64,000 nt of DNA, from positions 62,001 to 126,000 of the forward strand of contig NZ_BMMH01000006.1 in assembly GCF_014645735.1 (NCBI RefSeq). Direction: 5' to 3'. The stretch comes from Nocardia jinanensis (GTDB lineage: Bacteria; Actinomycetota; Actinomycetes; Mycobacteriales; Mycobacteriaceae). Of the stretch, positions 1-64,000 are shown piece after piece (positions within the stretch are counted from its first letter, which is position 1; each line of letters begins with the position of its first letter). A program made the translations under genes and the position numbers. A model generated the notes under the pieces. It was not told the origin of the DNA. It saw only the letters and a program-made list of their open reading frames with translations, and searched no databases.

Positions 1-658
1 TCGGGCTGGGTGGCGCCGACCGAACTCTTCTCGGTGGGATTCAGCATCTCCCAGGCGTAGTCGGTCGGGATCGGTCCCGCGGCAATGGCATTGAGCCTTA
101 TTCCGTGCCGGGCCCACTCGACCGCGAGCGACATCGTCATGGCGTGAACGGCAGCCTTGGCCATGGCGGAGGGAACGACGAAGGCCGAACCCGTCCAGAT
201 CCACGTTGTCAGCGTGGACAGCACGACCCCGGGGTCCCGTCCCGTATCCAGCGGCTGCCCGCCGCATGCGTGGTGTGGAAGGACCCGTTCATGACGGTCG
301 ATGTCACCGCCGCATAGGCGCGCGGACTCAAGGACTCGGTCGGGGCGATGAAGTTGGCGGCCGCATTGTTGACAACGCTGGTCAGTGGGCCGTGTTCGGA
401 CCAGATGTGGTCCATGGTGGCCGATACCAGGTCCGGGTCGCGCACATCGACGGTATGCCTGTGCACGGAGCCGGGCCGGGACGCCGAAGCATGCGCCGCG
501 GCCTCTTCGAGCACCGCGGGCCGACGACCCCAGAGATGCACCTCCGCACCGTGATCTACCAAATGCCGTGCGACGCCCCGGCCGAGGCCGGTGCCGCCGC
601 CGGTGATCAGTACTCGTTTGCCCGCGAGTGCGCGAGATGTGAAGGGTGAGACGGTCAA
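1..658 (-). pseudogene. 2,4-dienoyl-CoA reductase-like SDR, frameshifted, cut by window edge
   Basis: This is a short-chain dehydrogenase/reductase of the 2,4-dienoyl-CoA reductase subtype, expected to reduce dienoyl-CoA intermediates of unsaturated acid oxidation with NAD(P)H. The first half shows the nucleotide-binding motif TGGGTGLGRG and the NNAAANF loop of that subtype. In the CCCCGGGG run at 227-234 the frame breaks. If one base is restored, the protein continues as GVVLSTLTTWIW, then PSAMAKAAVHAM (active-site lysine) and AAGPIPTDY, and runs off the window at base 1. The TTG at 658 is chosen because AGGA lies about 9 bases upstream; an ATG at 709 and a TTG at 736 are alternatives. It is divergent from the SnoaL/dioxygenase unit. 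It may be a true pseudogene or a homopolymer sequencing error. Confidence 0.7.
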
Positions 659-700
659 GAGTTCGGTCCTGTCGATCGTATTGTCCCTGCGATGTAAATC

Positions 701-724
701 ACATACCATTTGACTAGTTAATTT
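701..724. promoter_or_regulatory. AT-rich operator-like site in divergent promoter
   Basis: The 98-base gap between the SDR and the SnoaL-like gene carries an AT-rich block with TGACTAGTTAATT at 711-723. Its reverse strand reads AATTAACTAGTCA, one base different from the TTAACTAGGTCA core found at 61109-61120. It is a likely binding site for a TetR-type regulator acting on both genes. No protein was shown to bind it. Confidence 0.4.
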
Positions 725-756
725 TATCCTGCGCAACGCTGCGAAAGGAACACCAC

Positions 757-1296
757 GTGGCTACATTCTCGACCTTTCATGAAACACGGAGTCGTCTGGA
801 GAAATTGATCGCCGCCACCGAGACGCCCCGGTGGCGGCGGGGCCTGGAGGGCTTCCTCCAGCACTGGTGGGCCGAAGTCATCGGTGACCTCGACGCCGCG
901 ATGACAGTCTTCCCAGCGGAAGTGGTGTTCCGTACCTACGGTTCGATGGGCACCTCGTCCGAGTCCACAGTCGAGCAGCGGCGGGAGGTATATCAGGCCA
1001 TCCTGGACGCCGGCATGTGCGCCGGCGGATCCTGGGACAACGAACAATTCCTCTTCGGCGACTCGGGCATTCTGATGGAAGCCACCTGGTCCTTCGTGCA
1101 CTACGGCGCGCTGATTCCGGACCATCCGGAGCCACTGGACCCTGCCGGGCTGTACTTCGTTCAACGCCCGCTCTGCCTGCTGCTGCCGTTGACCGAGGAC
1201 GGCCACTTGAAGGGCGAGATTCTCTACACCGCCCATCCGAGCCTGGTCGAGCCGCTCGATCCCGCTCGCAAGGACGATCTGCTGGGGGTTGTGTAG
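757..1296 (+). CDS. SnoaL/NTF2-like protein
   Basis: A 179-residue protein that looks like the cone-shaped SnoaL/NTF2 fold seen in ketosteroid isomerases, small-subunit dioxygenase partners and polyketide cyclases. It is Trp/Phe-rich near the N-terminus and ends in a strand-rich half, but no catalytic residues can be assigned with certainty. The GTG start at 757 follows a GAAAGGAA ribosome site seven bases upstream. It ends two bases before the Rieske dioxygenase alpha gene, so the two are almost certainly co-transcribed. An auxiliary role in the same aromatic or alicyclic ring oxidation is an inference from this position. Confidence 0.6.
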   Translation: MATFSTFHETRSRLEKLIAATETPRWRRGLEGFLQHWWAEVIGDLDAAMTVFPAEVVFRTYGSMGTSSESTVEQRREVYQAILDAGMCAGGSWDNEQFLFGDSGILMEATWSFVHYGALIPDHPEPLDPAGLYFVQRPLCLLLPLTEDGHLKGEILYTAHPSLVEPLDPARKDDLLGVV

Positions 1297-1298
1297 CA

Positions 1299-2688
1299 AT
1301 GTCGACCGCAAGCCTGCCGCGCGGCGGCATCTCGACCACCCTCCCCGATGGCACCGCCGTGTCCGACCTCATCCATCGCGATAGTCGTGAGGTCGCGATG
1401 CGGGTGCTGGTGGATCCGGACGTGTACCGATTGGAGTTGCAGCGACTGTTCGGCAGTACCTGGAACGTGGTCGGACATGTGACCGAGATTCCGAACACAG
1501 GGGATTTCGTCACCAGATACATCGGCGAGGACCCGGTCATCGTGGTGCGCGACCGCGCCGGGGACATCCAGGTACTGCTGAACGTCTGCCAGCACCGAGG
1601 GATGCCGGTGTGCCGGTCCGAAGCGGGCACCGCGACTCAATTCCGGTGTATCTACCACGGCTGGGTCTACGACGAGCGGGGCAAGTTCCTCGGATCGCCG
1701 GTCGCCAACCAGCAGATGCACGGCGATATCCTCTCGAAGAGCCAACTCGGTCTGCGTCGGGCACGGGTCGGCACGCGCGCCGGGCTGATCTTCGCCACCT
1801 TGGACCAGGACGTGCCGCCGCTGGACGAGCATCTCGGTGAAATGGCCTGGTATCTGGATCTTTTCTTCGACATCAGCGAGGAAGGGCTGGAGGTCGTCGG
1901 ACCACCACAGCGGTTCACCATTCGGGGCAACTGGAAACTCGCCGCCGAACAGTTCGTGGGCGGCGACGGCTACCACGCGCTCTCGCTGCACCGTTCGCAG
2001 TTCGACCTCGGTCTGCTCGGTACCACCGAGGCCATCACCGCGTCCACTGCGCCGGGTATGGAGGGACTCGATGTCTCTTTCGTCGAGGGACATGCCGCGC
2101 GGTGCTCGTATCTGGTGGCGATGGACCAGAACATTCCCGTATTGGAGCGGCTCGCGATCATCCCACCGGCCGGAATAACACCGGAAATGGTTCCGGCACT
2201 GGGCCGGCGCCTCGACAGCGACCAATTGCGGGTCCTCGCCGAAGCCCGGCCGGTGGTCGGGGGGGGTCTTCCCGAACACCGCGCTGTTCCGCTTCCCGTT
2301 CTTGAGCGCGGAGGGCGAACTGTCCGGGGTGGTCGGGTTCCACACCTTCGTGCCCAAAGGTCCCGACGCGGTGGAATTCTGGCATTGGTCGCTGGTCGAA
2401 CGTGGTGCGCCGCCGGAGTTCAAGGAGAAGATCCGGCGCACCACCGTGCAGACGGTGGGCACCAGTGGCCAGATCGAACAGGACGACGGTGAATGCTGGC
2501 CGGCCACGACCCGCGCCGCGCGCGGTATCTACGCCGCTGAACAGACCCTCAAATACCAGGCGCTCCGAGGTGAGAGCAAGCCGGCCGACTGGCCCGGAGG
2601 CGGCATAGTGTCGGAAGGTTTCACCAAGGACGACGGCCAGTGGTACTGGTGGCAGCGCTATTTCGACTATCTGACCGGGAAGGTGTGA
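1299..2688 (+). pseudogene. Rieske ring-hydroxylating dioxygenase, alpha subunit, frameshift at G8 run
   Basis: This is the catalytic large subunit of a Rieske non-heme iron oxygenase. The Rieske centre is visible as CQH and CIYH around residues 102-124. The mononuclear iron site is marked by GGDGYHALSLH near residue 220-230. At 2259-2266 there are eight G; with seven, the frame runs on smoothly through FPNTALFRFPFLSAEGELSG to the stop at 2688, giving about 462 residues, the normal family length. As written, the first frame runs on to a stop at 2492. The beta subunit follows within six bases. No ferredoxin or reductase for it lies nearby. A base-call error in the G run is as likely as real inactivation. 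Confidence 0.8.
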
Positions 2689-2693
2689 CTGTG

Positions 2694-3257
2694 ATGACGA
2701 CTGGGACAACACCTGATTCCCAGCTGGGCGTGGATCCGGACCAGCGAATCCGGGTAGGCGAGCCACCCCACGGCGAACTACACGAATTTCTCGACGACGA
2801 AGCGGTGCTGCTCGACAACGACCGGCTCACCGAGTGGCTGCACACCCTCGCCGAGGACCTGGTGTACCGGGCGCCGGTGCGGGTCACTCGGAATCGTGCG
2901 GAGGGCCTCGGTTTCGCCGCGGCCATGGCCCATTTCGACGACACCTACAACTCGATCGCTCGACGTATCAAACGCGCGACCGAATCACCCAACGCGTGGG
3001 CGGTCGACCCGCCGTCGCGGGTGCAGCGACACATATCGAACGTCCGTGTCTACCGCACTCCCGAGCCGGCCGAGTACCGCGTACTCAGTTACGTACTCGC
3101 TGTCCGCAGCCACGCCGACTTTGCCGACCTCGATATCGTCTCCGCGGAACGCGACGATCTGGTGCGCCGTACGGCACAGGGTTTACTTCTGGCGCGACGG
3201 GACATCTATCTGGTCCAGTCCACCCTGGGAGTCCCCAACCTCGCCTTCTTCCTCTGA
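2694..3257 (+). CDS. Ring-hydroxylating dioxygenase, beta subunit
   Basis: A 187-residue small subunit of a Rieske dioxygenase, which packs against the alpha subunit and does not carry metal. The family pattern is clear: an N-terminal helix with EFLDDEAVLLDNDRLTEW, then LVYRAPVRVTR, and a strand-rich C-terminal half with RTAQGLLLARRDIYLVQ. It starts at ATG 2694 (GTG at 2691 is equally close), five bases after the alpha stop, with GGGAAGG upstream. Pairing with the alpha subunit supports a ring-hydroxylating enzyme for an aromatic acid or polycyclic substrate; the substrate is not known. A perfect 15-bp hairpin follows the stop. Confidence 0.85.
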   Translation: MTTGTTPDSQLGVDPDQRIRVGEPPHGELHEFLDDEAVLLDNDRLTEWLHTLAEDLVYRAPVRVTRNRAEGLGFAAAMAHFDDTYNSIARRIKRATESPNAWAVDPPSRVQRHISNVRVYRTPEPAEYRVLSYVLAVRSHADFADLDIVSAERDDLVRRTAQGLLLARRDIYLVQSTLGVPNLAFFL

Positions 3258-3264
3258 GGAATGC

Positions 3265-3298
3265 ACGGATGGTTCGGCCGGCGGGCCGAACCATCCGT
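3265..3298 (+). terminator. Perfect 15-bp hairpin after dioxygenase operon
   Basis: Arms ACGGATGGTTCGGCC (3265-3279) and its exact complement (3284-3298) enclose a four-base loop, eight bases after the beta-subunit stop. There is no T-tract, as is common for terminators in high-GC actinobacteria. It probably ends the SnoaL-alpha-beta transcript. Confidence 0.7.
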
Positions 3299-3405
3299 CA
3301 TGTCATTCGAACCCGTAACGATCGGCTACAGCGGCGGCCCGAGGGTCCTACCCCCCGTGCGATGCCGGGACATCGACCGCCGATATGCCGTGCAGACCGA
3401 GACCG

Positions 3406-3433
3406 GCCACCGCCTGAAAGGTCAGGCGGTGGC
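3406..3433 (+). promoter_or_regulatory. 12-bp leader hairpin before oxidoreductase gene
   Basis: GCCACCGCCTGA (3406-3417) pairs exactly with TCAGGCGGTGGC (3422-3433) around an AAGG loop. The hairpin ends 21 bases before the ATG at 3455 and just upstream of its AAAGGTG ribosome site. It could be a second terminator, or a stem in the 5' leader that affects expression of the oxidoreductase. Confidence 0.5.
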
Positions 3434-3454
3434 GTCGACAAAGAAAGGTGATCT

Positions 3455-4366
3455 ATGCGCGCCGTGAGATTCCACGAATACGGAGATCCCGAGATCCTGA
3501 CCGTCGATCAGACCGCCGAACCACACGCCGGACCCGGAGAAATCCGTATCCGGGCCATCGCCGCCGGTGTGAACCCGGTCGACTGGAAGATCCGCGCAGG
3601 CCTCGTTCGCGAGTTCATGCCGGTGGAGCTGCCGGGCATCATCGGGCAAGATGCGGCAGGCATCGTCGACGAGGTCGGCGATGGCGTCACCACCGCGGCC
3701 GTCGGGGACGAGGTCTTCGGTCTCGCCGCGACCGGCGGCACTGCCGAATTCGTCGTCCTCAGCGCCTGGGCGAGCAAGCCCGCCGGCTGGAGCTGGGAGC
3801 AGGCCGCCGGCGCCGGTGTGGTCGTCGAGACCGCGACCAGATCCCTCGATCTGCTCGGTGTGGCCGAGGATATGACAGTGCTCATCGACGGCGCGGCCGG
3901 GGGCGTCGGCACCGCCGCGATCCAGCTCGCCCTGGCGCGGGGAGCGCGGGTGATCGGCACAGCCGGGTCGGCGAATCATGAACTGCTGCGCTCCCCCGGG
4001 GCGATGCCGACCACCTATGGTGCCGGTCTCGCCGAACGGGTCGCTGCGCTCGCTCCCGAAGGCGTGGACGCCGCTCTCGATACAGTGGGCGCGGGTTCGG
4101 TCCCGGAGCTGATCACGCTGGTGCCTGCGCCGGCGCAGGTGGTGAGCATTGCCGACCCGTCCGCGACCGAACACGGCGCCCACATGACCAGTGGGGAAAC
4201 GGTGGCAGCACACGGTCTGGCCGAAGCCGCCCGACTCGCCGCCGCGGGGCGCTTCACCATCCCGATCGATTCCGTCTTCGACCTGCAGGAAGCAGCCGAT
4301 GCACACCATCGGAGCCAGACCGGGCACGCGCACGGCAAGGTCGTGATCCGAATCCAGAACCCCTGA
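3455..4366 (+). CDS. Zinc-less NADP-dependent oxidoreductase, quinone oxidoreductase-like
   Basis: A 303-residue medium-chain dehydrogenase/reductase of the quinone oxidoreductase type, which reduces activated double bonds or quinones with NADPH. The GroES-like N-terminal domain begins MRAVRFHEYGDPEIL, with the GVNPVDWKIRAG turn near residue 40. The cofactor domain carries DGAAGGVGTAAIQLA near residue 148-162. Structural zinc cysteines are absent. The ATG at 3455 follows AAAGGTG. It lies after the dioxygenase genes but is separated from them by two hairpins, so it may be a separate transcript. Confidence 0.82.
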   Translation: MRAVRFHEYGDPEILTVDQTAEPHAGPGEIRIRAIAAGVNPVDWKIRAGLVREFMPVELPGIIGQDAAGIVDEVGDGVTTAAVGDEVFGLAATGGTAEFVVLSAWASKPAGWSWEQAAGAGVVVETATRSLDLLGVAEDMTVLIDGAAGGVGTAAIQLALARGARVIGTAGSANHELLRSPGAMPTTYGAGLAERVAALAPEGVDAALDTVGAGSVPELITLVPAPAQVVSIADPSATEHGAHMTSGETVAAHGLAEAARLAAAGRFTIPIDSVFDLQEAADAHHRSQTGHAHGKVVIRIQNP

Positions 4367-4398
4367 AATGACCGCGCCGAGACGCTGGATCCACCGCT

Positions 4399-5748
4399 TC
4401 ACGGTCTACTCGGTCCCTGGGCTCTTCCGGCTTCCGCATCCGCCGCGGGGCTGGTGTCGAGCACTTGCAGCGCCCACTGATCCTTACCACCCGCCTTGGC
4501 GCGATAGAGCTCACGGTCCGCGGCGTCGAGCAACTCTTCGGCCTGCACACCCGCCACCACCGTCACCACCGCGCCGATACTGGCCGATACCCGGAGCTGG
4601 TGCTCCCCGACCGAGATCGGGTCCGCCAGCGCAGTGACCAGGGTCCTGGCGACGGCGGCGACGCTGTCGTCGTCGGCCGACGAGGAGACCAGCACCACGA
4701 ATTCGTCGCCCCCGATCCGGGCGATCGTGTAGTCCTCGGTAGCGAGACTGTCGCGCATACGAGCGGCGGCGATACACAGAACCCGGTCGCCGACACCGTG
4801 TCCGTACCGGTCGTTGATCTCCTTGAACCTGTCGAGATCGACGAAACACAGCCCGACTCGGCCGCTGCCATCGGGTCGTGCCGACAAGTTCTCGATCTGC
4901 TCCAGCAGATGCCGCCGGTTCGACAGGCCGGTGAGCTGATCGTGACGGGCCTGCCAGTGCAGTTTCTCCTGGAGTCGGTGTCGCTCTGTCACGTCCTCGC
5001 CGACAGCGAGCAGGTAGTCGGGTCGTCCGCGGGTCCCCTTCACATAGGTAATGGAAAACGCGACCCAGACGGCACTGCCGTCCGCGCGGACTATCCGACG
5101 CTCCATCCGCACCGTGCCCTCCCGGGCGGGAACCAGCTTGTCGAACAGCCGGATACGGATCTCGTCCACATCGTCCGGGTGCGCGAAGCGGTAGATCGAG
5201 AGCCCTCGCATCTCCTCGATCCGGACACCGACCATATCGGCCAGGCACTGGTTCACCTCGATGAGCGTCCCCTCCGTGTCGCCGATGGCGATCGCCACCG
5301 CGAGGTTGTCGAAAACTATGCGGAACCGATCTCCTCCCACCGCCGCGGTAGCCCGGAACTCCGCCGATTCGCCACGGCCGGGAGGCGACGGTCGCCCGGA
5401 CCCGGCCCACCTCTGATGCCCCAGACCGACAGCCACGAGTAGAGCTGTGATGCGACGGCAGGCTACGGCCGGCACCGGTCCGGGCAGTCCACGCCCGGCC
5501 AACTCGTACAGCACCTCCGCCGACACGATGGGTACCCGCGGATCGACGAAGCCCAGGGCAGCCACCCGCTCCCCCACTCGCACACCGACGGCGGCATCGA
5601 AGGGATCAGCGGTGAGTCCCGCCGCGAGGACCTCGACCAAGTCCCCCAAGACCTCCCGCACCCGCGATGACGACAGCGCCACTTCGCCGGTCGAGCTCAG
5701 CGCCTGCCACCACCGCGATACCACATCCGAACGCAGAAGCTCCTCCAT
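4399..5748 (-). CDS. PAS-GGDEF diguanylate cyclase
   Basis: A 449-residue cyclic-di-GMP synthase. About 130 N-terminal residues are alpha-helical with no recognised domain. A PAS sensor domain follows at about 135-260 (FRIVFDNLAVAIAIGD to EDVTERHRLQEKL), then a GGDEF domain from HDQLTGLSNRRHLLE at about 268. The catalytic loop RIGGDEF is intact (GGDEF at 346-350). No RxxD inhibitory site is seen at the usual spacing before it, and there is no EAL domain. No membrane segment is evident, so it is probably cytoplasmic and senses a small ligand or redox state through the PAS domain. It is transcribed alone and converges on the oxidoreductase gene; no link to its neighbours is evident. Confidence 0.9.
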   Translation of the reverse strand: MEELLRSDVVSRWWQALSSTGEVALSSSRVREVLGDLVEVLAAGLTADPFDAAVGVRVGERVAALGFVDPRVPIVSAEVLYELAGRGLPGPVPAVACRRITALLVAVGLGHQRWAGSGRPSPPGRGESAEFRATAAVGGDRFRIVFDNLAVAIAIGDTEGTLIEVNQCLADMVGVRIEEMRGLSIYRFAHPDDVDEIRIRLFDKLVPAREGTVRMERRIVRADGSAVWVAFSITYVKGTRGRPDYLLAVGEDVTERHRLQEKLHWQARHDQLTGLSNRRHLLEQIENLSARPDGSGRVGLCFVDLDRFKEINDRYGHGVGDRVLCIAAARMRDSLATEDYTIARIGGDEFVVLVSSSADDDSVAAVARTLVTALADPISVGEHQLRVSASIGAVVTVVAGVQAEELLDAADRELYRAKAGGKDQWALQVLDTSPAADAEAGRAQGPSRP

Positions 5749-5966
5749 TGCAACCTCTGAACTAATTCCCCTGTATCTGCATTGTCCCAGCTTATCGGGG
5801 AGAAATAACGGAAGGATCGGTATGGGCCTCCGATGGCCGACCCAGGCCGGCTGCGCATATTATCGCCGAGGCAGTCCCGGTGGGCGTGGCGTTATCGAGA
5901 GGTCGCCGGCGGTGGAGGCGGCAGCGTTCATGACACCGACCGGATCCACGGTGTGCGGACGCCTGG
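5749..5966. other. Gap between diguanylate cyclase and mce operon end
   Basis: These 218 bases lie upstream of the diguanylate cyclase and downstream of the last mce-operon gene, both on the minus strand. They should hold the cyclase promoter and the mce terminator. No convincing ORF or strong hairpin was seen. Confidence 0.4.
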
Positions 5967-6878
5967 TCAGATCGGTTCGAACTTCGAAATCAGCCAGGTC
6001 CCGTCGGCCCTGACCAACTCGACACGGACCGTGCTGGCCAGCTTCGCCGGCTGCGGATTCTCCGCGGTTGTGGTGGTCTGGTTGACAAAAACGATGACTG
6101 TCGCAGTATTCGCCGCTGCGGACACGACCGCGGCCCCGGCAACCTCGGCCCGGGTGTGGACCTGTTTCTCCTTGGCAGCCGGAATCACCACATTCGTGGT
6201 GTACTCGGTGTAGTAGCCGAGGAAGTCGCCGGTCAGCTTCGCCGAGGCCGAGGAGAGATCGTTCTCCACCGTGCCCGGCCGGTAGCTCAGCAACGCCACC
6301 GTCGCATCGGAAGCCAGCCGGGCCGCGTCGGCGTGGATCTGCTCGGTGGCCTTGTCATTGCGGTAGTCCACCAGGTACTGGGTCACGGCGAGCCCGGCGA
6401 GGGCCGCGATGACGATCAGCAATCCGGCCACCGCGCGCCGGGGAGCCGCCGGGGAGCCGGGGGCGGATCCACGCAGAACTCTCGCGGCCGGGGTGCCGAC
6501 GGGTCGGCCCCCACCACCACCCTTGCCGGCCGTACGACCGATCGCGCTGTGCCGATACACCATGTTCCACACCGCGGCGATGATGACGACGGCAGCCGTA
6601 GCGACCGGAACGTACAGCCATCGCGAGCCATCGAGCGTCACCACGATGAGCGCCGAGATCACGACGATGCACGCCGGGAGCCCGGCATCGATGAGGTAGT
6701 CGAGGGCTCGCCGACGCCGGCTCGACCAGGCACCGCCCGCGGCCGGCTCGGCCGACACCGCACCTTCCGGGTGCTCATTTTCCGGATCCCGATTCGTATC
6801 TCCGGCAGCGCTGGAGGTCGGCCTCTCCTCGTCGTCGAGCCGGATGCTTGTCACGCTCTTGTCGATATCGGTGGTCAC
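5967..6878 (-). CDS. Mce-associated membrane protein with RDD-like domain
   Basis: A 303-residue accessory protein of the mce lipid importer. The N-terminal 55 residues are polar. An RDD-like two-helix membrane unit follows at about 55-115, with RRALDYLIDAGLP before the first helix and VWNMVYRHSAIGRTAGK after the second. A third helix (GLLIVIAALAGLAVTQYL, near 152-170) anchors an extracytoplasmic domain that ends in TWLISKFEPI, typical of Mce-associated proteins. The start at 6878 overlaps the stop of the previous gene by four bases (ATGA). It is last in the mce operon. The RDD-like part is read from pattern and is less certain than the Mce-associated part. Confidence 0.75.
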   Translation of the reverse strand: MTTDIDKSVTSIRLDDEERPTSSAAGDTNRDPENEHPEGAVSAEPAAGGAWSSRRRRALDYLIDAGLPACIVVISALIVVTLDGSRWLYVPVATAAVVIIAAVWNMVYRHSAIGRTAGKGGGGGRPVGTPAARVLRGSAPGSPAAPRRAVAGLLIVIAALAGLAVTQYLVDYRNDKATEQIHADAARLASDATVALLSYRPGTVENDLSSASAKLTGDFLGYYTEYTTNVVIPAAKEKQVHTRAEVAGAAVVSAAANTATVIVFVNQTTTTAENPQPAKLASTVRVELVRADGTWLISKFEPI

Positions 6879-7645
6879 GATGCGATGTACTCCATTTTGG
6901 CGATCTTGAACCGGTCCCCCTCCGGCGCTACGGTGACGCGCACCCGGAACGTACGCGGCTCTTCTTTGGCTCCGCCCGCATTCGAAACCTTCGAATGCGC
7001 GGCCACCAGTACCTGGGCGCTCCCGTCGTCGTTGACGCGCTCGAGGCCCGCCTCGGTGACCTCACCCGTGGTGACGACCTGCGCCTTCCGCACCACATCC
7101 CGGAACGGACCCGATTGCGGAGTGAACTCGTCACGCCATGCCCCGGTCGCGTCATCGAGGATCCGCGCCACGTCGTCCTCGGCGGTGTTGTGATTCACCG
7201 TCAGTACGTTGACGACCCCCTGTCGAGCCGCTTGGAGGTAGCCGAGCCGCTCCTCCGAGTCCGCAACGGCGTCTCGGTGGCCGACTGCGAGGTATCCGTT
7301 CACCCCGATGAGGCCGACAATGGCCACGACAACGGCGGCGGCGATGCCGAGGAGTAGATTCCGTTCACGTCGAGGAGGATTCGCGGCGGGTACGGCTTCG
7401 TCGGCGTCGGCGTCGGCGTCCGGAGGTTCGTCTGTGTCCCGGCTGTCCGGCGTTTCCGACCTGTCCGGCGAATCCGATTTCGCCGCCTCGGCCTCGGCTT
7501 CCGCTGCCGCGGCGACGGCTTCGGCTGCCTCCGCCTTGGCGATGGCGGCCTCCGCGGCCGCGCGGGCGGCCCGCACACGCGCACGCGCCGCGGCCGAGGG
7601 GCCCGGCACCGGAGCTACGCGGCCGGGTTCAACATGGTCTGCCAT
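6875..7645 (-). CDS. Mce-associated membrane protein, Ala/Glu-rich N-terminus
   Basis: A 256-residue Mce-associated protein. Residues about 20-65 are almost only Ala, Glu, Lys and Arg and should form a charged cytoplasmic helix or coiled coil. An acidic Pro/Asp-rich linker follows. A single membrane helix (LLLGIAAAVVVAIVGLIGV) at about 98-118 leads to an extracytoplasmic domain ending in RFKIAKMEYIAS. The ATG at 7645 is preferred because GAGGAG lies seven bases upstream, although this start lies inside mceF; reading further upstream would give a longer, unlikely protein. Such proteins stabilise Mce complexes in mycobacteria; a like role here is inferred. Confidence 0.78.
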   Translation of the reverse strand: MADHVEPGRVAPVPGPSAAARARVRAARAAAEAAIAKAEAAEAVAAAAEAEAEAAKSDSPDRSETPDSRDTDEPPDADADADEAVPAANPPRRERNLLLGIAAAVVVAIVGLIGVNGYLAVGHRDAVADSEERLGYLQAARQGVVNVLTVNHNTAEDDVARILDDATGAWRDEFTPQSGPFRDVVRKAQVVTTGEVTEAGLERVNDDGSAQVLVAAHSKVSNAGGAKEEPRTFRVRVTVAPEGDRFKIAKMEYIAS

Positions 7646-9066
7646 GACGGCTCCTCGGTGACGTGGTGCGGGTTGCGGGCGAGATCTTGTTGGGTATACG
7701 CCTGCCCGTCCGGGCCCACATACGCGCCGGTCTCCGGGTCGTAGGACGCGGTTCCCACTGATGGTGTGGCGGCGGCCGGTGCCGCTGCCCCCGGTGCGGG
7801 CGGCGCATTTCCCGCCGACGGCCGATACTCGGGGTTGTCGATGTAGGACTGCGATTCCCCGATCCACGGGTTGGTGCCGAGAGGCTGGTATTCCTCGTCG
7901 CTCTTGCACATCTCGACCGTGGGGGCGCGTTTTCCGGGTCGGTCCATACAGGGGTAGTTACGCGCCCCGCGCACCGCGTTCTGATCGGTCTGTGGCAGAG
8001 CGCAATACAGTGGGCGCGCTGGTCGCGTCGGGGCGTCCTGTGCCGACCCGTTGCGCCGCTCGGCGGCGGGCAGGAAGCCCACCGTGCACGGCTCGGGCGC
8101 GTTCAGGTTGAGGTTGAACGCCAGAATTCCGGAGTCGGTTCCCCCGGTGTTGGGGAAGTTGACCGTATCCACCGCGCTCATCCCCGCCGGCAGAATGACC
8201 AGAAGCTGCTCCAGCCCGGCGTTGTAGGTCGCCGCGACCTGCCCGAGGCCCACCAGGTTCGCGAGCAGGATCGGCGTGGTCGGCCGCAGACTCTGGAACA
8301 GCGCGTTCGCCTCGTCGGCGGCGTCGGCGCCACTGATCAGCAGATCGCGCACCTGCTGGTCGCTCGCCGCGAGTTGCCCTGTCAAGGTGTCGACGCTGGA
8401 GGCCCATGCGCGGATCGCCTCGTTGCTGATCGCCCCGGCATGCAGCACCGGACCGGCGTCCTCGATCAACGTCGTGATCGGCGAGATATTGTCCAGGACA
8501 CCGGACGTGAGCGCATGCGACGAATCCAGCAGGCGTTGCAGCGAGGGCCCCGTACCGTGGAACGCGTTGTAGCCCTCGTGGATCACAGTCCGCAGATTCG
8601 CCCGCGGTATCGCGTCGAGACCGCGATCGACGGTATCGATCAGGGTTCCGATCTCCTGCGGAACCGACGTACGGTCGACGGGTATGACGTCTCCGTCCCG
8701 GAGGAACGGCTCGCCATCGGCCCGTGGTATCAGATCGATGTACTGCTCGCCGATCGCGGAGCGGCTGTGCACATTCGCGTCGAGGTTCTTCGGCACCTTC
8801 TCGTCGCTGAACATGCTCAACGTCGCTTCCGCGCCGGCGGGCGTGGCCGCCACATCGACCACTTTGCCCACCGTCGCGCCGCGGTAGCTGACGTTCGCTG
8901 TCGCGTAGAGGCCGCCGTTGGTGGCGAGTTCGACCTTGACGGTGTACCGGCCGATACCGAGCTGCGCGGGGATCTGCATGTACTCGATGCCCATGATGGT
9001 CACCGAGATGACGGTCAGGATCGAGAAGACGGCCAGCTGGATCCGGACGAATTTCGACAGCACCAT
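7615..9066 (-). CDS. mceF: Mce family protein F
   Basis: A 483-residue lipid-binding Mce protein, the last of six. It starts MVLSKFVRIQL with one membrane helix (residues about 7-28), then the MCE domain (YTVKVELATNGGLY to about residue 135) and a long helical region that builds the hexameric lipid tunnel. The tail is Pro/Ala-rich and ends with a typical MceF pattern, GAYVGPDGQAYTQQDLA. The ATG at 9066 shares one base with the mceE stop (TGATG), which fixes the start. Its 3' end overlaps the next gene by 31 bases. Confidence 0.9.
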   Translation of the reverse strand: MVLSKFVRIQLAVFSILTVISVTIMGIEYMQIPAQLGIGRYTVKVELATNGGLYATANVSYRGATVGKVVDVAATPAGAEATLSMFSDEKVPKNLDANVHSRSAIGEQYIDLIPRADGEPFLRDGDVIPVDRTSVPQEIGTLIDTVDRGLDAIPRANLRTVIHEGYNAFHGTGPSLQRLLDSSHALTSGVLDNISPITTLIEDAGPVLHAGAISNEAIRAWASSVDTLTGQLAASDQQVRDLLISGADAADEANALFQSLRPTTPILLANLVGLGQVAATYNAGLEQLLVILPAGMSAVDTVNFPNTGGTDSGILAFNLNLNAPEPCTVGFLPAAERRNGSAQDAPTRPARPLYCALPQTDQNAVRGARNYPCMDRPGKRAPTVEMCKSDEEYQPLGTNPWIGESQSYIDNPEYRPSAGNAPPAPGAAAPAAATPSVGTASYDPETGAYVGPDGQAYTQQDLARNPHHVTEEPSWQTMLNPAA

Positions 9067-10208
9067 CAGCGGCCTCCCGTCACCGGGCCGGTCAACGGGT
9101 TCGGCGTACCGAGCCCCGGTTGTCTGCCCACGGTTCGGCCGAGCGCGGTCTCGAGCGCGGTCAGCCGGCCCTCCAGCGGCGTTCCCTGCAACATGGAATT
9201 GTCGATGCGACCCAGTGTGAGGTCGAGGGTGGCGCTCAGATTCGCGTAGTCGCCCCGAACCCATCTGGGCAGTGTCTCTTCCGGCCACGGGAAGGTCGCA
9301 TAGGCGCCCACTGCTCGGGTGAGGTCACCTCCGGCATCGGCGAGGCCCTGTAGTGCCGGTCGCAGGTTGCGCAGATTGGCGATCAGGTCGTCGCGGCTCT
9401 GAGTGACGACACTGTTGCCGACGGCGGCGAATCGGCCGACCGCGTCGATGGCGGCGACGAGGTTGTCCCGTTTCTGGTTGAGTACCTCGACGGCCGGCGG
9501 AATCGTCTCCAACGCGCCCGCGAGTACATCGCTTTGCCGGTTCACGGTGGCGGCGAGGCGATCGAGGCCCGCCATCGCGGCGATGATGTCGTCGCGCTGT
9601 CGATCGAGCCCATCGGTGAAGGTCTCCAGTTGTCCGAGCAAGCTGCGGACATCGGATTCCCGGCCGGACAAGGCGGCGTTGAGTTCGGTGTTGATCTGCT
9701 GGAGGTGACCGAGCCCGCTTCCGTTCAGCATGACCGATACGACAGCCAGGGTCTCTTCGGTGGTCGGATACTGGCTCGCTCGGTCCAGCGGTATCACGTC
9801 GCCGTCGCGCAGCCGATCTGTCTGCGGGGTGCCGATGGGCCCGGCGAGCTCGATGTGCTGACTCCCGAGCAGACTGGTTTGCCCGATGGTCGCGGTCGCA
9901 TTCGCCGGCAGCACGACATCGCCGTTGAGGGCAACGGTCACCAGGGCGTGCCAGTCTCGGCGCTCGATCCCGGTGATGGTTCCGACGTTCACATCCGCCA
10001 CCCGAACCCGCGAGTTCTCTTGAATGGCAGTGACATTGGGCATCTCGATGCGGACGGTGTAGGCGCCGGGTCCCTGGCCCTCGGTGCCGGGCAGCGGTAG
10101 CGAATTGAGACCGGTCCACTGTCCGCACCCGCTGAGCAGTACCGCCGACAGGCCACATATGGCGACGCCCGTGAGCGCCGCGGTAGCACGCCCGAATTTC
10201 GCTGTCAT
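9066..10208 (-). CDS. mceE: Mce family lipoprotein E
   Basis: A 380-residue Mce protein of the lipoprotein class (LprK/LprN type). The signal peptide ends in the lipobox LSGC at residues 25-28, so Cys28 should be lipidated and hold the protein on the outer face of the membrane. The MCE domain follows (YTVRIEMPNVTAI, VNVGTITGIERRDW, LLGSQHIELAGPIG). A long amphipathic helical region covers about residues 160-310. The start at 10208 overlaps the mceD stop by ATGA. Confidence 0.92.
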   Translation of the reverse strand: MTAKFGRATAALTGVAICGLSAVLLSGCGQWTGLNSLPLPGTEGQGPGAYTVRIEMPNVTAIQENSRVRVADVNVGTITGIERRDWHALVTVALNGDVVLPANATATIGQTSLLGSQHIELAGPIGTPQTDRLRDGDVIPLDRASQYPTTEETLAVVSVMLNGSGLGHLQQINTELNAALSGRESDVRSLLGQLETFTDGLDRQRDDIIAAMAGLDRLAATVNRQSDVLAGALETIPPAVEVLNQKRDNLVAAIDAVGRFAAVGNSVVTQSRDDLIANLRNLRPALQGLADAGGDLTRAVGAYATFPWPEETLPRWVRGDYANLSATLDLTLGRIDNSMLQGTPLEGRLTALETALGRTVGRQPGLGTPNPLTGPVTGGR

Positions 10209-11452
10209 GACCCCGCCCTCGGCATCAGTCCGGCCAACCCGCTGCCCGCGGGAACGGGCGTCCCGGGGGTCGGCGCGGCGGACTGGGGGTCGAGGAATGG
10301 TTCGCTGTAGTCCACTTGATCCTCCCGCGCTTGGACGCCGGTGACAGGGTTCACCCCGACCGGCGGATAGTTGAACTGGATACTGTTCAGGACCGGCGCG
10401 AGGTACTGCACGCAGAGTTTCGCCGATTCGGCCGCTCCCAATTGGCTGGCTGCCTGGATCGCCCCGCAGATGAACTGGACGGGATTCTGCATCTGGCTGA
10501 CCGCGAGCACGCCGGTGAGCGCGCCCTGTGCCGGTTGGTAGATGTTGTAGAAGTTCCCGAACGCGGTCGGCGCCACATGGAGCAACTGCTCGAGCACCGG
10601 CCGGCTCTCGTTGAGAGACGTAGTGACGGTGGTCAATCCGTCGACCGTATGCTTCAGTCGATCCCGATTCGCGGCAACGAATCGCTGCAGATCGGCAGCG
10701 ACGGCGTCCACATCGGTGAGCGCGGCGGACAGTTCGTTGTCGGAGTTGGTCAAGACCTGACCGACCGAGGCCAGCCGGCCGTTGAACTGCACGATCTGTT
10801 GTTCGCTCGAGGCCAGTGCGCTGACGAAGGCCTGCAGATCGCGGAGCACGCTGAACAGATCGGCACGACCGTCGGAAATAGTCGTCATCGCCTCGGACAG
10901 TTTCGTCAAGGTCGTATTGATCCGATCGCCCTTGCCGTTCAGCGCGTTCGCCGCGGAATCGACGAACGAGCCCAGGGGGCCGGAAGGATCGTCCCGGGTC
11001 GGCTCCAACGACTCGGCCAGACGCTGGAGCTCCCCGCGGAAATCGTCCCATTCGACCGGAACCGCGGTACGTGTGATGTCGATCCGGTCGCCGTCGGACA
11101 TTACGGGGCCGCCCGTGTAGGCGGGCGTGAACTGCACGGCTCTGGACGACACCAGACTCGGTGACAGGATCACGGCCTTGGCGTCCCGGGGAATCTCGAC
11201 CGACGCGTCGTAGTGCAGGGACACCCGCACCTGATCACCGAGTGGTTCGATGCTGTCGATCGCCCCGATCGGCATACCGAGCAGCAACACGTCGTCACCC
11301 TCGTAGAGCCCGTTGGTGTTGGCGAAATAGGCCGTGACCGTGGTGTGGGCAACGGAGGAGTAGACGCGCCGGCCGAGAACGCCGAGGACCGACACCACAA
11401 CGACGAGCAGGACCGCCGCCGGCACAACAAAACGGGTCTTCGGGAGTTTCAC
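10205..11452 (-). CDS. mceD: Mce family protein D
   Basis: A 415-residue Mce subunit. A signal-anchor helix (FVVPAAVLLVVVVSVLGVLG) starts at residue 8. The MCE domain runs from about 38 to 120 (TTVTAYFANTNGLYEGDDV, PSLVSSRAVQFTPAYTGG). The helical tunnel part ends near 330, followed by a proline-rich tail. Two cysteines in the C-terminal part (FICGAIQAAS and AKLCVQYL) match the pair usual in MceD proteins. It lies three bases after mceC and overlaps mceE. Confidence 0.92.
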   Translation of the reverse strand: MKLPKTRFVVPAAVLLVVVVSVLGVLGRRVYSSVAHTTVTAYFANTNGLYEGDDVLLLGMPIGAIDSIEPLGDQVRVSLHYDASVEIPRDAKAVILSPSLVSSRAVQFTPAYTGGPVMSDGDRIDITRTAVPVEWDDFRGELQRLAESLEPTRDDPSGPLGSFVDSAANALNGKGDRINTTLTKLSEAMTTISDGRADLFSVLRDLQAFVSALASSEQQIVQFNGRLASVGQVLTNSDNELSAALTDVDAVAADLQRFVAANRDRLKHTVDGLTTVTTSLNESRPVLEQLLHVAPTAFGNFYNIYQPAQGALTGVLAVSQMQNPVQFICGAIQAASQLGAAESAKLCVQYLAPVLNSIQFNYPPVGVNPVTGVQAREDQVDYSEPFLDPQSAAPTPGTPVPAGSGLAGLMPRAGS

Positions 11453-11455
11453 TGT

Positions 11456-12661
11456 TCAGCCTCCCATTCCTGGGATCGGGAGCCCTGGGATCCGGAGGTC
11501 AGGGATCGGGAGGCCAGGGATCGGCAAGCCGGGGGGCGGGGGCTCATGCGGTACCGGCCCGTTCGGTCCCGGGGCGGTACCGGTCGGCGGAATCGTGCCG
11601 CGCGGGCTGTCGTCTCCGCCGTCGATTGGGTGGCTGGGCACGCCGAGAACGCCGGGATCGACTCCCGCCTGCGCGAATGCGGCGTCTATGAAGGGCTGGA
11701 GGTACTGCCCCGGCAGCAAGTTGCTCACGTACGCCTTGAAGAACGGGCCCGAGGCCACCGATTCACCCAGCGACAGTGCGTACTGGCTCAACGGCAGCAG
11801 GGTCCGCTGGATATCGTCCTTGTGGGCGGACAACAGGTCGACGACTGCGTTCAACTTGTCCAGCGCCGGTGCCAATTGCGCCTCGTTCTCCGCCACGAGC
11901 AGACGTAATTGCTGTGCCGCCGCGCGCAGATTCGTCAGCAGGACATCGATGGCCTGCCGCCGCTCGTCGAGAGCGGTGAACAGAGTGCTGCCGTCCAGGA
12001 TCAGCTGGTTGATCTGCGTGCTGCGCGCGGACAGCACGCCGGTCACCCCCGCGGCGTTGGACAGTAGATCTTTCAGCAATCCGTCGCGACTGCTGATCGA
12101 GGTCGACAACCGACTCACACCGTCGAGCGCCGCGCCGAGGCTGGGCTCGGCTTCGTCCAGGGTGTCACCGAGCACGTGCAACGCACCGGTGAGATCCTCG
12201 GTTTTCAGGCCGCTGATGGTCGTCGTGAGCTCACCGAGCGTATCGGTGAGCAGGTAAGGGGCGGTGGTGTGTTCGAGGCCGATGACGGCGTCGGGCTTCA
12301 GCACCGTGTCACCGCGGGGCCGCAGTTCGAGGGTTTTGCTGCCGAGCACCGTTCGCGTCTTGATCGCGGCCTCTGATTCGGCGCCCACCAGGACGCCCTC
12401 CGCGGAGAAACGGACAAGAACCTTGTTCTCGTCGAGCTCCATACCGGTCACCTTGCCGACTGTCACACCGGCCACCTCCACCGGCGCACCCACCTCCAGT
12501 CCACCGGCTTCGGCGAAGTGCGCACGATATTCACGGTGCGCACCCAGCAAAGGGAGTCTGTCGTAGTTCTGGGCGCTGAGAACTGCGGCGATGGTGAGCA
12601 CCAAACCGACGATTCCGACCCGGAATGTGTCCGATACGTCGATCGGCTTCAGCGAATTCAT
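11456..12661 (-). CDS. mceC: Mce family protein C, with pentapeptide-repeat tail
   Basis: A 401-residue Mce subunit starting MNSLKPIDVSDTF, with an N-terminal membrane helix (VGIVGLVLTIAAVLSAQ) and the MCE domain (YRAHFAEAGGLEVGAPV to LEHTTAPYL). A helical region follows to about residue 330. The tail is Pro/Gly-rich and closes with near repeats of the pentapeptide PGLPI. The ATG at 12661 overlaps the mceB stop (ATGA); an in-frame start 90 bases further upstream would lie deep inside mceB and is rejected. Confidence 0.9.
   Translation of the reverse strand: MNSLKPIDVSDTFRVGIVGLVLTIAAVLSAQNYDRLPLLGAHREYRAHFAEAGGLEVGAPVEVAGVTVGKVTGMELDENKVLVRFSAEGVLVGAESEAAIKTRTVLGSKTLELRPRGDTVLKPDAVIGLEHTTAPYLLTDTLGELTTTISGLKTEDLTGALHVLGDTLDEAEPSLGAALDGVSRLSTSISSRDGLLKDLLSNAAGVTGVLSARSTQINQLILDGSTLFTALDERRQAIDVLLTNLRAAAQQLRLLVAENEAQLAPALDKLNAVVDLLSAHKDDIQRTLLPLSQYALSLGESVASGPFFKAYVSNLLPGQYLQPFIDAAFAQAGVDPGVLGVPSHPIDGGDDSPRGTIPPTGTAPGPNGPVPHEPPPPGLPIPGLPIPDLRIPGLPIPGMGG
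11472..11531 (-). repeat. mceC: 15-bp tandem repeat in mceC 3' end
   Basis: Four units of 15 bases, each beginning GGGATC, start at 11472, 11487, 11502 and 11517. They encode the five-residue repeat Pro-Gly-Leu-Pro-Ile and variants at the MceC C-terminus. The exact period makes this a slippage-prone site, so tail length may differ between strains. Confidence 0.75.
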
Positions 12662-13680
12662 GGTGCGGTGCACCTCCCGGCTCGTTGGCCGATGACGTCG
12701 ATATAGGTGGGATCTCCGTTCGGACCGTTGACCTTCAAGGTGAGGTCGCACAGGTAGAAGTTGAAGAAATCGCCGTAGAGTCCGAGCCGGCTCAGGCGCT
12801 GGTAATCGTGCGGAAGGCGCGACAGGAGCCCGTCCATATAGTCCCGATCGTTGTCGATATTGGTGCTCACCCTTCCCAACTGCTGAACGTCTGCGCTGAT
12901 ATCGGGCCGGGTCACGTCGAGCAGCGAGGCAACCGTGGCCGAGGTGGCGCCGAGGTGGGCAAGCGAATCGGCGACGGGGTCGGCCTGTGCGGTGATTCCG
13001 CGTACCAGCTGCTGGAGATTGTCGACCATGGAATCGAACTGCTCGTCCCGGTCGTCGATAGTCGCCAACAGTCCGTTGAGGTTCGTGATCACGGCACCGA
13101 TGAGCTGATCGCGGTCGGCCAGCGCGCCGGTGAGCTGCGCGGTCCGGCTCAAGACATTGGCCACTGTGCCGCCCTCGCCTTGCAGTACGGAGATGAGTTC
13201 CGCCGACAACTGGTTGACTTGATCGGGGTCGAGCGCTTTGAACAACGGCCGGAAGCCACCGATCAACGCGTCGAGATCCAAGGCGGGAGAGGTGTGGTCG
13301 AGGCCGATAGCGGCACCGGCCGGCAGCGGCGCCGAAGCACCGGGGCCCTCCAGCAATTCCAGATAGCGGTCCCCGACCAGATTCTCATACCGCACGACGG
13401 CACGGGTCCCCCCGCTGACGACGACGTCCTTGTCCAACGAGAAGGACACCCGCGCCAATGTGTTCTCGAGGACCCCGACGCTCTCGACCCGGCCCACCTC
13501 GATACCGGCGATCCGGACGAACTGGCCGGAGCGCAGTCCGGACACGTTGACGAAATCGGCCGAGTATTCCGCGCGGTCCTGGAAACGGAGCTTCCCGAAA
13601 ACCGCGACGAGGCCGAACAGGACCATCAACATCACGAGGGCGAATACGGAGAACTTGACGATGGTGGCGGAGATTCTCAT
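12658..13680 (-). CDS. mceB: Mce family protein B
   Basis: A 340-residue Mce subunit. The N-terminal signal-anchor helix (VFALVMLMVLFGLVAVF) is followed by the MCE domain (YSADFVNVSGLRSGQFVRI, VRYENLVGDRYLELLEG) and a helical region that ends in the usual MceB pattern FFNFYLCDLTLKVNG. It starts at 13680, overlapping mceA by ATGA, and its stop overlaps the mceC start. It acts with the other five Mce proteins as a heterohexamer in the cell envelope. Confidence 0.92.
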   Translation of the reverse strand: MRISATIVKFSVFALVMLMVLFGLVAVFGKLRFQDRAEYSADFVNVSGLRSGQFVRIAGIEVGRVESVGVLENTLARVSFSLDKDVVVSGGTRAVVRYENLVGDRYLELLEGPGASAPLPAGAAIGLDHTSPALDLDALIGGFRPLFKALDPDQVNQLSAELISVLQGEGGTVANVLSRTAQLTGALADRDQLIGAVITNLNGLLATIDDRDEQFDSMVDNLQQLVRGITAQADPVADSLAHLGATSATVASLLDVTRPDISADVQQLGRVSTNIDNDRDYMDGLLSRLPHDYQRLSRLGLYGDFFNFYLCDLTLKVNGPNGDPTYIDVIGQRAGRCTAP

Positions 13681-14894
13681 GGCCGGCCGGGACCTCCGAT
13701 GGCGTTACCGAAGAGGAATTCGATCGCACTCGGGGAGCCGAGTCGCGGGGTGTAGGTGCCCGGCCCGTTGAGCGGGGCACCGGTATTCATCCGCAGGTAC
13801 GGGGTGGGGTAGTTGTCCCAGGTGACCGGCGGATAGCAACCCGGCGCGCCGTGCGGCCCGCCCTTCGCCGCCACCACGGGCAGATTCTGCGGGTTCGTGT
13901 AGGGGTCGTCTCCGAACAGGAGACCGGCGTCGAGACTGATCGCGTGGTCGTTGATCTGCCGCGCCGAACGTACGGCCGTGGTCGCGCCGAGATGCGCCAG
14001 GCATGCGAACGACGGACTGTATTCGGCGAGAAGTTCCGTGGTCGGCACCAGCAGCCGCATCGAATCGACGATCCCGGCGCCGGTTTCGTCGAGGAACGCG
14101 CTCCCCGAATCACCGAGCCCGATGGCCGAGACCAGGAGACGCTCGAGGTTGTCCTGTTCATCGACCACCGACGCCGACGTCACGGTCGCATTCCGCAGGA
14201 TCGACACGAGGTCTTCGCCGGCATCGCCGAAAGTATGCGCCACAGTGGCGGTATCGCGAAGGTCGGAGTGCAGCTGAGGGAGTCGCGGATTCAGCGCGGC
14301 CAGTGCGGTATCGGCGTCCGACAGTGTCTCGCCCAAGGCTTCACCGCGGCCCTGAAGACCCTCGGCGATGGCGCTCAGGGTGGCATTGAGTTGGTCCGGA
14401 TCGATCTTCTCCAGGATCGAGGAGATGTTCTGGAAGACGGTGTTGACTTCCGTGGTCACGGTGCGGGCCCGTACCGATGCGCCCGGGGCCAAAGGTGTTG
14501 TCGCCGCGAGCCCGTCGGCGCCCAGCTCCACATACTTGGCCCCGAATACGGTCGAAGGCTTGATCTCCGCTTCGACGTTTCCGGGTATCCCGGCGAGTTC
14601 GGCCGGATCGATGGCGAGTTCGATACTCGCACCGTCGGGGGTATTGGCCACGCGCGCCACCCGGCCGACTTCTACACCGTGCACCTTCACTTTGGAACCG
14701 ATATCGAGCACGAGGCCCGATCTCAGCGATACCACGGTAATCGGGATGCTCGTATCGAAGCCACCGCGAAATGAGGACAGACACACGGTGATGATCGCGG
14801 TGAGAGCGACTATCAACAGAATCCCGGCGGTCTTGTACCGCGGGGGACGGTAGCGCGACGTCTTGTCCTTCGATCCGATCGAGAAAGGACTCAT
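13677..14894 (-). CDS. mceA: Mce family protein A
   Basis: A 405-residue Mce subunit, first of the six. A basic N-terminus (SKDKTSRYRPPRYK) precedes one membrane helix (TAGILLIVALTAIITVCL). The MCE domain follows (ITVVSLRSGLVLDIGSKV, PSTVFGAKYVELGADG). The helical region and a C-terminal part with DDPYTNPQNLPVVAAKGG and GAPGCYPPVTW are typical of MceA. It lies five bases after the second YrbE permease. Substrate class (sterol, fatty acid or other lipid) cannot be read from sequence. Confidence 0.92.
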   Translation of the reverse strand: MSPFSIGSKDKTSRYRPPRYKTAGILLIVALTAIITVCLSSFRGGFDTSIPITVVSLRSGLVLDIGSKVKVHGVEVGRVARVANTPDGASIELAIDPAELAGIPGNVEAEIKPSTVFGAKYVELGADGLAATTPLAPGASVRARTVTTEVNTVFQNISSILEKIDPDQLNATLSAIAEGLQGRGEALGETLSDADTALAALNPRLPQLHSDLRDTATVAHTFGDAGEDLVSILRNATVTSASVVDEQDNLERLLVSAIGLGDSGSAFLDETGAGIVDSMRLLVPTTELLAEYSPSFACLAHLGATTAVRSARQINDHAISLDAGLLFGDDPYTNPQNLPVVAAKGGPHGAPGCYPPVTWDNYPTPYLRMNTGAPLNGPGTYTPRLGSPSAIEFLFGNAIGGPGRP

Positions 14895-14899
14895 ACTCC

Positions 14900-15757
14900 T
14901 CAGCCCGCCAGGTTGAAATCGCCGGAGGTGCCGTATATCGCGAGAGATACGAGCAGGGTCACCATCACTACCGATACCAGCGAGGCGCGAACCGCTCGCC
15001 CGACCGCCTCACCGACCCCGGCGGGCCCGCCCGCCGCGTGGTAGCCGTAGTAGCAGTGGATCAGCATTACCGTCAGCGCCATCACGATCGCCTGCAGGAA
15101 CGACCACCGCAGGTCCGAGGGACGCAAGAACGTGCTGAAGTAATGGTTGTAGACGCCCGAGGATTGACCGGCGATGAGTGTCGTATAGAACTGGGCCGAC
15201 AGAAACGACATCAGGACCGCCATCGAATACAGCGGGATGATCGCGATCAGCCCGCCGATGACCCGAGTGGATACCAGGTAGGAAACAGATCGAACGGCCA
15301 TGACTTCCAGGGCGTCGATTTCCTCGCTGATCCGCATCGCTCCCAGCTGTGCGGTGGCTCCGGCGCCGATGGTGGCGGCCAGCGCGATACCGGCCGTGGT
15401 CGGAACCACCACGCGGACATTGATGAACGCGGCGAAGAACCCGGTCAAGGCCTCGACGCCGATATCGCCCAGCGAGGCGAAGCCCTGAATTGCCAGCAGC
15501 GCGCCCGCCGACAAGGTCATGAAGGCTACGATCACCACAGTTCCGCCGATGACGGCGAGGGCACCGGAGCCCATCCCCATCTCGGCGACGAGGCGAATCG
15601 TCTCCTTTCGGTAGCCGGTCAGTGCGTGGCCGATATCGCGGAAGCTGCGGAAGTAGAACAGGCCCTGGTGCCCGGCCCGCTCCAGTGCCCTGGCCGGCGC
15701 CCCGATCAGCCGCACAGCGCTGGGATATCTGCTGCGAATTACCGATAAGTCTTCCAT
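14900..15757 (-). CDS. yrbEB: Mce transporter permease YrbEB
   Basis: A 285-residue integral membrane permease of the MlaE family and one of the pair that forms the membrane channel of the mce importer. It has about five to six membrane segments. The cytoplasmic loop that contacts the ATPase is recognisable as RISEEIDALEVMAVRSVSYL near residues 140-160. It follows yrbEA with a two-base gap and precedes mceA by five bases. The MceG/Mkl ATPase that should power it is not in this window; in relatives it is encoded elsewhere. Confidence 0.92.
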   Translation of the reverse strand: MEDLSVIRSRYPSAVRLIGAPARALERAGHQGLFYFRSFRDIGHALTGYRKETIRLVAEMGMGSGALAVIGGTVVIVAFMTLSAGALLAIQGFASLGDIGVEALTGFFAAFINVRVVVPTTAGIALAATIGAGATAQLGAMRISEEIDALEVMAVRSVSYLVSTRVIGGLIAIIPLYSMAVLMSFLSAQFYTTLIAGQSSGVYNHYFSTFLRPSDLRWSFLQAIVMALTVMLIHCYYGYHAAGGPAGVGEAVGRAVRASLVSVVMVTLLVSLAIYGTSGDFNLAG

Positions 15758-15759
15758 CT

Positions 15760-16524
15760 CTATCCCAACGTCGCTTTTACGCCGACAGCGGTCACCACGA
15801 CATTCACCGCGAACAGGGCCATGAACGCGTAGACGACCGTTTCGTTCACGGCATCGCCGACACTTTTCGGGCCACCCTTGACGCTCAATCCCATATGACT
15901 TGCGACCAATGCCGCTATGAGACCGAACAATCCGGCCTTGACCTCCGAAATCACCACTTCCGGCAGGCCCGTCACCAAGGTCAGGCCGGATACGTAGGCC
16001 CCCGGCGTCACGTTCTGGGCGTAGACCGAGAATACGAATCCGCCCACCAGGCCGATCGTCACCACAAGTCCGTTGAGCAGCAGCGCTACCACTGTCGAGG
16101 CGAAGACACGCGGAACAACCAGGCGCTGAATCGGATCGATACCGAGAACTCGGATCGCGTCGATCTCCTCCCGCACGGTCCGTGCACCGAGGTCGGCGCA
16201 GATCGCGGTGGCGCCGGCACCGGCCACGATCAATACGGTGACCAACGGGCCGACCTGGGTCACCGCGCCGAGCCCGGCGCCGGCGCCCGACAGATCCGCC
16301 GCGCCGAATTCGACGAGCAGGATATTCAACGTGAAGATGACCAGAACAGTGAAGGGCATCGCCACCAGCAGGGTCGGCAAGAGTGCCACTCGAACCAGAA
16401 ACCAGCCCTGATCGAAGAACTCACGCCACTGGAACGGGCGTTTGAAAGTCGCTCGGCCCGTGGCGGCGCACATCTGGAAGAACCCACCGACCGCACGGAC
16501 CGGAACGCCGATGAGATGTTGCAC
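15760..16524 (-). CDS. yrbEA: Mce transporter permease YrbEA
   Basis: A 254-residue MlaE-family permease, first gene of the mce operon. It has the ATPase-contact loop VREEIDAIRVLGIDPIQRL and the following LVVPRVFASTVVALLLNG helix. The start is placed at GTG 16524 (VQHLIGVPVRAVGGFF) because a strong GGAGGAGG ribosome site ends seven bases upstream. A longer reading from 16551 would put that ribosome site inside the gene. The operon promoter must lie in the following 450-base gap. Confidence 0.9.
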   Translation of the reverse strand: MQHLIGVPVRAVGGFFQMCAATGRATFKRPFQWREFFDQGWFLVRVALLPTLLVAMPFTVLVIFTLNILLVEFGAADLSGAGAGLGAVTQVGPLVTVLIVAGAGATAICADLGARTVREEIDAIRVLGIDPIQRLVVPRVFASTVVALLLNGLVVTIGLVGGFVFSVYAQNVTPGAYVSGLTLVTGLPEVVISEVKAGLFGLIAALVASHMGLSVKGGPKSVGDAVNETVVYAFMALFAVNVVVTAVGVKATLG

Positions 16525-16974
16525 TCCCGGACCTCCTCCGCACTGGCGCAATAATTAACCAGTGCGACAGTATGTGATTCCCACTACATTCACAACCCTC
16601 GATCCGAACCTCGGCGATCGGGCCAGAGCACCGCACACGCACGGTGAATGTGGCGCCTGCCTGCCAGATACCGGATCCCCGCCCAGGTTGTCTCGCGCAG
16701 CATCTCAGCAACACGATTGGCGTCGCAGCCCGGAAAACGGACGACCGACTCGACCTCGACTGCCGGGCAGGGACGCCGCTCAGGCTCTACGATTGGCCGC
16801 TGACCTGCTGATTCACACTAATTATTATTTAGTGAGTTAGTTTTTTGCCGTAGCATCGGATCGCCCGGCCCTTCACCATCGTTCGATAGCGTTCGCGACC
16901 GGAACCGGACGACGTGCGCCGGCCTGAAAGGTCTCGATCACGGCTGCTCCGAGCCGCGGGGCCGAGGTGGCGTG
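16525..16974. promoter_or_regulatory. 450-bp regulatory gap upstream of mce operon
   Basis: No convincing gene lies here. It holds two AT-rich islands in GC-rich DNA: ATAATTAACCAG at 16551-16562, a plausible minus-strand promoter element close to yrbEA, and an inverted repeat near 16816-16834. The region separates the mce operon from a TetR gene that reads towards it. Confidence 0.55.
16816..16834. promoter_or_regulatory. Inverted repeat CACTAA-n7-TTAGTG
   Basis: A 19-bp site, CACTAATTATTATTTAGTG, with perfect six-base arms around an AT-only centre, followed by AGTTAGTTTTTT. It is about 290 bases from the yrbEA start. It resembles a TetR-family operator and is the best candidate for control of the mce operon in this gap. 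Confidence 0.5.
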
Positions 16975-17724
16975 TCACGGGTCCGGGGTTGTGGAGCTTG
17001 TCGCGCCGGGCCGGTTTCCGGGCGCCCCGCCCGGCTGGGATCGGGTGAGGCGGACCATCGCGCGGTACAGCGCGCGGGGTTCCGGCGGCGAGGGTAGCGG
17101 AGCGAGTTCGGCTCCGGGGGTGGCAAATGCGCGCAACGCCTGGCCGACCAGTCGCTGCCAGGCGTCCGGAGCCGCGTCACCGGTCGCGGCGATGACGCCG
17201 GCGTTCGCCATGAGCAGCACGACCAGGTCCTGACTGACGAAGTCAGCGCGCAGGTGGCCGCTTCCCTGGGCGCGGTCGATGAGCTGCAGGAAGCCGTTGA
17301 AGGCTTGTGCGCGGCGGGCTTCCAGGGATTCGGCGGTGGGGAAGGTCATGGTCAGCACGTCCGCGAACCCGCGGTCGGCGGCCTGCATCGCACACACCGC
17401 CTGGATGTAGCCGGCGAACCCATGCCACGGGTCGGGATCGGCCAGTGCGGTGCCGGTGGCCGCGACATAGGCGTCCATACGATCGGCAAAGACCGCTGCG
17501 ATCAGTTCCTCGCGGGTGGAGAACCGCCGCGACAGCGTGGCCTTACCCACCCCGGCTTCGCGAGCGACGGCCGCCATCGACACCCCCAGGCCTTCCCGGG
17601 CGAACAGCCGACGCGCGGCGGTCATGATGCGTTCGCGGTTGCGTTCGGCATCGACACGTAGTTCCGGTTCGCGCTGCTCGGGAAAGCCGGTGGCCGGCGT
17701 CGTCGGGAATGGCACAGCCACCAC
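16975..17724 (-). CDS. TetR family regulator
   Basis: A transcriptional repressor of about 249 residues. The DNA-binding region is RERIMTAARRLFAREGLG, then VSMAAVAREAGVGKATLSRR, then FSTREELIAAVF, at about residues 27-75. The C-terminal ligand domain resembles regulators with the usual TetR_C fold. The likely start is one of the clustered GTG codons at 17724, 17721 or 17715: an ATG at 17751 would place the inverted repeat at 17730-17755 inside the gene. Divergent from the DoxX-like gene, it probably controls that gene and itself. Confidence 0.85.
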   Translation of the reverse strand: MVAVPFPTTPATGFPEQREPELRVDAERNRERIMTAARRLFAREGLGVSMAAVAREAGVGKATLSRRFSTREELIAAVFADRMDAYVAATGTALADPDPWHGFAGYIQAVCAMQAADRGFADVLTMTFPTAESLEARRAQAFNGFLQLIDRAQGSGHLRADFVSQDLVVLLMANAGVIAATGDAAPDAWQRLVGQALRAFATPGAELAPLPSPPEPRALYRAMVRLTRSQPGGAPGNRPGATSSTTPDP

Positions 17725-17729
17725 CCTAC

Positions 17730-17755
17730 ATAAGTGGAACACCGTACCCACTTAT
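17730..17755. promoter_or_regulatory. Operator-like inverted repeat between tetR and doxX
   Basis: ATAAGTGG (17730-17737) and CCACTTAT (17748-17755) form perfect eight-base arms separated by ten bases, immediately before the TetR start. This layout is typical of a TetR autoregulatory operator. Confidence 0.65.
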
Positions 17756-17871
17756 CTTGCTACACTCTCCGAGCGCACCGGGAGGCCCGTTCCACCCCGC
17801 AGATCGGGACCGGCAGGCGACAACCCACCGGGGCGTCGCGCTTCGCGCTCGATGATCGAAGGAGCTGTACG

Positions 17872-18243
17872 GTGAACGTTGCCCTGTGGATCGTGGCCGG
17901 GGTCCTGGCCGTCCTGTTCGGGATGGCCGGGGTGATGAAGGCCACCCAGCCCAAAGAAAAACTCGCCGAGAAGCTGCCGTGGGTCGCAGATGTCTCCGTC
18001 GGCACGCTGCGCCTGATCGGCGTCTCCGAGCTGCTCGGCGCGCTCGGGCTGATCCTGCCCGCGGTTACCGGGATCGCCCCGATTCTGACGCCGATCGCGG
18101 CAGCGGGGCTGGCCCTCATCATGGCCCTGGCCGTGGTCACCCACGCCCGCCGCAAGGAGCCGTCGGCGATCGTGTTCAACGTCGTGCTGTTCGCCGCCGC
18201 GGTATTCGTGGCCTGGGGACGCTTCGGCCCCTATAGCTTCTGA
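17872..18243 (+). CDS. DoxX-like membrane protein
   Basis: A 123-residue membrane protein of the DoxX/DoxX-like family with four predicted helices, starting VNVALWIVAGVLAVLFGMAG and containing GVSELLGALGLILP. A charged loop (KATQPKEKLAEKLPW) lies after the first helix. The GTG at 17872 has AAGGAG seven bases upstream. Family members take part in thiosulfate oxidation or oxidative-stress resistance in some bacteria; the role here is unknown. It is probably repressed by the divergent TetR protein. Confidence 0.8.
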   Translation: MNVALWIVAGVLAVLFGMAGVMKATQPKEKLAEKLPWVADVSVGTLRLIGVSELLGALGLILPAVTGIAPILTPIAAAGLALIMALAVVTHARRKEPSAIVFNVVLFAAAVFVAWGRFGPYSF

Positions 18244-18306
18244 CTCCCAGCTTCCCGCCGGGTCACCGCGCTGTGGACCAGCCGCTGACCCTCTACCCGA
18301 AAGCAG

Positions 18307-18337
18307 CGGGTCAGCGTGCCGCAGGCGCGCTGACCCG
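18307..18337. terminator. Hairpin between convergent doxX and thioesterase genes
   Basis: CGGGTCAGCG (18307-18316) pairs with CGCTGACCCG (18328-18337), a perfect ten-base stem in a convergent gap. It probably ends transcription from both sides. Confidence 0.65.
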
Positions 18338-18363
18338 TCACCTGCCTCATCGTTGGATCGAGA

Positions 18364-19014
18364 CTAGGGTTGACCCGGCCGGAGCTGGACGAACAACCCT
18401 TCCGCCTCCGCGCACAGGACATCGCCGTGCCGGATCTCGGCGCGCAGGACACGTTTACGGCCCTCTTCGCTGACGAACCGACCGCGAACCTGCAGTTCGA
18501 CTCCGACCGGCGTGATGGACCGATAGTCGGTGTGCAGGTAGGCGGTGCGGCAGGGCGCCCGACCACCCGCCTGGGCCAATCGGCCCAGCACTTCGTCGAA
18601 CAGCAGCGGGATCGCACCACCGTGCACGGCACCGCCCCCACCGAGGTAGTAGCGACCGAAAGTCACCGTGCCGTACACGCTGTCCCGGTCTCCCCCTTCC
18701 ACGACAAAGGCCGGAGACATGGTCTGCCCCCGGCCGGGCAGATCGAGGCGCCGGGCGAAAATGGCACGGCGCTCCTCGACCGCCATCGGCGTCAGCTTCC
18801 CCGACCACGCGGCGAGGTCGGCGGCGAGGCCGGCGCTCGTCGCGGGGTCCGGCGCCGCCGCGGCCAGTACGTCGAGGAAATGCCGCAGTTCCGCGATCAT
18901 GTCGCCGTATTCGGCGCCACCACCCGGGTTCGGTAATCCTGGTTCGCCCCACGTACGGGTCGGCGGGAAGCCTCCGCCCGACAGGGGAACATCGTCCGGC
19001 GCCTCGGCCGTCAC
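18364..19014 (-). CDS. PaaI-type hotdog thioesterase
   Basis: A 216-residue acyl-CoA thioesterase of the hotdog fold, hydrolysing acyl-CoA to acid and CoA. The first ~90 residues are a helical extension; the hotdog domain follows with GGGGAVHGGAIPLLFDEVLG, the central helix motif of the PaaI/4HBT group. The chosen GTG at 19014 overlaps the previous stop (GTGA), which supports it over an upstream ATG at 19086. It is co-transcribed with the small CxCG protein and the amidohydrolase. Confidence 0.8.
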   Translation of the reverse strand: MTAEAPDDVPLSGGGFPPTRTWGEPGLPNPGGGAEYGDMIAELRHFLDVLAAAAPDPATSAGLAADLAAWSGKLTPMAVEERRAIFARRLDLPGRGQTMSPAFVVEGGDRDSVYGTVTFGRYYLGGGGAVHGGAIPLLFDEVLGRLAQAGGRAPCRTAYLHTDYRSITPVGVELQVRGRFVSEEGRKRVLRAEIRHGDVLCAEAEGLFVQLRPGQP

Positions 19015-19265
19015 GCGCTGATACTTCCGGTGTGGATCCGGGCCTGACGCAACCCCTCTTCCTGAGTGGGCGCCGTGGTCTCCCATTCACCACAGGTGCA
19101 GAACGCCCGGTAGTGGTCGTCCACGGGGATCACTGCCTGGCCGTCGTGGTAGCCGCCGGTGCCGGCCGCCGCCATGAAGAATTCCAGCGGCTTCTCGTTC
19201 AGGCCGCTCTCCTCGTCCGACACTGCCGGATCCTCCTTCGTCGTGGTCATCGCGTTCCCGGTCAC
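19011..19265 (-). CDS. Small conserved-looking protein with FCTCGEW motif
   Basis: An 84-residue protein of unknown function. It is acidic, contains FMAAAGTGGYHDGQAVIP, and has FCTCGEWETT followed by AxxH (QARIHTG), a short Cys/His pattern that could bind zinc. It is locked between its neighbours by ATGA at the 5' end and GTGA at the 3' end, so it is translated with the amidohydrolase and thioesterase. The ATG at 19265 is used; MTTTKED at 19250 is an alternative. Confidence 0.65.
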   Translation of the reverse strand: MTGNAMTTTKEDPAVSDEESGLNEKPLEFFMAAAGTGGYHDGQAVIPVDDHYRAFCTCGEWETTAPTQEEGLRQARIHTGSISA

Positions 19266-20386
19266 TGCGCGTCGGCCGGGACCGGCGGGACGTGCGGGAA
19301 CAGCTCGTAGAAGGTGCCCTGGGTGATGCGCAGGCGAGTCTCGTCGGAGATGCCGTCGAACAGTCCCTTGAGGGTGTCCTGGGTATGCCCGAAGGTGCCT
19401 TCCATATGCGGGTAGTCGCTACCGAACATCACATTCTTGTAGCCCATGTGATCGTAGGCGGCCACCGCGGTCTCGTCGTGCTGGAACGATGCGTAGATCT
19501 GGCTGAACAGGATCTCCTTGGGGTCACGGGAGAGCTTGGGCCGGACCGCCATGTGATGCTGGCGGTAACCCTCGATCATGCGGTCACCCAGGAACGGCAC
19601 CCAGGTCGCGCCGCCCTCGGAGATCAGGACCCGCAGATTCGGATGCCGGTCCAGCGCACCCGAGGCAACCATCTTCATCGCCGCCCGCTGACCGGAGAAC
19701 GTGGTCTCGGTGTAGTTCATCACCGCACCGCCGGGACCGCGGTACACCTGCCCCGCCCCGCCCGAGGCCATATCCACGGGATCGGTGCCGATATGGAAGG
19801 CCAGGACGATCCCGGCCTCCTCGGCGACCGTCCAGAACGGTTCCCAGCTACTGCGATGCCAGTCGTCGGCACTCGGATGCGGGGTGGTCGGCAGGAAGAC
19901 GGCCTTGAAGCCCTGCTCCGCGGCCCAGGTCAATTCCTCCACCGCGTCGTTCACATCGAGGGTCGAGACCTGGGCGGTCACGACGTAACGGTCCGACACC
20001 GCCGTGATCTCCTCCAGTGCCCACTCGTTGCTCGCCCGCATGCACGCCTTCAGCAGCTCGGGAGTCCGGAAGGTCGAGGCCCACATGCCGAGCGACGGAA
20101 AGATGACCTCGCCCCAGACGCCCTCTTTGTCCAGGTCGGCCAGCCGGGCGCGGGCGTCGCGCACACCCTTGGGCTTGTGGCTCTCCTCGACGAACTGCAC
20201 CGCCGCCGAGGAAGGCAGCTTGCGGCGGAACGACTGCCCGTCGACGTGCACCGTCTCCCACTCACCATCGGGCTCTTTCTCCGCGCGCGGAGTGAGATCG
20301 GCCAGCCGCTTCGGCAGTCGCTGCTGCCAGAGGTCGTCCGGCTCCAGAAAATGCGAGTCGCCGGAGTTGGTCCAGATCTTGCTCAT
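19262..20386 (-). CDS. Amidohydrolase family (amidohydrolase-2) metal-dependent hydrolase or decarboxylase
   Basis: A 374-residue TIM-barrel enzyme of the amidohydrolase-2 family (relatives of ACMSD and gamma-resorcylate decarboxylase). Metal-site signs are the GDSHFLEP turn near the N-terminus, FHIGTDPVDM in the middle, and FGSDYPHMEGTF near residue 325. Substrates of the family are often aromatic carboxylates or imides; none can be assigned here. The ATG at 20386 is preferred because GGGAGA lies about five bases upstream (a second ATG is at 20389). It heads a three-gene unit divergent from a TetR gene. Confidence 0.8.
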   Translation of the reverse strand: MSKIWTNSGDSHFLEPDDLWQQRLPKRLADLTPRAEKEPDGEWETVHVDGQSFRRKLPSSAAVQFVEESHKPKGVRDARARLADLDKEGVWGEVIFPSLGMWASTFRTPELLKACMRASNEWALEEITAVSDRYVVTAQVSTLDVNDAVEELTWAAEQGFKAVFLPTTPHPSADDWHRSSWEPFWTVAEEAGIVLAFHIGTDPVDMASGGAGQVYRGPGGAVMNYTETTFSGQRAAMKMVASGALDRHPNLRVLISEGGATWVPFLGDRMIEGYRQHHMAVRPKLSRDPKEILFSQIYASFQHDETAVAAYDHMGYKNVMFGSDYPHMEGTFGHTQDTLKGLFDGISDETRLRITQGTFYELFPHVPPVPADAQ

Positions 20387-20478
20387 CATCTCTCCCAGGG
20401 GGCTCGAGGACGCTCCCGATCTCTCACGGGTAGCCGAGACCCAGCATGGCACTTCCGAGCCGCGCAGTCCAGACAAAT

Positions 20479-20499
20479 CTAATGATTAGTTCTTAGGTT
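20479..20499. promoter_or_regulatory. Palindrome CTAATGATTAG in tetR/amidohydrolase gap
   Basis: CTAATGATTAG (20479-20489) is a perfect 11-bp palindrome followed by TTCTTAGGTT, inside the AT-rich gap between the amidohydrolase unit and the divergent TetR gene. It is a likely operator of that TetR protein. Confidence 0.5.
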
Positions 20500-20590
20500 T
20501 TTCCTTCTCGATGCGCAGACCGGGCAGAATCGACGATTTATGTAATACTCTCCGATTAGAAGCTCCGATATCGCGGGAACGAGTGGTTCG

Positions 20591-21262
20591 ATGACTGGGA
20601 TGGCAGAGACAGCCGAGCACAACGGGCGACGCAAGCACTCGACGGGCGAGTCGACCCGCATCGCCCTGATGGAAGCCGCCGAGCAACTGTTCGCGGCACG
20701 CGGTGTCGACGCCGTCACGCTCCGCGAGATACAGCTGGCCGCCGGCCAATCGAATTCTTCGGTGATCGGCTACCACTTCGGCTCTCGGGAAGGGCTGGTC
20801 CGCGCGCTGATCACCTACCGCCTCGCCGGACTCGACGCCGGTCGCCAGGCCCTGCTCGACCGGATCCGCGACGAGGGCACCGCCGCCGATCCGCGCGCGG
20901 TCGTCTGGCTCATGGTCCGACCGCTGGCCGACAGCATCCGGGCCGGGGAAATGTTCGTCCCGTTCCTCGCACGGCTGAGCGAAGATCCCGAGGCCCGCAC
21001 CTCGTACTGGCCGGACCACCTGGAGGATTTCTGGAGTAGTGAGCGCATGGAGCAACTCGTCGAGGCCGCGCTTCAGGATCTGCCCGACCGTATCCGCCGC
21101 GGCCGGACGTTCCAGCTCTACAACAGCGTGCTGAACCTGCTCGGCGCGAGCGCCCGCACCCATCACATCAGCGAGGCCCAGCTACACAACTATGTCGACG
21201 GCTGGGTCGGCATGCTCACCGCACCGGTGTCCTACGAGACCCGCGCCCAGCTGACCGACTGA
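20591..21262 (+). CDS. TetR family regulator
   Basis: A 223-residue regulator. The helix-turn-helix is seen in STRIALMEAAEQLFAARG, VDAVTLREIQLAAGQS and VIGYHFGSREGLVRALI (residues about 21-77). The remaining part is a ligand-binding domain with no known effector. It is divergent from the amidohydrolase unit and read in the same direction as the following SnoaL-like gene, both of which it may control. Confidence 0.88.
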   Translation: MTGMAETAEHNGRRKHSTGESTRIALMEAAEQLFAARGVDAVTLREIQLAAGQSNSSVIGYHFGSREGLVRALITYRLAGLDAGRQALLDRIRDEGTAADPRAVVWLMVRPLADSIRAGEMFVPFLARLSEDPEARTSYWPDHLEDFWSSERMEQLVEAALQDLPDRIRRGRTFQLYNSVLNLLGASARTHHISEAQLHNYVDGWVGMLTAPVSYETRAQLTD

Positions 21263-21319
21263 CCGGCCGCCCGCACCACGTACCGAATTCCCACCGCCCA
21301 CTCGCCAGGAAGGCACACC

Positions 21320-21718
21320 ATGGCTGCGACCGACACCCCCTCCGCGGTGGCCGCGTGGCACCGGCTCGTCGCCGAGCCCGATACCGCGCGACTCCGGGAT
21401 CTACTCGCACCCGAGGTGGTGTTCCGTTCACCGGCAGTGCACACACCGCAGGTTGGCCGCGATCGAGCCTTCGCCTACTTGTGGGCGGCCTTGCAGGTCC
21501 TCGGCCCGACATTGACCTACGGCCACCAGTGGTTCGATGACGATTCCGCCGTGCTGCGCTTCTCCGCGACCGTGGATGAGCTGGTGGTGGATGGTGTCGA
21601 CCTCATCCGCTGGGATACCGACGGCCGCCTGACCGAGTTCACCGTCATGATTCGGCCTTTCAAGGCCTTGCAGGCCGTTATCGCGGCGATGGGAGCGGAA
21701 CTGACACGGCAGCAGTGA
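21320..21718 (+). CDS. SnoaL/NTF2-like protein
   Basis: A 132-residue single-domain protein of the nuclear transport factor 2-like fold. It begins with a helical segment (SAVAAWHRLVAEPDTARL), has LLAPEVVFRSPAV typical of SnoaL-like proteins, and ends in strands (LIRWDTDGRLTEFTVMIRP). Family members are isomerases, hydrolases or non-enzymatic binders, and no catalytic set is evident. It follows the TetR gene by 57 bases with AGGAAGG before the ATG. Confidence 0.72.
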   Translation: MAATDTPSAVAAWHRLVAEPDTARLRDLLAPEVVFRSPAVHTPQVGRDRAFAYLWAALQVLGPTLTYGHQWFDDDSAVLRFSATVDELVVDGVDLIRWDTDGRLTEFTVMIRPFKALQAVIAAMGAELTRQQ

Positions 21719-21775
21719 ACAGCGCCGGCGTAATGCCGAGAACCCGCTGATCCACACGGCTGACCTCCGGAACGC

Positions 21776-22633
21776 TCAGAGGGCGGTTTCTCGCCTTCCG
21801 AGCAGGTCGAGCGCGAAGGCCGAATACCGGCTCGCGATATGTTCCGGTGTGCTGGGGCCGTCGATACGGAACCACTGGGCCAGGGACGTGCACATCGTGG
21901 CGACGGCCCGTCCGGCCACGCGCGGATCCTGGGCCCGCAGGTAACCGTCGGTGATCGCGGCGGCTATCTCGTCGTCGAGTGCGTATTGGATCGCGTTGCG
22001 CGATGCGGTGATATGGCGGCGATTCTCACCGGTGAGGCTGCGCATCTCACTGGCGCCGATGAAGGCGAGCGCTCGGCGATGGGTGTGATAGAGCGCCAAC
22101 GCCTCCACCATCAGGGCGACGCGGGCGATGCTCGTCGCGCCTTCCGCCCGCGCGGCGTCCACTCGCCAGTGCAGTTCGTCCATTGTGGTATCGAGTATCC
22201 GCATCAGGAGTCCCTGTTTGTCTCGATAACGGTGGTACACCCCGGGCACGCTGATACCGGCGCGGTGCGCCAGCGAACGCATCGTGGCGCCGTGATATCC
22301 CGTTTCGACGAACGATTCGAGCGCGGCGTGGAGTACCGGATCGAGGCGCAGGGGCGGGAAGTCCCGCCACCCGGCCGTCGGTCCCGGTGGGCGATCTCCA
22401 TTGCTCCCGCGGGTAGCGACGGTCCGTACCGGGACGTCGCCGCCGCCGAGCAGGTCGTGCACGTCCACCTGGAGTGCCGCGGCGAACAATCGCAGGCGGT
22501 CGACGGTGACCTTGGTCTTTCCGTTCTCGATCGCGCTCAGGGTCGCCGGACTCAGCGAGAGACGGCGAGCCAATTCGCGCTGCGATATTCCCGCGGCTCG
22601 CCGAGCCGAGCGGATCGCCTCCGGTACGGCCAT
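21776..22633 (-). CDS. Double-headed regulator: XRE HTH fused to TetR
   Basis: A 285-residue regulator with two different DNA-binding modules. Residues about 4-60 form a Cro/C1-type HTH (IRSARRAAGISQRELARRL, LSPATLSAIENGKTKVTV). After a Gly/Pro-rich linker, residues about 95-150 form a TetR HTH (ALESFVETGYHGATMRSLA, AGISVPGVYHRYRDKQGLL), followed by a TetR ligand domain. The ATG at 22633 is used. It is divergent from the acyl-CoA dehydrogenase/phosphotransferase pair and is probably its regulator. The combination is unusual for either family; the effector may be an acyl-CoA (inference). Confidence 0.85.
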   Translation of the reverse strand: MAVPEAIRSARRAAGISQRELARRLSLSPATLSAIENGKTKVTVDRLRLFAAALQVDVHDLLGGGDVPVRTVATRGSNGDRPPGPTAGWRDFPPLRLDPVLHAALESFVETGYHGATMRSLAHRAGISVPGVYHRYRDKQGLLMRILDTTMDELHWRVDAARAEGATSIARVALMVEALALYHTHRRALAFIGASEMRSLTGENRRHITASRNAIQYALDDEIAAAITDGYLRAQDPRVAGRAVATMCTSLAQWFRIDGPSTPEHIASRYSAFALDLLGRRETAL

Positions 22634-22656
22634 TGGATATGCACCTCGCTCCAGCA

Positions 22657-22671
22657 TTCAGAAATCCTGAA
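22657..22671. promoter_or_regulatory. Inverted repeat in XRE-TetR / fadE gap
   Basis: TTCAG-AAATC-CTGAA is a perfect interrupted palindrome 24 bases before the regulator start. Further AT-rich sequence (TTTTGACGGTTGTTCGACA) follows towards the fadE-like gene. It is a candidate operator for the double-headed regulator. Confidence 0.45.
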
Positions 22672-22771
22672 CATTTTGACGGTTGTTCGACACATATGCC
22701 AGGTTATAAGCCCGGCGGGCCGAACGATCGTTCCGACCCGTTTCCCGGCCCCCACCTTCGAGGAGTTTCGG

Positions 22772-23980
22772 ATGCCCATCGATCTGTCCTGTGCGCCAGA
22801 GACCACCGAACTGGTGGAGCAGGTCCGGACCTTCGTCCGCGAGGTCGTGCTCCCGGTGGAGGACGCACACCTCGGCGATATCGCCGCCGCCGGCGGGGAC
22901 ACCGTGCGGGTCGAGTTGCAGCGGCAAGCGCAGCAGGCCGGGGTTTTCGCGCCGCATGCGCCGATCGAGTACGGCGGTCACGGGCTGAACATGTCCGAGC
23001 GCGCGCCGGTGTTCGAGGAGGCCGGGTACTCACTGTTCGGTCCCACGGCCCTGAATATCGCCGCGCCGGACGAAGGTAACGTCCATCTGCTGGCCCACGT
23101 CGCCGACCCGGAGCAGAAACAACAGTTCCTCGAGCCCCTCGCGCGCGGCGATATCCGTTCGGCCTTCGCGATGACCGAACCCGCACCGGGCGCGGGTTCG
23201 GATCCGGCGGCGCTGACCACCCGCGCGGTGCGCGCCGACGGCGGCTGGCGGATCACCGGCCACAAATGGTTCATCACCGGCGCAGACGGTGCGGGCTTTT
23301 TCATCATCTTCGCCCGCACCTCCGGTGAGCCGGGACAACGCGGGGGCGCCACGATGTTCCTCTGCCCGGCGGACGCACCCGGCCTGCGGGTGGGCCGGCA
23401 TATCGGAACGCTGGACAAGGCCATGCTCGGTGGACACTGCGAGGTGTTCTTCGACGAGGTGTTCGTCCCGGATTCCGGCGTGCTGGGCGAAGTCGACCGC
23501 GGTTTCCAGTACGCGCAGGTACGCCTCGGGCCCGCCCGGATGACCCATGTCATGCGCTGGCTCGGCGCCGCCCGGCGCGGGCACGATATCGCAGTCGGCC
23601 ATATCGCCCGGCGCGACGGATTCGGCACCAAACTCGGCGATCTCGGCATGACCCAGAAGATGGTGGCCGACAACGAGATCGATATCGCGGCGACCCGCGC
23701 CTTGCTGACCCGGGCCTGCTGGGAACTGGACCAGGGACAGCCCGCATCCGACTCGACATCCATCGCGAAGACCTTCGCCGCGGAAGCCATCTTCCGCATC
23801 GTGGACCGCAGCATCCAGATGTGCGGGGGCCTGGGTGTTTCCGACGATCTGCCGCTGGCCCGGCTCTCCCGCGAAGTCCGGCCGTTCCGGATCTACGACG
23901 GCCCGTCCGAAGTGCACCGCTGGGCCATCGCCAAACGAGTCGTCGGCGCCGCCAAACGCGCCGCGAAGGAAAACCAATGA
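22772..23980 (+). CDS. ACAD10/11-like acyl-CoA dehydrogenase
   Basis: A 402-residue flavoprotein of the acyl-CoA dehydrogenase family. FAD and acyl-binding segments are AMTEPAPGAGSDPAALTT and WRITGHKWFITGADG. The loop that holds the catalytic base reads RIYDGPSEVHR (Asp near 376), where ordinary medium-chain enzymes have YEGTSQIQR. This DGPxEVH pattern marks the ACAD10/ACAD11 branch. The stop overlaps the next gene (ATGA), a kinase-like phosphotransferase. In that branch a kinase and a dehydrogenase-fold enzyme act in series on 4-hydroxyacyl-CoA (bacterial LvaA/LvaC; fused in human ACAD10/11); the same role is inferred here. Confidence 0.88.
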   Translation: MPIDLSCAPETTELVEQVRTFVREVVLPVEDAHLGDIAAAGGDTVRVELQRQAQQAGVFAPHAPIEYGGHGLNMSERAPVFEEAGYSLFGPTALNIAAPDEGNVHLLAHVADPEQKQQFLEPLARGDIRSAFAMTEPAPGAGSDPAALTTRAVRADGGWRITGHKWFITGADGAGFFIIFARTSGEPGQRGGATMFLCPADAPGLRVGRHIGTLDKAMLGGHCEVFFDEVFVPDSGVLGEVDRGFQYAQVRLGPARMTHVMRWLGAARRGHDIAVGHIARRDGFGTKLGDLGMTQKMVADNEIDIAATRALLTRACWELDQGQPASDSTSIAKTFAAEAIFRIVDRSIQMCGGLGVSDDLPLARLSREVRPFRIYDGPSEVHRWAIAKRVVGAAKRAAKENQ

Positions 23981-24987
23981 GCACGCCCGGCATGGACGTC
24001 GCCGCATTACGCCGATACCTGATCGACGCGGGTGTACCCGTGCGTGGCGAACTGCGGGTCGAACTGATCAGCGGCGGACGATCCAACCTGACCTTCAAGG
24101 CCTACGACGACGAATCGACCTGGGTGGTACGGCGACCGCCGACGAGCGGACTGACTCCTTCCGCGCACGATATGTCGCGCGAGTACACCGTCGCCGGCCG
24201 GCTCCAGGGCACCCCGGTACCGGTCGCCCGAACCGTCACCTTCGATTCGGCGGGCACCGCACTCGGCGCCCCGATGACCGTCGTCGAATACGTCGACGGG
24301 CTCGTGATCCGAGACCGGGCAGATCTCGCGGCGCTCACCGACGCGCAGGTCGAGGCCGCCGCCGACACCCTGGTCTCGGTTCTCGTGGATCTGCACGCCG
24401 TCGACTACCAGGCGATCGGGCTCGGCGGCTTCGGCCGGCCGGATGGGTTCCTCGCTCGTCAGATCGCGCTGTGGGCTCGGCAATGGGAGCGGGTCAAAAC
24501 TCGCGAACTCCCCGATGTGGCGGCGTTGCACGCGGCGTTGTCCGACGCGGTTCCGGCACATTCGGCCGCATCGATCATTCACGGCGATTTCCGTATCGAC
24601 AACACCATTCTCGACGCCGCCCAGCCGAATATCGTTCGCGCAGCGGTCGACTGGGAACTCTCGACCCTCGGCGACCCGCTCACCGATATCGCCCTGATGT
24701 GCGTCTACCGCACGCCGAGCTTCGACCTCGTCCTCGGCACCGATGCCGCGTGGACCAGCCCCCGGCTGCCCGCCGCCGACGAACTCGCCCACCGGTACGC
24801 CACCCGCTCCGGCCGCGACCTCGGGAACTGGAACTTCTACACAGCACTGGCCAACTTCAAGCTGGGTGTCATCGGCGAGGGTATCGCCCATCGTGCACTG
24901 CGCGGCTCGGACGTGGGCGGCGATGCCCTGCGCGCCGCGGAGGTGACAGCAGAATTCATGGCCGCGGGATTGCGGGCTCTTTCGTAG
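23977..24987 (+). CDS. APH-family phosphotransferase, likely acyl-CoA kinase partner
   Basis: A 336-residue protein of the aminoglycoside phosphotransferase/choline kinase fold. The N-lobe starts with ELISGGRSNLTFKAY; the catalytic loop is IIHGDFRIDN (His near 201) and the metal-binding segment is VDWELSTLGDPLTDIALM near 224. All kinase residues needed are present. It overlaps the dehydrogenase gene by ATGA. Family members next to or fused with ACAD10/11-type dehydrogenases phosphorylate 4-hydroxyacyl-CoA, allowing loss of phosphate. An antibiotic-resistance role is unlikely in this context. Confidence 0.88.
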   Translation: MSTPGMDVAALRRYLIDAGVPVRGELRVELISGGRSNLTFKAYDDESTWVVRRPPTSGLTPSAHDMSREYTVAGRLQGTPVPVARTVTFDSAGTALGAPMTVVEYVDGLVIRDRADLAALTDAQVEAAADTLVSVLVDLHAVDYQAIGLGGFGRPDGFLARQIALWARQWERVKTRELPDVAALHAALSDAVPAHSAASIIHGDFRIDNTILDAAQPNIVRAAVDWELSTLGDPLTDIALMCVYRTPSFDLVLGTDAAWTSPRLPAADELAHRYATRSGRDLGNWNFYTALANFKLGVIGEGIAHRALRGSDVGGDALRAAEVTAEFMAAGLRALS

Positions 24988-25091
24988 CGCGTCCGGACCC
25001 GCCTACGATCCCGATTTCCCGCGCAGGCCACCGGCGAGGCCGCGCGGGAGAACCCATGGGAGAATACGGCTCCACAGGACGGGAGGGACAG

Positions 25092-25718
25092 ATGGGCGCG
25101 ACTGCTCACATAGGCCGCCCGATGGGAGCGGACGGAGACCGGACTCGCCGGCGGATCAAGGCTGCCACGATGAAGCACGTCGCCGAGGTCGGCTACGCCA
25201 ATGCCACCATGAAAGCGATCGCCCAGGAAGCTCAGCTCACCAGCGCGGCGATCTACCACTACTTCCCGTCCAAGGAGTCGCTGGTGGTTGCCACGCTGGA
25301 GTCCGTACTAGGCGAAGTAGTGGGACGCCTCGAGGAAGCGGCGGAGCGGGAGGCCACACTGCTCGGCCGGCTGACCGCCATCCTCGAGGAGGCGCTCGCA
25401 TGTGTCGAGGACTATCCGTCGGTGACCAGGTTCGAGGCGAGCATCTCGTTCGAGACCAATCGCCATCCGGACCTCTCCGCACTGCGCTCCCGCCGCCGCG
25501 AGGCCGAAGAGGAGTTGTACAGCCGGCTGATCAGCGATGCTGTGGCCCACGGTGAGCTTGCTCCCGATGTCGACGGACAGTCCCTGGTCGATGTCATTGT
25601 GTCGATTTCCTCCGGGTTGACCTACCTGTCGGCCACGTCGGTTCCGGAGCGACACCGCTGCGCCGTTCGCGCCGTGGAATCAATCCTGGATACCGGGCTA
25701 CCGGTGGTCGGCAAGTAG
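25092..25718 (+). CDS. TetR family regulator
   Basis: A 208-residue regulator with a clear N-terminal HTH: DRTRRRIKAATMKHVAEVG, then MKAIAQEAQLTSAAIYHYF and PSKESLVVATLE. The ATG at 25092 has GGGAGGGA close upstream; an in-frame ATG at 25056 with GGGAG is nearly as good. It stands between the dehydrogenase/kinase pair and the large catabolic island. Because it borders the island it is one candidate for the protein that binds the repeated palindromes there; nothing in its sequence proves that. Confidence 0.87.
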   Translation: MGATAHIGRPMGADGDRTRRRIKAATMKHVAEVGYANATMKAIAQEAQLTSAAIYHYFPSKESLVVATLESVLGEVVGRLEEAAEREATLLGRLTAILEEALACVEDYPSVTRFEASISFETNRHPDLSALRSRRREAEEELYSRLISDAVAHGELAPDVDGQSLVDVIVSISSGLTYLSATSVPERHRCAVRAVESILDTGLPVVGK

Positions 25719-25742
25719 CAGCGAACCCCGGGGATCACCCGG

Positions 25743-25835
25743 CACAAAACGCCCGAGTATCTGGAAGTCCGTGATGCCCTTCCGCGCACGCCGATCGGGA
25801 AGGTACGCAAGGCCGATCTCCGTCGAGAACTGCGC
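25743..25835 (+). pseudogene. 3' end remnant of an AMP-forming CoA ligase
   Basis: The plus strand reads HKTPEYLEVRDALPRTPIGK and then VRKADLRRELR, the unmistakable C-terminal end of an acyl-CoA synthetase with its catalytic lysine motif (LPRTPIGK). Nothing of the other ~500 residues is present upstream, where an intact TetR gene ends at 25718. It is a relic of a deleted ligase gene. Confidence 0.75.
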
Positions 25836-25837
25836 GT

Positions 25838-26431
25838 GGCGATCATCACGCGCTGCGCCATACCGCCGCTGAAACTGAAGGGCGCCGTATAGACGTTGTC
25901 GAATGCGGTGCGCAACAGCGATCCCCAGCTCGCCTGCGGCGGTGTCACGCCGAGACCGAGGAAGCCGAGGTTCGCCTCGGCGATCATCGCGATGCCGAAG
26001 AGCAGGCTGACCTGGACCAAAACGGGCGGGAAGGTATTGCGCAACACGTGGACGAACATGATGCGCAGCGGCCGGCAGCCGATGGCGACCGCCGCCTCCA
26101 CGTATGTTTCCGAGCGCACCGCCATCGTGGCACCGCGAACGATGCGGAAGATCGAGGGCGAGAACACGATGCCGATCGCGAACATCGACGTCGCCATGGT
26201 CACGCGGGTGGCGTCGACGAGCCGGCTGAACTGGTCCCGGCCGAGAGCATCGGTGCCCAGCCAGAATTCGCCGTTCGGCGAGACGAGGGCATGGCGCAGG
26301 TTCAGCGCATTGGGTTCGGTACCCACGATGAACGGTCCGGCCACCACGACAATAGTGATGAAGGCGAGGAACACCAGGGCGCACAGCGTCACCCGGTCGC
26401 GGCACAGTGCGCGCACGACCGCCACGACCAC
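25838..26431 (-). pseudogene. Oligopeptide ABC permease (DppC-like) remnant joined to ATPase fragment
   Basis: The minus strand starts with a DppC/OppC N-terminus (helix LCALVFLAFITIVVVAGPF, then GEFWLGTDALGRDQFSRL). It jumps from TRVTMATSMFAIG directly to IVFSPSIFRIVRGATMAVRS, losing the central membrane helices of the permease. It resumes with YVEAAVAIGCRPLRIMFVHV and ANLGFLGLGVTPPQASWGS. At TAPFSF it joins SGGMAQRVMIA, the ABC signature of a DppD-type ATPase, and similarity then ends at 25838. At least two deletions have fused neighbouring genes of a former peptide transporter. It cannot make a working permease. Confidence 0.78.
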
Positions 26432-26457
26432 GGATAGGTCGGCGAAAGCGCACCTTC

Positions 26458-26473
26458 ACATAGAACACTATGT
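26458..26473. promoter_or_regulatory. Palindromic operator ACATAG-n4-CTATGT
   Basis: ACATAGAACACTATGT has perfect six-base arms, followed at 26475 by ATACTAAGTTAGGTAGATC. It lies 61 bases before the ATPase remnant and upstream of the crotonase gene at 26790. The reverse strand closely matches the perfect palindrome at 50993-51008, including a nearby ACCTA element. Confidence 0.6.
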
Positions 26474-26533
26474 ATACTAAGTTAGGTAGATCACGCAACC
26501 CCCGGTTTGTTTCCCGACCCGAAGTGGAGCACC

Positions 26534-26764
26534 ATGCCCCTGCTCGACGTCCGCTCCCTGTCGAAAACCTTCCCGCACGGCTCCGCATCACGGCCGGCGG
26601 TCGACGATGTGTCGTTCACCTCGAACCAAGGCGAAACCCTCGCCCCGGTAGGCGAATCAGGCGCCGGCAAGTCCACCACGGGGCCGTCGCTGATCGTGTG
26701 TGACGAGCCCGTCGCGACCCTGCTGTCGGCCATCCCCGAGATGCCCGAGACCGCAGTGGCCTGA
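26534..26764 (+). pseudogene. Oligopeptide ABC ATPase remnant, Walker A fused to Walker B
   Basis: A 76-codon fragment. It opens like a DppF/OppF ATPase ([18 protein letters not shown], then [14 protein letters not shown]), has a Walker [10 protein letters not shown], then jumps to [11 protein letters not shown], the Walker B region. The ~100 residues between them, with the Q-loop and signature motif, and the whole C-terminus are gone. It still has an ATG and a ribosome site, and its stop is 26 bases before the crotonase start, so it now serves at most as a short leader gene. Confidence 0.78.
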
Positions 26765-26789
26765 GCGCACCCCGGAGAGAAGCACCGCG

Positions 26790-27539
26790 ATGACAGTACG
26801 AGAAACCATCCGGGGGCGAGTACTCGTCGTACACCTGGAGCGCGAAACGAAACGCAATGCCATCGACCGCGCGATGGCCGAAGGGATCGGCGCCGCCCTC
26901 GACCGGCTCGATGACGACGACCGATTGTGGGTCGGCATCATCACGGGGACCGATTCGGTATTTTCGGCGGGGTCGGACCTGAGCAGTGGCGGTGACGCGA
27001 AGACCGACCGCGGAGGCGAATACGGGCTGATCCGGCGTCAGCGCCGAAAGCCACTGATCGCAGCGGTCGAAGGCCCTGCCCTGGGCGGGGGATTCGAGAT
27101 CGCCCTCGCGTGCGATCTGGTGGTGGCCTCGACCACGGCCCGGTTCGCCCTGCCGGAAACACGGCGCGGTGTGGTCGCGACGTCGGGAGCGTTGTTCCGG
27201 GCGGTGCGGACTCTGCCACTGCCTGTCGTCAAAGAACTTCTCATCACCGGCGCCGGCCTGTCCGCCGAACGAGCCCACCACTTCGGCCTCGTCAACAGGA
27301 TCGCGGAGCCGGGCACCGCACTCCGCGAAGCGCTCGTTCTGGCCGACGATATCTGCGAATCTTCACCTGTCGCGGTCCGTCAGACCCTCGCGGCGCTCGC
27401 GGACCAGTACGCGGTCGCGGACGAAATCGGTTGGGCGGCAACCGCACGAGCAATCGACGCGATCATGACCTCGGAAGATCTCCAGGAGGGTGTACAGGCG
27501 TTCTTCGAGCGCCGCAGGCCGGAATGGCGAGGACGATGA
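26790..27539 (+). CDS. Enoyl-CoA hydratase/isomerase (crotonase) family
   Basis: A 249-residue crotonase. The oxyanion-hole part and both acid residues of the hydratase mechanism are kept: ALGGGFEIALACD has the first Glu, and RFALPETRRGVV the second. A (2E)-enoyl-CoA hydratase activity is therefore likely. The ATG at 26790 follows GGAGAGAAG. It lies behind the ABC ATPase remnant and is probably transcribed from the promoter near 26470. A strong hairpin follows its stop. Confidence 0.87.
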   Translation: MTVRETIRGRVLVVHLERETKRNAIDRAMAEGIGAALDRLDDDDRLWVGIITGTDSVFSAGSDLSSGGDAKTDRGGEYGLIRRQRRKPLIAAVEGPALGGGFEIALACDLVVASTTARFALPETRRGVVATSGALFRAVRTLPLPVVKELLITGAGLSAERAHHFGLVNRIAEPGTALREALVLADDICESSPVAVRQTLAALADQYAVADEIGWAATARAIDAIMTSEDLQEGVQAFFERRRPEWRGR

Positions 27540-27542
27540 CGA

Positions 27543-27572
27543 CCGGAGGGTCCGCGGCCGTGGACCCTCCGG
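27543..27572. terminator. Hairpin between convergent crotonase and CoA ligase genes
   Basis: CCGGAGGGTCC (27543-27553) pairs exactly with GGACCCTCCGG (27562-27572). It fills the 40-base gap between two convergent genes and probably ends both transcripts. Confidence 0.75.
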
Positions 27573-27579
27573 CGCATAC

Positions 27580-29205
27580 TTATCGGCTGCCGCCCTTCGG
27601 GAAGTGTTCGGCGCGGAGTTCGGCCTTGCGGATCTTGCCGAGTGCCGTCCGGGGCAGCGCATCGACCACGACGAGCCGCTCGGGTGTCTTCTGTTTCGCG
27701 AGACCGGATTTCGCGAAATGCTCGCGGATGCCGTCGAGATCGATCTCGGTGCCCGGCACCGGCACCACGACGGCGGCGACCACTTCCCCGAACCGGGGAT
27801 CGGGAGCGGCCACGATGGCCGCCTCGGCCACTGCCGGGTGGGTCACCAGTACATCCTCGAGCTGGCCCGACGAGATGGTCTCCCCCGCCCGGATCACGAC
27901 GTCCTTGATGCGATCGGTGATCGTGAGCCGCCCGTCGGCGTCGAGATGGCCGAGGTCACCGGTGCGCATCCAGCCGTCGGCGGTGAATGCCGAGGCGTTG
28001 AGCGTTTCGTCGCGGTACCCGACGAATTGATCGGGCCCGCGCGTGACGACCTCGCCATCGTCTCCGGGCGCCACGTCGGCGCCCGACTCGTCGACGATGC
28101 GCACCCGCACACCGGGAAGTGGCGCACCATCGGTGCCGAGGCGCGCGGGCTCGGGGTCGCTCGCGGTGCCCGAGGTGATGGTGGGTTGTTCGGTCGATCC
28201 GTAGCAGCGGTACGTGCTGATACCGGCAGCCGCTGCCCGGCGGACCAGGTCCTCGGGCACCGTCGCCGCGCCGATGAGGAATTCACGTAGCGTCGCCAGC
28301 TTGCCGGTGACATCTCCGAGGTCGAGCATGCCCATGAGGTGGAAGGGCGTACCCGAGGTCGCGGTGACGCGGTGCCGGGTGACCAGTTCGACGGCCAGCG
28401 CCGGATCCCAGGTATCCATGTAGACGGTGTCCTGACCGTGCAGCAGCGGCCGCAGCACACTGCCCACGCCCGCGATATGCCCGGGCGGGAACGAGACGAG
28501 CTGGACGGCGTCGGCACCGGATCCCAGGTACTGCGGCGCCGACCACTGCTCGGCGAGCAGCGAATTATGGCTGTGCTGTACGCCCTTCGGAGCAGAAGTG
28601 GTGCCGGAGGTGTAGATGAGCAAGGCGATATCGTCGGACCGGACGGCCGGGCGGGTGTACACCGCCGCGGTGGTGACGAACTCGTCCCATCCGACCGCGC
28701 CGGCGGGAACCGTACCGCCGCCCACGACGATCTGTTCCAGGCCGGGTATCCCGGCGTAGGAGGCGACGCGGTCGCCGTATTCGACCGAACGCCAGCGGTC
28801 GAGCTGGACGAGGACCTTGGCACCCGACTGTTCGAGGATGAAGCGGACCTCGTTCGGCCCGTAGATGTGCACGATCGGGACGAGGACCGCACCGGCGAGC
28901 AGTACCGCCGCGTAGGCGATCGATGCCTCGATCCGGTTGGGAAGCTGCACCGCGACGGTATCGCCGGGACGGACGCCACGCTCCTGTAGCGCCGCGGCCA
29001 CCCGCCGCGCCAGCGTGTGGATCTCACCGACCGTCGTCACGAGTTGCGTTCCGCCGGTACCGGCGTATACGACGGTCGCCGCCGCTCCCGCGACACAGCT
29101 CTCGGCGAGCACGTCGGGCCACGTGCGGTCGCTGTAGAAGCCCTCGCGGTACCACATCGCGCGTAACGCGGCGGGATCGTAGGTGGTGATCTCGGGTGCT
29201 GTCAT
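27580..29205 (-). CDS. AMP-forming acyl-CoA synthetase
   Basis: A 541-residue ligase that activates a carboxylic acid with ATP and CoA. The ATP-binding loop is LLIYTSGTTSAPKG (near 185-198). Other family motifs are YGSTEQPT, GWMRTGDLGHLDADG, and the C-terminal LPRTALGKIRKAEL with the adenylation lysine. The ATG at 29205 begins MTAPEITTYDPAALR; an in-frame GTG or ATG further upstream is less likely. It follows a SnoaL-like gene on the same strand. Chain or ring specificity cannot be told. Confidence 0.9.
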   Translation of the reverse strand: MTAPEITTYDPAALRAMWYREGFYSDRTWPDVLAESCVAGAAATVVYAGTGGTQLVTTVGEIHTLARRVAAALQERGVRPGDTVAVQLPNRIEASIAYAAVLLAGAVLVPIVHIYGPNEVRFILEQSGAKVLVQLDRWRSVEYGDRVASYAGIPGLEQIVVGGGTVPAGAVGWDEFVTTAAVYTRPAVRSDDIALLIYTSGTTSAPKGVQHSHNSLLAEQWSAPQYLGSGADAVQLVSFPPGHIAGVGSVLRPLLHGQDTVYMDTWDPALAVELVTRHRVTATSGTPFHLMGMLDLGDVTGKLATLREFLIGAATVPEDLVRRAAAAGISTYRCYGSTEQPTITSGTASDPEPARLGTDGAPLPGVRVRIVDESGADVAPGDDGEVVTRGPDQFVGYRDETLNASAFTADGWMRTGDLGHLDADGRLTITDRIKDVVIRAGETISSGQLEDVLVTHPAVAEAAIVAAPDPRFGEVVAAVVVPVPGTEIDLDGIREHFAKSGLAKQKTPERLVVVDALPRTALGKIRKAELRAEHFPKGGSR

Positions 29206-29313
29206 CTCGGCGCCTCGGTTCGCTTCGGGGTCATGATCTGTCTTCTCCGGCCTGCCGTCCACCGGCGCTGCGAGGCCGTGTGGGCGAGCACGCGTTGTCG
29301 TGGTGCGCGCGGT

Positions 29314-29775
29314 CTACTGCGACCACCGCGCCGCGAGGAACGAACCCGGCGCCGTCGTATCGACCGCCACCGAACGGTGCGCGAGAAGCCAGCGGTCGCC
29401 GACCGGGACGAACACATCCCGGTATCGGCCCCAGTGGTCCGCACCGTCGGGCCCGAACACCACGAAATAGGCACGGGTGTCGATACGCTCGGCAGTGATC
29501 GAATCGAACACCGGATCGGCGACGAAATGTCGCTGGAAGAATTTCGCTCCCGAGCTCGTCCGCGGGGGTTCGGCGGACGCAGTGCCGGCACCGAGCATCG
29601 CGACGATCGCGTCCCGCCCCGTCGCGGTGGACCTGCCCTTGATCTCGAGCGTGCCGTCCGGAGCGAAGCATTCGGCGAGTTCGTTGAGCTTCCCACCGTC
29701 GCCGGCGTGCGCGTACCGGGCGATCGTGTCGCGGACGCCTTCGCGAGCGAGCAGTTCCGTGAGGTCCATCGTCAT
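29314..29775 (-). CDS. SnoaL-like protein
   Basis: A protein of about 153 residues with the SnoaL-like/NTF2 fold: LLAREGVRDTIARYAHAGDG at the start, then ECFAPDGTLEIKG, GRDAIVAML and HWGRYRDVFVPVGDRWLLAHR. The last is typical of the SnoaL_4 group, often found near ring dioxygenases and SDRs. The start could be at 29790 (GTG), 29775 or 29769; no strong ribosome site decides. It is first in a two-gene unit with the CoA ligase. Confidence 0.75.
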   Translation of the reverse strand: MTMDLTELLAREGVRDTIARYAHAGDGGKLNELAECFAPDGTLEIKGRSTATGRDAIVAMLGAGTASAEPPRTSSGAKFFQRHFVADPVFDSITAERIDTRAYFVVFGPDGADHWGRYRDVFVPVGDRWLLAHRSVAVDTTAPGSFLAARWSQ

Positions 29776-29926
29776 AACGCCGTCAGCCACGTGCCGCGCG
29801 GCTTCGGCGCGGACCTGTCACCGGGGCCGGTATCGATCGGGTCCACTTCGGCTCCGTTTCGCTCGAGGTATGCCATGCTCGGACGCGGGTGTTGCCGAAG
29901 CCACACCATCGCTCAGAACAAGTATT

Positions 29927-29942
29927 ACCTATCTAACTAGGT
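29927..29942. promoter_or_regulatory. Operator-like palindrome ACCTA-n6-TAGGT
   Basis: ACCTATCTAACTAGGT has perfect five-base arms. TAACTAGGT is shared with the site at 61110-61118. It belongs to the set of related palindromes in this island. Confidence 0.55.
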
Positions 29943-30040
29943 AGACGGCAAGGTTTCGTCGAACTCGGCCGCATATTCCCGGTACCCATGACATTGCTCG
30001 CGTCGGCGAAGCACTCACCGAGATCTCCGTCGTGCGAAAC

Positions 30041-30066
30041 ATTACACACCAAGTAAGCTATGTAAT
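30041..30066. promoter_or_regulatory. Operator-like inverted repeat ATTACA...TGTAAT
   Basis: ATTACA and TGTAAT are perfect six-base arms 14 bases apart; the right half contains CTATGT. It ends 50 bases before the epimerase ATG, where an operator would block the promoter. Confidence 0.5.
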
Positions 30067-30116
30067 CCTCGCCGCTCCACGAGGCGCAGGCTCGACGAGA
30101 GTCCCGGGAGGACGCC

Positions 30117-31016
30117 ATGAAGGTTCTTGTTTTCGGCGCGGGCGGGTTCCTCGGTTCCGCGCTCGTCCGGCGTTTCGTAGCCGGTGGGCACACCGTGCGC
30201 GGCCTGGTCCGCAACGACGCCGCCGCGGACGCGCTCCGGGCGGCCGGGGCCGAACCCGTGCTCGGCGACCTGCTCACCGACCCCGCGGCCACCGTGGCCC
30301 ACGCGGCCGCCGCCGATATCGTCGTATACGCCGCACAGCTACTGCTCGAGCCCGAACGGCGCACCGTCGAGGCGTTGATCGACACTCTCGCGGGGACCGG
30401 GAAGACGCTGCTCTTCACGTCCGGCACCGGTGTCCTGTCGCAGCGCACCGACGGCGAGTGGAGCGAGGACACGTTCACCGAGTACGACGATTTCACCCCG
30501 TCCAAGTACATCGGCGGTCGCGTCGATACCGAGAATCTGGTGCGGGCCGCGGGTTCGCGCGGTGTCCGCGGCATTGTCGTGCGGCCCGCGATGATATGGG
30601 GTCACGGCCGCTCCCCCATGCTCGACGGCTTCCGCACGTCGATCGAGAAAACGGGCACGGTCTGCTATATCGGCCGCGGCCTGAATCTGTATTCGAACGT
30701 CCACGTCGACGACGTCGCCGAGATCTTCTACCTCGCGGCCGAGAAGGCGCCGGCGGGCGCGCTGTACCACGCGGTGTCGGGGGAAACGAATTTCCGCACG
30801 ATCGCCGAGGCCCTCGCACGCCGGCACGGCGTACCGGCCCGCAGCATCGACCTGTCCGAAGGTGTGGAGATATGGGGCACCTTCGCCGCACTGATCGTCT
30901 TCTCGACGTGCAGCCGCACCCGTGCGCCCCGGTCGCGCCACGAGCTCGGCTGGCAACCGCATCCCGACCGGCTCGATGTGCTGGCCGAGCTCGACCTTCC
31001 GGTGGATGTGACCTGA
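30117..31016 (+). CDS. NAD(P)-dependent epimerase/dehydratase family (extended SDR)
   Basis: A 299-residue extended short-chain dehydrogenase. The nucleotide site is MKVLVFGAGGFLGSALVRRF at the very N-terminus. The usual YxxxK active site appears only loosely, as FTPSKYIGGRVDTENL, so the reaction is uncertain. VVRPAMIWGHGRSPM and SNVHVDDVAEIFYLA are typical of the NAD-dependent epimerase/dehydratase family. The ATG follows GGGAGGAC. Family members act on sugar nucleotides, sterols or hydroxyacyl groups; the catabolic setting favours a redox step on the degraded compound. Confidence 0.8.
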   Translation: MKVLVFGAGGFLGSALVRRFVAGGHTVRGLVRNDAAADALRAAGAEPVLGDLLTDPAATVAHAAAADIVVYAAQLLLEPERRTVEALIDTLAGTGKTLLFTSGTGVLSQRTDGEWSEDTFTEYDDFTPSKYIGGRVDTENLVRAAGSRGVRGIVVRPAMIWGHGRSPMLDGFRTSIEKTGTVCYIGRGLNLYSNVHVDDVAEIFYLAAEKAPAGALYHAVSGETNFRTIAEALARRHGVPARSIDLSEGVEIWGTFAALIVFSTCSRTRAPRSRHELGWQPHPDRLDVLAELDLPVDVT

Positions 31017-31143
31017 CCACCGGCGGCACCGGCCGCCGACGAACGCGAGTGCCGGTAATGCGGAAGGACCCGTCGGACAACAGGATCCGGACGCGCGATG
31101 CCAGGGGAGGTTCGAAAATCCGGACCTGCCCGGCGGAGCGATA

Positions 31144-31893
31144 TCAGGACTTTCCGAGCAGCTTTCGGGTGAGGTTCTGGAACTGCGGCGAGGTCAGCAG
31201 ATGACCCTGGAGGGCGCCGGCCTCGTCGAAGTTCTCGTCCACCGGCCAGGCCGCCCTGCGCGCCAATGCGGCGTAGTCGCCGAGAACGCGGCGATCGATA
31301 TAGGACAGCGCCTCGACGCGAGCGAGCGACGCCGCCAGTGCGTCCGGTTCACCGCGTTCGGCCAGGCCCAGCTCCACCGCTCGATCCGCGGTGATCCGTT
31401 CCGGTGCCGCGAGCAACCGCCACAGTAGATTTGGCGCGATGCGGTGCAGCAGGGCTACGCCACCGGTTCCCGCGATCAGGCCCGCGCGGGCCCACCCTTG
31501 CATGAGAAAGCCCGCGGGGCCGACGAACCGCATATCGCACGCGAGGGCGAGGTCCATACCGAGTCCGACGGCCGCACCGTCCACGGCCGCGATGGTCGGG
31601 ATCGGGCAATCACCGAGCGCGCGCACCATTGCCTGTACGCGGCGGTAGATGGTGCGATGGACCGCCTCGGGCGTCAGCGTACGGCCGAGTTCCGCGAAGT
31701 ACGGCAGGTCGCCGCCCGCGGAGAATGCGCCCTCCCCGGTCAGGACGAGCGCTCGGGCATCGGGCTCGGACCCGGCCGCGGAGATGGCGTCGGACACGAT
31801 ATCGGCGTCGGCGGCCGACAGCGCGTTGCGCTTATCCGTCCAGCGCAGGGTGACGATCACTGCGCCGTCACGGACTTCGGTGGTTACCGGCAT
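31144..31893 (-). CDS. Crotonase family protein with altered catalytic residues
   Basis: A 249-residue crotonase-fold protein. The oxyanion-hole segment is kept (GEGAFSAGGDLPYF and DGAAVGLGMDLALACD), but the first catalytic position is Asp rather than Glu. The second Glu site is replaced in FLMQGWARAGLIAGTGG. It is therefore unlikely to be a standard enoyl-CoA hydratase and could be an isomerase, hydrolase or other crotonase. It starts at the ATG at 31893 behind GGAGA, and is divergent from the SDR gene at 32002 with an operator-like palindrome between them. Confidence 0.82.
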   Translation of the reverse strand: MPVTTEVRDGAVIVTLRWTDKRNALSAADADIVSDAISAAGSEPDARALVLTGEGAFSAGGDLPYFAELGRTLTPEAVHRTIYRRVQAMVRALGDCPIPTIAAVDGAAVGLGMDLALACDMRFVGPAGFLMQGWARAGLIAGTGGVALLHRIAPNLLWRLLAAPERITADRAVELGLAERGEPDALAASLARVEALSYIDRRVLGDYAALARRAAWPVDENFDEAGALQGHLLTSPQFQNLTRKLLGKS

Positions 31894-31937
31894 ATCGTCT
31901 CCGTTCGTATCCGATAGCAGAACCCATCAGATAGATG

Positions 31938-31965
31938 ACATAGTAAACTACGTCTAGCTAGTTAG
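31938..31965. promoter_or_regulatory. Double operator-like site in divergent promoter
   Basis: ACATAGTAAACTACGT (31938-31953) is an imperfect palindrome related to the perfect 16-mer at 50993-51008. CTAGCTAGTTAG follows directly. Together they lie about 37-45 bases from both start codons in the 108-base gap, well placed to control both genes. Confidence 0.6.
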
Positions 31966-32001
31966 CTTGCGAAACCGTCGCAGCACCGAAAGGAAATCCA
32001 G

Positions 32002-32763
32002 ATGCAGATCAACGACAGCATCGCCGTCGTCACCGGCGGCGCCTCCGGCCTCGGCTTGGCCACCACCAAAGCCCTGCTGGCCGAAGGCGCCGTCGTCGTC
32101 ATCATCGACCTGCCCTCCTCCGACGGCGAGGCGGTCGCCAAGGAACTCGGCGACCGGGTGCGCTTCGTCGCCGCGGATGTCACCGACGAGACCGCCGTCG
32201 CCGAGGCCCTCGACGTCGCCGAATCCCTGGGCCCGCTGCGTATCGCGGTGAACTGCGCCGGTATCGGCAATGCCATCAAGACTGTCGGCAAGAAGGGCGC
32301 CTTCCCCCTCGACGCCTTCACCAAGGTCGTCACCGTCAACCTCATCGGCACGTTCAACGTGATCCGCCTCGCCGCCGAACGCATCGCCCGGACCGAACCG
32401 GTCGAGGGCGAACGCGGTGTCATCATCAACACCGCCTCGGTCGCCGCCTACGAAGGCCAGATCGGCCAGGCCGCCTACTCCGCATCCAAGGGCGGGGTGG
32501 TGGGCATGACCCTGCCCATCGCCCGCGATCTCGCGTCCCTGCTCATTCGCGTCAACACGATCGCGCCGGGGCTTTTCAAGACGCCGCTGCTCGGCACCCT
32601 GCCCGACGAGGCCCAGAAATCTCTCGGCGCCCAGGTCCCGCACCCGTCCCGCCTCGGCGACCCGTCCGAGTACGGCGCCCTCGCCGCGCATATCGTCGCC
32701 AACCCCATGCTCAACGGTGAAACCATCCGCCTCGACGGCGCGATCCGGATGGCGCCCCGCTGA
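32002..32763 (+). CDS. 3-hydroxyacyl-CoA dehydrogenase-like SDR (HSD10 type)
   Basis: A 253-residue classical SDR closest in pattern to type-2 3-hydroxyacyl-CoA dehydrogenase/17-beta-hydroxysteroid dehydrogenase 10. The cofactor loop is [18 protein letters not shown], with an acidic IIDLPSSDG after strand 2 that favours NAD. The active site is [15 protein letters not shown] followed by AAYSASKGG. The C-terminal part ends [10 protein letters not shown]. The ATG has AAAGGAAA upstream. It would oxidise a 3-hydroxyacyl-CoA or related alcohol in the pathway. Confidence 0.88.
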
Positions 32764-33142
32764 AACCCCCGGCGTTCCGCGCCTGCAAGACGTCGGATAC
32801 GTGCGTGATCCGCCGGCGATGAAGGCGGAGCCGCCGAAAACGTCCGTTCCCACGGTCCTACGCAGCGGCGCGAGCTGCTGCGTAGGACATGAGCGGCAAA
32901 CGTAGACACCCGACCGCCCGCAGCCGGTTCTGCCGAAGATGCCCGGGCTGCCGGAAAGACGCAGCCACGAGCGCGCCCGCCGCGCCGACGGCCGACACGG
33001 CCATCGAGTTCGAACCACCACGACACACACCTGCAGCACAGCAGCGGCACCACACCTCGACCACTGGTCCGGTGCAGGACTGCCGAAGAAATCCTCGACT
33101 CTCCGTGCTGAACACCTGCGGTCGATTTCGGGTGCCGAAACT
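32764..33142. other. 379-bp non-coding gap with one hairpin
   Basis: This lies between the convergent SDR and TetR genes. No reading frame here resembles a protein. A perfect 11-bp hairpin lies at 32856-32887. Nothing else was recognised. Confidence 0.5.
32856..32887. terminator. Hairpin downstream of SDR gene
   Basis: TCCTACGCAGC (32856-32866) pairs exactly with GCTGCGTAGGA (32877-32887) over a ten-base loop, 92 bases after the SDR stop. It is a plausible factor-independent terminator without a T-tract. Confidence 0.6.
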
Positions 33143-33793
33143 CTAGCCGACGTCCACGACCGACCTGGTGAGGTCGTCGATGAACTCGTGTACACCGCCC
33201 TGCGGCCACACGTCGCGAACCGACAGGTCGAGCATCAAACGACCGTGCACGGCCGACCATAAGGACAGTGCCGCCTCCCGCGGGGCCATCGTCAGCCGCA
33301 TACCTTCCTCCGCGAGCCACGTCACCGCGACCCGCCAGCGCTCGGCCACATCACCGGAGTTGGCGCCGTCGTCTCCCACCGCCTCCGGGGACACCGTGAA
33401 GATCAACCGGAAGCCGGCCGGGTTCTGCTGCGCGAAATCACAGTAGCTGTGCGCTACCGCCGCGAACCTCGCCGCGGGCCGCAGGCTCGCCGCGTCCTGT
33501 GCCGCTTGATCCATCTGCTCCAGCAGTCGGTCGAACAGGCAGTGCATGGCAGTACGCCCCAGCGTCTCCTTATCGGGAAAGTGCTGGTAAATGGCCGGTG
33601 GCGTGATGTTGGCCTCCTTGGCCACCTCCCGCAGCGACAGCGGAATGGGGCTCATCCGCTCCTCGTCGGCGATCAGCCGGAGCATCGCTTCCAGGATTTC
33701 GGTGCGCAGTCTGCCGCCTTCGCCCCGGGCATTGCGCGACCTGGCAAGACCCGGAGAACCAGACGTACCGGTCGAATCGGCGGATGAGGACAT
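33143..33793 (-). CDS. TetR family regulator of the P450 operon
   Basis: A 216-residue regulator. The N-terminus is Ser-rich (MSSSADSTGTSGSPG); the HTH follows with GGRLRTEILEAMLRLIADE, LREVAKEANITPPAIYQHF and PDKETLGRTAM. The C-terminal domain has FAQQNPAGFRLIFTVSPEA, typical of the WHG-like TetR group. The ATG at 33793 gives a normal length. It is divergent from the ferredoxin-reductase-P450 operon, with an AT-rich gap between, and is the obvious candidate for its repressor. Confidence 0.87.
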   Translation of the reverse strand: MSSSADSTGTSGSPGLARSRNARGEGGRLRTEILEAMLRLIADEERMSPIPLSLREVAKEANITPPAIYQHFPDKETLGRTAMHCLFDRLLEQMDQAAQDAASLRPAARFAAVAHSYCDFAQQNPAGFRLIFTVSPEAVGDDGANSGDVAERWRVAVTWLAEEGMRLTMAPREAALSLWSAVHGRLMLDLSVRDVWPQGGVHEFIDDLTRSVVDVG

Positions 33794-33869
33794 GCTTCCC
33801 AGGTTCGCACAACGCAAACCTGAAGCGAACATGACGCACACAACAGATGCCAACCGGAGAATCGCCTTT

Positions 33870-33915
33870 TCAACCAAACTAAACACTTGTAAATTTATAT
33901 ATGGAAAGTTAAAGA
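33870..33915. promoter_or_regulatory. AT-rich divergent promoter of tetR and P450 operon
   Basis: The 159-base gap contains a strikingly AT-rich block, AACTAAACACTTGTAAATTT at 33877-33896, then ATATATGG and AAAGTTAAAG. It does not match the ACATAG/CTATGT palindromes elsewhere in the island. It probably holds the promoters and the operator of the local TetR protein. Confidence 0.5.
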
Positions 33916-33952
33916 CGGGCCGGCGTATTCCGACCCCTACCAGGGAGAACCC

Positions 33953-34147
33953 ATGCAGATATTGATCGAAGAGGACAAGTGCTGCGGCGCCGGACAGTGT
34001 GTACTGGCCGCCCCGGAGGTCTTTGATCAGCGCGACGAGGACGGCGTCGTCGTACTGCTCGACGCCGAGCCCGGTGCGGATCAGTACGAAAACATCCGCA
34101 ACGCAGCCGCCATCTGCCCCGCCGCGGCCATCGAGTTGCGGGAATGA
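33953..34147 (+). CDS. Single-cluster ferredoxin for P450
   Basis: A 64-residue ferredoxin that would carry electrons from the reductase to the P450. Cysteines lie in CCGAGQC (Cys10, Cys11 and Cys16) and in AAICPAAAI near the C-terminus. The spacing C-x2-A-x2-C with a later CP fits the group of [3Fe-4S] or variant ferredoxins that partner actinobacterial P450s; the middle ligand position is Ala and an extra Cys follows Cys10. The ATG follows AGGGAGAA, and the stop overlaps the reductase start (ATGA). Confidence 0.88.
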   Translation: MQILIEEDKCCGAGQCVLAAPEVFDQRDEDGVVVLLDAEPGADQYENIRNAAAICPAAAIELRE

Positions 34148-35361
34148 GGCCGGCGCCACGCAGGGTCCTCGTCGTCGGGGCCTCGGCGGCCGGGTTGTCC
34201 GTAGTCGAGGGGCTTCGCCGCGCGGGGTACGAGGACGCACTCACTCTTGTCGGCGACGAACCGCACCTGCCCTACGATCGGCCGCCGCTGTCGAAACAAC
34301 TGCTGTCGGGCGCCTGGCACACCGAGAAGCTCACACTGCGCCCCGCCGAGGCCTACCAGGATCTCGGCGTCGAGCTGGAACTCGGCACCCCGGCAGCATC
34401 TCTCGACGCGTCCGCCCGCGAGGTCCGCCTCACCGACGGCACCGCACTCGGCTACGACGCCTTGGTGGTCGCCACCGGCGTGCGGGCTCGCGCCCTGCCC
34501 GGAATCGACGGGATCGAGGGGGTACACCTGCTGCGCAATCTCGAAGACGCACTGGCCCTGCAGCGATCGCTGGCCGCACGGCCCCACCTGGCGATCGTCG
34601 GCGGCGGGTTCATCGGCGCCGAGGCCGCCGCCGTGGCCCGCGAACTGGGCTGCCGGGTCACCATGATCACCGACCGGCCGGTGCCGCTGTCCGACGCCGT
34701 CGGTGCCGAGGTCGGCGACATGCTGACCACCGTGCATCGCGACCACGGGGTCGACATCGTCACCGAGGCGATGGTCGAGAGCGTCACCAGCGAAAAGGGC
34801 CGCGCCACCGGCGTGCGGCTCGTCGACGGCCGCATCGTCGACGCCGATATTGTCGTCATCGGTATCGGCACCCGGCCCAACGTCGAATGGCTCGCCGGCA
34901 GCGGCATCCCTCTCGGCAACGGCGTCGAATGCGACGAGACCCTCTCTGCCGGCAACGGCATCTGGGCAGCGGGTGACGTGGCGTCCTTCCCCGACCCGGA
35001 CACCGGCGAGCGCATACGTATCGAACACCGCACCAATGCCTCCGAACAGGGATCGGCCGTGGCGCGCAATATTCTCGCCCGCGCAGGCGAGGCCACACCG
35101 TTCCGCAGTGTGCCCTACGTCTGGTCCGACCAGTACGACCTCAAGATCCAGATCTACGGCCGCAGCCGCGGTGCCGACCGCATCCACGTCGTCGACGGCG
35201 ATATCGCGGAGCGCAAGTTCACCGCGCTGTGCGCACGCGACGGCCGGGTGACCGCCGCTCTCGGCGTGAACATGGTCCGCCCGCTGCGTGCCCTGCGGTC
35301 CGTGGTCGCCGACCGCACCGATTGGACAACCGCCATGGCCGCGCACAGCCCCGCAGCCTGA
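34144..35361 (+). CDS. FAD-dependent ferredoxin reductase
   Basis: A 405-residue pyridine-nucleotide-disulfide-type reductase like putidaredoxin or rhodocoxin reductase. The FAD site is RVLVVGASAAGLSVVEGLRR near residue 6, with PYDRPPLSK following. The NAD(P)H site is LAIVGGGFIGAEAAAVAREL near 150. The second FAD motif is GIWAAGDVASF near 275. The C-terminal domain has YVWSDQYDLKIQIYG, the typical end of this group. It passes electrons from NAD(P)H to the ferredoxin just upstream. Confidence 0.92.
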   Translation: MRPAPRRVLVVGASAAGLSVVEGLRRAGYEDALTLVGDEPHLPYDRPPLSKQLLSGAWHTEKLTLRPAEAYQDLGVELELGTPAASLDASAREVRLTDGTALGYDALVVATGVRARALPGIDGIEGVHLLRNLEDALALQRSLAARPHLAIVGGGFIGAEAAAVARELGCRVTMITDRPVPLSDAVGAEVGDMLTTVHRDHGVDIVTEAMVESVTSEKGRATGVRLVDGRIVDADIVVIGIGTRPNVEWLAGSGIPLGNGVECDETLSAGNGIWAAGDVASFPDPDTGERIRIEHRTNASEQGSAVARNILARAGEATPFRSVPYVWSDQYDLKIQIYGRSRGADRIHVVDGDIAERKFTALCARDGRVTAALGVNMVRPLRALRSVVADRTDWTTAMAAHSPAA

Positions 35362-35386
35362 CCACACCACTACGCAAGGAGCAGCC

Positions 35387-36598
35387 TTGACGACCACCGA
35401 GCAACCCCGAGCCCCTCAATTCCCGCTGCACCGCGGATGCCCGTTCGCCCCGCCCGAACAGGCCACCGAATTCCGGGCGGAAGGCGCCCCACGGCGCGTG
35501 CGGATCTGGAGTGGCGCCCAGCCCTGGCTGATCACCCGCCATGACCAGATCCGCGAAGTACTCGGCGCCACCGATCGCTTCGGCGCCGATGTGACCGTGC
35601 CCGGCTTTCCCAGCACCAGCGATGCCCAGCCACATGTGGAAGGCGATCTCTTCTTCCGCAAGGACGGCGCCGAGCATCTGCCGACCCGGCGCGTCCTCAA
35701 CCCCGATTTCACCGCGAAACGGTCCGAAGCGTTACGCCCCAGAATGATCGAGCTCACCGATCAGCTGATCGACCGGCTGGAAACCATGGAGCGCCCGGTC
35801 GACCTGATCGAACATTTCGCGCTCGCCCTGCCCACCGTCATCATCTGCGAAGTACTCGGGGTGCCGCCGGAGGACAGCCCGCGGGTCCACGAAGCGTCCA
35901 AGAAGGTGGTGCAACTCAGCATTTCCAAGGACGAAAAGCTCGCCGCCATGCAAGATATGCACGACGTTCTGCAGAAGCACGCGGAACGCAAGCGCACCGA
36001 GCCGGACAACGGTCTGCTGTCCCGCCTCGTCAACGAGTACGTCGACGAGAAAGGGCAATTCGATTTCGACTACGCCATTCGTCTCGGCATGCTCGCGATC
36101 AGCGCCGGGCACGAAACCACCGCCAACATGATCGGCCTCGGGATCCTGGCTCTCATCCGCGAACCCGAGCAGCGCCGGATCCTGCTGTCCGACCCGGACA
36201 AATACGCCGCCACCTGCGTCGAAGAGATGATGCGCTACTGGAGCATGGTGCAGACCGAACCGCGCCGTGTCTGCCTACAGGACACCGAAATCGGTGGCGT
36301 TCTCATCCGCGCCGGTGAAGGCGTCATCTGCAACCTGCCCGCCGCCAACCGCGACCCCGACGTGTTCGACAACCCCGAAGTCCTGGACATCACGCGCGTG
36401 GAGCGCCGGCATATCGGGTTCGGGTTCGGCGTCCACCAGTGCCTCGGCCAGAACCTCTCCCGCGTCGAGATGCAGGTGGCCTGGCCCCGGCTCTTCCAGC
36501 GTCTGCCCGACCTGCGGCTGACCGTCGACGAAACCGACCTGCACTTCCACAACGACGCGCTCACATACGGCCTCGAAGAACTGCCGGTCACCTGGTGA
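35387..36598 (+). CDS. Cytochrome P450
   Basis: A 403-residue soluble bacterial P450 that would hydroxylate the pathway substrate with O2. The I-helix has ISAGHETTANM (near 238-248), the K-helix EEMMRYW contains ExxR, and the heme loop is FGFGVHQCLGQ with Cys near 352. The TTG at 35387 is chosen as start because AAGGAG ends five bases upstream and the first ATG would cut into the conserved N-terminus. It lies in one operon with its ferredoxin and reductase. The CYP family cannot be assigned here. Confidence 0.92.
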   Translation: MTTTEQPRAPQFPLHRGCPFAPPEQATEFRAEGAPRRVRIWSGAQPWLITRHDQIREVLGATDRFGADVTVPGFPSTSDAQPHVEGDLFFRKDGAEHLPTRRVLNPDFTAKRSEALRPRMIELTDQLIDRLETMERPVDLIEHFALALPTVIICEVLGVPPEDSPRVHEASKKVVQLSISKDEKLAAMQDMHDVLQKHAERKRTEPDNGLLSRLVNEYVDEKGQFDFDYAIRLGMLAISAGHETTANMIGLGILALIREPEQRRILLSDPDKYAATCVEEMMRYWSMVQTEPRRVCLQDTEIGGVLIRAGEGVICNLPAANRDPDVFDNPEVLDITRVERRHIGFGFGVHQCLGQNLSRVEMQVAWPRLFQRLPDLRLTVDETDLHFHNDALTYGLEELPVTW

Positions 36599-36609
36599 AA
36601 GGACCCGAT

Positions 36610-37014
36610 ATGACGGAAGATTCGTTCGCGCACCTACGGGAGCGCGGTATGCGGCGGATGCTGGAGGTAACCTGCGCCGACGAGACCACCCCGGCGCCGC
36701 CGATCGAGCCGCGTTCGGTCGAGGACCACGCCGTCACAGTCGTTTTCGGCGATCTGTGGTGCGGCGAGGCGCTCAGCGACCGGGACCGCAGACTGATCAC
36801 TCTCGGGGTCCTCGGCGCGCTCGGCGCGGAGCGCGAACTGCCCTGGCATATCAAGGGCGCGCTCGAGTCCGGAGACCTCACGCCCGAGCAACTGCGTGAG
36901 GTGACGCTGCAGATCGCCCATTACGCGGGTGTGCCCCGGGGAGCGAGTATGTCGGCGATCATCCGCGAAACCACCGGAGCCACGTCCCCCGACGAGAAAG
37001 GCGGACAGCGATGA
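36610..37014 (+). CDS. Carboxymuconolactone decarboxylase family protein
   Basis: A 134-residue protein of the CMD/AhpD fold. RLITLGVLGALGAERELPWH and EVTLQIAHYAGVPRGASM match the gamma-carboxymuconolactone decarboxylase half of the family. The CxxC pair of AhpD peroxidases is absent, so a decarboxylase or lactone-handling role is more likely than a peroxidase role. The ATG at 36610 lies 11 bases after the P450 gene, and its stop overlaps the next SDR (ATGA). Confidence 0.82.
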   Translation: MTEDSFAHLRERGMRRMLEVTCADETTPAPPIEPRSVEDHAVTVVFGDLWCGEALSDRDRRLITLGVLGALGAERELPWHIKGALESGDLTPEQLREVTLQIAHYAGVPRGASMSAIIRETTGATSPDEKGGQR

Positions 37015-37814
37015 CCGGCAGGCTCGACGGGCGCGTCGCGGTCGTGGTCGGGGGTGGCCAGACACCGGGCGCCACGCTCGGCAACGGACGCGCCGTAGCG
37101 TGCGCCTTCGCGCGCGAAGGCGCGAATGTCCTGGTCGTGGACCGCGACGCCGATTCGGCCGAGGACACTGCGGAGCTCATCCGGCAGGACGGCGGATTCG
37201 CCGTCTCGCACCGCGCGGACATCACTGTCGAACAGGATTGCGCGAGCATCCTCGACGCCGCACTGGCCGCATACGGCCAAGTCGACGTGCTGCACAACAA
37301 CGTCGGCATCGTCCCGGCCGGCCGCACCGAGGACATCACGGCCGAGACCTGGCGGCACGGTTTCGAGGTGAACCTCACCGGCATGTGGCTCACGTGCAAG
37401 TACGTGCTGCCCCATATGCGCACCAGGCGAACCGGCGCAGTGATCAATATTTCGTCGATGGCCGGACTGCTGTACGCCGGCGACAACATCACCTACAGCA
37501 CCTCCAAGGCCGCCGTGCATTCGATGACCCGCAGCCTCGCCATCGAATACGCGCCCCACGGCGTCCGGGTCAACTGCATCGCCCCGGGCATGATGGATAC
37601 ACCGATGGGTGTCGACGCCACCGCCCGCGCCACCGGGACCGACCGCGCGCAGATCGCCGCGAAGCGCGCGGCGATGGTCCCGATGGGGCATCAGGGCACC
37701 AGCGACGACGTCGCCAGGGCTGCCCTGTTCTTCGCCACGGACGACTCCGCGTTCATCACCGGCACCGTTCTTCCGGTGGACGGCGGATTCACCCTGCGGG
37801 CCGGACTGCTCTGA
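37011..37814 (+). CDS. SDR family oxidoreductase
   Basis: A 267-residue short-chain dehydrogenase. The cofactor loop is unusual: AVVVGGGQTPGATLGNGRAV has inserted residues in place of plain TGxxxGxG, a form known in some SDRs near P450 genes. The active site is normal: VINISSMAGLLYAGD with ITYSTSKAAVHSM. VVDRDADS after strand 2 suggests NAD. It is last in the P450 operon and could oxidise the hydroxyl group that the P450 introduces (inference). Confidence 0.87.
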   Translation: MTGRLDGRVAVVVGGGQTPGATLGNGRAVACAFAREGANVLVVDRDADSAEDTAELIRQDGGFAVSHRADITVEQDCASILDAALAAYGQVDVLHNNVGIVPAGRTEDITAETWRHGFEVNLTGMWLTCKYVLPHMRTRRTGAVINISSMAGLLYAGDNITYSTSKAAVHSMTRSLAIEYAPHGVRVNCIAPGMMDTPMGVDATARATGTDRAQIAAKRAAMVPMGHQGTSDDVARAALFFATDDSAFITGTVLPVDGGFTLRAGLL

Positions 37815-38061
37815 CCACCCCGGACACGCGGGGCGAGGGCCGAACCGGCCGATCCGGCTCCGGCCGGCCGTGACCAGGGATCGTGCGGTGATTCGATCGA
37901 TGTGCGGGACGAACCGCGCAGAACGGGTCACCGCACGTCCAGGGACCCGGGCACCCGACGTTCCCGAAGCCGGGTGCGGTGGTGCGGGTCCCGGCACGCT
38001 GTGCCGCACAGTGTGGAAAGGGTTCCCGCGACCCCACGGAGGACCGCGAACGCACCGTCGT
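37815..38061. other. Convergent gap after P450 operon
   Basis: 247 GC-rich bases between convergent genes. Short GGCCGG-type repeats around 37845-37870 could fold, but no clean hairpin or gene was recognised. Confidence 0.4.
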
Positions 38062-39603
38062 TCAGCTCGAGGTCCGCGGCGGCCCGGCTTCCGCGTAGCC
38101 GGCCGACAGTTCGCGCCGCAAGATCTTGCCGCTCGGCAACCGTGGTATCACACCGAATCCGACCGAACGGGGCGCCTTGTAGTGCGCGATCTTCGCACGG
38201 CAGTAGTCGATCAGTTCTCGCTCGAGCTCCGGGCCCGGCGTCGCTCCGGCGGCAGGCTGGACCACGGCGTGCACTCGCTGGCCCATCTCGTCGTCCGGCA
38301 ACCCGATCACCGCCACGTCGAGCACCGCGGGATGCAGGGTGAGGGCGTCTTCGATCTCCTGCGGATAGATGTTCACTCCGCCGGACAGGATCAGATCGGA
38401 CCGGCGGGCGGACAGGTAGAGGTAGCCGTCCTCGTCGATATGCCCGAGGTCCCCGAGGGTGTTCCAGCCCTTGTCGTTGAACGCCTCCGCGGTTTTGGCG
38501 GCGTCGCCGAGGTACTCGAATCGTTCGATCTCGCTGAACCAGACGGTGCCCACCTCGCCCGGAGCGACGTCGTTGCCGTCGTCGTCGCAGATGTGCACGA
38601 CGCCCCGGACGGCCCGGCCGACCGATCCCGGATGGGCGAGCCAGTCCGGGGTATCGATCATGAAGAACCCGGTTCCTTCGCTGCCGGAGTAGAACTCGGT
38701 CAGCGTGGGTCCGAACCATTCGATCATTCGCCGTTTGACCTCGACCGGGCACGGCGCGGCGGCGTGCACGACGAGCCGGAGACTCGAGACGTCGTAGCGG
38801 TCCCGGATATCGTCGTCGAGTTTGAGCATCCGCACGAACATGGTGGGGACGAACTGCGCGTGGGTCACCTTGCGCTCGTCGATGAGGTGGAGGGTGCGCT
38901 CGGCGTCGAACTTCTCCATGACGACCGCGGTGCCGCCGTTGCGCACGGTGCCGATCGTCCAGCCCAGCGGCGCCGCATGGTAGAGCGGGCCCGGACTGAG
39001 GTAGATGGTGTCCGGGCCGAAACCGAACGCGGTACCCATCAGGTGGTCGATGGCCAGTCCGGTGCCGAACGGCCGCCCGGTCAGTGCCGGGAGGATCCCC
39101 TTGGGACGCCCGGTCGTTCCGGACGAGTACAGCATGTACTGGCCCTCGGTCTCGTCGGCTATCGGTGTGACCGGAAGGTCGGCGACCGCGTCTTCGAGCC
39201 GTTCGGCGCCTTCGACGTTTCCCCCGGCCACCAGCCGCGACTGCAGCCCGGGTGCAGCGGCTTCGGCCGCGGCGGCGAGGTCGGCCAGCGCTGCCGAATG
39301 GATGAGCATGCGTGCGCCGCAGTTCGCGACGATATAGGACGCCTCGTCGGCGCTGAGGTGCCAGTTGACCGGCGTGTAGAGCAGGCCGGACCGCTGGGCA
39401 GCCCAGGCGACCGGGAAGACCTCGAGCTGATTCTGCATCAGGATCGCGAGGTGATCGCCGGGACCCAGCCCTCGGGACCGGAAGAGGTGCGCGATCCGGT
39501 TCGAGCGTTCCTCGAGTTCGCGATAGGTCAACGTATCGCCGCTGCCCGCCATCACGATCGCGGGTTTGTCGCCGTACCGCGCGGCCAGTTCGGTGAGGTT
39601 CAT
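38062..39603 (-). CDS. AMP-forming acyl-CoA synthetase
   Basis: A 513-residue ligase. The ATP loop is YMLYSSGTTGRPKGI (near 155-170), followed by EFYSGSEGTGFF, WNTLGDLGHIDEDGYL and the C-terminal LPSGKILRRELS with the adenylation lysine. EFYSGSEG resembles ligases for aryl or long acyl acids, but specificity is not assigned. AAGGAG lies upstream of the ATG at 39603. It is last in a six-gene minus-strand unit headed by the two-domain acyl-CoA dehydrogenase. Confidence 0.9.
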   Translation of the reverse strand: MNLTELAARYGDKPAIVMAGSGDTLTYRELEERSNRIAHLFRSRGLGPGDHLAILMQNQLEVFPVAWAAQRSGLLYTPVNWHLSADEASYIVANCGARMLIHSAALADLAAAAEAAAPGLQSRLVAGGNVEGAERLEDAVADLPVTPIADETEGQYMLYSSGTTGRPKGILPALTGRPFGTGLAIDHLMGTAFGFGPDTIYLSPGPLYHAAPLGWTIGTVRNGGTAVVMEKFDAERTLHLIDERKVTHAQFVPTMFVRMLKLDDDIRDRYDVSSLRLVVHAAAPCPVEVKRRMIEWFGPTLTEFYSGSEGTGFFMIDTPDWLAHPGSVGRAVRGVVHICDDDGNDVAPGEVGTVWFSEIERFEYLGDAAKTAEAFNDKGWNTLGDLGHIDEDGYLYLSARRSDLILSGGVNIYPQEIEDALTLHPAVLDVAVIGLPDDEMGQRVHAVVQPAAGATPGPELERELIDYCRAKIAHYKAPRSVGFGVIPRLPSGKILRRELSAGYAEAGPPRTSS

Positions 39604-39658
39604 GCTGCCCCACTCCTTCTTGTCGGGCGTGGCCGGGTCGAGGTCGTATCCGGCCGAT

Positions 39659-40624
39659 TCAGCTGTCGTCCGACAGCGTCTTACGCCAGTCCGCGGGTAC
39701 GCGTGCACCGGCGAACTCCGCGGCGAGCCGGTCGACGACCGTCTGCACGCGCGGTACGTCGTCGATCAGCCCGGTCGAGTGCCCGGCGCTCCACACCGAC
39801 TTCCACGGTTTGACGCCCTCGGGCAGGTTCGGCCGGTGTCGACCGGTAGGCCGGGGCAGGTTCGCGGGGTCGAGACCGGCCCGGATCATCGAGGGTTTCA
39901 GGAAGCTGGCCGGTAGACCGGCGATCGCGTCGGTGAAGAGTACGTCCTCGCTCTTGGCGGTGACCAGCATTTCCTTGTGGTCGGCGAAGGCACCCGATTC
40001 CGCGGTCGCGATGAATCTGGTGCCCATGACCACGATATCGGCGCCGAGCGCGAGCGCGGCCGCGATCCCGTGTCCGTCGGCGATACCACCGGCCAGCATG
40101 ATCCGGCCGTCGAAGAAGCTGCGTACCTTCGGCAGGAACGAGAACGGCGACAGTGTGCCCGCGTGCCCGCCGGCACCCGCGCAGACCAGCATCAACCCGT
40201 CGACCCCTGCCTCGACGGCCTTCTCGGCGTGCCGGATGGTGGTCACATCGTGGAAGACCTGGCCGCCCCACTCGTGCGCCGCGTCGACGACCTCCCGCGG
40301 GTCGCCCATATTGGTCAGGATGAGCGGTGCGCGGTGTTTGCGCACGGTGGCCAGCGCCCGGTCGCGCGCCGTCTTGTCCAAGGCCGCGGAGGCGAGCATG
40401 TTCACGCAGAACGGCGCGAAATCGCCGCCGGCGTCGAGGGTCTCCTTCTCCGCCTCGCGGATGGCGTGCAGCCACGTCTCCAGGGTTTCCGGGTGGCGCG
40501 GGTTGGCGGACGGGAAGGCGCCGATGACGCCGGCCCGGCAGGAGGCGATGACCAGGTCCAGGTTGGAGACGATGAACATCGGCGCGGCCATCACCGGGAG
40601 TCTGAGCGAGTTCCAGTTGATCAT
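39659..40624 (-). CDS. Nitronate monooxygenase/2-nitropropane dioxygenase-like flavoprotein
   Basis: A 321-residue FMN TIM-barrel enzyme. Family motifs are LRLPVMAAPMFIVSNLDL at the N-terminus, VCAGAGGHAGTLSPF in the middle and [20 protein letters not shown] then VVMGTRFIATAES for phosphate binding. Members oxidise nitronates, but many in CoA-pathway clusters are flavin-dependent reductases or dehydrogenases, and that is more likely here. It overlaps the aldo/keto reductase gene (ATGA). Confidence 0.85.
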   Translation of the reverse strand: MINWNSLRLPVMAAPMFIVSNLDLVIASCRAGVIGAFPSANPRHPETLETWLHAIREAEKETLDAGGDFAPFCVNMLASAALDKTARDRALATVRKHRAPLILTNMGDPREVVDAAHEWGGQVFHDVTTIRHAEKAVEAGVDGLMLVCAGAGGHAGTLSPFSFLPKVRSFFDGRIMLAGGIADGHGIAAALALGADIVVMGTRFIATAESGAFADHKEMLVTAKSEDVLFTDAIAGLPASFLKPSMIRAGLDPANLPRPTGRHRPNLPEGVKPWKSVWSAGHSTGLIDDVPRVQTVVDRLAAEFAGARVPADWRKTLSDDS

Positions 40625-41679
40625 GTGTTGTCGGCTCCGATCGGCCGGGGAGACCGGCGCAAGTGTTTGTGTCGCAGCGCTCGGGGTTCGTAGGCGAGAT
40701 CGGCCCGCGCGATGGTCTCGCCCGGGGCGACGAGCTCGTCGACGAGGTCGAGCACCTCGTCGGTGAGTACGGTGCCGACGACCTTCAACTGGCTTTCCAG
40801 CTGATCCATCGTGCGGGGGCCGATGATCGTCGAGGTCACCGCGGGGTGCGCGAGGGTGAACCCGAGCGCCAGGGTGATCAGGTCCACGCCCGCCCCGGCG
40901 GCGATCTCGTCGAGCCTGTCCAGTAGCGCGAGCTTGCGCTGCGCCCCGTCGGAGTCGATCCGCCAGGATCCGCGACCGAGACGGCTGAAGCGTGCCTCGT
41001 CGCCGCCCGGGTTGTCACTGCGGTATTTTCCGGTGAGCCAACCTCCGTTCAGGGGGCTCCAGACGATCGCGCCCATGCCGTACTTCTGGCAGGTGGGGAA
41101 CACGTCCCGCTCGGCGCCGCGCACGAAGATCGAGTACGGCGGCTGCTCGCAACGCGGCGTGATGTGACCGCGGTCGGCGGCCACCCACTGCGCCTCGACG
41201 ATCGCCTCCGCGGGAAACGTCGAGGTGCCGACCATCCGCACCTTGCCCGCCCGGGCGAGATCGGACAGTGCGCCTAGGGTTTCGTCCAGGTCGGTGGCCT
41301 CGTCGAGCCGGTGCACCTGGTACAGGTCGATGTAGTCGGTGCCGAGGCGGCGCAGGCTGTCCTCGCAGGCGCGCACGATCCACCGGCGCGAAGCCCCGCG
41401 GTGGTTGGGGTCCCGGCTCATCGGGTTGAAGAACTTGGTGGCGACCACCACATCGTCGCGCCGGCCGGCGATCGCCTTGCCGACGATCTCCTCGGACTCG
41501 CCCCGCGAGTACGCGTCGGCGGTGTCGATGAAGTTGATGCCGGCGTCCAGGGCGCGGTCGATGATGCTGTGGCAGTCGTCGTGATCGGCATTGCCCAGGG
41601 CACCGAAGGACATCGCGCCGAGACACAACCGGGAGACCGTGACGCCACTGCGCCCGAGGTACTCGAACTCCATGCTCAT
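40621..41679 (-). CDS. Aldo/keto reductase
   Basis: A 352-residue NADPH-dependent TIM-barrel oxidoreductase. It has MEFEYLGRSGVTVSRLCLG and NFIDTADAYSRGESEEIVGK with the catalytic Asp and Tyr, VVATKFF with the Lys, and DYIDLYQVHRLDE with the His. The C-terminal cofactor part is TSTIIGPRTMDQLESQL. It would interconvert a ketone or aldehyde and its alcohol. The start at 41679 overlaps the crotonase stop (ATGA). Confidence 0.92.
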   Translation of the reverse strand: MSMEFEYLGRSGVTVSRLCLGAMSFGALGNADHDDCHSIIDRALDAGINFIDTADAYSRGESEEIVGKAIAGRRDDVVVATKFFNPMSRDPNHRGASRRWIVRACEDSLRRLGTDYIDLYQVHRLDEATDLDETLGALSDLARAGKVRMVGTSTFPAEAIVEAQWVAADRGHITPRCEQPPYSIFVRGAERDVFPTCQKYGMGAIVWSPLNGGWLTGKYRSDNPGGDEARFSRLGRGSWRIDSDGAQRKLALLDRLDEIAAGAGVDLITLALGFTLAHPAVTSTIIGPRTMDQLESQLKVVGTVLTDEVLDLVDELVAPGETIARADLAYEPRALRHKHLRRSPRPIGADNT

Positions 41680-42533
41680 CGCCCCTTCCAGACGGGTGCG
41701 CGTTTTTCGATGAAGGCACGCGGGCCTTCCGCGGCGTCCTCGGTCCGATGGATGTGCTCGTGCTCGGCGTGGTTACGCGCCCAGTCGGAAGCGGCGGCGG
41801 CGAATCGCGAATCGGTCAGCCCGGCGACGAGGCGTTTATGGGCCTGCACCGCCAGCGGCGCGTTCGCGGCAATCGCCTCGGCCAGGGCAAGAGCCGCGGT
41901 GAGGGCTTGCCCGTCGGGTACCACCCGGTTGACCAGGCCCCACCTCTCGGCTTGTGCGGCGCTGAACCGGTCGCCGAGCAACAGGATCTCCATCGCGATC
42001 GCGCGCGGCACCCACCGGGACAGCCACACCGCGCCGCCGCCGGAGGCGATATAGCCGCGCCGCACCTCCGGTAGGGAGAACTCCGCCGATTCCACCGCGA
42101 CCACCAGATCGCAGGCCAGCGCCATTTCGGCGCCGCCGCCGATGGCGTGGCCGTTCACCGCGGCCACGATCGGCTTGTCGATCGGGTGCTCGCAGATCCC
42201 GCCGAATCCCCAACCCTGTTTGGCCGGGTCGGCGGGTTCGATACTGCGGCCGGCGGCCATTTCCCCGAGGTCGCCGCCGCTGCAGAAGCATGGGCCGACG
42301 GCACCGGTCAGGACGATCGCCCGCACGGCGGGGTCGGCCTGCGCGTATTCGAGCGCATCGCCGATCCCCTCGGCGACAGCCGCGTCGACCGCATTACGTA
42401 CCCGGGGGCGGTCGATGGTGATCACCAGGACCGCGCCGTGCAGTTCGGTGCGGACCGGGCGCTCGGCCGTTTCGGTTGTGGCGGTCTCGTCCCTCGACGC
42501 GAGGTCGCGGGATATCAGCTCGGCTTGTGTCAT
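41676..42533 (-). CDS. Enoyl-CoA hydratase/isomerase (crotonase) family
   Basis: A 285-residue crotonase. AIGGGAEMALACD and EFSLPEVRRGYI retain both hydratase Glu positions, so hydration of an enoyl-CoA is likely. The ~25-residue N-terminal extension (MTQAELISRDLASRDET) is not part of the usual fold. The ATG at 42533 overlaps the DoxX stop by ATGA. The C-terminus FIEKRAPVWKGR is nearly the same as that of the crotonase at 56313, suggesting a recent common origin. Confidence 0.88.
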   Translation of the reverse strand: MTQAELISRDLASRDETATTETAERPVRTELHGAVLVITIDRPRVRNAVDAAVAEGIGDALEYAQADPAVRAIVLTGAVGPCFCSGGDLGEMAAGRSIEPADPAKQGWGFGGICEHPIDKPIVAAVNGHAIGGGAEMALACDLVVAVESAEFSLPEVRRGYIASGGGAVWLSRWVPRAIAMEILLLGDRFSAAQAERWGLVNRVVPDGQALTAALALAEAIAANAPLAVQAHKRLVAGLTDSRFAAAASDWARNHAEHEHIHRTEDAAEGPRAFIEKRAPVWKGR

Positions 42534-43057
42534 TCCGTCGCCTGGCCCGCCGTGTCCGGTTCGCGCACCGGGCGATAGCACGTGCCCAGCAACGCCACCG
42601 CCGCCACGACGCCGAGGCCCGCGGAGACCGCGAACCCGGCCCAGCCGGTGAGGATGTCCGCCCCGAAGATCAACCGGTCCAGGCTTATCCGGCCCGCTCC
42701 GGCGACGGCGACCGATACCGCGCCGATCGCCAGGATCAGGTTGTACTCCCACCCGTTCCCGGCGATGAAGAAACCGCTGCCCCGGTGCACCGTCCACGCG
42801 GCCACCACCATCAGCGATACGAAGGCGGCCGCCGCGAAGGGGGTGAGCAGACCGAGTGCGAGCAGGATTCCGGCACCGACTTCGGTGAGCGCGGCCAGCC
42901 ACGCGTGCACTGCGCCCGGACGCATTCCGATGCTGTCGAACCAGCCCGCGGTTCCGGGAATACGGCCCCCGCGGAACAGTTTTCCGTAGCCGTGTGCGGC
43001 CATGGTCAGCCCCAGGCATACCCGGAGCAGGGCCAGGCCCGCGTCGATCGAGGTCAC
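42530..43057 (-). CDS. DoxX family membrane protein
   Basis: A 175-residue membrane protein with four to five helices. LLRVCLGLTMAAHGYGKLF at the start, then VHAWLAALTEVGAGILLALG and FFIAGNGWEYNLILA, are typical of DoxX. The GTG at 43057 has AAGGAG upstream. DoxX proteins are linked to redox enzymes and thiol homeostasis in the membrane. Its place inside a beta-oxidation-type operon, between a dehydrogenase and a crotonase, suggests it supports electron transfer or stress tolerance during catabolism (inference). Confidence 0.85.
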   Translation of the reverse strand: MTSIDAGLALLRVCLGLTMAAHGYGKLFRGGRIPGTAGWFDSIGMRPGAVHAWLAALTEVGAGILLALGLLTPFAAAAFVSLMVVAAWTVHRGSGFFIAGNGWEYNLILAIGAVSVAVAGAGRISLDRLIFGADILTGWAGFAVSAGLGVVAAVALLGTCYRPVREPDTAGQATE

Positions 43058-43079
43058 AAGAACTCCTTGCCGAGTCAGG

Positions 43080-45380
43080 TCAGGACAGCCGGTCCAGTAC
43101 CGCGCCGGCGGCGCGGTCGCGCAGATTCTCCGGCCGGCCCAATGCCACCTGGTTGGCGGTGGCCCGGCGCAGCAGCAGATGCGCGGGATGTTCCCAGGTG
43201 AAACCGATACCGCCGTGGATCTGGATGCAGGACTCGGCCGCCGAGACCGCGGCGTCGAGCGCGGCGGCCGCGGCGATATCCGCGGACAGCTGCGCCTCGG
43301 GATGGTCCGGATCGAGTTGCGCCGCGGCCAGCACCTGTCCGCGCGAACCTTCCGCGCCGATCAGCATCCCCGCGCAACGATGCGAAATAGCCTGGTACGA
43401 GCCGATCAACCGGCCGAACTGCTCACGCTGGCCGGCCCAGTCGACGGCGAGCGCCAGGGCCCTGTTCGCGATACCGACCGACTCCGCCGCGAGCACCACC
43501 TGGGCCGTTCGCCGGGACGCGTCGAGGATCCGGGTCACCTCCGCGCCGCGGGCGATGACCTCCGGCTCGACCCCGTCCAGCACCACGACGCCGATGGTGC
43601 CGGTGAGGTCCACCGATTCCTGCGGCTCGACCTCGGCATACATGGTTTTCACCGTGCCCAGGACCAGCTCACCGGTGCCGGCGTCACGGGCGAGCAGCAC
43701 GAGCTGGTCGGCGACCGGCGCTCCCGGCACCCGCTCGACCGAACCGGACAGCCGGGATCCGTCCCACGTCGGCAGCGGGCCGTCGACGGCCCAGCCGTTG
43801 TCGTCCACCGGGACGACGAAAGCGGCGGTGGCACCGTCGCATACCGCCCGCACAGCCTCGGTGGCGCCGGCCTGACGCAGCACCTCGAGCGCGATCAGCG
43901 TCGGGACCAGGGGAACCGGCGCGACCGCGTAGCCGGCCTCTTCGACCGCGACCGCGAGCATCCGCGTCCCGGCACCACCGCCACCGAGGTCCTCCGGAAC
44001 CGCGAGGCCGGGGAGACCGAACTCGACCAGTTCGTCCCAGAGCCCGATATCGTAGTCGGCGGTCTTCGACGCCCAGGACAGGAGCTTTTCGGTGCTGGTA
44101 TGCGACGCCAGTGCCTTGCCGAGTACCTCGCGCAGCGCTGCCTCGTCCTCGTCCGGCCGGGTCAGCGGCCGGCCCGGCGCGACCGGCGCCGGACGGGTGC
44201 CCTCGCCGCGATGCGAGGGCAGGCCGAGTACCTGCTCAGCGATGGCGTTACGTTGGATCTCCGCGGTTCCGGCGCCGATGGTCGAGGCCCGGGTCATGAA
44301 GTAGCCGTAGGTCCAGCTGCCCCCGTCGACAGCACCTTTCGACCGGTTGCCCAGTGCGGCGCCCGTCCCGGTCAGCCGCTGCGCGAGCCGGTGCAGCTGC
44401 TGTTCGAATTCGGATTTGACCAGTCGGTTCACCGAGGCGACCCCACCGGGATCGGCCTTGCGCAGCACCGCGTCGAGTGCGCGCGCGCTGTTGGCGGCGA
44501 TAGCGCGCACACCGGTCTCGACGTGGGCGAGTTCCTGACGTACCAGGGCGTTGTCGGCGTACCCCTGTTTCTTCGCGAGGGCGAACACCTTGTCGACCAG
44601 GCCGCGATAGCGGAATTCGTCGGCGAGGAACGCGGTGGCGCGTTCGTGGCCCAGGGAGGTCCGCATGACCGACCAGCCTTTGCCCTCCTCGCCGACCAGG
44701 TTCTCCACCGGCACCACGACGTCGTCGAAGAAGATCTCGGCGAAATGGTGTCCGCCGGCGGCATCGCGGAGGGGGCGCACGTCGATACCGGGCGAGTTCA
44801 TCGGGATCAGCAGGTAGCTGATGCCGTCGGTGCCGCGGCCGGGTGGGCCGGTGCGCACCAGCGCGAACATCCAGTCTGCCTCGGCGGCCTGGGTGGTCCA
44901 GATCTTCTGGCCGGTGACGCGGTAGTTGTCGCCCTCGCGCACCGCTCTGGTGGACAGCGAGGCGAGGTCGCTGCCCGCGCCGGGTTCGGAGAAGCCCTGG
45001 CACCAGGCTTCCTCGGCCCGCAGCAGCGGCTCGAGGAAGCGCTTCTGCTGCGCGTCGGTGCCGTAGACGATCAGGGTGGGGGCGACGATGAAGGCGATCG
45101 AGTTCGGATGCTTCGGCACCCCGGCGGCGCTGGTCATCCGGTAGTAGTCGAGCTGATCCTCGAGCCCGAGCTCGAGCCCGCCGACCGATACCGGCCAGCC
45201 CGGGGCGGCCACCCCGGCATCGACCATCTCCGACTGCCACGCGCGCGCGGCGGCGGCGCGTTCCTCGGACGTCTTCGGCCGCGGACGCTTCGCGTAGGAG
45301 TCGAGCAACGCGGTCAGCCGCGCACGCCAGTCGCCCGTTTCGGTCGATCCCTCCAGCGGACCTGTCGTCGATCCAGCCAC
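43080..45380 (-). CDS. Two-domain acyl-CoA dehydrogenase, FadE34-like
   Basis: A 766-residue fusion of two acyl-CoA dehydrogenase domains. The first (about 1-385) has GFSEPGAGSDLASLSTRA, WTTQAAEADWMFALV and the loop TIGAGTAEIQRNAIAEQVLG. The second (about 415-766) has ESCIQIHGGIGFTWEHPAHL, the pattern of the non-catalytic partner subunit. In mycobacterial steroid side-chain oxidation such halves are separate (FadE28/FadE29) or fused (FadE34/ChsE3); this one is the fused form and should make a pseudo-heterotetramer. Branched or steroid-like acyl-CoA substrates are typical. The GTG at 45380 has GAGGAG upstream; it heads a six-gene operon. Confidence 0.9.
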   Translation of the reverse strand: MAGSTTGPLEGSTETGDWRARLTALLDSYAKRPRPKTSEERAAAARAWQSEMVDAGVAAPGWPVSVGGLELGLEDQLDYYRMTSAAGVPKHPNSIAFIVAPTLIVYGTDAQQKRFLEPLLRAEEAWCQGFSEPGAGSDLASLSTRAVREGDNYRVTGQKIWTTQAAEADWMFALVRTGPPGRGTDGISYLLIPMNSPGIDVRPLRDAAGGHHFAEIFFDDVVVPVENLVGEEGKGWSVMRTSLGHERATAFLADEFRYRGLVDKVFALAKKQGYADNALVRQELAHVETGVRAIAANSARALDAVLRKADPGGVASVNRLVKSEFEQQLHRLAQRLTGTGAALGNRSKGAVDGGSWTYGYFMTRASTIGAGTAEIQRNAIAEQVLGLPSHRGEGTRPAPVAPGRPLTRPDEDEAALREVLGKALASHTSTEKLLSWASKTADYDIGLWDELVEFGLPGLAVPEDLGGGGAGTRMLAVAVEEAGYAVAPVPLVPTLIALEVLRQAGATEAVRAVCDGATAAFVVPVDDNGWAVDGPLPTWDGSRLSGSVERVPGAPVADQLVLLARDAGTGELVLGTVKTMYAEVEPQESVDLTGTIGVVVLDGVEPEVIARGAEVTRILDASRRTAQVVLAAESVGIANRALALAVDWAGQREQFGRLIGSYQAISHRCAGMLIGAEGSRGQVLAAAQLDPDHPEAQLSADIAAAAALDAAVSAAESCIQIHGGIGFTWEHPAHLLLRRATANQVALGRPENLRDRAAGAVLDRLS

Positions 45381-45409
45381 AACGTCTCCTCAGCTACCGA
45401 TCAAGAGTC

Positions 45410-45425
45410 ACTAGGTTAACTTAGT
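45410..45425. promoter_or_regulatory. Operator-like near-palindrome around GTTAAC
   Basis: ACTAGGTTAACTTAGT is symmetrical except at one base pair of positions. It is 30 bases upstream of the two-domain dehydrogenase start, at the head of the six-gene operon. It shares the GTTAAC centre with 61101-61120. Confidence 0.6.
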
Positions 45426-45513
45426 CATAGATTACAGCGAGCGCTTTCCGAGGGGAAGTCCCCCGCCCGTGAATCACGCGCAGCACCGGTCCTCCGCCCC
45501 GGCATCCGGAAAC

Positions 45514-45948
45514 TCAGGCCGCATCGGGCAGGAGCAGCTTGCGCGCTGCCGCCCGGTACTCCTCGCTCAGCGGGACAGCTCCGGACTCCCCCGCGACGGT
45601 GTGCACATCGACCGAGCGCGACACCGCGACCGGCTTGCCGTTCTGGAACAATCCGGCTCGATGCGCTATCGAAGTCCGGCCGATCCGGTGCACACCGATC
45701 CCGAGCCGAACCTCCCCCGGGTACGTCACTTCCGCCAAGTAGTCGATATCGACATGGGCCAGCAGCATCCGCAGCGGCGTGCCGGCGGGCAGCAGCCCCT
45801 CGATCATCCGGTTCAGGGTGACGCGACCCTCTTCGAAGAAACGCGCGATCGCGACGTTGTTCACGTGACCGATCCGGTCGATATCGGCGAATATCAGGCT
45901 GATCTCACGTTCGCAGGGGTATGCGTCGAAGGGCAGCGGCGGCCTCAT
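45514..45948 (-). CDS. 4HBT-type hotdog thioesterase
   Basis: A 144-residue acyl-CoA thioesterase of the 4-hydroxybenzoyl-CoA type. The active-site helix region reads FADIDRIGHVNNVAIARFFE, including the conserved Asp-x5-HVNN motif of this group. HVDIDYLAEVTYPGEVRLG follows. The ATG at 45948 overlaps the previous stop (ATGA). It releases CoA from an acyl-CoA, possibly as an overflow valve for trapped intermediates. It is last in a seven-gene unit. Confidence 0.88.
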   Translation of the reverse strand: MRPPLPFDAYPCEREISLIFADIDRIGHVNNVAIARFFEEGRVTLNRMIEGLLPAGTPLRMLLAHVDIDYLAEVTYPGEVRLGIGVHRIGRTSIAHRAGLFQNGKPVAVSRSVDVHTVAGESGAVPLSEEYRAAARKLLLPDAA

Positions 45949-46634
45949 GTGCCGGTACCCGGCCGACCGGACTCCCCGCGGGCGATGAACAGTCCCTGCG
46001 CCGACACTGTCACCTGCCCGTCGGCGACGATCTCGCCGATCGTGTACAACTTGCGGCCCTCCCGGCCGATTCGCCGCGCCCGTACGGTGAGCGCGACGTA
46101 CAGCGGCGTCGGCCTCCGATACGTCAGGTCGAGTTGCGCTGTCATACCGGCGGTCCCGGCCAGCTGGTTGGCCACGGCCAGCGCGCCGTCGAGCAGCAGG
46201 GCGCAGACACCGCCGTGCACCAGCGCCGGCGGGCCCTGATACGGAAGTCCCAGGGTGACAACACCTTCCGCCCAGCCGCCGCCCGCGTCCCGCATGGTCA
46301 GCGGTGGGGCGATCGGGTTCTCCGGACCGGTCGCGGGATCGTGTCGCGCGATCCCCTCGCCCTGCCACATCTCCGACAGCTGGGCGGGGACGGGCCGGGT
46401 GCGGCTCTCCAGCTGCTCGGCGATGCGCTGGAGTTCGGCGGCCGCGGCAGGTAGCCCGGCCTCGTCGGGCGCCGTACGGGCCAGCGCGTCCACGATCCGC
46501 CGGACCGCGGCCGCGGCGTCGTCGATCGGATCGTCGATCGGCGGTGCCGTAAGGCACGACTCACCGGGAGTCGCGCGGGACAGAACCTTGCGGCGAGTAG
46601 GCACGACCCAATCGATCGAGCGTGTGGTCTTCAC
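45945..46634 (-). CDS. PaaI-type hotdog thioesterase
   Basis: A 229-residue thioesterase with a ~100-residue helical N-terminal extension and a PaaI-type hotdog domain. PPALVHGGVCALLLDGALA is the central helix motif and QLDLTYRRPTPLYVALTVRA the following strand. The architecture is like that of the thioesterase at 18364. It starts at GTG 46634 with GGAGG upstream and overlaps the next thioesterase. Confidence 0.83.
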   Translation of the reverse strand: MKTTRSIDWVVPTRRKVLSRATPGESCLTAPPIDDPIDDAAAAVRRIVDALARTAPDEAGLPAAAAELQRIAEQLESRTRPVPAQLSEMWQGEGIARHDPATGPENPIAPPLTMRDAGGGWAEGVVTLGLPYQGPPALVHGGVCALLLDGALAVANQLAGTAGMTAQLDLTYRRPTPLYVALTVRARRIGREGRKLYTIGEIVADGQVTVSAQGLFIARGESGRPGTGT

Positions 46635-46673
46635 GGATCAACGCCTCCCGCGTTCTGTGAGTTACCGATCAGG

Positions 46674-47483
46674 TCAGCGGCGATCGCTGTAGGCCATTTC
46701 CTGTGCCAGGCTCGCCACGATCTCGCCGTGGCCGATGACCGTGCCCCGGTACCAGCCGCGTTTACCCGCCGAGACACCCCGCCCGTGGTCGACGAAGAGC
46801 CAATCGTCCCAGCGCGGCGTCCGGTGGAACCACAGCGCGTGATCGAGGCTCGGCCCGAGGACCTCGGTGCCGACCGTGCGGCGCAGTCCGGTGGAGAAAT
46901 CCGACATATAAGCGATGGCCGCGGCGTGCAGCAGCGGGTCATCGTGCGGTAGTTCGCAATTGGGGCGGACCCAGAATCTGGAGGGGAAGAACTTCTCTGG
47001 GCCCGACCAGTCCTCGACGCGGGCCAGTAGCGCCAGCTCGGGCTCCGAGGTCACGATCGGGCTTTGTTCCGGCGGGGCGAGCGGCACCACATCCGCCGTG
47101 GTGTGCTCCTCGCCCTCGGCGACCGTCCGGAACGACGCGGACATGTTGAAGATGACCTCGCCGTCCTGGAGTGCGACCACGCGGCGCGCCGAGTACGACC
47201 TGCCGTCCCGGTCGTTGTCGACACGGAAGACGACCGGTTGCGCGGCGTTGCCCCGCCGCAGGAAGTAACCGTGCAGTGAATGGGGCACACGGTCGGGCTC
47301 GACCGTTGCGCCGCAGGCCAGCAGGGCCTGCGCCAGTACCTGGCCGCCGTACAGCGCGCGATCGACCTCGAATCGGTGCACCGACCGGAACAGACCGCGA
47401 TCGAGACGATCCAGCGTCAGGATGTCCGTGAGCGGGACAGTCCGTAGTTCATCCGCGCGCCTGCCCGTGGCCAACTCAGTCAT
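46674..47483 (-). CDS. tesB: Acyl-CoA thioesterase II (TesB type)
   Basis: A 269-residue double-hotdog thioesterase. Family marks are YGGQVLAQALLACGATV and HSLHGYFLRRGNAAQPVVF in the first half, and MSDFSTG (catalytic Asp), SLDHALWFHR and SLAQEMAY (Gln) in the second. It hydrolyses medium to long acyl-CoA. The ATG at 47483 overlaps the crotonase stop by eight bases. It sits beside two other thioesterases of different subfamilies in the same unit. Confidence 0.92.
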   Translation of the reverse strand: MTELATGRRADELRTVPLTDILTLDRLDRGLFRSVHRFEVDRALYGGQVLAQALLACGATVEPDRVPHSLHGYFLRRGNAAQPVVFRVDNDRDGRSYSARRVVALQDGEVIFNMSASFRTVAEGEEHTTADVVPLAPPEQSPIVTSEPELALLARVEDWSGPEKFFPSRFWVRPNCELPHDDPLLHAAAIAYMSDFSTGLRRTVGTEVLGPSLDHALWFHRTPRWDDWLFVDHGRGVSAGKRGWYRGTVIGHGEIVASLAQEMAYSDRR

Positions 47484-48267
47484 CTCGGCTCGGCTTCGCC
47501 GCGCGCTTGCCGAAGCGGTCACCGATATCCTTGCCGTCGGGCCGCCAGGACGCCGAGGCCTCCGCCTCGAGGCCGAGGGCGTGGGCCACCGAGGCGCCGG
47601 CGCCTTCCTTCAGCAGGCGCAGCATTCGCTGCACCGCTACCGGATGCCCGGCCGCGATCGCCCCGGCGACGGCGAGAGTGCGTTCCATCAACTGCTCGTG
47701 CGGGACCACCTCGTTCGCCAGGCCGATGCGCAGCGCGGTGGCGGAGTCGATCGGTTCGCCGCTGAGGATGATCTGGGTCGCGGCGGGCAATCCCACGATG
47801 CGGGGCAGCATCGCGCTGCCACCCCAGCCGTTCAGCAGTCCGATCGAGGCGTGGGTGTCGGCGAATACGGCCTCCTCGGAGGCGATGATGAACGAGCAGT
47901 TCACCGCGAACTCGAACGCTCCGGTGTAGCAGGGCCCGTTGACCGCGGCGATCACCGGTTTGCCGATCGCGCGCAACGCCTGAGTAGGTGTGGTTCCCTC
48001 GGTACGCGGCGGCGGGCCGGTCAGCGCCTCGGGCAGGTCGACACCCGCGGAAAACGCGGTGCCCGCCCCGGTGATCACCACCACCCGGACATCCTCGTCC
48101 GCGTCGGCCTTCCACAGTTCCCGTTTGATCGCCTTGCGCATCGCCCGATTGATCGCATTACGCCGATCCGGCCGATTCAGCGTCAGGATCGCGACGTGGC
48201 CGTCACGAGTTACCAGGACCGGCTCGGCCTGGTCGTTGTCGTTGTCCGCACCCACGGGATTCCTCAC
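47476..48267 (-). CDS. Enoyl-CoA hydratase/isomerase (crotonase) family
   Basis: A 263-residue crotonase. GTAFSAGVDLPEAL and PCYTGAFEFAVNCSFIIAS give the oxyanion hole and first Glu; the second position is in FADTHASIGLLNGWGGS, with His in place of Glu. This THAxxG form is common in actinobacterial EchA proteins whose reactions are mostly unknown. The GTG at 48267 is the longest reading; a GTG four codons later (48255) has a better ribosome site, TGAGGAA. Confidence 0.83.
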   Translation of the reverse strand: MRNPVGADNDNDQAEPVLVTRDGHVAILTLNRPDRRNAINRAMRKAIKRELWKADADEDVRVVVITGAGTAFSAGVDLPEALTGPPPRTEGTTPTQALRAIGKPVIAAVNGPCYTGAFEFAVNCSFIIASEEAVFADTHASIGLLNGWGGSAMLPRIVGLPAATQIILSGEPIDSATALRIGLANEVVPHEQLMERTLAVAGAIAAGHPVAVQRMLRLLKEGAGASVAHALGLEAEASASWRPDGKDIGDRFGKRAAKPSRDD

Positions 48268-48271
48268 ATTC

Positions 48272-49123
48272 TCAGACGAATTCGACTACTGCTTCGGTGA
48301 ACGCGTCGTTGTCATCACCGGCGGCGGTATGACCCGCACCGTCCAGCTCGACGCACCGCGCGCTCGGCACGGCCGCCAGGAATTCTTCGACAGCGCCCCG
48401 GCTGACCACATCGGACAGCGCGCCGCGGACGACCAGAATCGGCACGCCCAGACCGGCCGCCACCGATTCGAGTTCCCGCGCCCACGTGTGCAGGTCCTGC
48501 TGCGCCTTCCGGAGGAACTGCGGGTCCCAATGCCACCGCCAGCGCCCGTCCGGACGCCGGCGCAGGTTGCGGCGCAAACCTTCCGCGCTCCGCGGACGTT
48601 TCCGGTGCGGCAGGTACGCCGCAATCGCGTCCGCGGCCTGCTCGAGACTGGTGAAGCCGTCCGGGTTGCCCTCCATGAAGGCCCTGATCCGGCTCCCGCC
48701 GCCCTCCTCGATTCGCGGAACCACATCGACCAGCACGAGTTTGCGGATCCGGGCGGCGCCGAGCTCGCCGGCGGCCTGGAGTCCGGTCAGTCCGCCGAGG
48801 CTCGCCCCGACGAGGGTGACCGGTTCCCCGATCTGATCCACCACCGCGCAGATATCCCGGGCGAGGGTGTCCATGCCGTACTCGGCGGCCGAGGACGCCC
48901 AGGCACTGTCCCCGTGACCGCGGGTATCGATCGCGAGGACACGCAGGCCCCGGGCCGCCAGGTGGGCACCCGTCCGCTTCCATGAATGCCGGGTCTGGCC
49001 GGTTCCGTGCAGTAACAGCACCACCGGATCGCCGGCCCGCCCCCAGCAGTCCCCTACCAGCCGCAGGCCGCCCGACCCGCGGAACTGCACGGGCCGGGCA
49101 GATTCGGTGGTGGTGCTGCTCAC
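48272..49123 (-). CDS. Alpha/beta hydrolase
   Basis: A hydrolase of about 283 residues. PVVLLLHGTGQTRHSWKR holds the oxyanion HG motif, VTLVGASLGGLTGLQAAG the nucleophile Ser, and LDGAGHTAAGDDNDAF the catalytic His. VLVDVVPRIEEGG follows the Ser region, as in the lipase/esterase and C-C hydrolase groups. The GTG at 49123 is preferred because AGGAG lies just upstream; a GTG at 49141 is the alternative. In this operon it may open a lactone or split a C-C bond (inference). Confidence 0.82.
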   Translation of the reverse strand: MSSTTTESARPVQFRGSGGLRLVGDCWGRAGDPVVLLLHGTGQTRHSWKRTGAHLAARGLRVLAIDTRGHGDSAWASSAAEYGMDTLARDICAVVDQIGEPVTLVGASLGGLTGLQAAGELGAARIRKLVLVDVVPRIEEGGGSRIRAFMEGNPDGFTSLEQAADAIAAYLPHRKRPRSAEGLRRNLRRRPDGRWRWHWDPQFLRKAQQDLHTWARELESVAAGLGVPILVVRGALSDVVSRGAVEEFLAAVPSARCVELDGAGHTAAGDDNDAFTEAVVEFV

Positions 49124-49143
49124 TGCGCTCCTGTCCGACACTG

Positions 49144-50935
<1,792 letters not shown>

Positions 50936-50992
50936 CCTGCCCACCTCTCGGCCGACTATTTCCAGCAACCTCGCCAGAATCTCACCTAGATA

Positions 50993-51008
50993 ACATAGTG
51001 CACTATGT
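50993..51008. promoter_or_regulatory. Perfect 16-bp palindromic operator
   Basis: ACATAGTGCACTATGT reads the same on both strands. It lies 57 bases upstream of the crotonase GTG and is preceded by ACCTAGATA. It is the clearest member of the set of related sites and fits a TetR-family dimer. Confidence 0.7.
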
Positions 51009-51182
51009 CAGCGCCTGCAAGCCGCCGTTGATCGTCGGCCTATCGAGGCGGCAATCCGAGAAAATCGTTCACAACCCTCGGCACTTACGCACCGGGTCCA
51101 CACACCTCCAGTGTCACGAGACCCCTCGCCCGACAATTCGCACCCCGAACACCGGAACCGGCGATGCGCGTCATGAATAAAC

Positions 51183-51199
51183 ACCTAGTGAACCTAGAT
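51183..51199. promoter_or_regulatory. Direct repeat ACCTAG element before livK
   Basis: ACCTAGTGAACCTAGAT contains ACCTAG twice, nine bases apart, about one helical turn. It lies 120 bases upstream of the substrate-binding protein gene and resembles the ACCTA part of the other sites. Confidence 0.5.
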
Positions 51200-51319
51200 T
51201 GCTTATTGACACATCTTGTCTGCGCACCCTACCTTTAGCTGGTCTCCGGCTTGTGATGCACATCACCCCATCGAGCGGTCCAGCTCGGTCACAGCCGCCC
51301 ATGAGAGAAGGACTCCCCC

Positions 51320-52564
51320 ATGGCCGATACGCATGCGAATTCGCCGACCGTCAAAACTCGGCTCGGCCGGCTCGGTCTGCTCGCACTGGTTCCCGCGATA
51401 GCACTCGCCACCGCCTGTGGCAGCGGCGGAGACTCCACGGGCACGGCCGCCGAGGCCCCGGACAGCGCCTTCCCCGACAAACCGGCGACCGGCAGCCCGA
51501 TCAAGATCGGGCTGATCAATCCCGAGGGCGGCCCGGCGATTTCCCAGCCGTCGAACCGCGAGGCCGCGGAGGCCGTCGTGGCATACACGAACGCGAACCT
51601 CGGCGGAATCGCCGGGCATCCCATCGAACTCGTCACCTGCGCGAGCAAGGAGGATCCCGCCTCGAACCGCGATTGCGCCAACCAGATGGTCGAGGCGAAA
51701 GTCTCCGCCGTCGTCGTCACCACCACCGCCTACGGCGACACCATGGTCCCGGTCATCACCGGAGCGGGCATTCCCTACGTCACCCCGTCCGCCGCGGCCG
51801 GTGCGGAAATGACCACGCCCAACGCCTTCAGCCTCACCGGCGGATTCCCGGGCACTCTGAAATCGATGGCGGCCTACGCGGCCGGTAAGGGATACAAGAA
51901 GGTGACCGCCTTCGTCACCGAGAACGGCGCCGCGGTCCCCACCGCGAAGCAGATGGGCGGGGCCGCCTTCGGCGCCGCGGGCATCGATCTGCGGGTCGTG
52001 CCCATTCCCCTGGGCACGCCCGACGCGACACCCCAGGTCAGCTCGGGGATTTCCGGGGATATCGGCGCTGTGGCCGTGGTAGGCGACGCGACGATGTGTA
52101 CCGCGGTGGTCAAATCGCTCGGCGCCCTCGGTGCGACCCAGGACAGAATGCTGATCCAGCCGTGCCTGGATCCCGCGACCATGGAGGCCATCGGCGACGC
52201 GATGGAAGGAGCCCATGTCTTCACCACCGCGGACCTGGTCTCCGACGATCCGGAGGCCGCGCTCTACCGCAGCGTGCTGAAAAGGTACGCACCCGACACC
52301 GACACCGCGGGCTACACCTACACCGGCTACCAGGGCATGCTCGGCCTCGTCCGCGCGGCGCAGGGCGTGACCGGCGACCCGACCGCCACGGCCGTCGCCA
52401 CCGCGATCACCACGGCCGACAAGGTGACCCTGCCCGCCGGGCACGGCATGACCTTCGCCTGCGACGGCACGGCGCTGGCACAGCTGCGCTCGATCTGTAG
52501 CACGCAACTGGTGACGGTCACCATCACCGACGGCGAACCCACCGATCCGCAGGTCACCGAATAG
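51320..52564 (+). CDS. livK: Liv-type ABC transporter substrate-binding lipoprotein
   Basis: A 414-residue periplasmic-binding-fold lipoprotein. The signal peptide ends in LATAC with the lipidated Cys at position 33, so it is held on the outer membrane face. The mature part begins with KIGLINPEGGPAISQPSNRE and follows the branched-chain amino acid/urea-binding family, with NANLGGIAGHPIELV and YVTPSAAAGAEM. In catabolic islands such proteins often bind aromatic or alicyclic acids instead of amino acids. The ATG follows GAGAAGGA. It is first in a three-gene transporter operon. Confidence 0.88.
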   Translation: MADTHANSPTVKTRLGRLGLLALVPAIALATACGSGGDSTGTAAEAPDSAFPDKPATGSPIKIGLINPEGGPAISQPSNREAAEAVVAYTNANLGGIAGHPIELVTCASKEDPASNRDCANQMVEAKVSAVVVTTTAYGDTMVPVITGAGIPYVTPSAAAGAEMTTPNAFSLTGGFPGTLKSMAAYAAGKGYKKVTAFVTENGAAVPTAKQMGGAAFGAAGIDLRVVPIPLGTPDATPQVSSGISGDIGAVAVVGDATMCTAVVKSLGALGATQDRMLIQPCLDPATMEAIGDAMEGAHVFTTADLVSDDPEAALYRSVLKRYAPDTDTAGYTYTGYQGMLGLVRAAQGVTGDPTATAVATAITTADKVTLPAGHGMTFACDGTALAQLRSICSTQLVTVTITDGEPTDPQVTE

Positions 52565-52609
52565 GCCGACGGGGATTCCACGACCTATTCGATCCCCGAG
52601 GAGCTTTCC

Positions 52610-55375
52610 GTGACCGATCATCTGGTCTTCCTGGCATTGGGACTGGGCAACGGGGCCGTGTACGCGGCCCTGGGCCTGGCCCTGGTGATGACGTTCCGAA
52701 GTTCGGGCGTCGTGAACTTCAGTACCGGCGCGGTCGCCCTGTACGTGGCATACACGTACGGGTTGCTGCGCAAAGGTGAACTACTCAACCCGATTCCGGG
52801 CATGCCGAAATCGATCGATCTCGGCGGGCGCCTCGGCCTGCTGCCGGCGATGGGCATTTCGCTCGCCATCGCCGCGCTGCTGGGAACGTTGATCTACGCG
52901 ATCGTCTTCCGGCCGTTACGCACCGCGCCACCGGTCGCGAAGGCGGTGGCGTCGATCGGCGTCATGCTCTTCGTACAGGCGCTCTTGGCGGTGCGGGTCG
53001 GCACCACACCGGTGTCGGTGAAAGCGATTCTGCCGTCCGGCGCCCTGTCCCTCGGCGATGCGCGCATCCCGGTGGACCGGCTGTGGTTCGCCGCGGTGAT
53101 CCTGGCACTCGCGGTGGCTCTCACCCTGTTGTATCGCTGGACCCGCTTCGGCCTGGCGACCCGCGCCGCCGCCGAATCGGAGAAGGGGGCCCTGGTCACC
53201 GGGCTCTCCCCCGAACGCATCGCTTTCGGTAACTGGGCGCTCAGCACGATGGTGGCCGGGCTGAGCGGGATCCTGATCGCACCGATCGTGCCGCTCATCC
53301 CGGTGTCCTACACGCTGTTCATCGTGCCGGCGCTCGCGGCCGCGCTGGTCGGCAACTTCACCGCGATGGGGCTCACGGTGATCGCCGGACTCGGTATCGG
53401 CATGGTGCAGTCGGAGATGACGCACCTGCAGAGCACCGTGAGCTGGTTCCCGCAATCCGGGATGGCCGAACTCGTCGGGCTGGTCATGATCCTCATCTTC
53501 CTGGTGATCCGCGGAAAGCCCCTGCCCACCCGGGGCGCGATCATCCAGCAGACCCTCGGCCGGGCGCCACGGCCGCGGAACCTGCTGGTCCCCGCCGTAC
53601 TTTCGGTGGTGGTCGCGGTGGCGGCGCTGCTGTGGACCTCGGGTAGCTACCGGGCCGCCGTGATCACCACCTTGATCCTCGCGGTGATCGCGCTATCGCA
53701 GGTGGTCGTCACCGGTTTCGCGGGTCAGATCTCGCTGGCCCAGCTCACGCTGGCCGGCGTCGGCGCGTTCACCCTGAGCCGCCTCACCGGCGACCTCGGT
53801 GTGCCGTTCCCCCTCGCACCGGTCCTCGCCGCCCTCGTCGCCACCGTGATCGGGGTGGTGGTAGGGCTGCCGGCGCTGCGGATCCGTGGCCTGCCGGTCA
53901 CCGTGGTGACTCTGGCGCTGGCCGTTTTCCTCGAGACCTTCTGGTTCCGTAACAGCAACCTCAACGGTGGACTGGCCGGGGCGCATATCGAGAACCCGCG
54001 CCTGTTCGGCATCGACCTCGGTATCGGGGCCGGCGAGACGTATCCCCGGGTACCGTTCGGGCTCGTCTGCCTGGCTGTCCTGGTGCTGGTTGCGTTGTCC
54101 GTCGCCGCGCTGCGCACCAGCCGTCTCGGTGCCTCGATGCTGGCGGTCCGCGCCAACGAGCGTTCGGCCGCCGCGGCCGGAATCGACGTGGCCCGCACGA
54201 AGATCAAGGCCTTCGCCATCGGTGCGTTCATCGCCGGCCTGGGCGGTGCGCTGATGGGCTACCAGCAAACGGTCGCGACGGCCGAATCGTATTCGACAAT
54301 CGCCGGAATCGGGCTGTTCGCCATCGTGTACATCGCCGGGATCACGTGCGTGTCCGGCGGTATCCTCGCCGGCGTGATCGGGGCCGGTGGCGTCATGTTC
54401 ATCGTGATGGACCGATTCCTGCACCTCGGCGACTACTACGCGCTGATCTCCGGCGTCTTCCTGGTGCTGACGGTCATCAAGTACCCCGAGGGGCTCATCG
54501 GGCACCTGCACGAGCACACGGCACGAATCCGTGCCCTGCTCGGCCGGTTTCGCCCGCCCCGGCCCGGCCCGCCCGTTCCGGCGCCGCCCGCAGCCGAAAT
54601 CGGGGCGCCGGAGCCGCGGGAGCTGCCCGCCGAGATCCTGTTGTCGGCCGACGGGGTCGGCGTGCGCTACGGCGGCGTCGTGGCGCTCGACGATATCGGC
54701 TTCGAGGTCCGCTCCGGCGAGATCCTCGGGTTGATCGGACCCAACGGGGCGGGCAAGACGACGTGTATCGACGCTCTCAGCGGGTTCGCGCCCGCGTCGG
54801 GGACGGTCACCCTGGGCGACCGGCGGATCGACGGTCTCGAACCGCACAAACGCAGCCGGCTCGGCCTCGGCCGGACCTTCCAGGGCATCGAACTGTACGA
54901 CGATTTGACGGTGCGCGAGAACGTCGCCGTCGGGGTCGTGGCGGCGACACACCGTCCCGACGGCGCCGCGCCCTCGACCGCCGAGATCGACCGCCTGTTC
55001 GGCATGCTGCACCTCGACGAGGTGGCCGATCGTTCGGTCAACGAGCTGTCCCAGGGCCGGCGTCAACTGGTCTCGGTGGCCCGTGCACTCGCCGGACGCC
55101 CCCGGATCGTCCTGCTCGACGAGCCTGCCGCAGGCCTCGACAGCACCGAAAGCCGCTGGCTCGGCGAGCGTTTGCAAGCCGTCCGGGATGCGGGAGTGAC
55201 CGTCCTGATGGTCGATCACGATATGGAACTCGTGCTCGAGATCTGCGACCGGATCGTCGTCCTCGACCTCGGGCGGGTCATCGCGGCGGGCACGCCCGCG
55301 GAGATCCAGTCGAATCCCGAAGTGGTGCGTGCCTATCTCGGCACCACCCATACAGCCACGGAGGTGTCCGCATGA
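52610..55375 (+). CDS. Fused LivH-LivM-LivG ABC importer subunit
   Basis: A 921-residue protein joining three transporter parts. Residues about 1-300 are a LivH permease (LALGLGNGAVYAALGLALVM; SGVVNFSTGAVALYVAY). Residues about 330-640 are a LivM permease (GFAGQISLAQLTLAGVGAF; ALRIRGLPVTVVTLALAVF; RANERSAAAAGIDVARTKIK). After a Pro-rich linker, residues about 675-910 are a LivG ATPase: Walker A GPNGAGKTT (710), signature NELSQGRRQL (near 809), Walker B RIVLLDEPAAGLD (near 832) and H-loop MVDHDM. All three are intact, with no frameshift at the joins. The GTG at 52610 has GAGGAG upstream. Confidence 0.92.
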   Translation: MTDHLVFLALGLGNGAVYAALGLALVMTFRSSGVVNFSTGAVALYVAYTYGLLRKGELLNPIPGMPKSIDLGGRLGLLPAMGISLAIAALLGTLIYAIVFRPLRTAPPVAKAVASIGVMLFVQALLAVRVGTTPVSVKAILPSGALSLGDARIPVDRLWFAAVILALAVALTLLYRWTRFGLATRAAAESEKGALVTGLSPERIAFGNWALSTMVAGLSGILIAPIVPLIPVSYTLFIVPALAAALVGNFTAMGLTVIAGLGIGMVQSEMTHLQSTVSWFPQSGMAELVGLVMILIFLVIRGKPLPTRGAIIQQTLGRAPRPRNLLVPAVLSVVVAVAALLWTSGSYRAAVITTLILAVIALSQVVVTGFAGQISLAQLTLAGVGAFTLSRLTGDLGVPFPLAPVLAALVATVIGVVVGLPALRIRGLPVTVVTLALAVFLETFWFRNSNLNGGLAGAHIENPRLFGIDLGIGAGETYPRVPFGLVCLAVLVLVALSVAALRTSRLGASMLAVRANERSAAAAGIDVARTKIKAFAIGAFIAGLGGALMGYQQTVATAESYSTIAGIGLFAIVYIAGITCVSGGILAGVIGAGGVMFIVMDRFLHLGDYYALISGVFLVLTVIKYPEGLIGHLHEHTARIRALLGRFRPPRPGPPVPAPPAAEIGAPEPRELPAEILLSADGVGVRYGGVVALDDIGFEVRSGEILGLIGPNGAGKTTCIDALSGFAPASGTVTLGDRRIDGLEPHKRSRLGLGRTFQGIELYDDLTVRENVAVGVVAATHRPDGAAPSTAEIDRLFGMLHLDEVADRSVNELSQGRRQLVSVARALAGRPRIVLLDEPAAGLDSTESRWLGERLQAVRDAGVTVLMVDHDMELVLEICDRIVVLDLGRVIAAGTPAEIQSNPEVVRAYLGTTHTATEVSA

Positions 55376-56097
55376 CCGCGGTTCTCGAATGCGCCGGGGT
55401 CGACGCCGGCTATTTCGCGGGGCGCCCGTGTGTGCGCGGTTTCGATCTGGTGCTGGAGCAGGGGGAGGTCCTCGCCCTGCTCGGGCCCAACGGCGCGGGC
55501 AAGACCACCCTGCTGATGACCCTCGCCGGGCTGCTGCCCAGCATCGGGGGCGCGATCAGCATCGCCGGCACCGCGATCGGACCCGGCCGCGCGCGGGCAT
55601 CCTCCAGGGCCGGGCTGGTCCTGGTGCCGGACGACCGTGCGCTGTTCACCGGCCTCACCGTGCGGGAGAATCTCGAACTCGCACGCCACCGTTCGGGGCC
55701 GGCTGTTGCCGACATCATCGCGTACTTCCCGCCGCTCGGTGAACGGATCAAAGTCTGCGCGGGCATGCTGTCCGGCGGTGAGCAGCAGATGCTCGCGATC
55801 GGCCGGGCGCTGATGCAGAATCCGAAGGTACTGCTGATCGATGAGCTGAGCATGGGTCTGGCGCCGGTGATCGTCGAATCGCTGCTTCCGGTGATCCGCC
55901 GGGTCGCCGACGACAAGGGCACGGCGGTGATTCTCGTCGAGCAGCACGTACGGCTCGCCCTCGGAATCGCCGATACGGCCATAGTGCTCGCGCACGGGCA
56001 CGACGTGTTGCGTGGCAGTGCGGCGGAACTCGCGGCGGCACCGGAAAAGATCGAGCGCGCCTATCTCGGCACCGCGGAGGCGAAAATCGGAACCTGA
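55372..56097 (+). CDS. livF: Liv-type ABC transporter ATPase LivF
   Basis: A 241-residue ATPase, the second motor subunit of the importer. Walker A is LLGPNGAGKTTLLM near residue 38, the signature MLSGGEQQMLAIGRAL near 130, Walker B VLLIDELSMGLAP near 152 and the switch His in VEQHVRLALG. It overlaps the fused gene by ATGA, so the two are made together and should pair as the LivG/LivF dimer. A 19-bp hairpin begins at its stop codon. Confidence 0.93.
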   Translation: MTAVLECAGVDAGYFAGRPCVRGFDLVLEQGEVLALLGPNGAGKTTLLMTLAGLLPSIGGAISIAGTAIGPGRARASSRAGLVLVPDDRALFTGLTVRENLELARHRSGPAVADIIAYFPPLGERIKVCAGMLSGGEQQMLAIGRALMQNPKVLLIDELSMGLAPVIVESLLPVIRRVADDKGTAVILVEQHVRLALGIADTAIVLAHGHDVLRGSAAELAAAPEKIERAYLGTAEAKIGT

Positions 56098-56141
56098 CCT
56101 CGGGCCGGGGGCGGCACTCGGGGCCGCCCCCGGCCCGAGGT
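56097..56141 (+). terminator. 19-bp perfect hairpin after livF
   Basis: The 19 bases at 56097-56115 (ACCTCGGGCCGGGGGCGGC) pair exactly with 56123-56141 around a seven-base loop. The stem starts at the last base of the livF stop codon. It is a very strong terminator for the transporter operon. Confidence 0.85.
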
Positions 56142-56223
56142 GTCGAGCTCATCCGCCATCGATCTCGATTATCCGTAGTCAGCTCACTACCAGCGCTTTT
56201 CGCCTCGGAGCGGACAGACGAAA

Positions 56224-56257
56224 AGTCCGCCCCTGTCCTCTTCGACAGGGGCGGACT
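56224..56257 (-). terminator. Intrinsic terminator of the minus-strand crotonase operon
   Basis: AGTCCGCCCCTGTC (56224-56237) pairs with GACAGGGGCGGACT (56244-56257). On the minus strand the stem is followed by TTTT, the classic intrinsic terminator form. It lies 56 bases after the crotonase stop. Confidence 0.85.
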
Positions 56258-56312
56258 GGACTCGCCGCCGGTGAGCTACTCCTGGCCCGACGGCGAGACA
56301 ACCTTCGCTCGG

Positions 56313-57113
56313 CTACCGCGACTTCCACACGGGGGCGCGCTTTTCGGCGAAGGCCAGCGGGCCTTCCTTCGCGTCCTCGCTGTTCATCAGGTCCTGCCAC
56401 TCGGCCTCCGAATGACCCCACCTGTCGTTCTCGCCGGGACGGTCGCCCGCCTGGATACCGAGCGCGATCCGCTTGCTGGCCTGCACCGACAGCGGAGCGT
56501 TGACCGCGATCCGCTCGGCCAGCGCCAGCGCCGCCTCGACCACAGCGCCGTCCGACACCACCTGGTTGATCAGACCGTACTCATGCGCGGTGGTCGCCGA
56601 GATCGGGTCTCCGGTGAGGATCATCTCCATGGCCAGACGCTGCGGGATCTGCGCCGGCAACCGGAACACCCCGCCCGCGCCGGCGAGCAACCCGCGCTTG
56701 ACCTCGGGCAGCCCGAAGCTCGCGCCTTTCGCCGCGACGATGAGATCGGCGGCAAGGGCGAGTTCGGTGCCGCCGCCCAGCGCCGTGCCGTTGACGGCGG
56801 CGATGGTCGGTTTGCTGATGACGTGCCGGACGAATCCGGCGAAACCCCAGTGCTCGTTGCCGGGTGCGAACAGCCCCTCGCCGCGCGAGATCGCCTTGAG
56901 GTCCGCACCGGCGCAGAAGGATTTGTCGCCGGCACCGGTGATCACGACCACGCGAATCTCCGGGTCGTTCTCCGCCTGGACCAATGCGGCGCCGACGGCC
57001 GCGCTCACCGCGGCGTTCACCGCGTTGCGGGCCTCGGGACGGTTGATGGTGATCAGCAGGACATTGCCCTTGCGCTCGACCAGAGCGCCGACCTCGGTTG
57101 CCGCCGTCATCAC
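56313..57113 (-). CDS. Enoyl-CoA hydratase/isomerase (crotonase) family
   Basis: A 266-residue crotonase with both hydratase Glu residues: ALGGGTELALAADLIVA and SFGLPEVKRGLLAGAGG. The C-terminal FAEKRAPVWKSR resembles that of the crotonase at 41676. It starts at 57113, overlapping the thiolase stop (ATGA), and is last in a ligase-dehydrogenase-thiolase-crotonase operon, a nearly complete beta-oxidation set. Confidence 0.9.
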   Translation of the reverse strand: MMTAATEVGALVERKGNVLLITINRPEARNAVNAAVSAAVGAALVQAENDPEIRVVVITGAGDKSFCAGADLKAISRGEGLFAPGNEHWGFAGFVRHVISKPTIAAVNGTALGGGTELALAADLIVAAKGASFGLPEVKRGLLAGAGGVFRLPAQIPQRLAMEMILTGDPISATTAHEYGLINQVVSDGAVVEAALALAERIAVNAPLSVQASKRIALGIQAGDRPGENDRWGHSEAEWQDLMNSEDAKEGPLAFAEKRAPVWKSR

Positions 57114-58255
57114 TTCACCAGCTCGAGGATCGTCGCATTGGCCTGGCCGCCGCCCTCACACATGGTCTGCAGACCGTAGCGAATGTCGTTGCGGCGCATA
57201 TGGAAGACCAGGTCGGTCAGAATCCGGGCACCGGAACCACCGAGGGGGTGGCCCAAGGCGATGGCGCCGCCGTTGGGGTTCAACTTCTCGTCCGGCGCGC
57301 CGATCTCCTTCTGCCACGCCATCGGTACCGGTGCGAAGGCCTCGTTGACCTCGAACACACCGATATCGTCGACCGATAGGCCCGACTTCTGCAATGCCTT
57401 CTCGGTCGCGGGGATGGGAGCACTGAGCATCATCACCGGGTCGGCGCCCGCGACGACCGCGGTGTGCACGCGCGCGATCGGCGTCAACCCGTGCTTCTGC
57501 GCGAACTCGTCGCTGACGATCAGCAGTGCCGCCGCCCCATCGGAGATCTGCGAGGAGTTGCCGGCGTGGATGACGCCATCCTCTTTGAAGACGGTCTTCA
57601 GGCCGGCCAGCTTCTCGACGGTGGTGCCGCGGCGGATACCTTCGTCCTTGGTGACGACCGTCCCGTCGGGCAGGGTGACGGGCACGATCTGCGCGTCGAA
57701 CAGACCGGCGTCCTGCGCGGCCGCGGCGCGTTCGTGCGAGCGCGCGGAGAACGCGTCCACGTCGGTGCGCGACAGTGCCCACTTCTCGGCCATCATCTCG
57801 GCGCCGACGCCCTGATTGGGTGAAGCGTTGTAGCGCTCCATGAACTTCGGGCTGAGCGGGCTGCTGCCATCGGTCAGCGCGGCACCCATCGGAACCCGCG
57901 ACATCGACTCGACACCGCCGGCCACGACCGCTTCGTAGTGCCCGGCGAGCACACTGGCGACCGCGAAGTTCAGCGACTGCTGCGACGATCCGCACTGACG
58001 GTCCACGGTCACACCCGGCACCGATTCCGGCCAGCCCGCCGCGAGCACCGCATTGCGCGCGATGTCATGGGTCTGCTCCCCGACCTGCCCGACGCAGCCC
58101 CAGATGACATCTTCGATCAACTCGGGCTCGATACCTGCCCGCTTCACCAGTTCCTGCAGCACCACGGCCGACAGATCGACGGGATGGATCCCGGACAGCC
58201 CACCGTTACGTTTCCCGACGGGGGTACGCACGGCCTCGACAATTACTGCACCCAT
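57110..58255 (-). CDS. Acetyl-CoA acyltransferase (thiolase)
   Basis: A 381-residue degradative thiolase that cleaves 3-ketoacyl-CoA with CoA. The nucleophile is Cys88 in VDRQCGSSQQ. The C-terminal motifs are NEAFAPV, GGAIALGHPLGGSGARI (His) and MCEGGGQANA (second Cys). The length matches FadA-type enzymes. AAAGGAAA lies before the ATG. It is third in its operon and supplies the chain-cleavage step after dehydrogenation and hydration. Confidence 0.93.
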   Translation of the reverse strand: MGAVIVEAVRTPVGKRNGGLSGIHPVDLSAVVLQELVKRAGIEPELIEDVIWGCVGQVGEQTHDIARNAVLAAGWPESVPGVTVDRQCGSSQQSLNFAVASVLAGHYEAVVAGGVESMSRVPMGAALTDGSSPLSPKFMERYNASPNQGVGAEMMAEKWALSRTDVDAFSARSHERAAAAQDAGLFDAQIVPVTLPDGTVVTKDEGIRRGTTVEKLAGLKTVFKEDGVIHAGNSSQISDGAAALLIVSDEFAQKHGLTPIARVHTAVVAGADPVMMLSAPIPATEKALQKSGLSVDDIGVFEVNEAFAPVPMAWQKEIGAPDEKLNPNGGAIALGHPLGGSGARILTDLVFHMRRNDIRYGLQTMCEGGGQANATILELVK

Positions 58256-58268
58256 GAGGGTTTCCTTT

Positions 58269-59417
58269 CTACAGTCCGAGCGAGCGCCCGATGATTTCCT
58301 TCATGATCTGGGTCGAACCGCCATAGATGGTCTGGATCCGCGCATCCGCGTAGGCCTTGGCGATCGGATACTCCATCATGAAGCCGTAACCACCGTGCAT
58401 CTGCTGGCAGGTATAGATCAGTCGTTGCTGCAGTTCGGTGGTCCACCACTTGGCCTTGGCCGCGTCGGTGCCGTCGAGGGTGCCCGCGTTCAGCTCCGTG
58501 ATGCACCGGTCGACGTAGACCTGCGCGAGATCGACCTCCGTCTCGAGCGTCGCCAGCTCGAACTTGTTGGCTTGGAAGGAACCGATCGGCGTACCGAATG
58601 CCTTGCGGGACTTGACGTATTCGAGGGTCGCGTCCAGCAGCGTCCGGCAGGAGGCGACGGCCGAGACCGCGATGGACAGCCGTTCCATCGGCAGGTTGCG
58701 CATCAGGTGCAGGAAACCCTTGCCGACTTCACCGACCACATTCGCGGACGGAACCCGCACCTCGTCGAAGGTGAGTTCCGCGGTGTCCTGGGAATGCAAA
58801 CCGAGTTTCTCGAGGTTGCGGCCGCGGGTGAACCCCGCCATATCGCGCTCGACGGCCAGCAAAGTGAACGCCCCGCTCGCCTTGGCATCCGGGTCGGTGC
58901 GGGCGACCACGATGACGAGGTCGGCATGGATCCCGGACGAGATGAAGGTCTTCGACCCCGACAGCACCCAATGGTCGCCGTCTTTGCGCGCGGACGTGCG
59001 GATCCCCTGCAGATCGCTGCCCGCGCCCGGTTCGGTCATCGCCACCGCGACGACCAGTTCGCCGGCCGCGAAAGCCGGCAGCCAGCGGGCCTTCTGCTCG
59101 GCGTTGGTGAGCTCGAGCATGTACGGCGCGAGCACATCGTTCTGCAGGGTGAAGGCCGGCCCACCGGAGGAAGCCCGGGTCACTTCCTCGGCGACGATGG
59201 CGTTGTAGCGGAAATCGCCCGACATCCCGCCCCCGCCGAACTCCTCCGGAACCGAGAAACCGATCACCCCGAACTTGGCGGCATCGACGTAGAGCTGCTT
59301 GTCGATGATCCCGTCCTTCTCCCATTGCTCCTGGTGCGGGGTGGCGTACCGGGCCAGGAACTCGCGCACAGTCGCGCGGTACTGGTCGTGTTCGGTATCG
59401 AAGATTTCGCGTTTCAT
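58269..59417 (-). CDS. Acyl-CoA dehydrogenase
   Basis: A 382-residue FAD enzyme that introduces the 2,3-double bond in acyl-CoA. It has AMTEPGAGSDLQGIRTSA, WVLSGSKTFISSGIHADLV and MHGGYGFMMEYPIAKAYADA, then IQTIYGGSTQIMKEI at the C-terminus. This is the single-subunit homotetramer type close to long-chain FadE enzymes, in contrast to the split pair at 61139 and 63341. It lies 13 bases before the thiolase gene in the same operon. Confidence 0.92.
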   Translation of the reverse strand: MKREIFDTEHDQYRATVREFLARYATPHQEQWEKDGIIDKQLYVDAAKFGVIGFSVPEEFGGGGMSGDFRYNAIVAEEVTRASSGGPAFTLQNDVLAPYMLELTNAEQKARWLPAFAAGELVVAVAMTEPGAGSDLQGIRTSARKDGDHWVLSGSKTFISSGIHADLVIVVARTDPDAKASGAFTLLAVERDMAGFTRGRNLEKLGLHSQDTAELTFDEVRVPSANVVGEVGKGFLHLMRNLPMERLSIAVSAVASCRTLLDATLEYVKSRKAFGTPIGSFQANKFELATLETEVDLAQVYVDRCITELNAGTLDGTDAAKAKWWTTELQQRLIYTCQQMHGGYGFMMEYPIAKAYADARIQTIYGGSTQIMKEIIGRSLGL

Positions 59418-59424
59418 CCCTTGC

Positions 59425-60969
59425 CTACCTTCCCGACGCCACTGCCGCGGCCGGATCGGATTCCTCTATCTCCGCGACTATTTCGAGAAGCCGCCGCCGG
59501 TCCACTTTCAGCGACGCGCTTCTCGGCAACTCGGGTACCGTGTAGATCCGCACCGGGACCTCGTAGGCGGTGAGCTGATGGCGGCAGAACGCCTTCAGCT
59601 CGTCCTCGGAAACCTCCGCGGTGCCGTCGACCAGTTCGACGGCGGCGACAGGCACCTTCCCGAGCCGCTCGTCCTCGCGGCCGTACACCGTGGCATCCAG
59701 GATGGCGTCGTGGGCGCGCAGCGCTTCCGCGACCGTCTCGGGCTGAATCTTGAAGCCACCCCGGATGATCGCGTCGTCGGCGCGGCCGTCGATGTAGACG
59801 AAGCCGTCCTCGTCGAGGTGGCCGATATCCGAGGTGCGGACCCAGTCGCCCGTGCCGGTGCCGGTCTGGCTCGAACTGACCTCGAGGCGCCCGGACTGCC
59901 CGACGGGCAGGATCGTGCCGTCCTCGGCGACCGCTCGCAGGCGGACGCCGGGCATTTCCCGACCGACGCTGCCGCGCTTCTTGGTCCACCACTCGGCATG
60001 CATGGGCTTGGTCCACCCGGCGATCGCCCCGGAGAATTCGGTGGCGCCGTACATGACCAGCACCGGGATGCCGTATTTCGCGGTGAACTCGTCGGCGAGA
60101 TCCGGGTTGACGAAGGTTGTGCCCGCGGTGATGGCCCGCAGGCTGGCCAGATCAGCGGCGGGGACATCGGCGCTGAGCACCGCGCGCATACCCGCGGGCG
60201 GCAGGCCGGCGACCTTGGGCTGGTGTTCTTTCACCGCCGCGCACCAGCCCTCCACGGTGAAGCGCGGAAGCATCACGAAGGGCCGGGCCTCGGCGAGGTT
60301 CTGCAGCACTCCCCACAAACCGCCGATATGCACGATCGGCAGGGTGACCAGCGCGACCCGTCCCGTCAGCAGTTTGCGGTCGGCCGGACCGGCCGCACCG
60401 GTATGGCCGTGCACCGCGGAGAGCGCGGCCTCGAGCTGACGCCAGGTGAGCGGAATCCGCTTGGGTGGGCCGGTGGTCCCCGAGGTGAACATCTCGATGC
60501 CGACCGGATCCGCGATCTCCGCACCGGTCTCCGGCGTCCCGGCCACACTCGCCTCGGTGGTCGCGATCACTTCGGTGTCGTCGACGGCGAATCCGATCAT
60601 GCCGGCGCTTTCGGCCACCGACCGGAACTCCGGCTCATTCCACGTGGCGGCGGGCGCCAGGACGGCGCGCGGGCGGGCATCGGCCATATCGGCACTCAGC
60701 CGCGCCACCGGTTGCATGGGGTTGAGGGTGATGACGGTGCGCCCCTTGCCGAGGATGGCGATGAGGGCGGCGATCGACTCCATCCGGTTGCCGAGCACGA
60801 CACCGACTCTGCTGCCCGCCCCGCAGCCGGCGCCGGCCAGGGCGGCATCCAGGCTCTCCGCAAGCGCCCGGACTTCCCCCCAGGTGAACCAGGTGTCACC
60901 TTGCTGGATCATGGCGGCGTCGTCGTCGGCCTCCCATAGCCGCGCCAGCGCGCCCCTGATGCTCGTCAT
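59425..60969 (-). CDS. AMP-forming acyl-CoA synthetase
   Basis: A 514-residue ligase. The ATP loop is EMFTSGTTGPPKRIPLTW (near 160-177), followed by VLVMYGATEFSGAIAGW, WVRTSDIGHLDEDGF and a C-terminal LPRSASLKVDRRRLLE. The last keeps the catalytic Lys although the usual Gly before it is Leu. It is first in the ligase-dehydrogenase-thiolase-crotonase operon and shares a promoter gap with the divergent dehydrogenase at 61139. Confidence 0.9.
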   Translation of the reverse strand: MTSIRGALARLWEADDDAAMIQQGDTWFTWGEVRALAESLDAALAGAGCGAGSRVGVVLGNRMESIAALIAILGKGRTVITLNPMQPVARLSADMADARPRAVLAPAATWNEPEFRSVAESAGMIGFAVDDTEVIATTEASVAGTPETGAEIADPVGIEMFTSGTTGPPKRIPLTWRQLEAALSAVHGHTGAAGPADRKLLTGRVALVTLPIVHIGGLWGVLQNLAEARPFVMLPRFTVEGWCAAVKEHQPKVAGLPPAGMRAVLSADVPAADLASLRAITAGTTFVNPDLADEFTAKYGIPVLVMYGATEFSGAIAGWTKPMHAEWWTKKRGSVGREMPGVRLRAVAEDGTILPVGQSGRLEVSSSQTGTGTGDWVRTSDIGHLDEDGFVYIDGRADDAIIRGGFKIQPETVAEALRAHDAILDATVYGREDERLGKVPVAAVELVDGTAEVSEDELKAFCRHQLTAYEVPVRIYTVPELPRSASLKVDRRRLLEIVAEIEESDPAAAVASGR

Positions 60970-61100
60970 TCGTTTCCTCCCACTCTTGCGGTAGCGGGCC
61001 ACCGCGCCGGGACGCCGCACTTTCGGCACCCGACCGTGTCGATCGCCGTGATCACATAGCCCGGTATTCCGGGTGTCGTATGCTCTATTCAGAAGATAGC

Positions 61101-61120
61101 TGACATGGTTAACTAGGTCA
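61101..61120. promoter_or_regulatory. Operator-like near-palindrome TGAC...GTTAAC...GTCA
   Basis: TGACATGGTTAACTAGGTCA has perfect TGAC/GTCA ends and a GTTAAC centre. It ends 18 bases before the dehydrogenase GTG at 61139 in a divergent gap, where a bound protein would block initiation. It shares TTAACTAG with 29934-29940 and, inverted, with 713-721. Confidence 0.6.
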
Positions 61121-61138
61121 ATATTGAAAGGAGTCTCT

Positions 61139-62209
61139 GTGGATTTCGCATTGAGCGACGAGCAGGAAGTTCTTGCCGCCGGCGAGCGCGCCTGGCTGGC
61201 CAAGCACGACCCCCTCGCCGCACGCCGGCCGACCATCGACGCGGGCCCGGCCAGAGTCCCCGGCAGCGCCGCGAAACACCTCGTGGAGTCGGGACTGATC
61301 GGCCTGCTGACCAGTGATATGGGCGGTACCCATGTCGACCTTGCCGTGCTCGTCGCCGAACACGGCAGAGCGGGCAGCACCGTACCGCTCGCCGAACTGG
61401 CGCTGGCCACCGCCGAGCTGGACAAGCTCGACCATTCCCTCACAGCGCTCGCCGAGGCCAACGCCGGCGGTGCCGAATCCATCCCGCTTGTTCTCGCCTC
61501 GGATGACGGCGCCCCACTGACTGCCGAGATCAGCGGCGCCGAGCTGCGGGTCAATGGCGTCACCGCACCCGCCACCGCACTGCTCGACGCCACCGGATAC
61601 CTGGTCGCCACAATCTCTTCGACGGGTACGGAGATTCTCGCCCACGTGCCGAGCGGGAGCGCGGGCGTCACGCTTCGCACTCGCGAAACACTCGACCTCA
61701 CCAGGTCCTGGTCCGTTCTCGAACTCGACCTGACGGTGCCTGCCGATCGGTGGACTGCCGTACCGGACGGCACTCTTGCCTACCTGGACGACGCCCTCGC
61801 CTTCTACCGGAAAATGGACGCGTTGGGCGCCGCCGAACGGCTCCTGGAGCAGACGGTCGAGTACGCCGGTCAGCGCACCCAGTTCGGTCAGCCCATCGGG
61901 AGTTTCCAGGCCGTCAAGCACCACTGCGCGAATATGGCGCTGCAGACCGAGGCATCCCGGGCGGCGCTATGGGCCGCAGCCGTCGCGCTCGACGACACCG
62001 ACTCGGGCCGCCGTGCCGCGGCCGTGTCCGCGGCGGCGGCTTACGCGGGAGAGGCGACCAGCACCATCGCCTCCACCGCCCTGCAGGTACACGGCGGCAT
62101 CGGGTTCACCTGGGAGCACGACCTGCACCTGCTGACCCGCCGGATCAAGGTGGACGAGTTGTTGAACGGCTCGGTGAGCCTGCACCGCAGGCGGCTCGCC
62201 CGGCAATGA
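61139..62209 (+). CDS. Acyl-CoA dehydrogenase, partner-subunit type
   Basis: A 356-residue acyl-CoA dehydrogenase-fold protein of the partner-subunit type. The middle is short and divergent. The C-terminus has QTVEYAGQRTQFGQPIGSFQ and QVHGGIGFTWEHDLHLLTRR, which marks the FadE29-like subunit that binds FAD poorly or lacks the catalytic base. It should need a catalytic partner, plausibly the dehydrogenase at 63341. The GTG at 61139 is chosen because AAAGGAG lies five bases upstream; a TTG at 61124 would place that site inside the gene. Confidence 0.88.
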   Translation: MDFALSDEQEVLAAGERAWLAKHDPLAARRPTIDAGPARVPGSAAKHLVESGLIGLLTSDMGGTHVDLAVLVAEHGRAGSTVPLAELALATAELDKLDHSLTALAEANAGGAESIPLVLASDDGAPLTAEISGAELRVNGVTAPATALLDATGYLVATISSTGTEILAHVPSGSAGVTLRTRETLDLTRSWSVLELDLTVPADRWTAVPDGTLAYLDDALAFYRKMDALGAAERLLEQTVEYAGQRTQFGQPIGSFQAVKHHCANMALQTEASRAALWAAAVALDDTDSGRRAAAVSAAAAYAGEATSTIASTALQVHGGIGFTWEHDLHLLTRRIKVDELLNGSVSLHRRRLARQ

Positions 62210-63237
62210 AGATCGATCTGCCCCTCTCCTCCCCCACCGGAGCCCTCGCCGATGTCGCCGCCATGGCCGACGAAGCGGAGTCGAGCGGGTTCGACGGCGT
62301 CTCCTACAGCGAGGTCGTCTCGGATCCGCTGCTCCATCTGACCATCGCCGCCGGCGTGACCGAACGCGTGGACCTGTTGACCAATATCGTGGTCGCCTTC
62401 GCCCGCTCTCCGATGACCCTGGCCGTCCAGGCCCGCGCGTTACAGGATTACAGCGGTGGACGGCTCGTTCTCGGCCTCGGCACCCAGATCAAACCGCATA
62501 TCGAGCGGCGGTTCTCGATGCCGTGGAGCGCGCCGGCCCCGCGGATGGCCGAATTCATTTCCGCGATGCGGGCGATCTGGGACGCCTGGGCGACCGGCGA
62601 GAAGCTCGACTTCCGGGGCGACTTCTACACCCACACGCTGATGACACCCATGTTCACGCCGCCGACCGTCTTTCCGGCACCCCGGGTGCTGCTGGCGGGA
62701 GTCGGCGCGAAGATGGCCGAAACCGCAGGCAGAGTAGCCGATGGGATACTGCTGCACCCCTTTTCGACGGACCGTTACCTGCGCGAGGTGACCGTGCCCG
62801 CTCTCACGAAGGGACGCGGCACACCCGGCGCCCCCGAAACCTCACCGGAGATCGTCAGCTCGGCGTTCGTCGCCACCGGGAACACCGAGGAGGAGCTGGC
62901 CGCATCGGTGACCGCGGTGCGGCGGCAGATCGCGTTCTACGCGTCGACTCCGGCGTACCGGGTGGTGCTCGACCTGCACGGAATCGGCGAACTCGGCGAG
63001 GAATTGACCACCCTGTCGAAAAGCGATCGGGCCGGCAAATGGTCGGAGATGGGAACTCTCATCGACGACGAGATCCTGGAGCTGTTCGCCGTGGTCGGTC
63101 CCCCCGCAGAGGCGGCAGCAGCGCTGCGGGCCCGGGCCGGCGAGGTCGTCACCCGGTACGAGATCAACAATATCGGCGTGCAAACCCCGAGCCTGCAGCG
63201 CGAACTCGCCAGGGCATTGAAGGGCACTGCGGCCTGA
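62206..63237 (+). CDS. LLM class flavin/F420-dependent oxidoreductase
   Basis: A 343-residue luciferase-like monooxygenase fold. It begins MKIDLPLSSPTGALADV, with LLTNIVVAFARSPMTLAVQA, LQDYSGGRLVLGLGTQIKP and GVGAKMAETAGRVADGILLH. The TIGR-type LLM pattern with coenzyme F420 is common in this order of bacteria, but FMN cannot be excluded. It overlaps the dehydrogenase partner subunit by ATGA. A reductase or monooxygenase step on the pathway compound is likely. Confidence 0.87.
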   Translation: MKIDLPLSSPTGALADVAAMADEAESSGFDGVSYSEVVSDPLLHLTIAAGVTERVDLLTNIVVAFARSPMTLAVQARALQDYSGGRLVLGLGTQIKPHIERRFSMPWSAPAPRMAEFISAMRAIWDAWATGEKLDFRGDFYTHTLMTPMFTPPTVFPAPRVLLAGVGAKMAETAGRVADGILLHPFSTDRYLREVTVPALTKGRGTPGAPETSPEIVSSAFVATGNTEEELAASVTAVRRQIAFYASTPAYRVVLDLHGIGELGEELTTLSKSDRAGKWSEMGTLIDDEILELFAVVGPPAEAAAALRARAGEVVTRYEINNIGVQTPSLQRELARALKGTAA

Positions 63238-63298
63238 TCCGTCACCCATCGGCGGTACGCCGGGTGTCAGGCCGACCAGCGTCGGCGCGACGGTGTGA

Positions 63299-63330
63299 CG
63301 GCGCGCGGGTGAGAGCGAAGCCGCGCGCCG
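63299..63330. terminator. Hairpin between convergent LLM and dehydrogenase genes
   Basis: CGGCGCGCGG (63299-63308) pairs with CCGCGCGCCG (63321-63330) over a 12-base loop, between two convergent genes. It probably ends both transcripts. Confidence 0.65.
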
Positions 63331-63340
63331 GTCCGGCCAC

Positions 63341-64000
63341 TCAGCGCGGCATCTTCAATCCGCGTTCGGCGATGATGTTGCGCATGATCTCGGAGCTACC
63401 GCCCGCGATCGTGAACGCGCGGGCGTAGAGGAATTCGTCCTGCCACCGGCCGCTGTCCACGGCACCGCTGTCACCTTCGACCAGGATGCCCGCTTCGCCG
63501 CTCAGTTCCAGTGCGAAGCGCGCGATCTCCACACCGATCTCACTGAACATCAGTTTGGCCATCGGCGCGTCCTGCACCCGCTCGGTGCCGCGTGACCATC
63601 GGCTGATGTTGGCGTATACCAGCGCGGACAGCGCCTCGACTGCCGCAGTCAACTTGCCCAGCGTCTCCTGGACCGCACCGTCTTCGATGGCCGGGCGCCC
63701 GCCGCGGGTCATCTTCTGCGCGAGGTCCTTCAGCGCGTCCACGTTCTGCCGCAATCGGACCACACTCGTCGCGACGCCGCTGCGCTCGTGCCCGAGGCTC
63801 GAATTGGCGATCGCCCAGCCCGCGTTCAGCTCACCGATCAGGGCGTCGGCGGGCAGTTCGACGTTGTCGAGGAACACCTCGTTGAAGTCCGATGTACCGG
63901 TCATCTCGCGCAGCGGCCGCACGTCGACACCGGGCAGGCTCATATCGACGACGAAGGCACTGATGCCCTTGTGCTTCGGCGCGTCCGGGTCGGTGCGGGC
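63341..64000 (-). CDS. Acyl-CoA dehydrogenase, catalytic-type (5' end outside window)
   Basis: The C-terminal 219 residues of an acyl-CoA dehydrogenase that runs off the right edge. It begins ARTDPDAPKHKGISAFVVDM and contains RPLREMTGTSDFNEVFLD, the long helices of the C-terminal domain, and FTIAGGSSEIMRNIIAERGL at the end. GGSSEIMRN is the form seen in the catalytic FadE28-like subunits of heterotetramers. Its neighbour at 61139 has the partner-subunit pattern, so the two may form one enzyme. The start and FAD-binding first half are not visible. Confidence 0.88.
   Translation of the reverse strand, partial: ARTDPDAPKHKGISAFVVDMSLPGVDVRPLREMTGTSDFNEVFLDNVELPADALIGELNAGWAIANSSLGHERSGVATSVVRLRQNVDALKDLAQKMTRGGRPAIEDGAVQETLGKLTAAVEALSALVYANISRWSRGTERVQDAPMAKLMFSEIGVEIARFALELSGEAGILVEGDSGAVDSGRWQDEFLYARAFTIAGGSSEIMRNIIAERGLKMPR

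Follow-up and report, generated by a model that had tools for sequence, protein, structure and literature searches.

We examined a window of 64,000 nucleotides, the whole stretch of DNA analyzed here, from the 8.0-Mb draft genome (70 contigs) of Nocardia jinanensis. On its plus strand, a single frame of 921 codons runs from a GTG start to a TGA stop without an internal stop, and a GAGGAG motif (52598-52603) is located six bases ahead of the GTG. A Pfam scan of the encoded protein identified PF02653 in two stretches, one LivH-like and one LivM-like, together with PF00005 and PF12399. The LivH, LivM and LivG domains (here H, M and G) are hence carried in one open frame and LivF (F) is encoded separately, which is the arrangement of the actinobacterial H-M-G fusion. 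The ATPase domain contains what we take to be Walker A (residues 710-717), the signature (813-819) and Walker B with E838, as well as Q758 and H870. In an alignment of the window protein with 53 relatives picked as full-length fusions, G710, K716, Q758, D837, E838 and H870 were invariant in all 54 sequences. The initial annotation had described a 921-residue LivH-LivM-LivG fusion with intact ATPase motifs, followed by a separate LivF with an ATGA overlap, and the single frame, the Pfam domains, the stop-free relatives, the invariant residues and the sequence at the overlap all agree with this description. The features of the locus are summarized in Table 1.

Table 1. The fusion gene, its domains and the neighbouring genes in the window.
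Feature	Position	Strand	Evidence
Substrate-binding protein gene, LivK/LivJ type	51320..52564	+	PF13458 Peripla_BP_6, E 1.2e-40
H-M-G fusion, two permease domains and one ATPase domain, 921 aa	52610..55375	+	Frame, Pfam
Domain H, residues 1-301, LivH-like permease	52610..53512	+	Domain models, helix ends in predicted structure
H-M joint, residues 302-325	53513..53584	+	Low confidence at 308-311; 4 residues between domain envelopes
Domain M, residues 326-646, LivM-like permease	53585..54547	+	PF02653 best stretch 351-621; domain models, structure
Proline-rich M-G linker, residues 647-675	54548..54634	+	Low structure confidence at 660-669
Domain G, residues 676-912, LivG-like ATPase with BCA_ABC_TP_C tail	54635..55345	+	PF00005, PF12399; PDB LptB, MJ1267
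Separate LivF-like ATPase, ATGA overlap with fusion gene	55372..56097	+	PF00005, sequence
Thioesterases, enoyl-CoA hydratases, alpha/beta hydrolase, nitronate monooxygenase-family gene	45945..50968	-	Pfam, NCBIfam, tblastn
Enoyl-CoA hydratase, thiolase, acyl-CoA dehydrogenase, AMP-binding CoA ligase	56313..60984	-	Pfam, NCBIfam; kept in close relatives

The gene for the binding protein lies directly upstream of the fusion gene on the same strand, and the N-terminus of its product contains ...LATACGS, which appears lipoprotein-like by eye. Of 22 loci, 20 have a relative of this gene upstream of the fusion, L016 and L018 being the exceptions. Among the flanking genes, the name given to 50141-50968 is based solely on its own sequence and on relatives in the compared loci, and the start of the AMP-binding CoA ligase was chosen manually, the listed frame extending further upstream.

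The coding signal continues through the whole fusion gene. Third-codon-position GC ranges from 0.80 to 0.93 per 60-codon step up to residue 900, unbroken across the joins, and is 0.67 in the final 21 codons. A scan of public genome contigs returned 21 loci, one covering the ATPase only and 20 spanning the whole protein, the latter assigned to Nocardia, Rhodococcus, Gordonia, Williamsia, Trebonia, a Streptosporangiaceae MAG and one labelled Kitasatospora. The single frame is kept and the joins are open in 19 of these 20 full-length loci. The lone exception, L025, has a frameshift within the first permease domain and not at a join; its interpretation as a natural split into H and M-G was ruled out because the frameshift sits inside H. 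The possibility of a missed stop at the joins, raised in the initial annotation, is answered by the window sequence, which has no stop there, and by the open joins of the relatives. An assembly or sequencing artefact joining separate genes could be imagined in a draft genome, but no support for it was found, and the same joins occur stop-free in 19 loci and in single-contig genomes (e.g., G110, G062, G1032 and G1086), leaving such an artefact a negligible chance. Judged from these sequences, a chance or assembly joining of the parts appears excluded in practice.

The predicted model of the whole fusion has a mean pLDDT of 90.6 and a pTM of 0.92, with confidence below 50 solely at residues 308-311, 660-669 and the last nine residues; the permease half modelled alone reached a pLDDT of 94.1. 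In structural comparisons, the predicted H-M half matched HmuU (Z 14.9, rmsd 5.1, 261 aligned residues) and BtuC (Z 13.8), and the best match outside the ABC permeases had Z 5.1. FhuB was matched across both domains (Z 12.1, 491 residues, rmsd 6.2) and was the sole Foldseek match below 0.001 (E 1.6e-4); the likeness is distant, since TM-scores are about 0.5 and, for Z values under 13 (here 12.1), the tool cautions that the similarity of helical proteins may amount to a common arrangement only. FhuB is a natural fusion of two permease halves, in agreement with its 630 residues. It belongs to the E. coli ferrichrome importer FhuCDB (PDB 7lb8), is 15% identical to the H-M half and, unlike the window protein, has no ATPase domain in the chain. 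A fold search with the whole model gave only ATPase chains among the matches listed and was uninformative on the permeases, and the G domain matches the PDB structures of LptB and the LivG homologue MJ1267.

These features place the system among the HAAT or Liv-type importers. It has two BPD_transp_2 (PF02653) permease domains, a LivG-type ATPase with a BCA_ABC_TP_C tail, a second ATPase of the LivF type and a Peripla_BP_6-type binding protein, and its permeases show the type II importer fold in a predicted model as opposed to a solved structure. The same domain set is present in E. coli LivKHMGF, the reference in our domain models, where livH, livM, livG and livF are four separate genes in another setting, whereas H, M and G are fused in the window. 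WP_081559128.1 from Rhodococcus sp. BH4, located on a 704-kb linear plasmid, is 80% identical to the window protein over the whole length and has H, M and G in one frame (L082); the same binding protein, LivF and acyl-CoA neighbours are found at this locus, and no essential difference was seen.

The initial annotation had considered a complete H-M-G fusion uncommon and had named a database search for the domain order as the means of refuting this. The search showed the architecture to be common, at least in Actinomycetota, and the claimed rarity fails there. Counting the source genome each time, at least 36 of the 118 genomes sampled from the genus carry a stop-free full fusion, as do at least 54 of 251 from the family (in 11 genera), at least 20 of 200 from the order and at least 14 of 296 from the phylum. 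The samples overlap, and these are minimum numbers, since no more than a few candidates were scored in each genome and E limits of either 1e-60 or 1e-80 were applied. Matches were counted as full-length with a query start of 30 or below, an end of 890 or above and no stop; ATPase-only rows were left out, and matches of full length that contained a stop were excluded (one in the genus, three in the phylum, one in the order and two in the G601 sample). The source genome itself carries a second full H-M-G fusion (G000:C6:10408-13083), which is stop-free, has LivF beside it, is 35% identical to that of the window and falls in a different clade. In a plasmid collection, three records matched: the first, with WP_081559128.1, carries the product name "branched-chain amino acid ABC transporter permease/ATP-binding protein", another is without annotation, and the third lists permease and ATP-binding protein apart. 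The genome counts and the RefSeq product name thus show that the H-M-G form is common in Actinomycetota and already named. No stop-free full fusion was found in 299 genomes around the Rhodospirillaceae MAG genome G601, presumably Pseudomonadota, where 38 genomes matched at E 1e-60, nearly all over M-G alone, and two matches extended from H through G, interrupted by one in-frame stop. The form is therefore rarer or absent in this presumably proteobacterial sample compared with Actinomycetota, and outside Actinomycetota "uncommon" may be a fair description.

Two labels among the public loci are doubtful: L022, labelled Kitasatospora arboriphila, has the same length, coordinates and identity as the Williamsia muralis loci L020 and L021, and the L018 record is flagged UNVERIFIED_CONTAM. 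In the titles, abstract openings and passages covered from the open-licence literature, the H-M-G fusion is described nowhere. The "fused permease" in the passages of PMC7550540, PMC7350417 and PMC2991359 refers to siderophore transporters, and those of PMC4810484 and PMC13188901 contain no description of an H-M-G fusion.

The H-M-G fusion is real, conserved and functional-looking, and as a widely shared, already-known arrangement in Actinomycetota it is largely ordinary. What looked striking is a standard actinobacterial form of a common importer, and the result is mostly a correction; interest remains chiefly in how often fusions have been reshuffled within the Liv family. Among 150 loci, frames of the orders H-M-G (89), H-M (24), M-G (20, the frameshifted L025 included), H-M-F (one) and M-G-F (one) were found, as well as unfused genes; these proportions are no census, as the loci were picked by similarity to the window protein and some are copies of one place. 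G and F were assigned by H, M, G and F domain models built here and seeded with window and E. coli sequences. The H-M-F frame (L108, G074:C164) has 900 residues, with the LivG-like ATPase encoded by a separate adjacent gene, and mirrors the arrangement in the window in that LivF is fused and LivG is free. The LivM-LivG-LivF frame (L142, G302:C24) has 879 residues, with both ATPases in one chain and LivH separate.

For the tree of 114 transporters, L003, L004, L005, L008, L029 and L066 were removed by hand, and 30 of the remaining 144 were dropped as at least 80% identical to a kept row. The H-M-G label requires eight changes on this tree, six of them forced by supported branches, and this is unchanged without L025. 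On a 60-row tree (51 rows from the 114-row tree and nine outgroup rows) inferred with a mixture model, six changes are required, five of them forced, and a single clade of the 37 fusions is rejected (p-AU 8.1e-6). H-M-G fusions have thus come or gone repeatedly. The window clade consists of 11 fusions (support 100) and is nested in a clade mostly of H-M fusions, which comprises 34 rows in the 114-row tree (100), 32 in the 60-row tree (100) and 33 in the tree without L025 (99). Because the sister of this mixed group contains H-M-G fusions exclusively (20 rows in the 114-row tree, 19 in the 60-row tree), gain and loss of G are not separable: G may have been gained by an H-M fusion in the window lineage, or it may have been lost by the surrounding H-M fusions. 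For the same reason, we withdrew a reading that favoured the addition of G to an H-M fusion.

Between the domain envelopes, the H-M joint has four residues in 10 of the 11 window-clade fusions and two in the other, and ranges from 0 to 62 residues over 62 fusions. The M-G linker has 27-107 residues in the window clade and 9-133 over the 62 fusions, with no visible sequence conservation; such freedom in both respects would be expected of a tether. An H-M-G fusion at L138 (G229:C1) has about 133 extra residues between M and G, hydrophobic-rich by eye. With the H-M-G fusion, actinobacteria have recurrently cut the four membrane and ATPase subunits down to two proteins. We suggest only tentatively that Liv-type subunit fusion in Actinomycetota evolved recurrently and was perhaps selected, with H-M, permease-ATPase, H-M-G and the rare H-M-F and M-G-F orders arising several times. 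If so, natural fusions could settle which ATPase serves which permease in this asymmetric transporter. The repeated changes of fused order and the free M-G linker provide natural constructs for studying how two dissimilar ATPases pair with two dissimilar permeases.

The setting among acyl-CoA genes noted in the initial annotation was confirmed by Pfam, NCBIfam and tblastn. At a threshold of E 1e-15 over half of the query, the transporter is accompanied, as in the window, by the nitronate monooxygenase-family gene and by all or part of the acyl-CoA neighbours in 11 of 22 loci (Rhodococcus sp. BH4, nine Nocardia loci and one record labelled Williamsia faeni). The other 11, including RHA1 pRHL1 and both Gordonia loci, do not have the same neighbours, which means that the substrate may differ or that the link to the neighbours is loose; at L024, the dehydrogenase, the thiolase and the ligase still have distant relatives. 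G1093, which is taken as RHA1, has two H-M-G systems, one on a pRHL1-like contig and one on a smaller contig, and a thiolase and a hydratase of this kind (59% and 48%, respectively) are located near the second RHA1 fusion. Around the transporter on the BH4 plasmid, thioesterases, hydratases, thiolases, acyl-CoA dehydrogenases and CoA ligases are annotated, as well as a cytochrome P450 and mycofactocin-coupled dehydrogenases; in the window, a P450 and CoA ligases likewise occur, together with an mce operon. Among the matches listed for 20 neighbours, only general NCBIfam models were passed, namely crotonase PRK08252, thiolase TIGR01930, the F420 family TIGR03617 and dehydrogenase PRK07231. A PDB search with the binding protein gave one weak match (E 1.3e-5), and its ligand can therefore not be read from a relative.

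Given the conserved acyl-CoA neighbours, the uptake of an organic acid suggested in the initial annotation is plausible; the substrate may be a carboxylic acid, perhaps branched or alicyclic, that would be activated to a CoA ester. A true leucine/isoleucine/valine importer that merely lies beside acyl-CoA genes would agree with the nearest family models (LivG and UrtD for the G domain, UrtE and LivF for LivF), with the branched-chain amino acid name used by RefSeq and with the lack of acyl-CoA neighbours in half of the loci. We nevertheless regard this as unlikely, since the NCBIfam equivalog scores are far under the curated cut-offs (195.7 vs 362 for LivG in the G domain, 150.8 vs 441 for LivF), the binding protein scores 20.3 vs 477 for the LivK/J model, and the transporter lies within a beta-oxidation cluster in close relatives. 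An importer of steroid or bile-acid intermediates comparable to the cam transporter of RHA1 was considered because the thioesterase at 45945-46634 passes the Pfam model RHA1_ro05818_N; it also matches PDB 2ov9 (E 4.4e-57) and is 51% identical to a place in G1093. Both PDB 2ov9 and this place are presumably ro05818, which we take to lie in the RHA1 cholate cluster, and the double acyl-CoA dehydrogenase and the mce operon in the window would fit as well. However, a Liv-type domain was not found (E 1e-4, closed frames of at least 180 aa) in the 50 kb around the ro05818-like gene (C1:6216000-6266000 of G1093), which argues against a cam system of the Liv type at this place. With scores of 140, 209 and 247, the three CoA ligases scanned stay below the 750 required by the steroid-24-oyl-CoA synthetase model, and none of the steroid models among the matches listed was passed, making an importer of this kind distinctly improbable; with no Liv-type domain around the ro05818-like gene, the link to cam and cholate is not supported. 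Passages of PMC8399759 and PMC12882949 describe the RHA1 cam transporter as one of cholate intermediates.

The fusion is best regarded as the likely core subunit of an ordinary Liv-type (HAAT) ATP-driven importer, one that would probably take up a carboxylic acid for CoA activation and beta-oxidation. We infer the assembly of the complex and the class of the substrate, and the direction would be import given the binding protein and the fold. The binding protein would catch a small, probably carboxylic acid substrate outside the cell and dock on the H-M permease pair, which would be driven by an ATPase pair formed by the G domain on its flexible cytoplasmic linker and the separate LivF; the adjacent ligase would then make the CoA ester of the substrate, followed by beta-oxidation. 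It is a fair inference in the initial annotation that the fusion would fix the ratio and order of H, M and G, with LivF and the binding protein staying free. Binding-protein-dependent ABC uptake of an acid is known from a related genus in the phthalate importer PatDABC of R. jostii RHA1, which, compared by its description in passages of PMC3983516, differs in having separate subunits (ATPase PatA, permeases PatB and PatC, and binding protein PatD); its substrates are treated in passages of PMC10973024. The conserved acyl-CoA cluster is a target for finding the acid taken up by Nocardia and Rhodococcus.

The frame at 43080-45380 encodes two acyl-CoA dehydrogenase units in 766 residues, and relatives of it were found near the transporter in L009, L014, L015 and L018 as well as on the BH4 plasmid, where it is annotated as acyl-CoA dehydrogenase. 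Among the scanned proteins of the mce-type lipid import operon at 7615-16551 are two permeases of the MlaE type and four MlaD proteins that include Mce4_CUP1 parts. A Rhodococcus plasmid island (NZ_CP014942.1:205000-300000; L082, L161 and L162) resembles much of the window by annotation, with a P450, mycofactocin-coupled dehydrogenases, CoA ligases, acyl-CoA dehydrogenases and two further ABC transporters.
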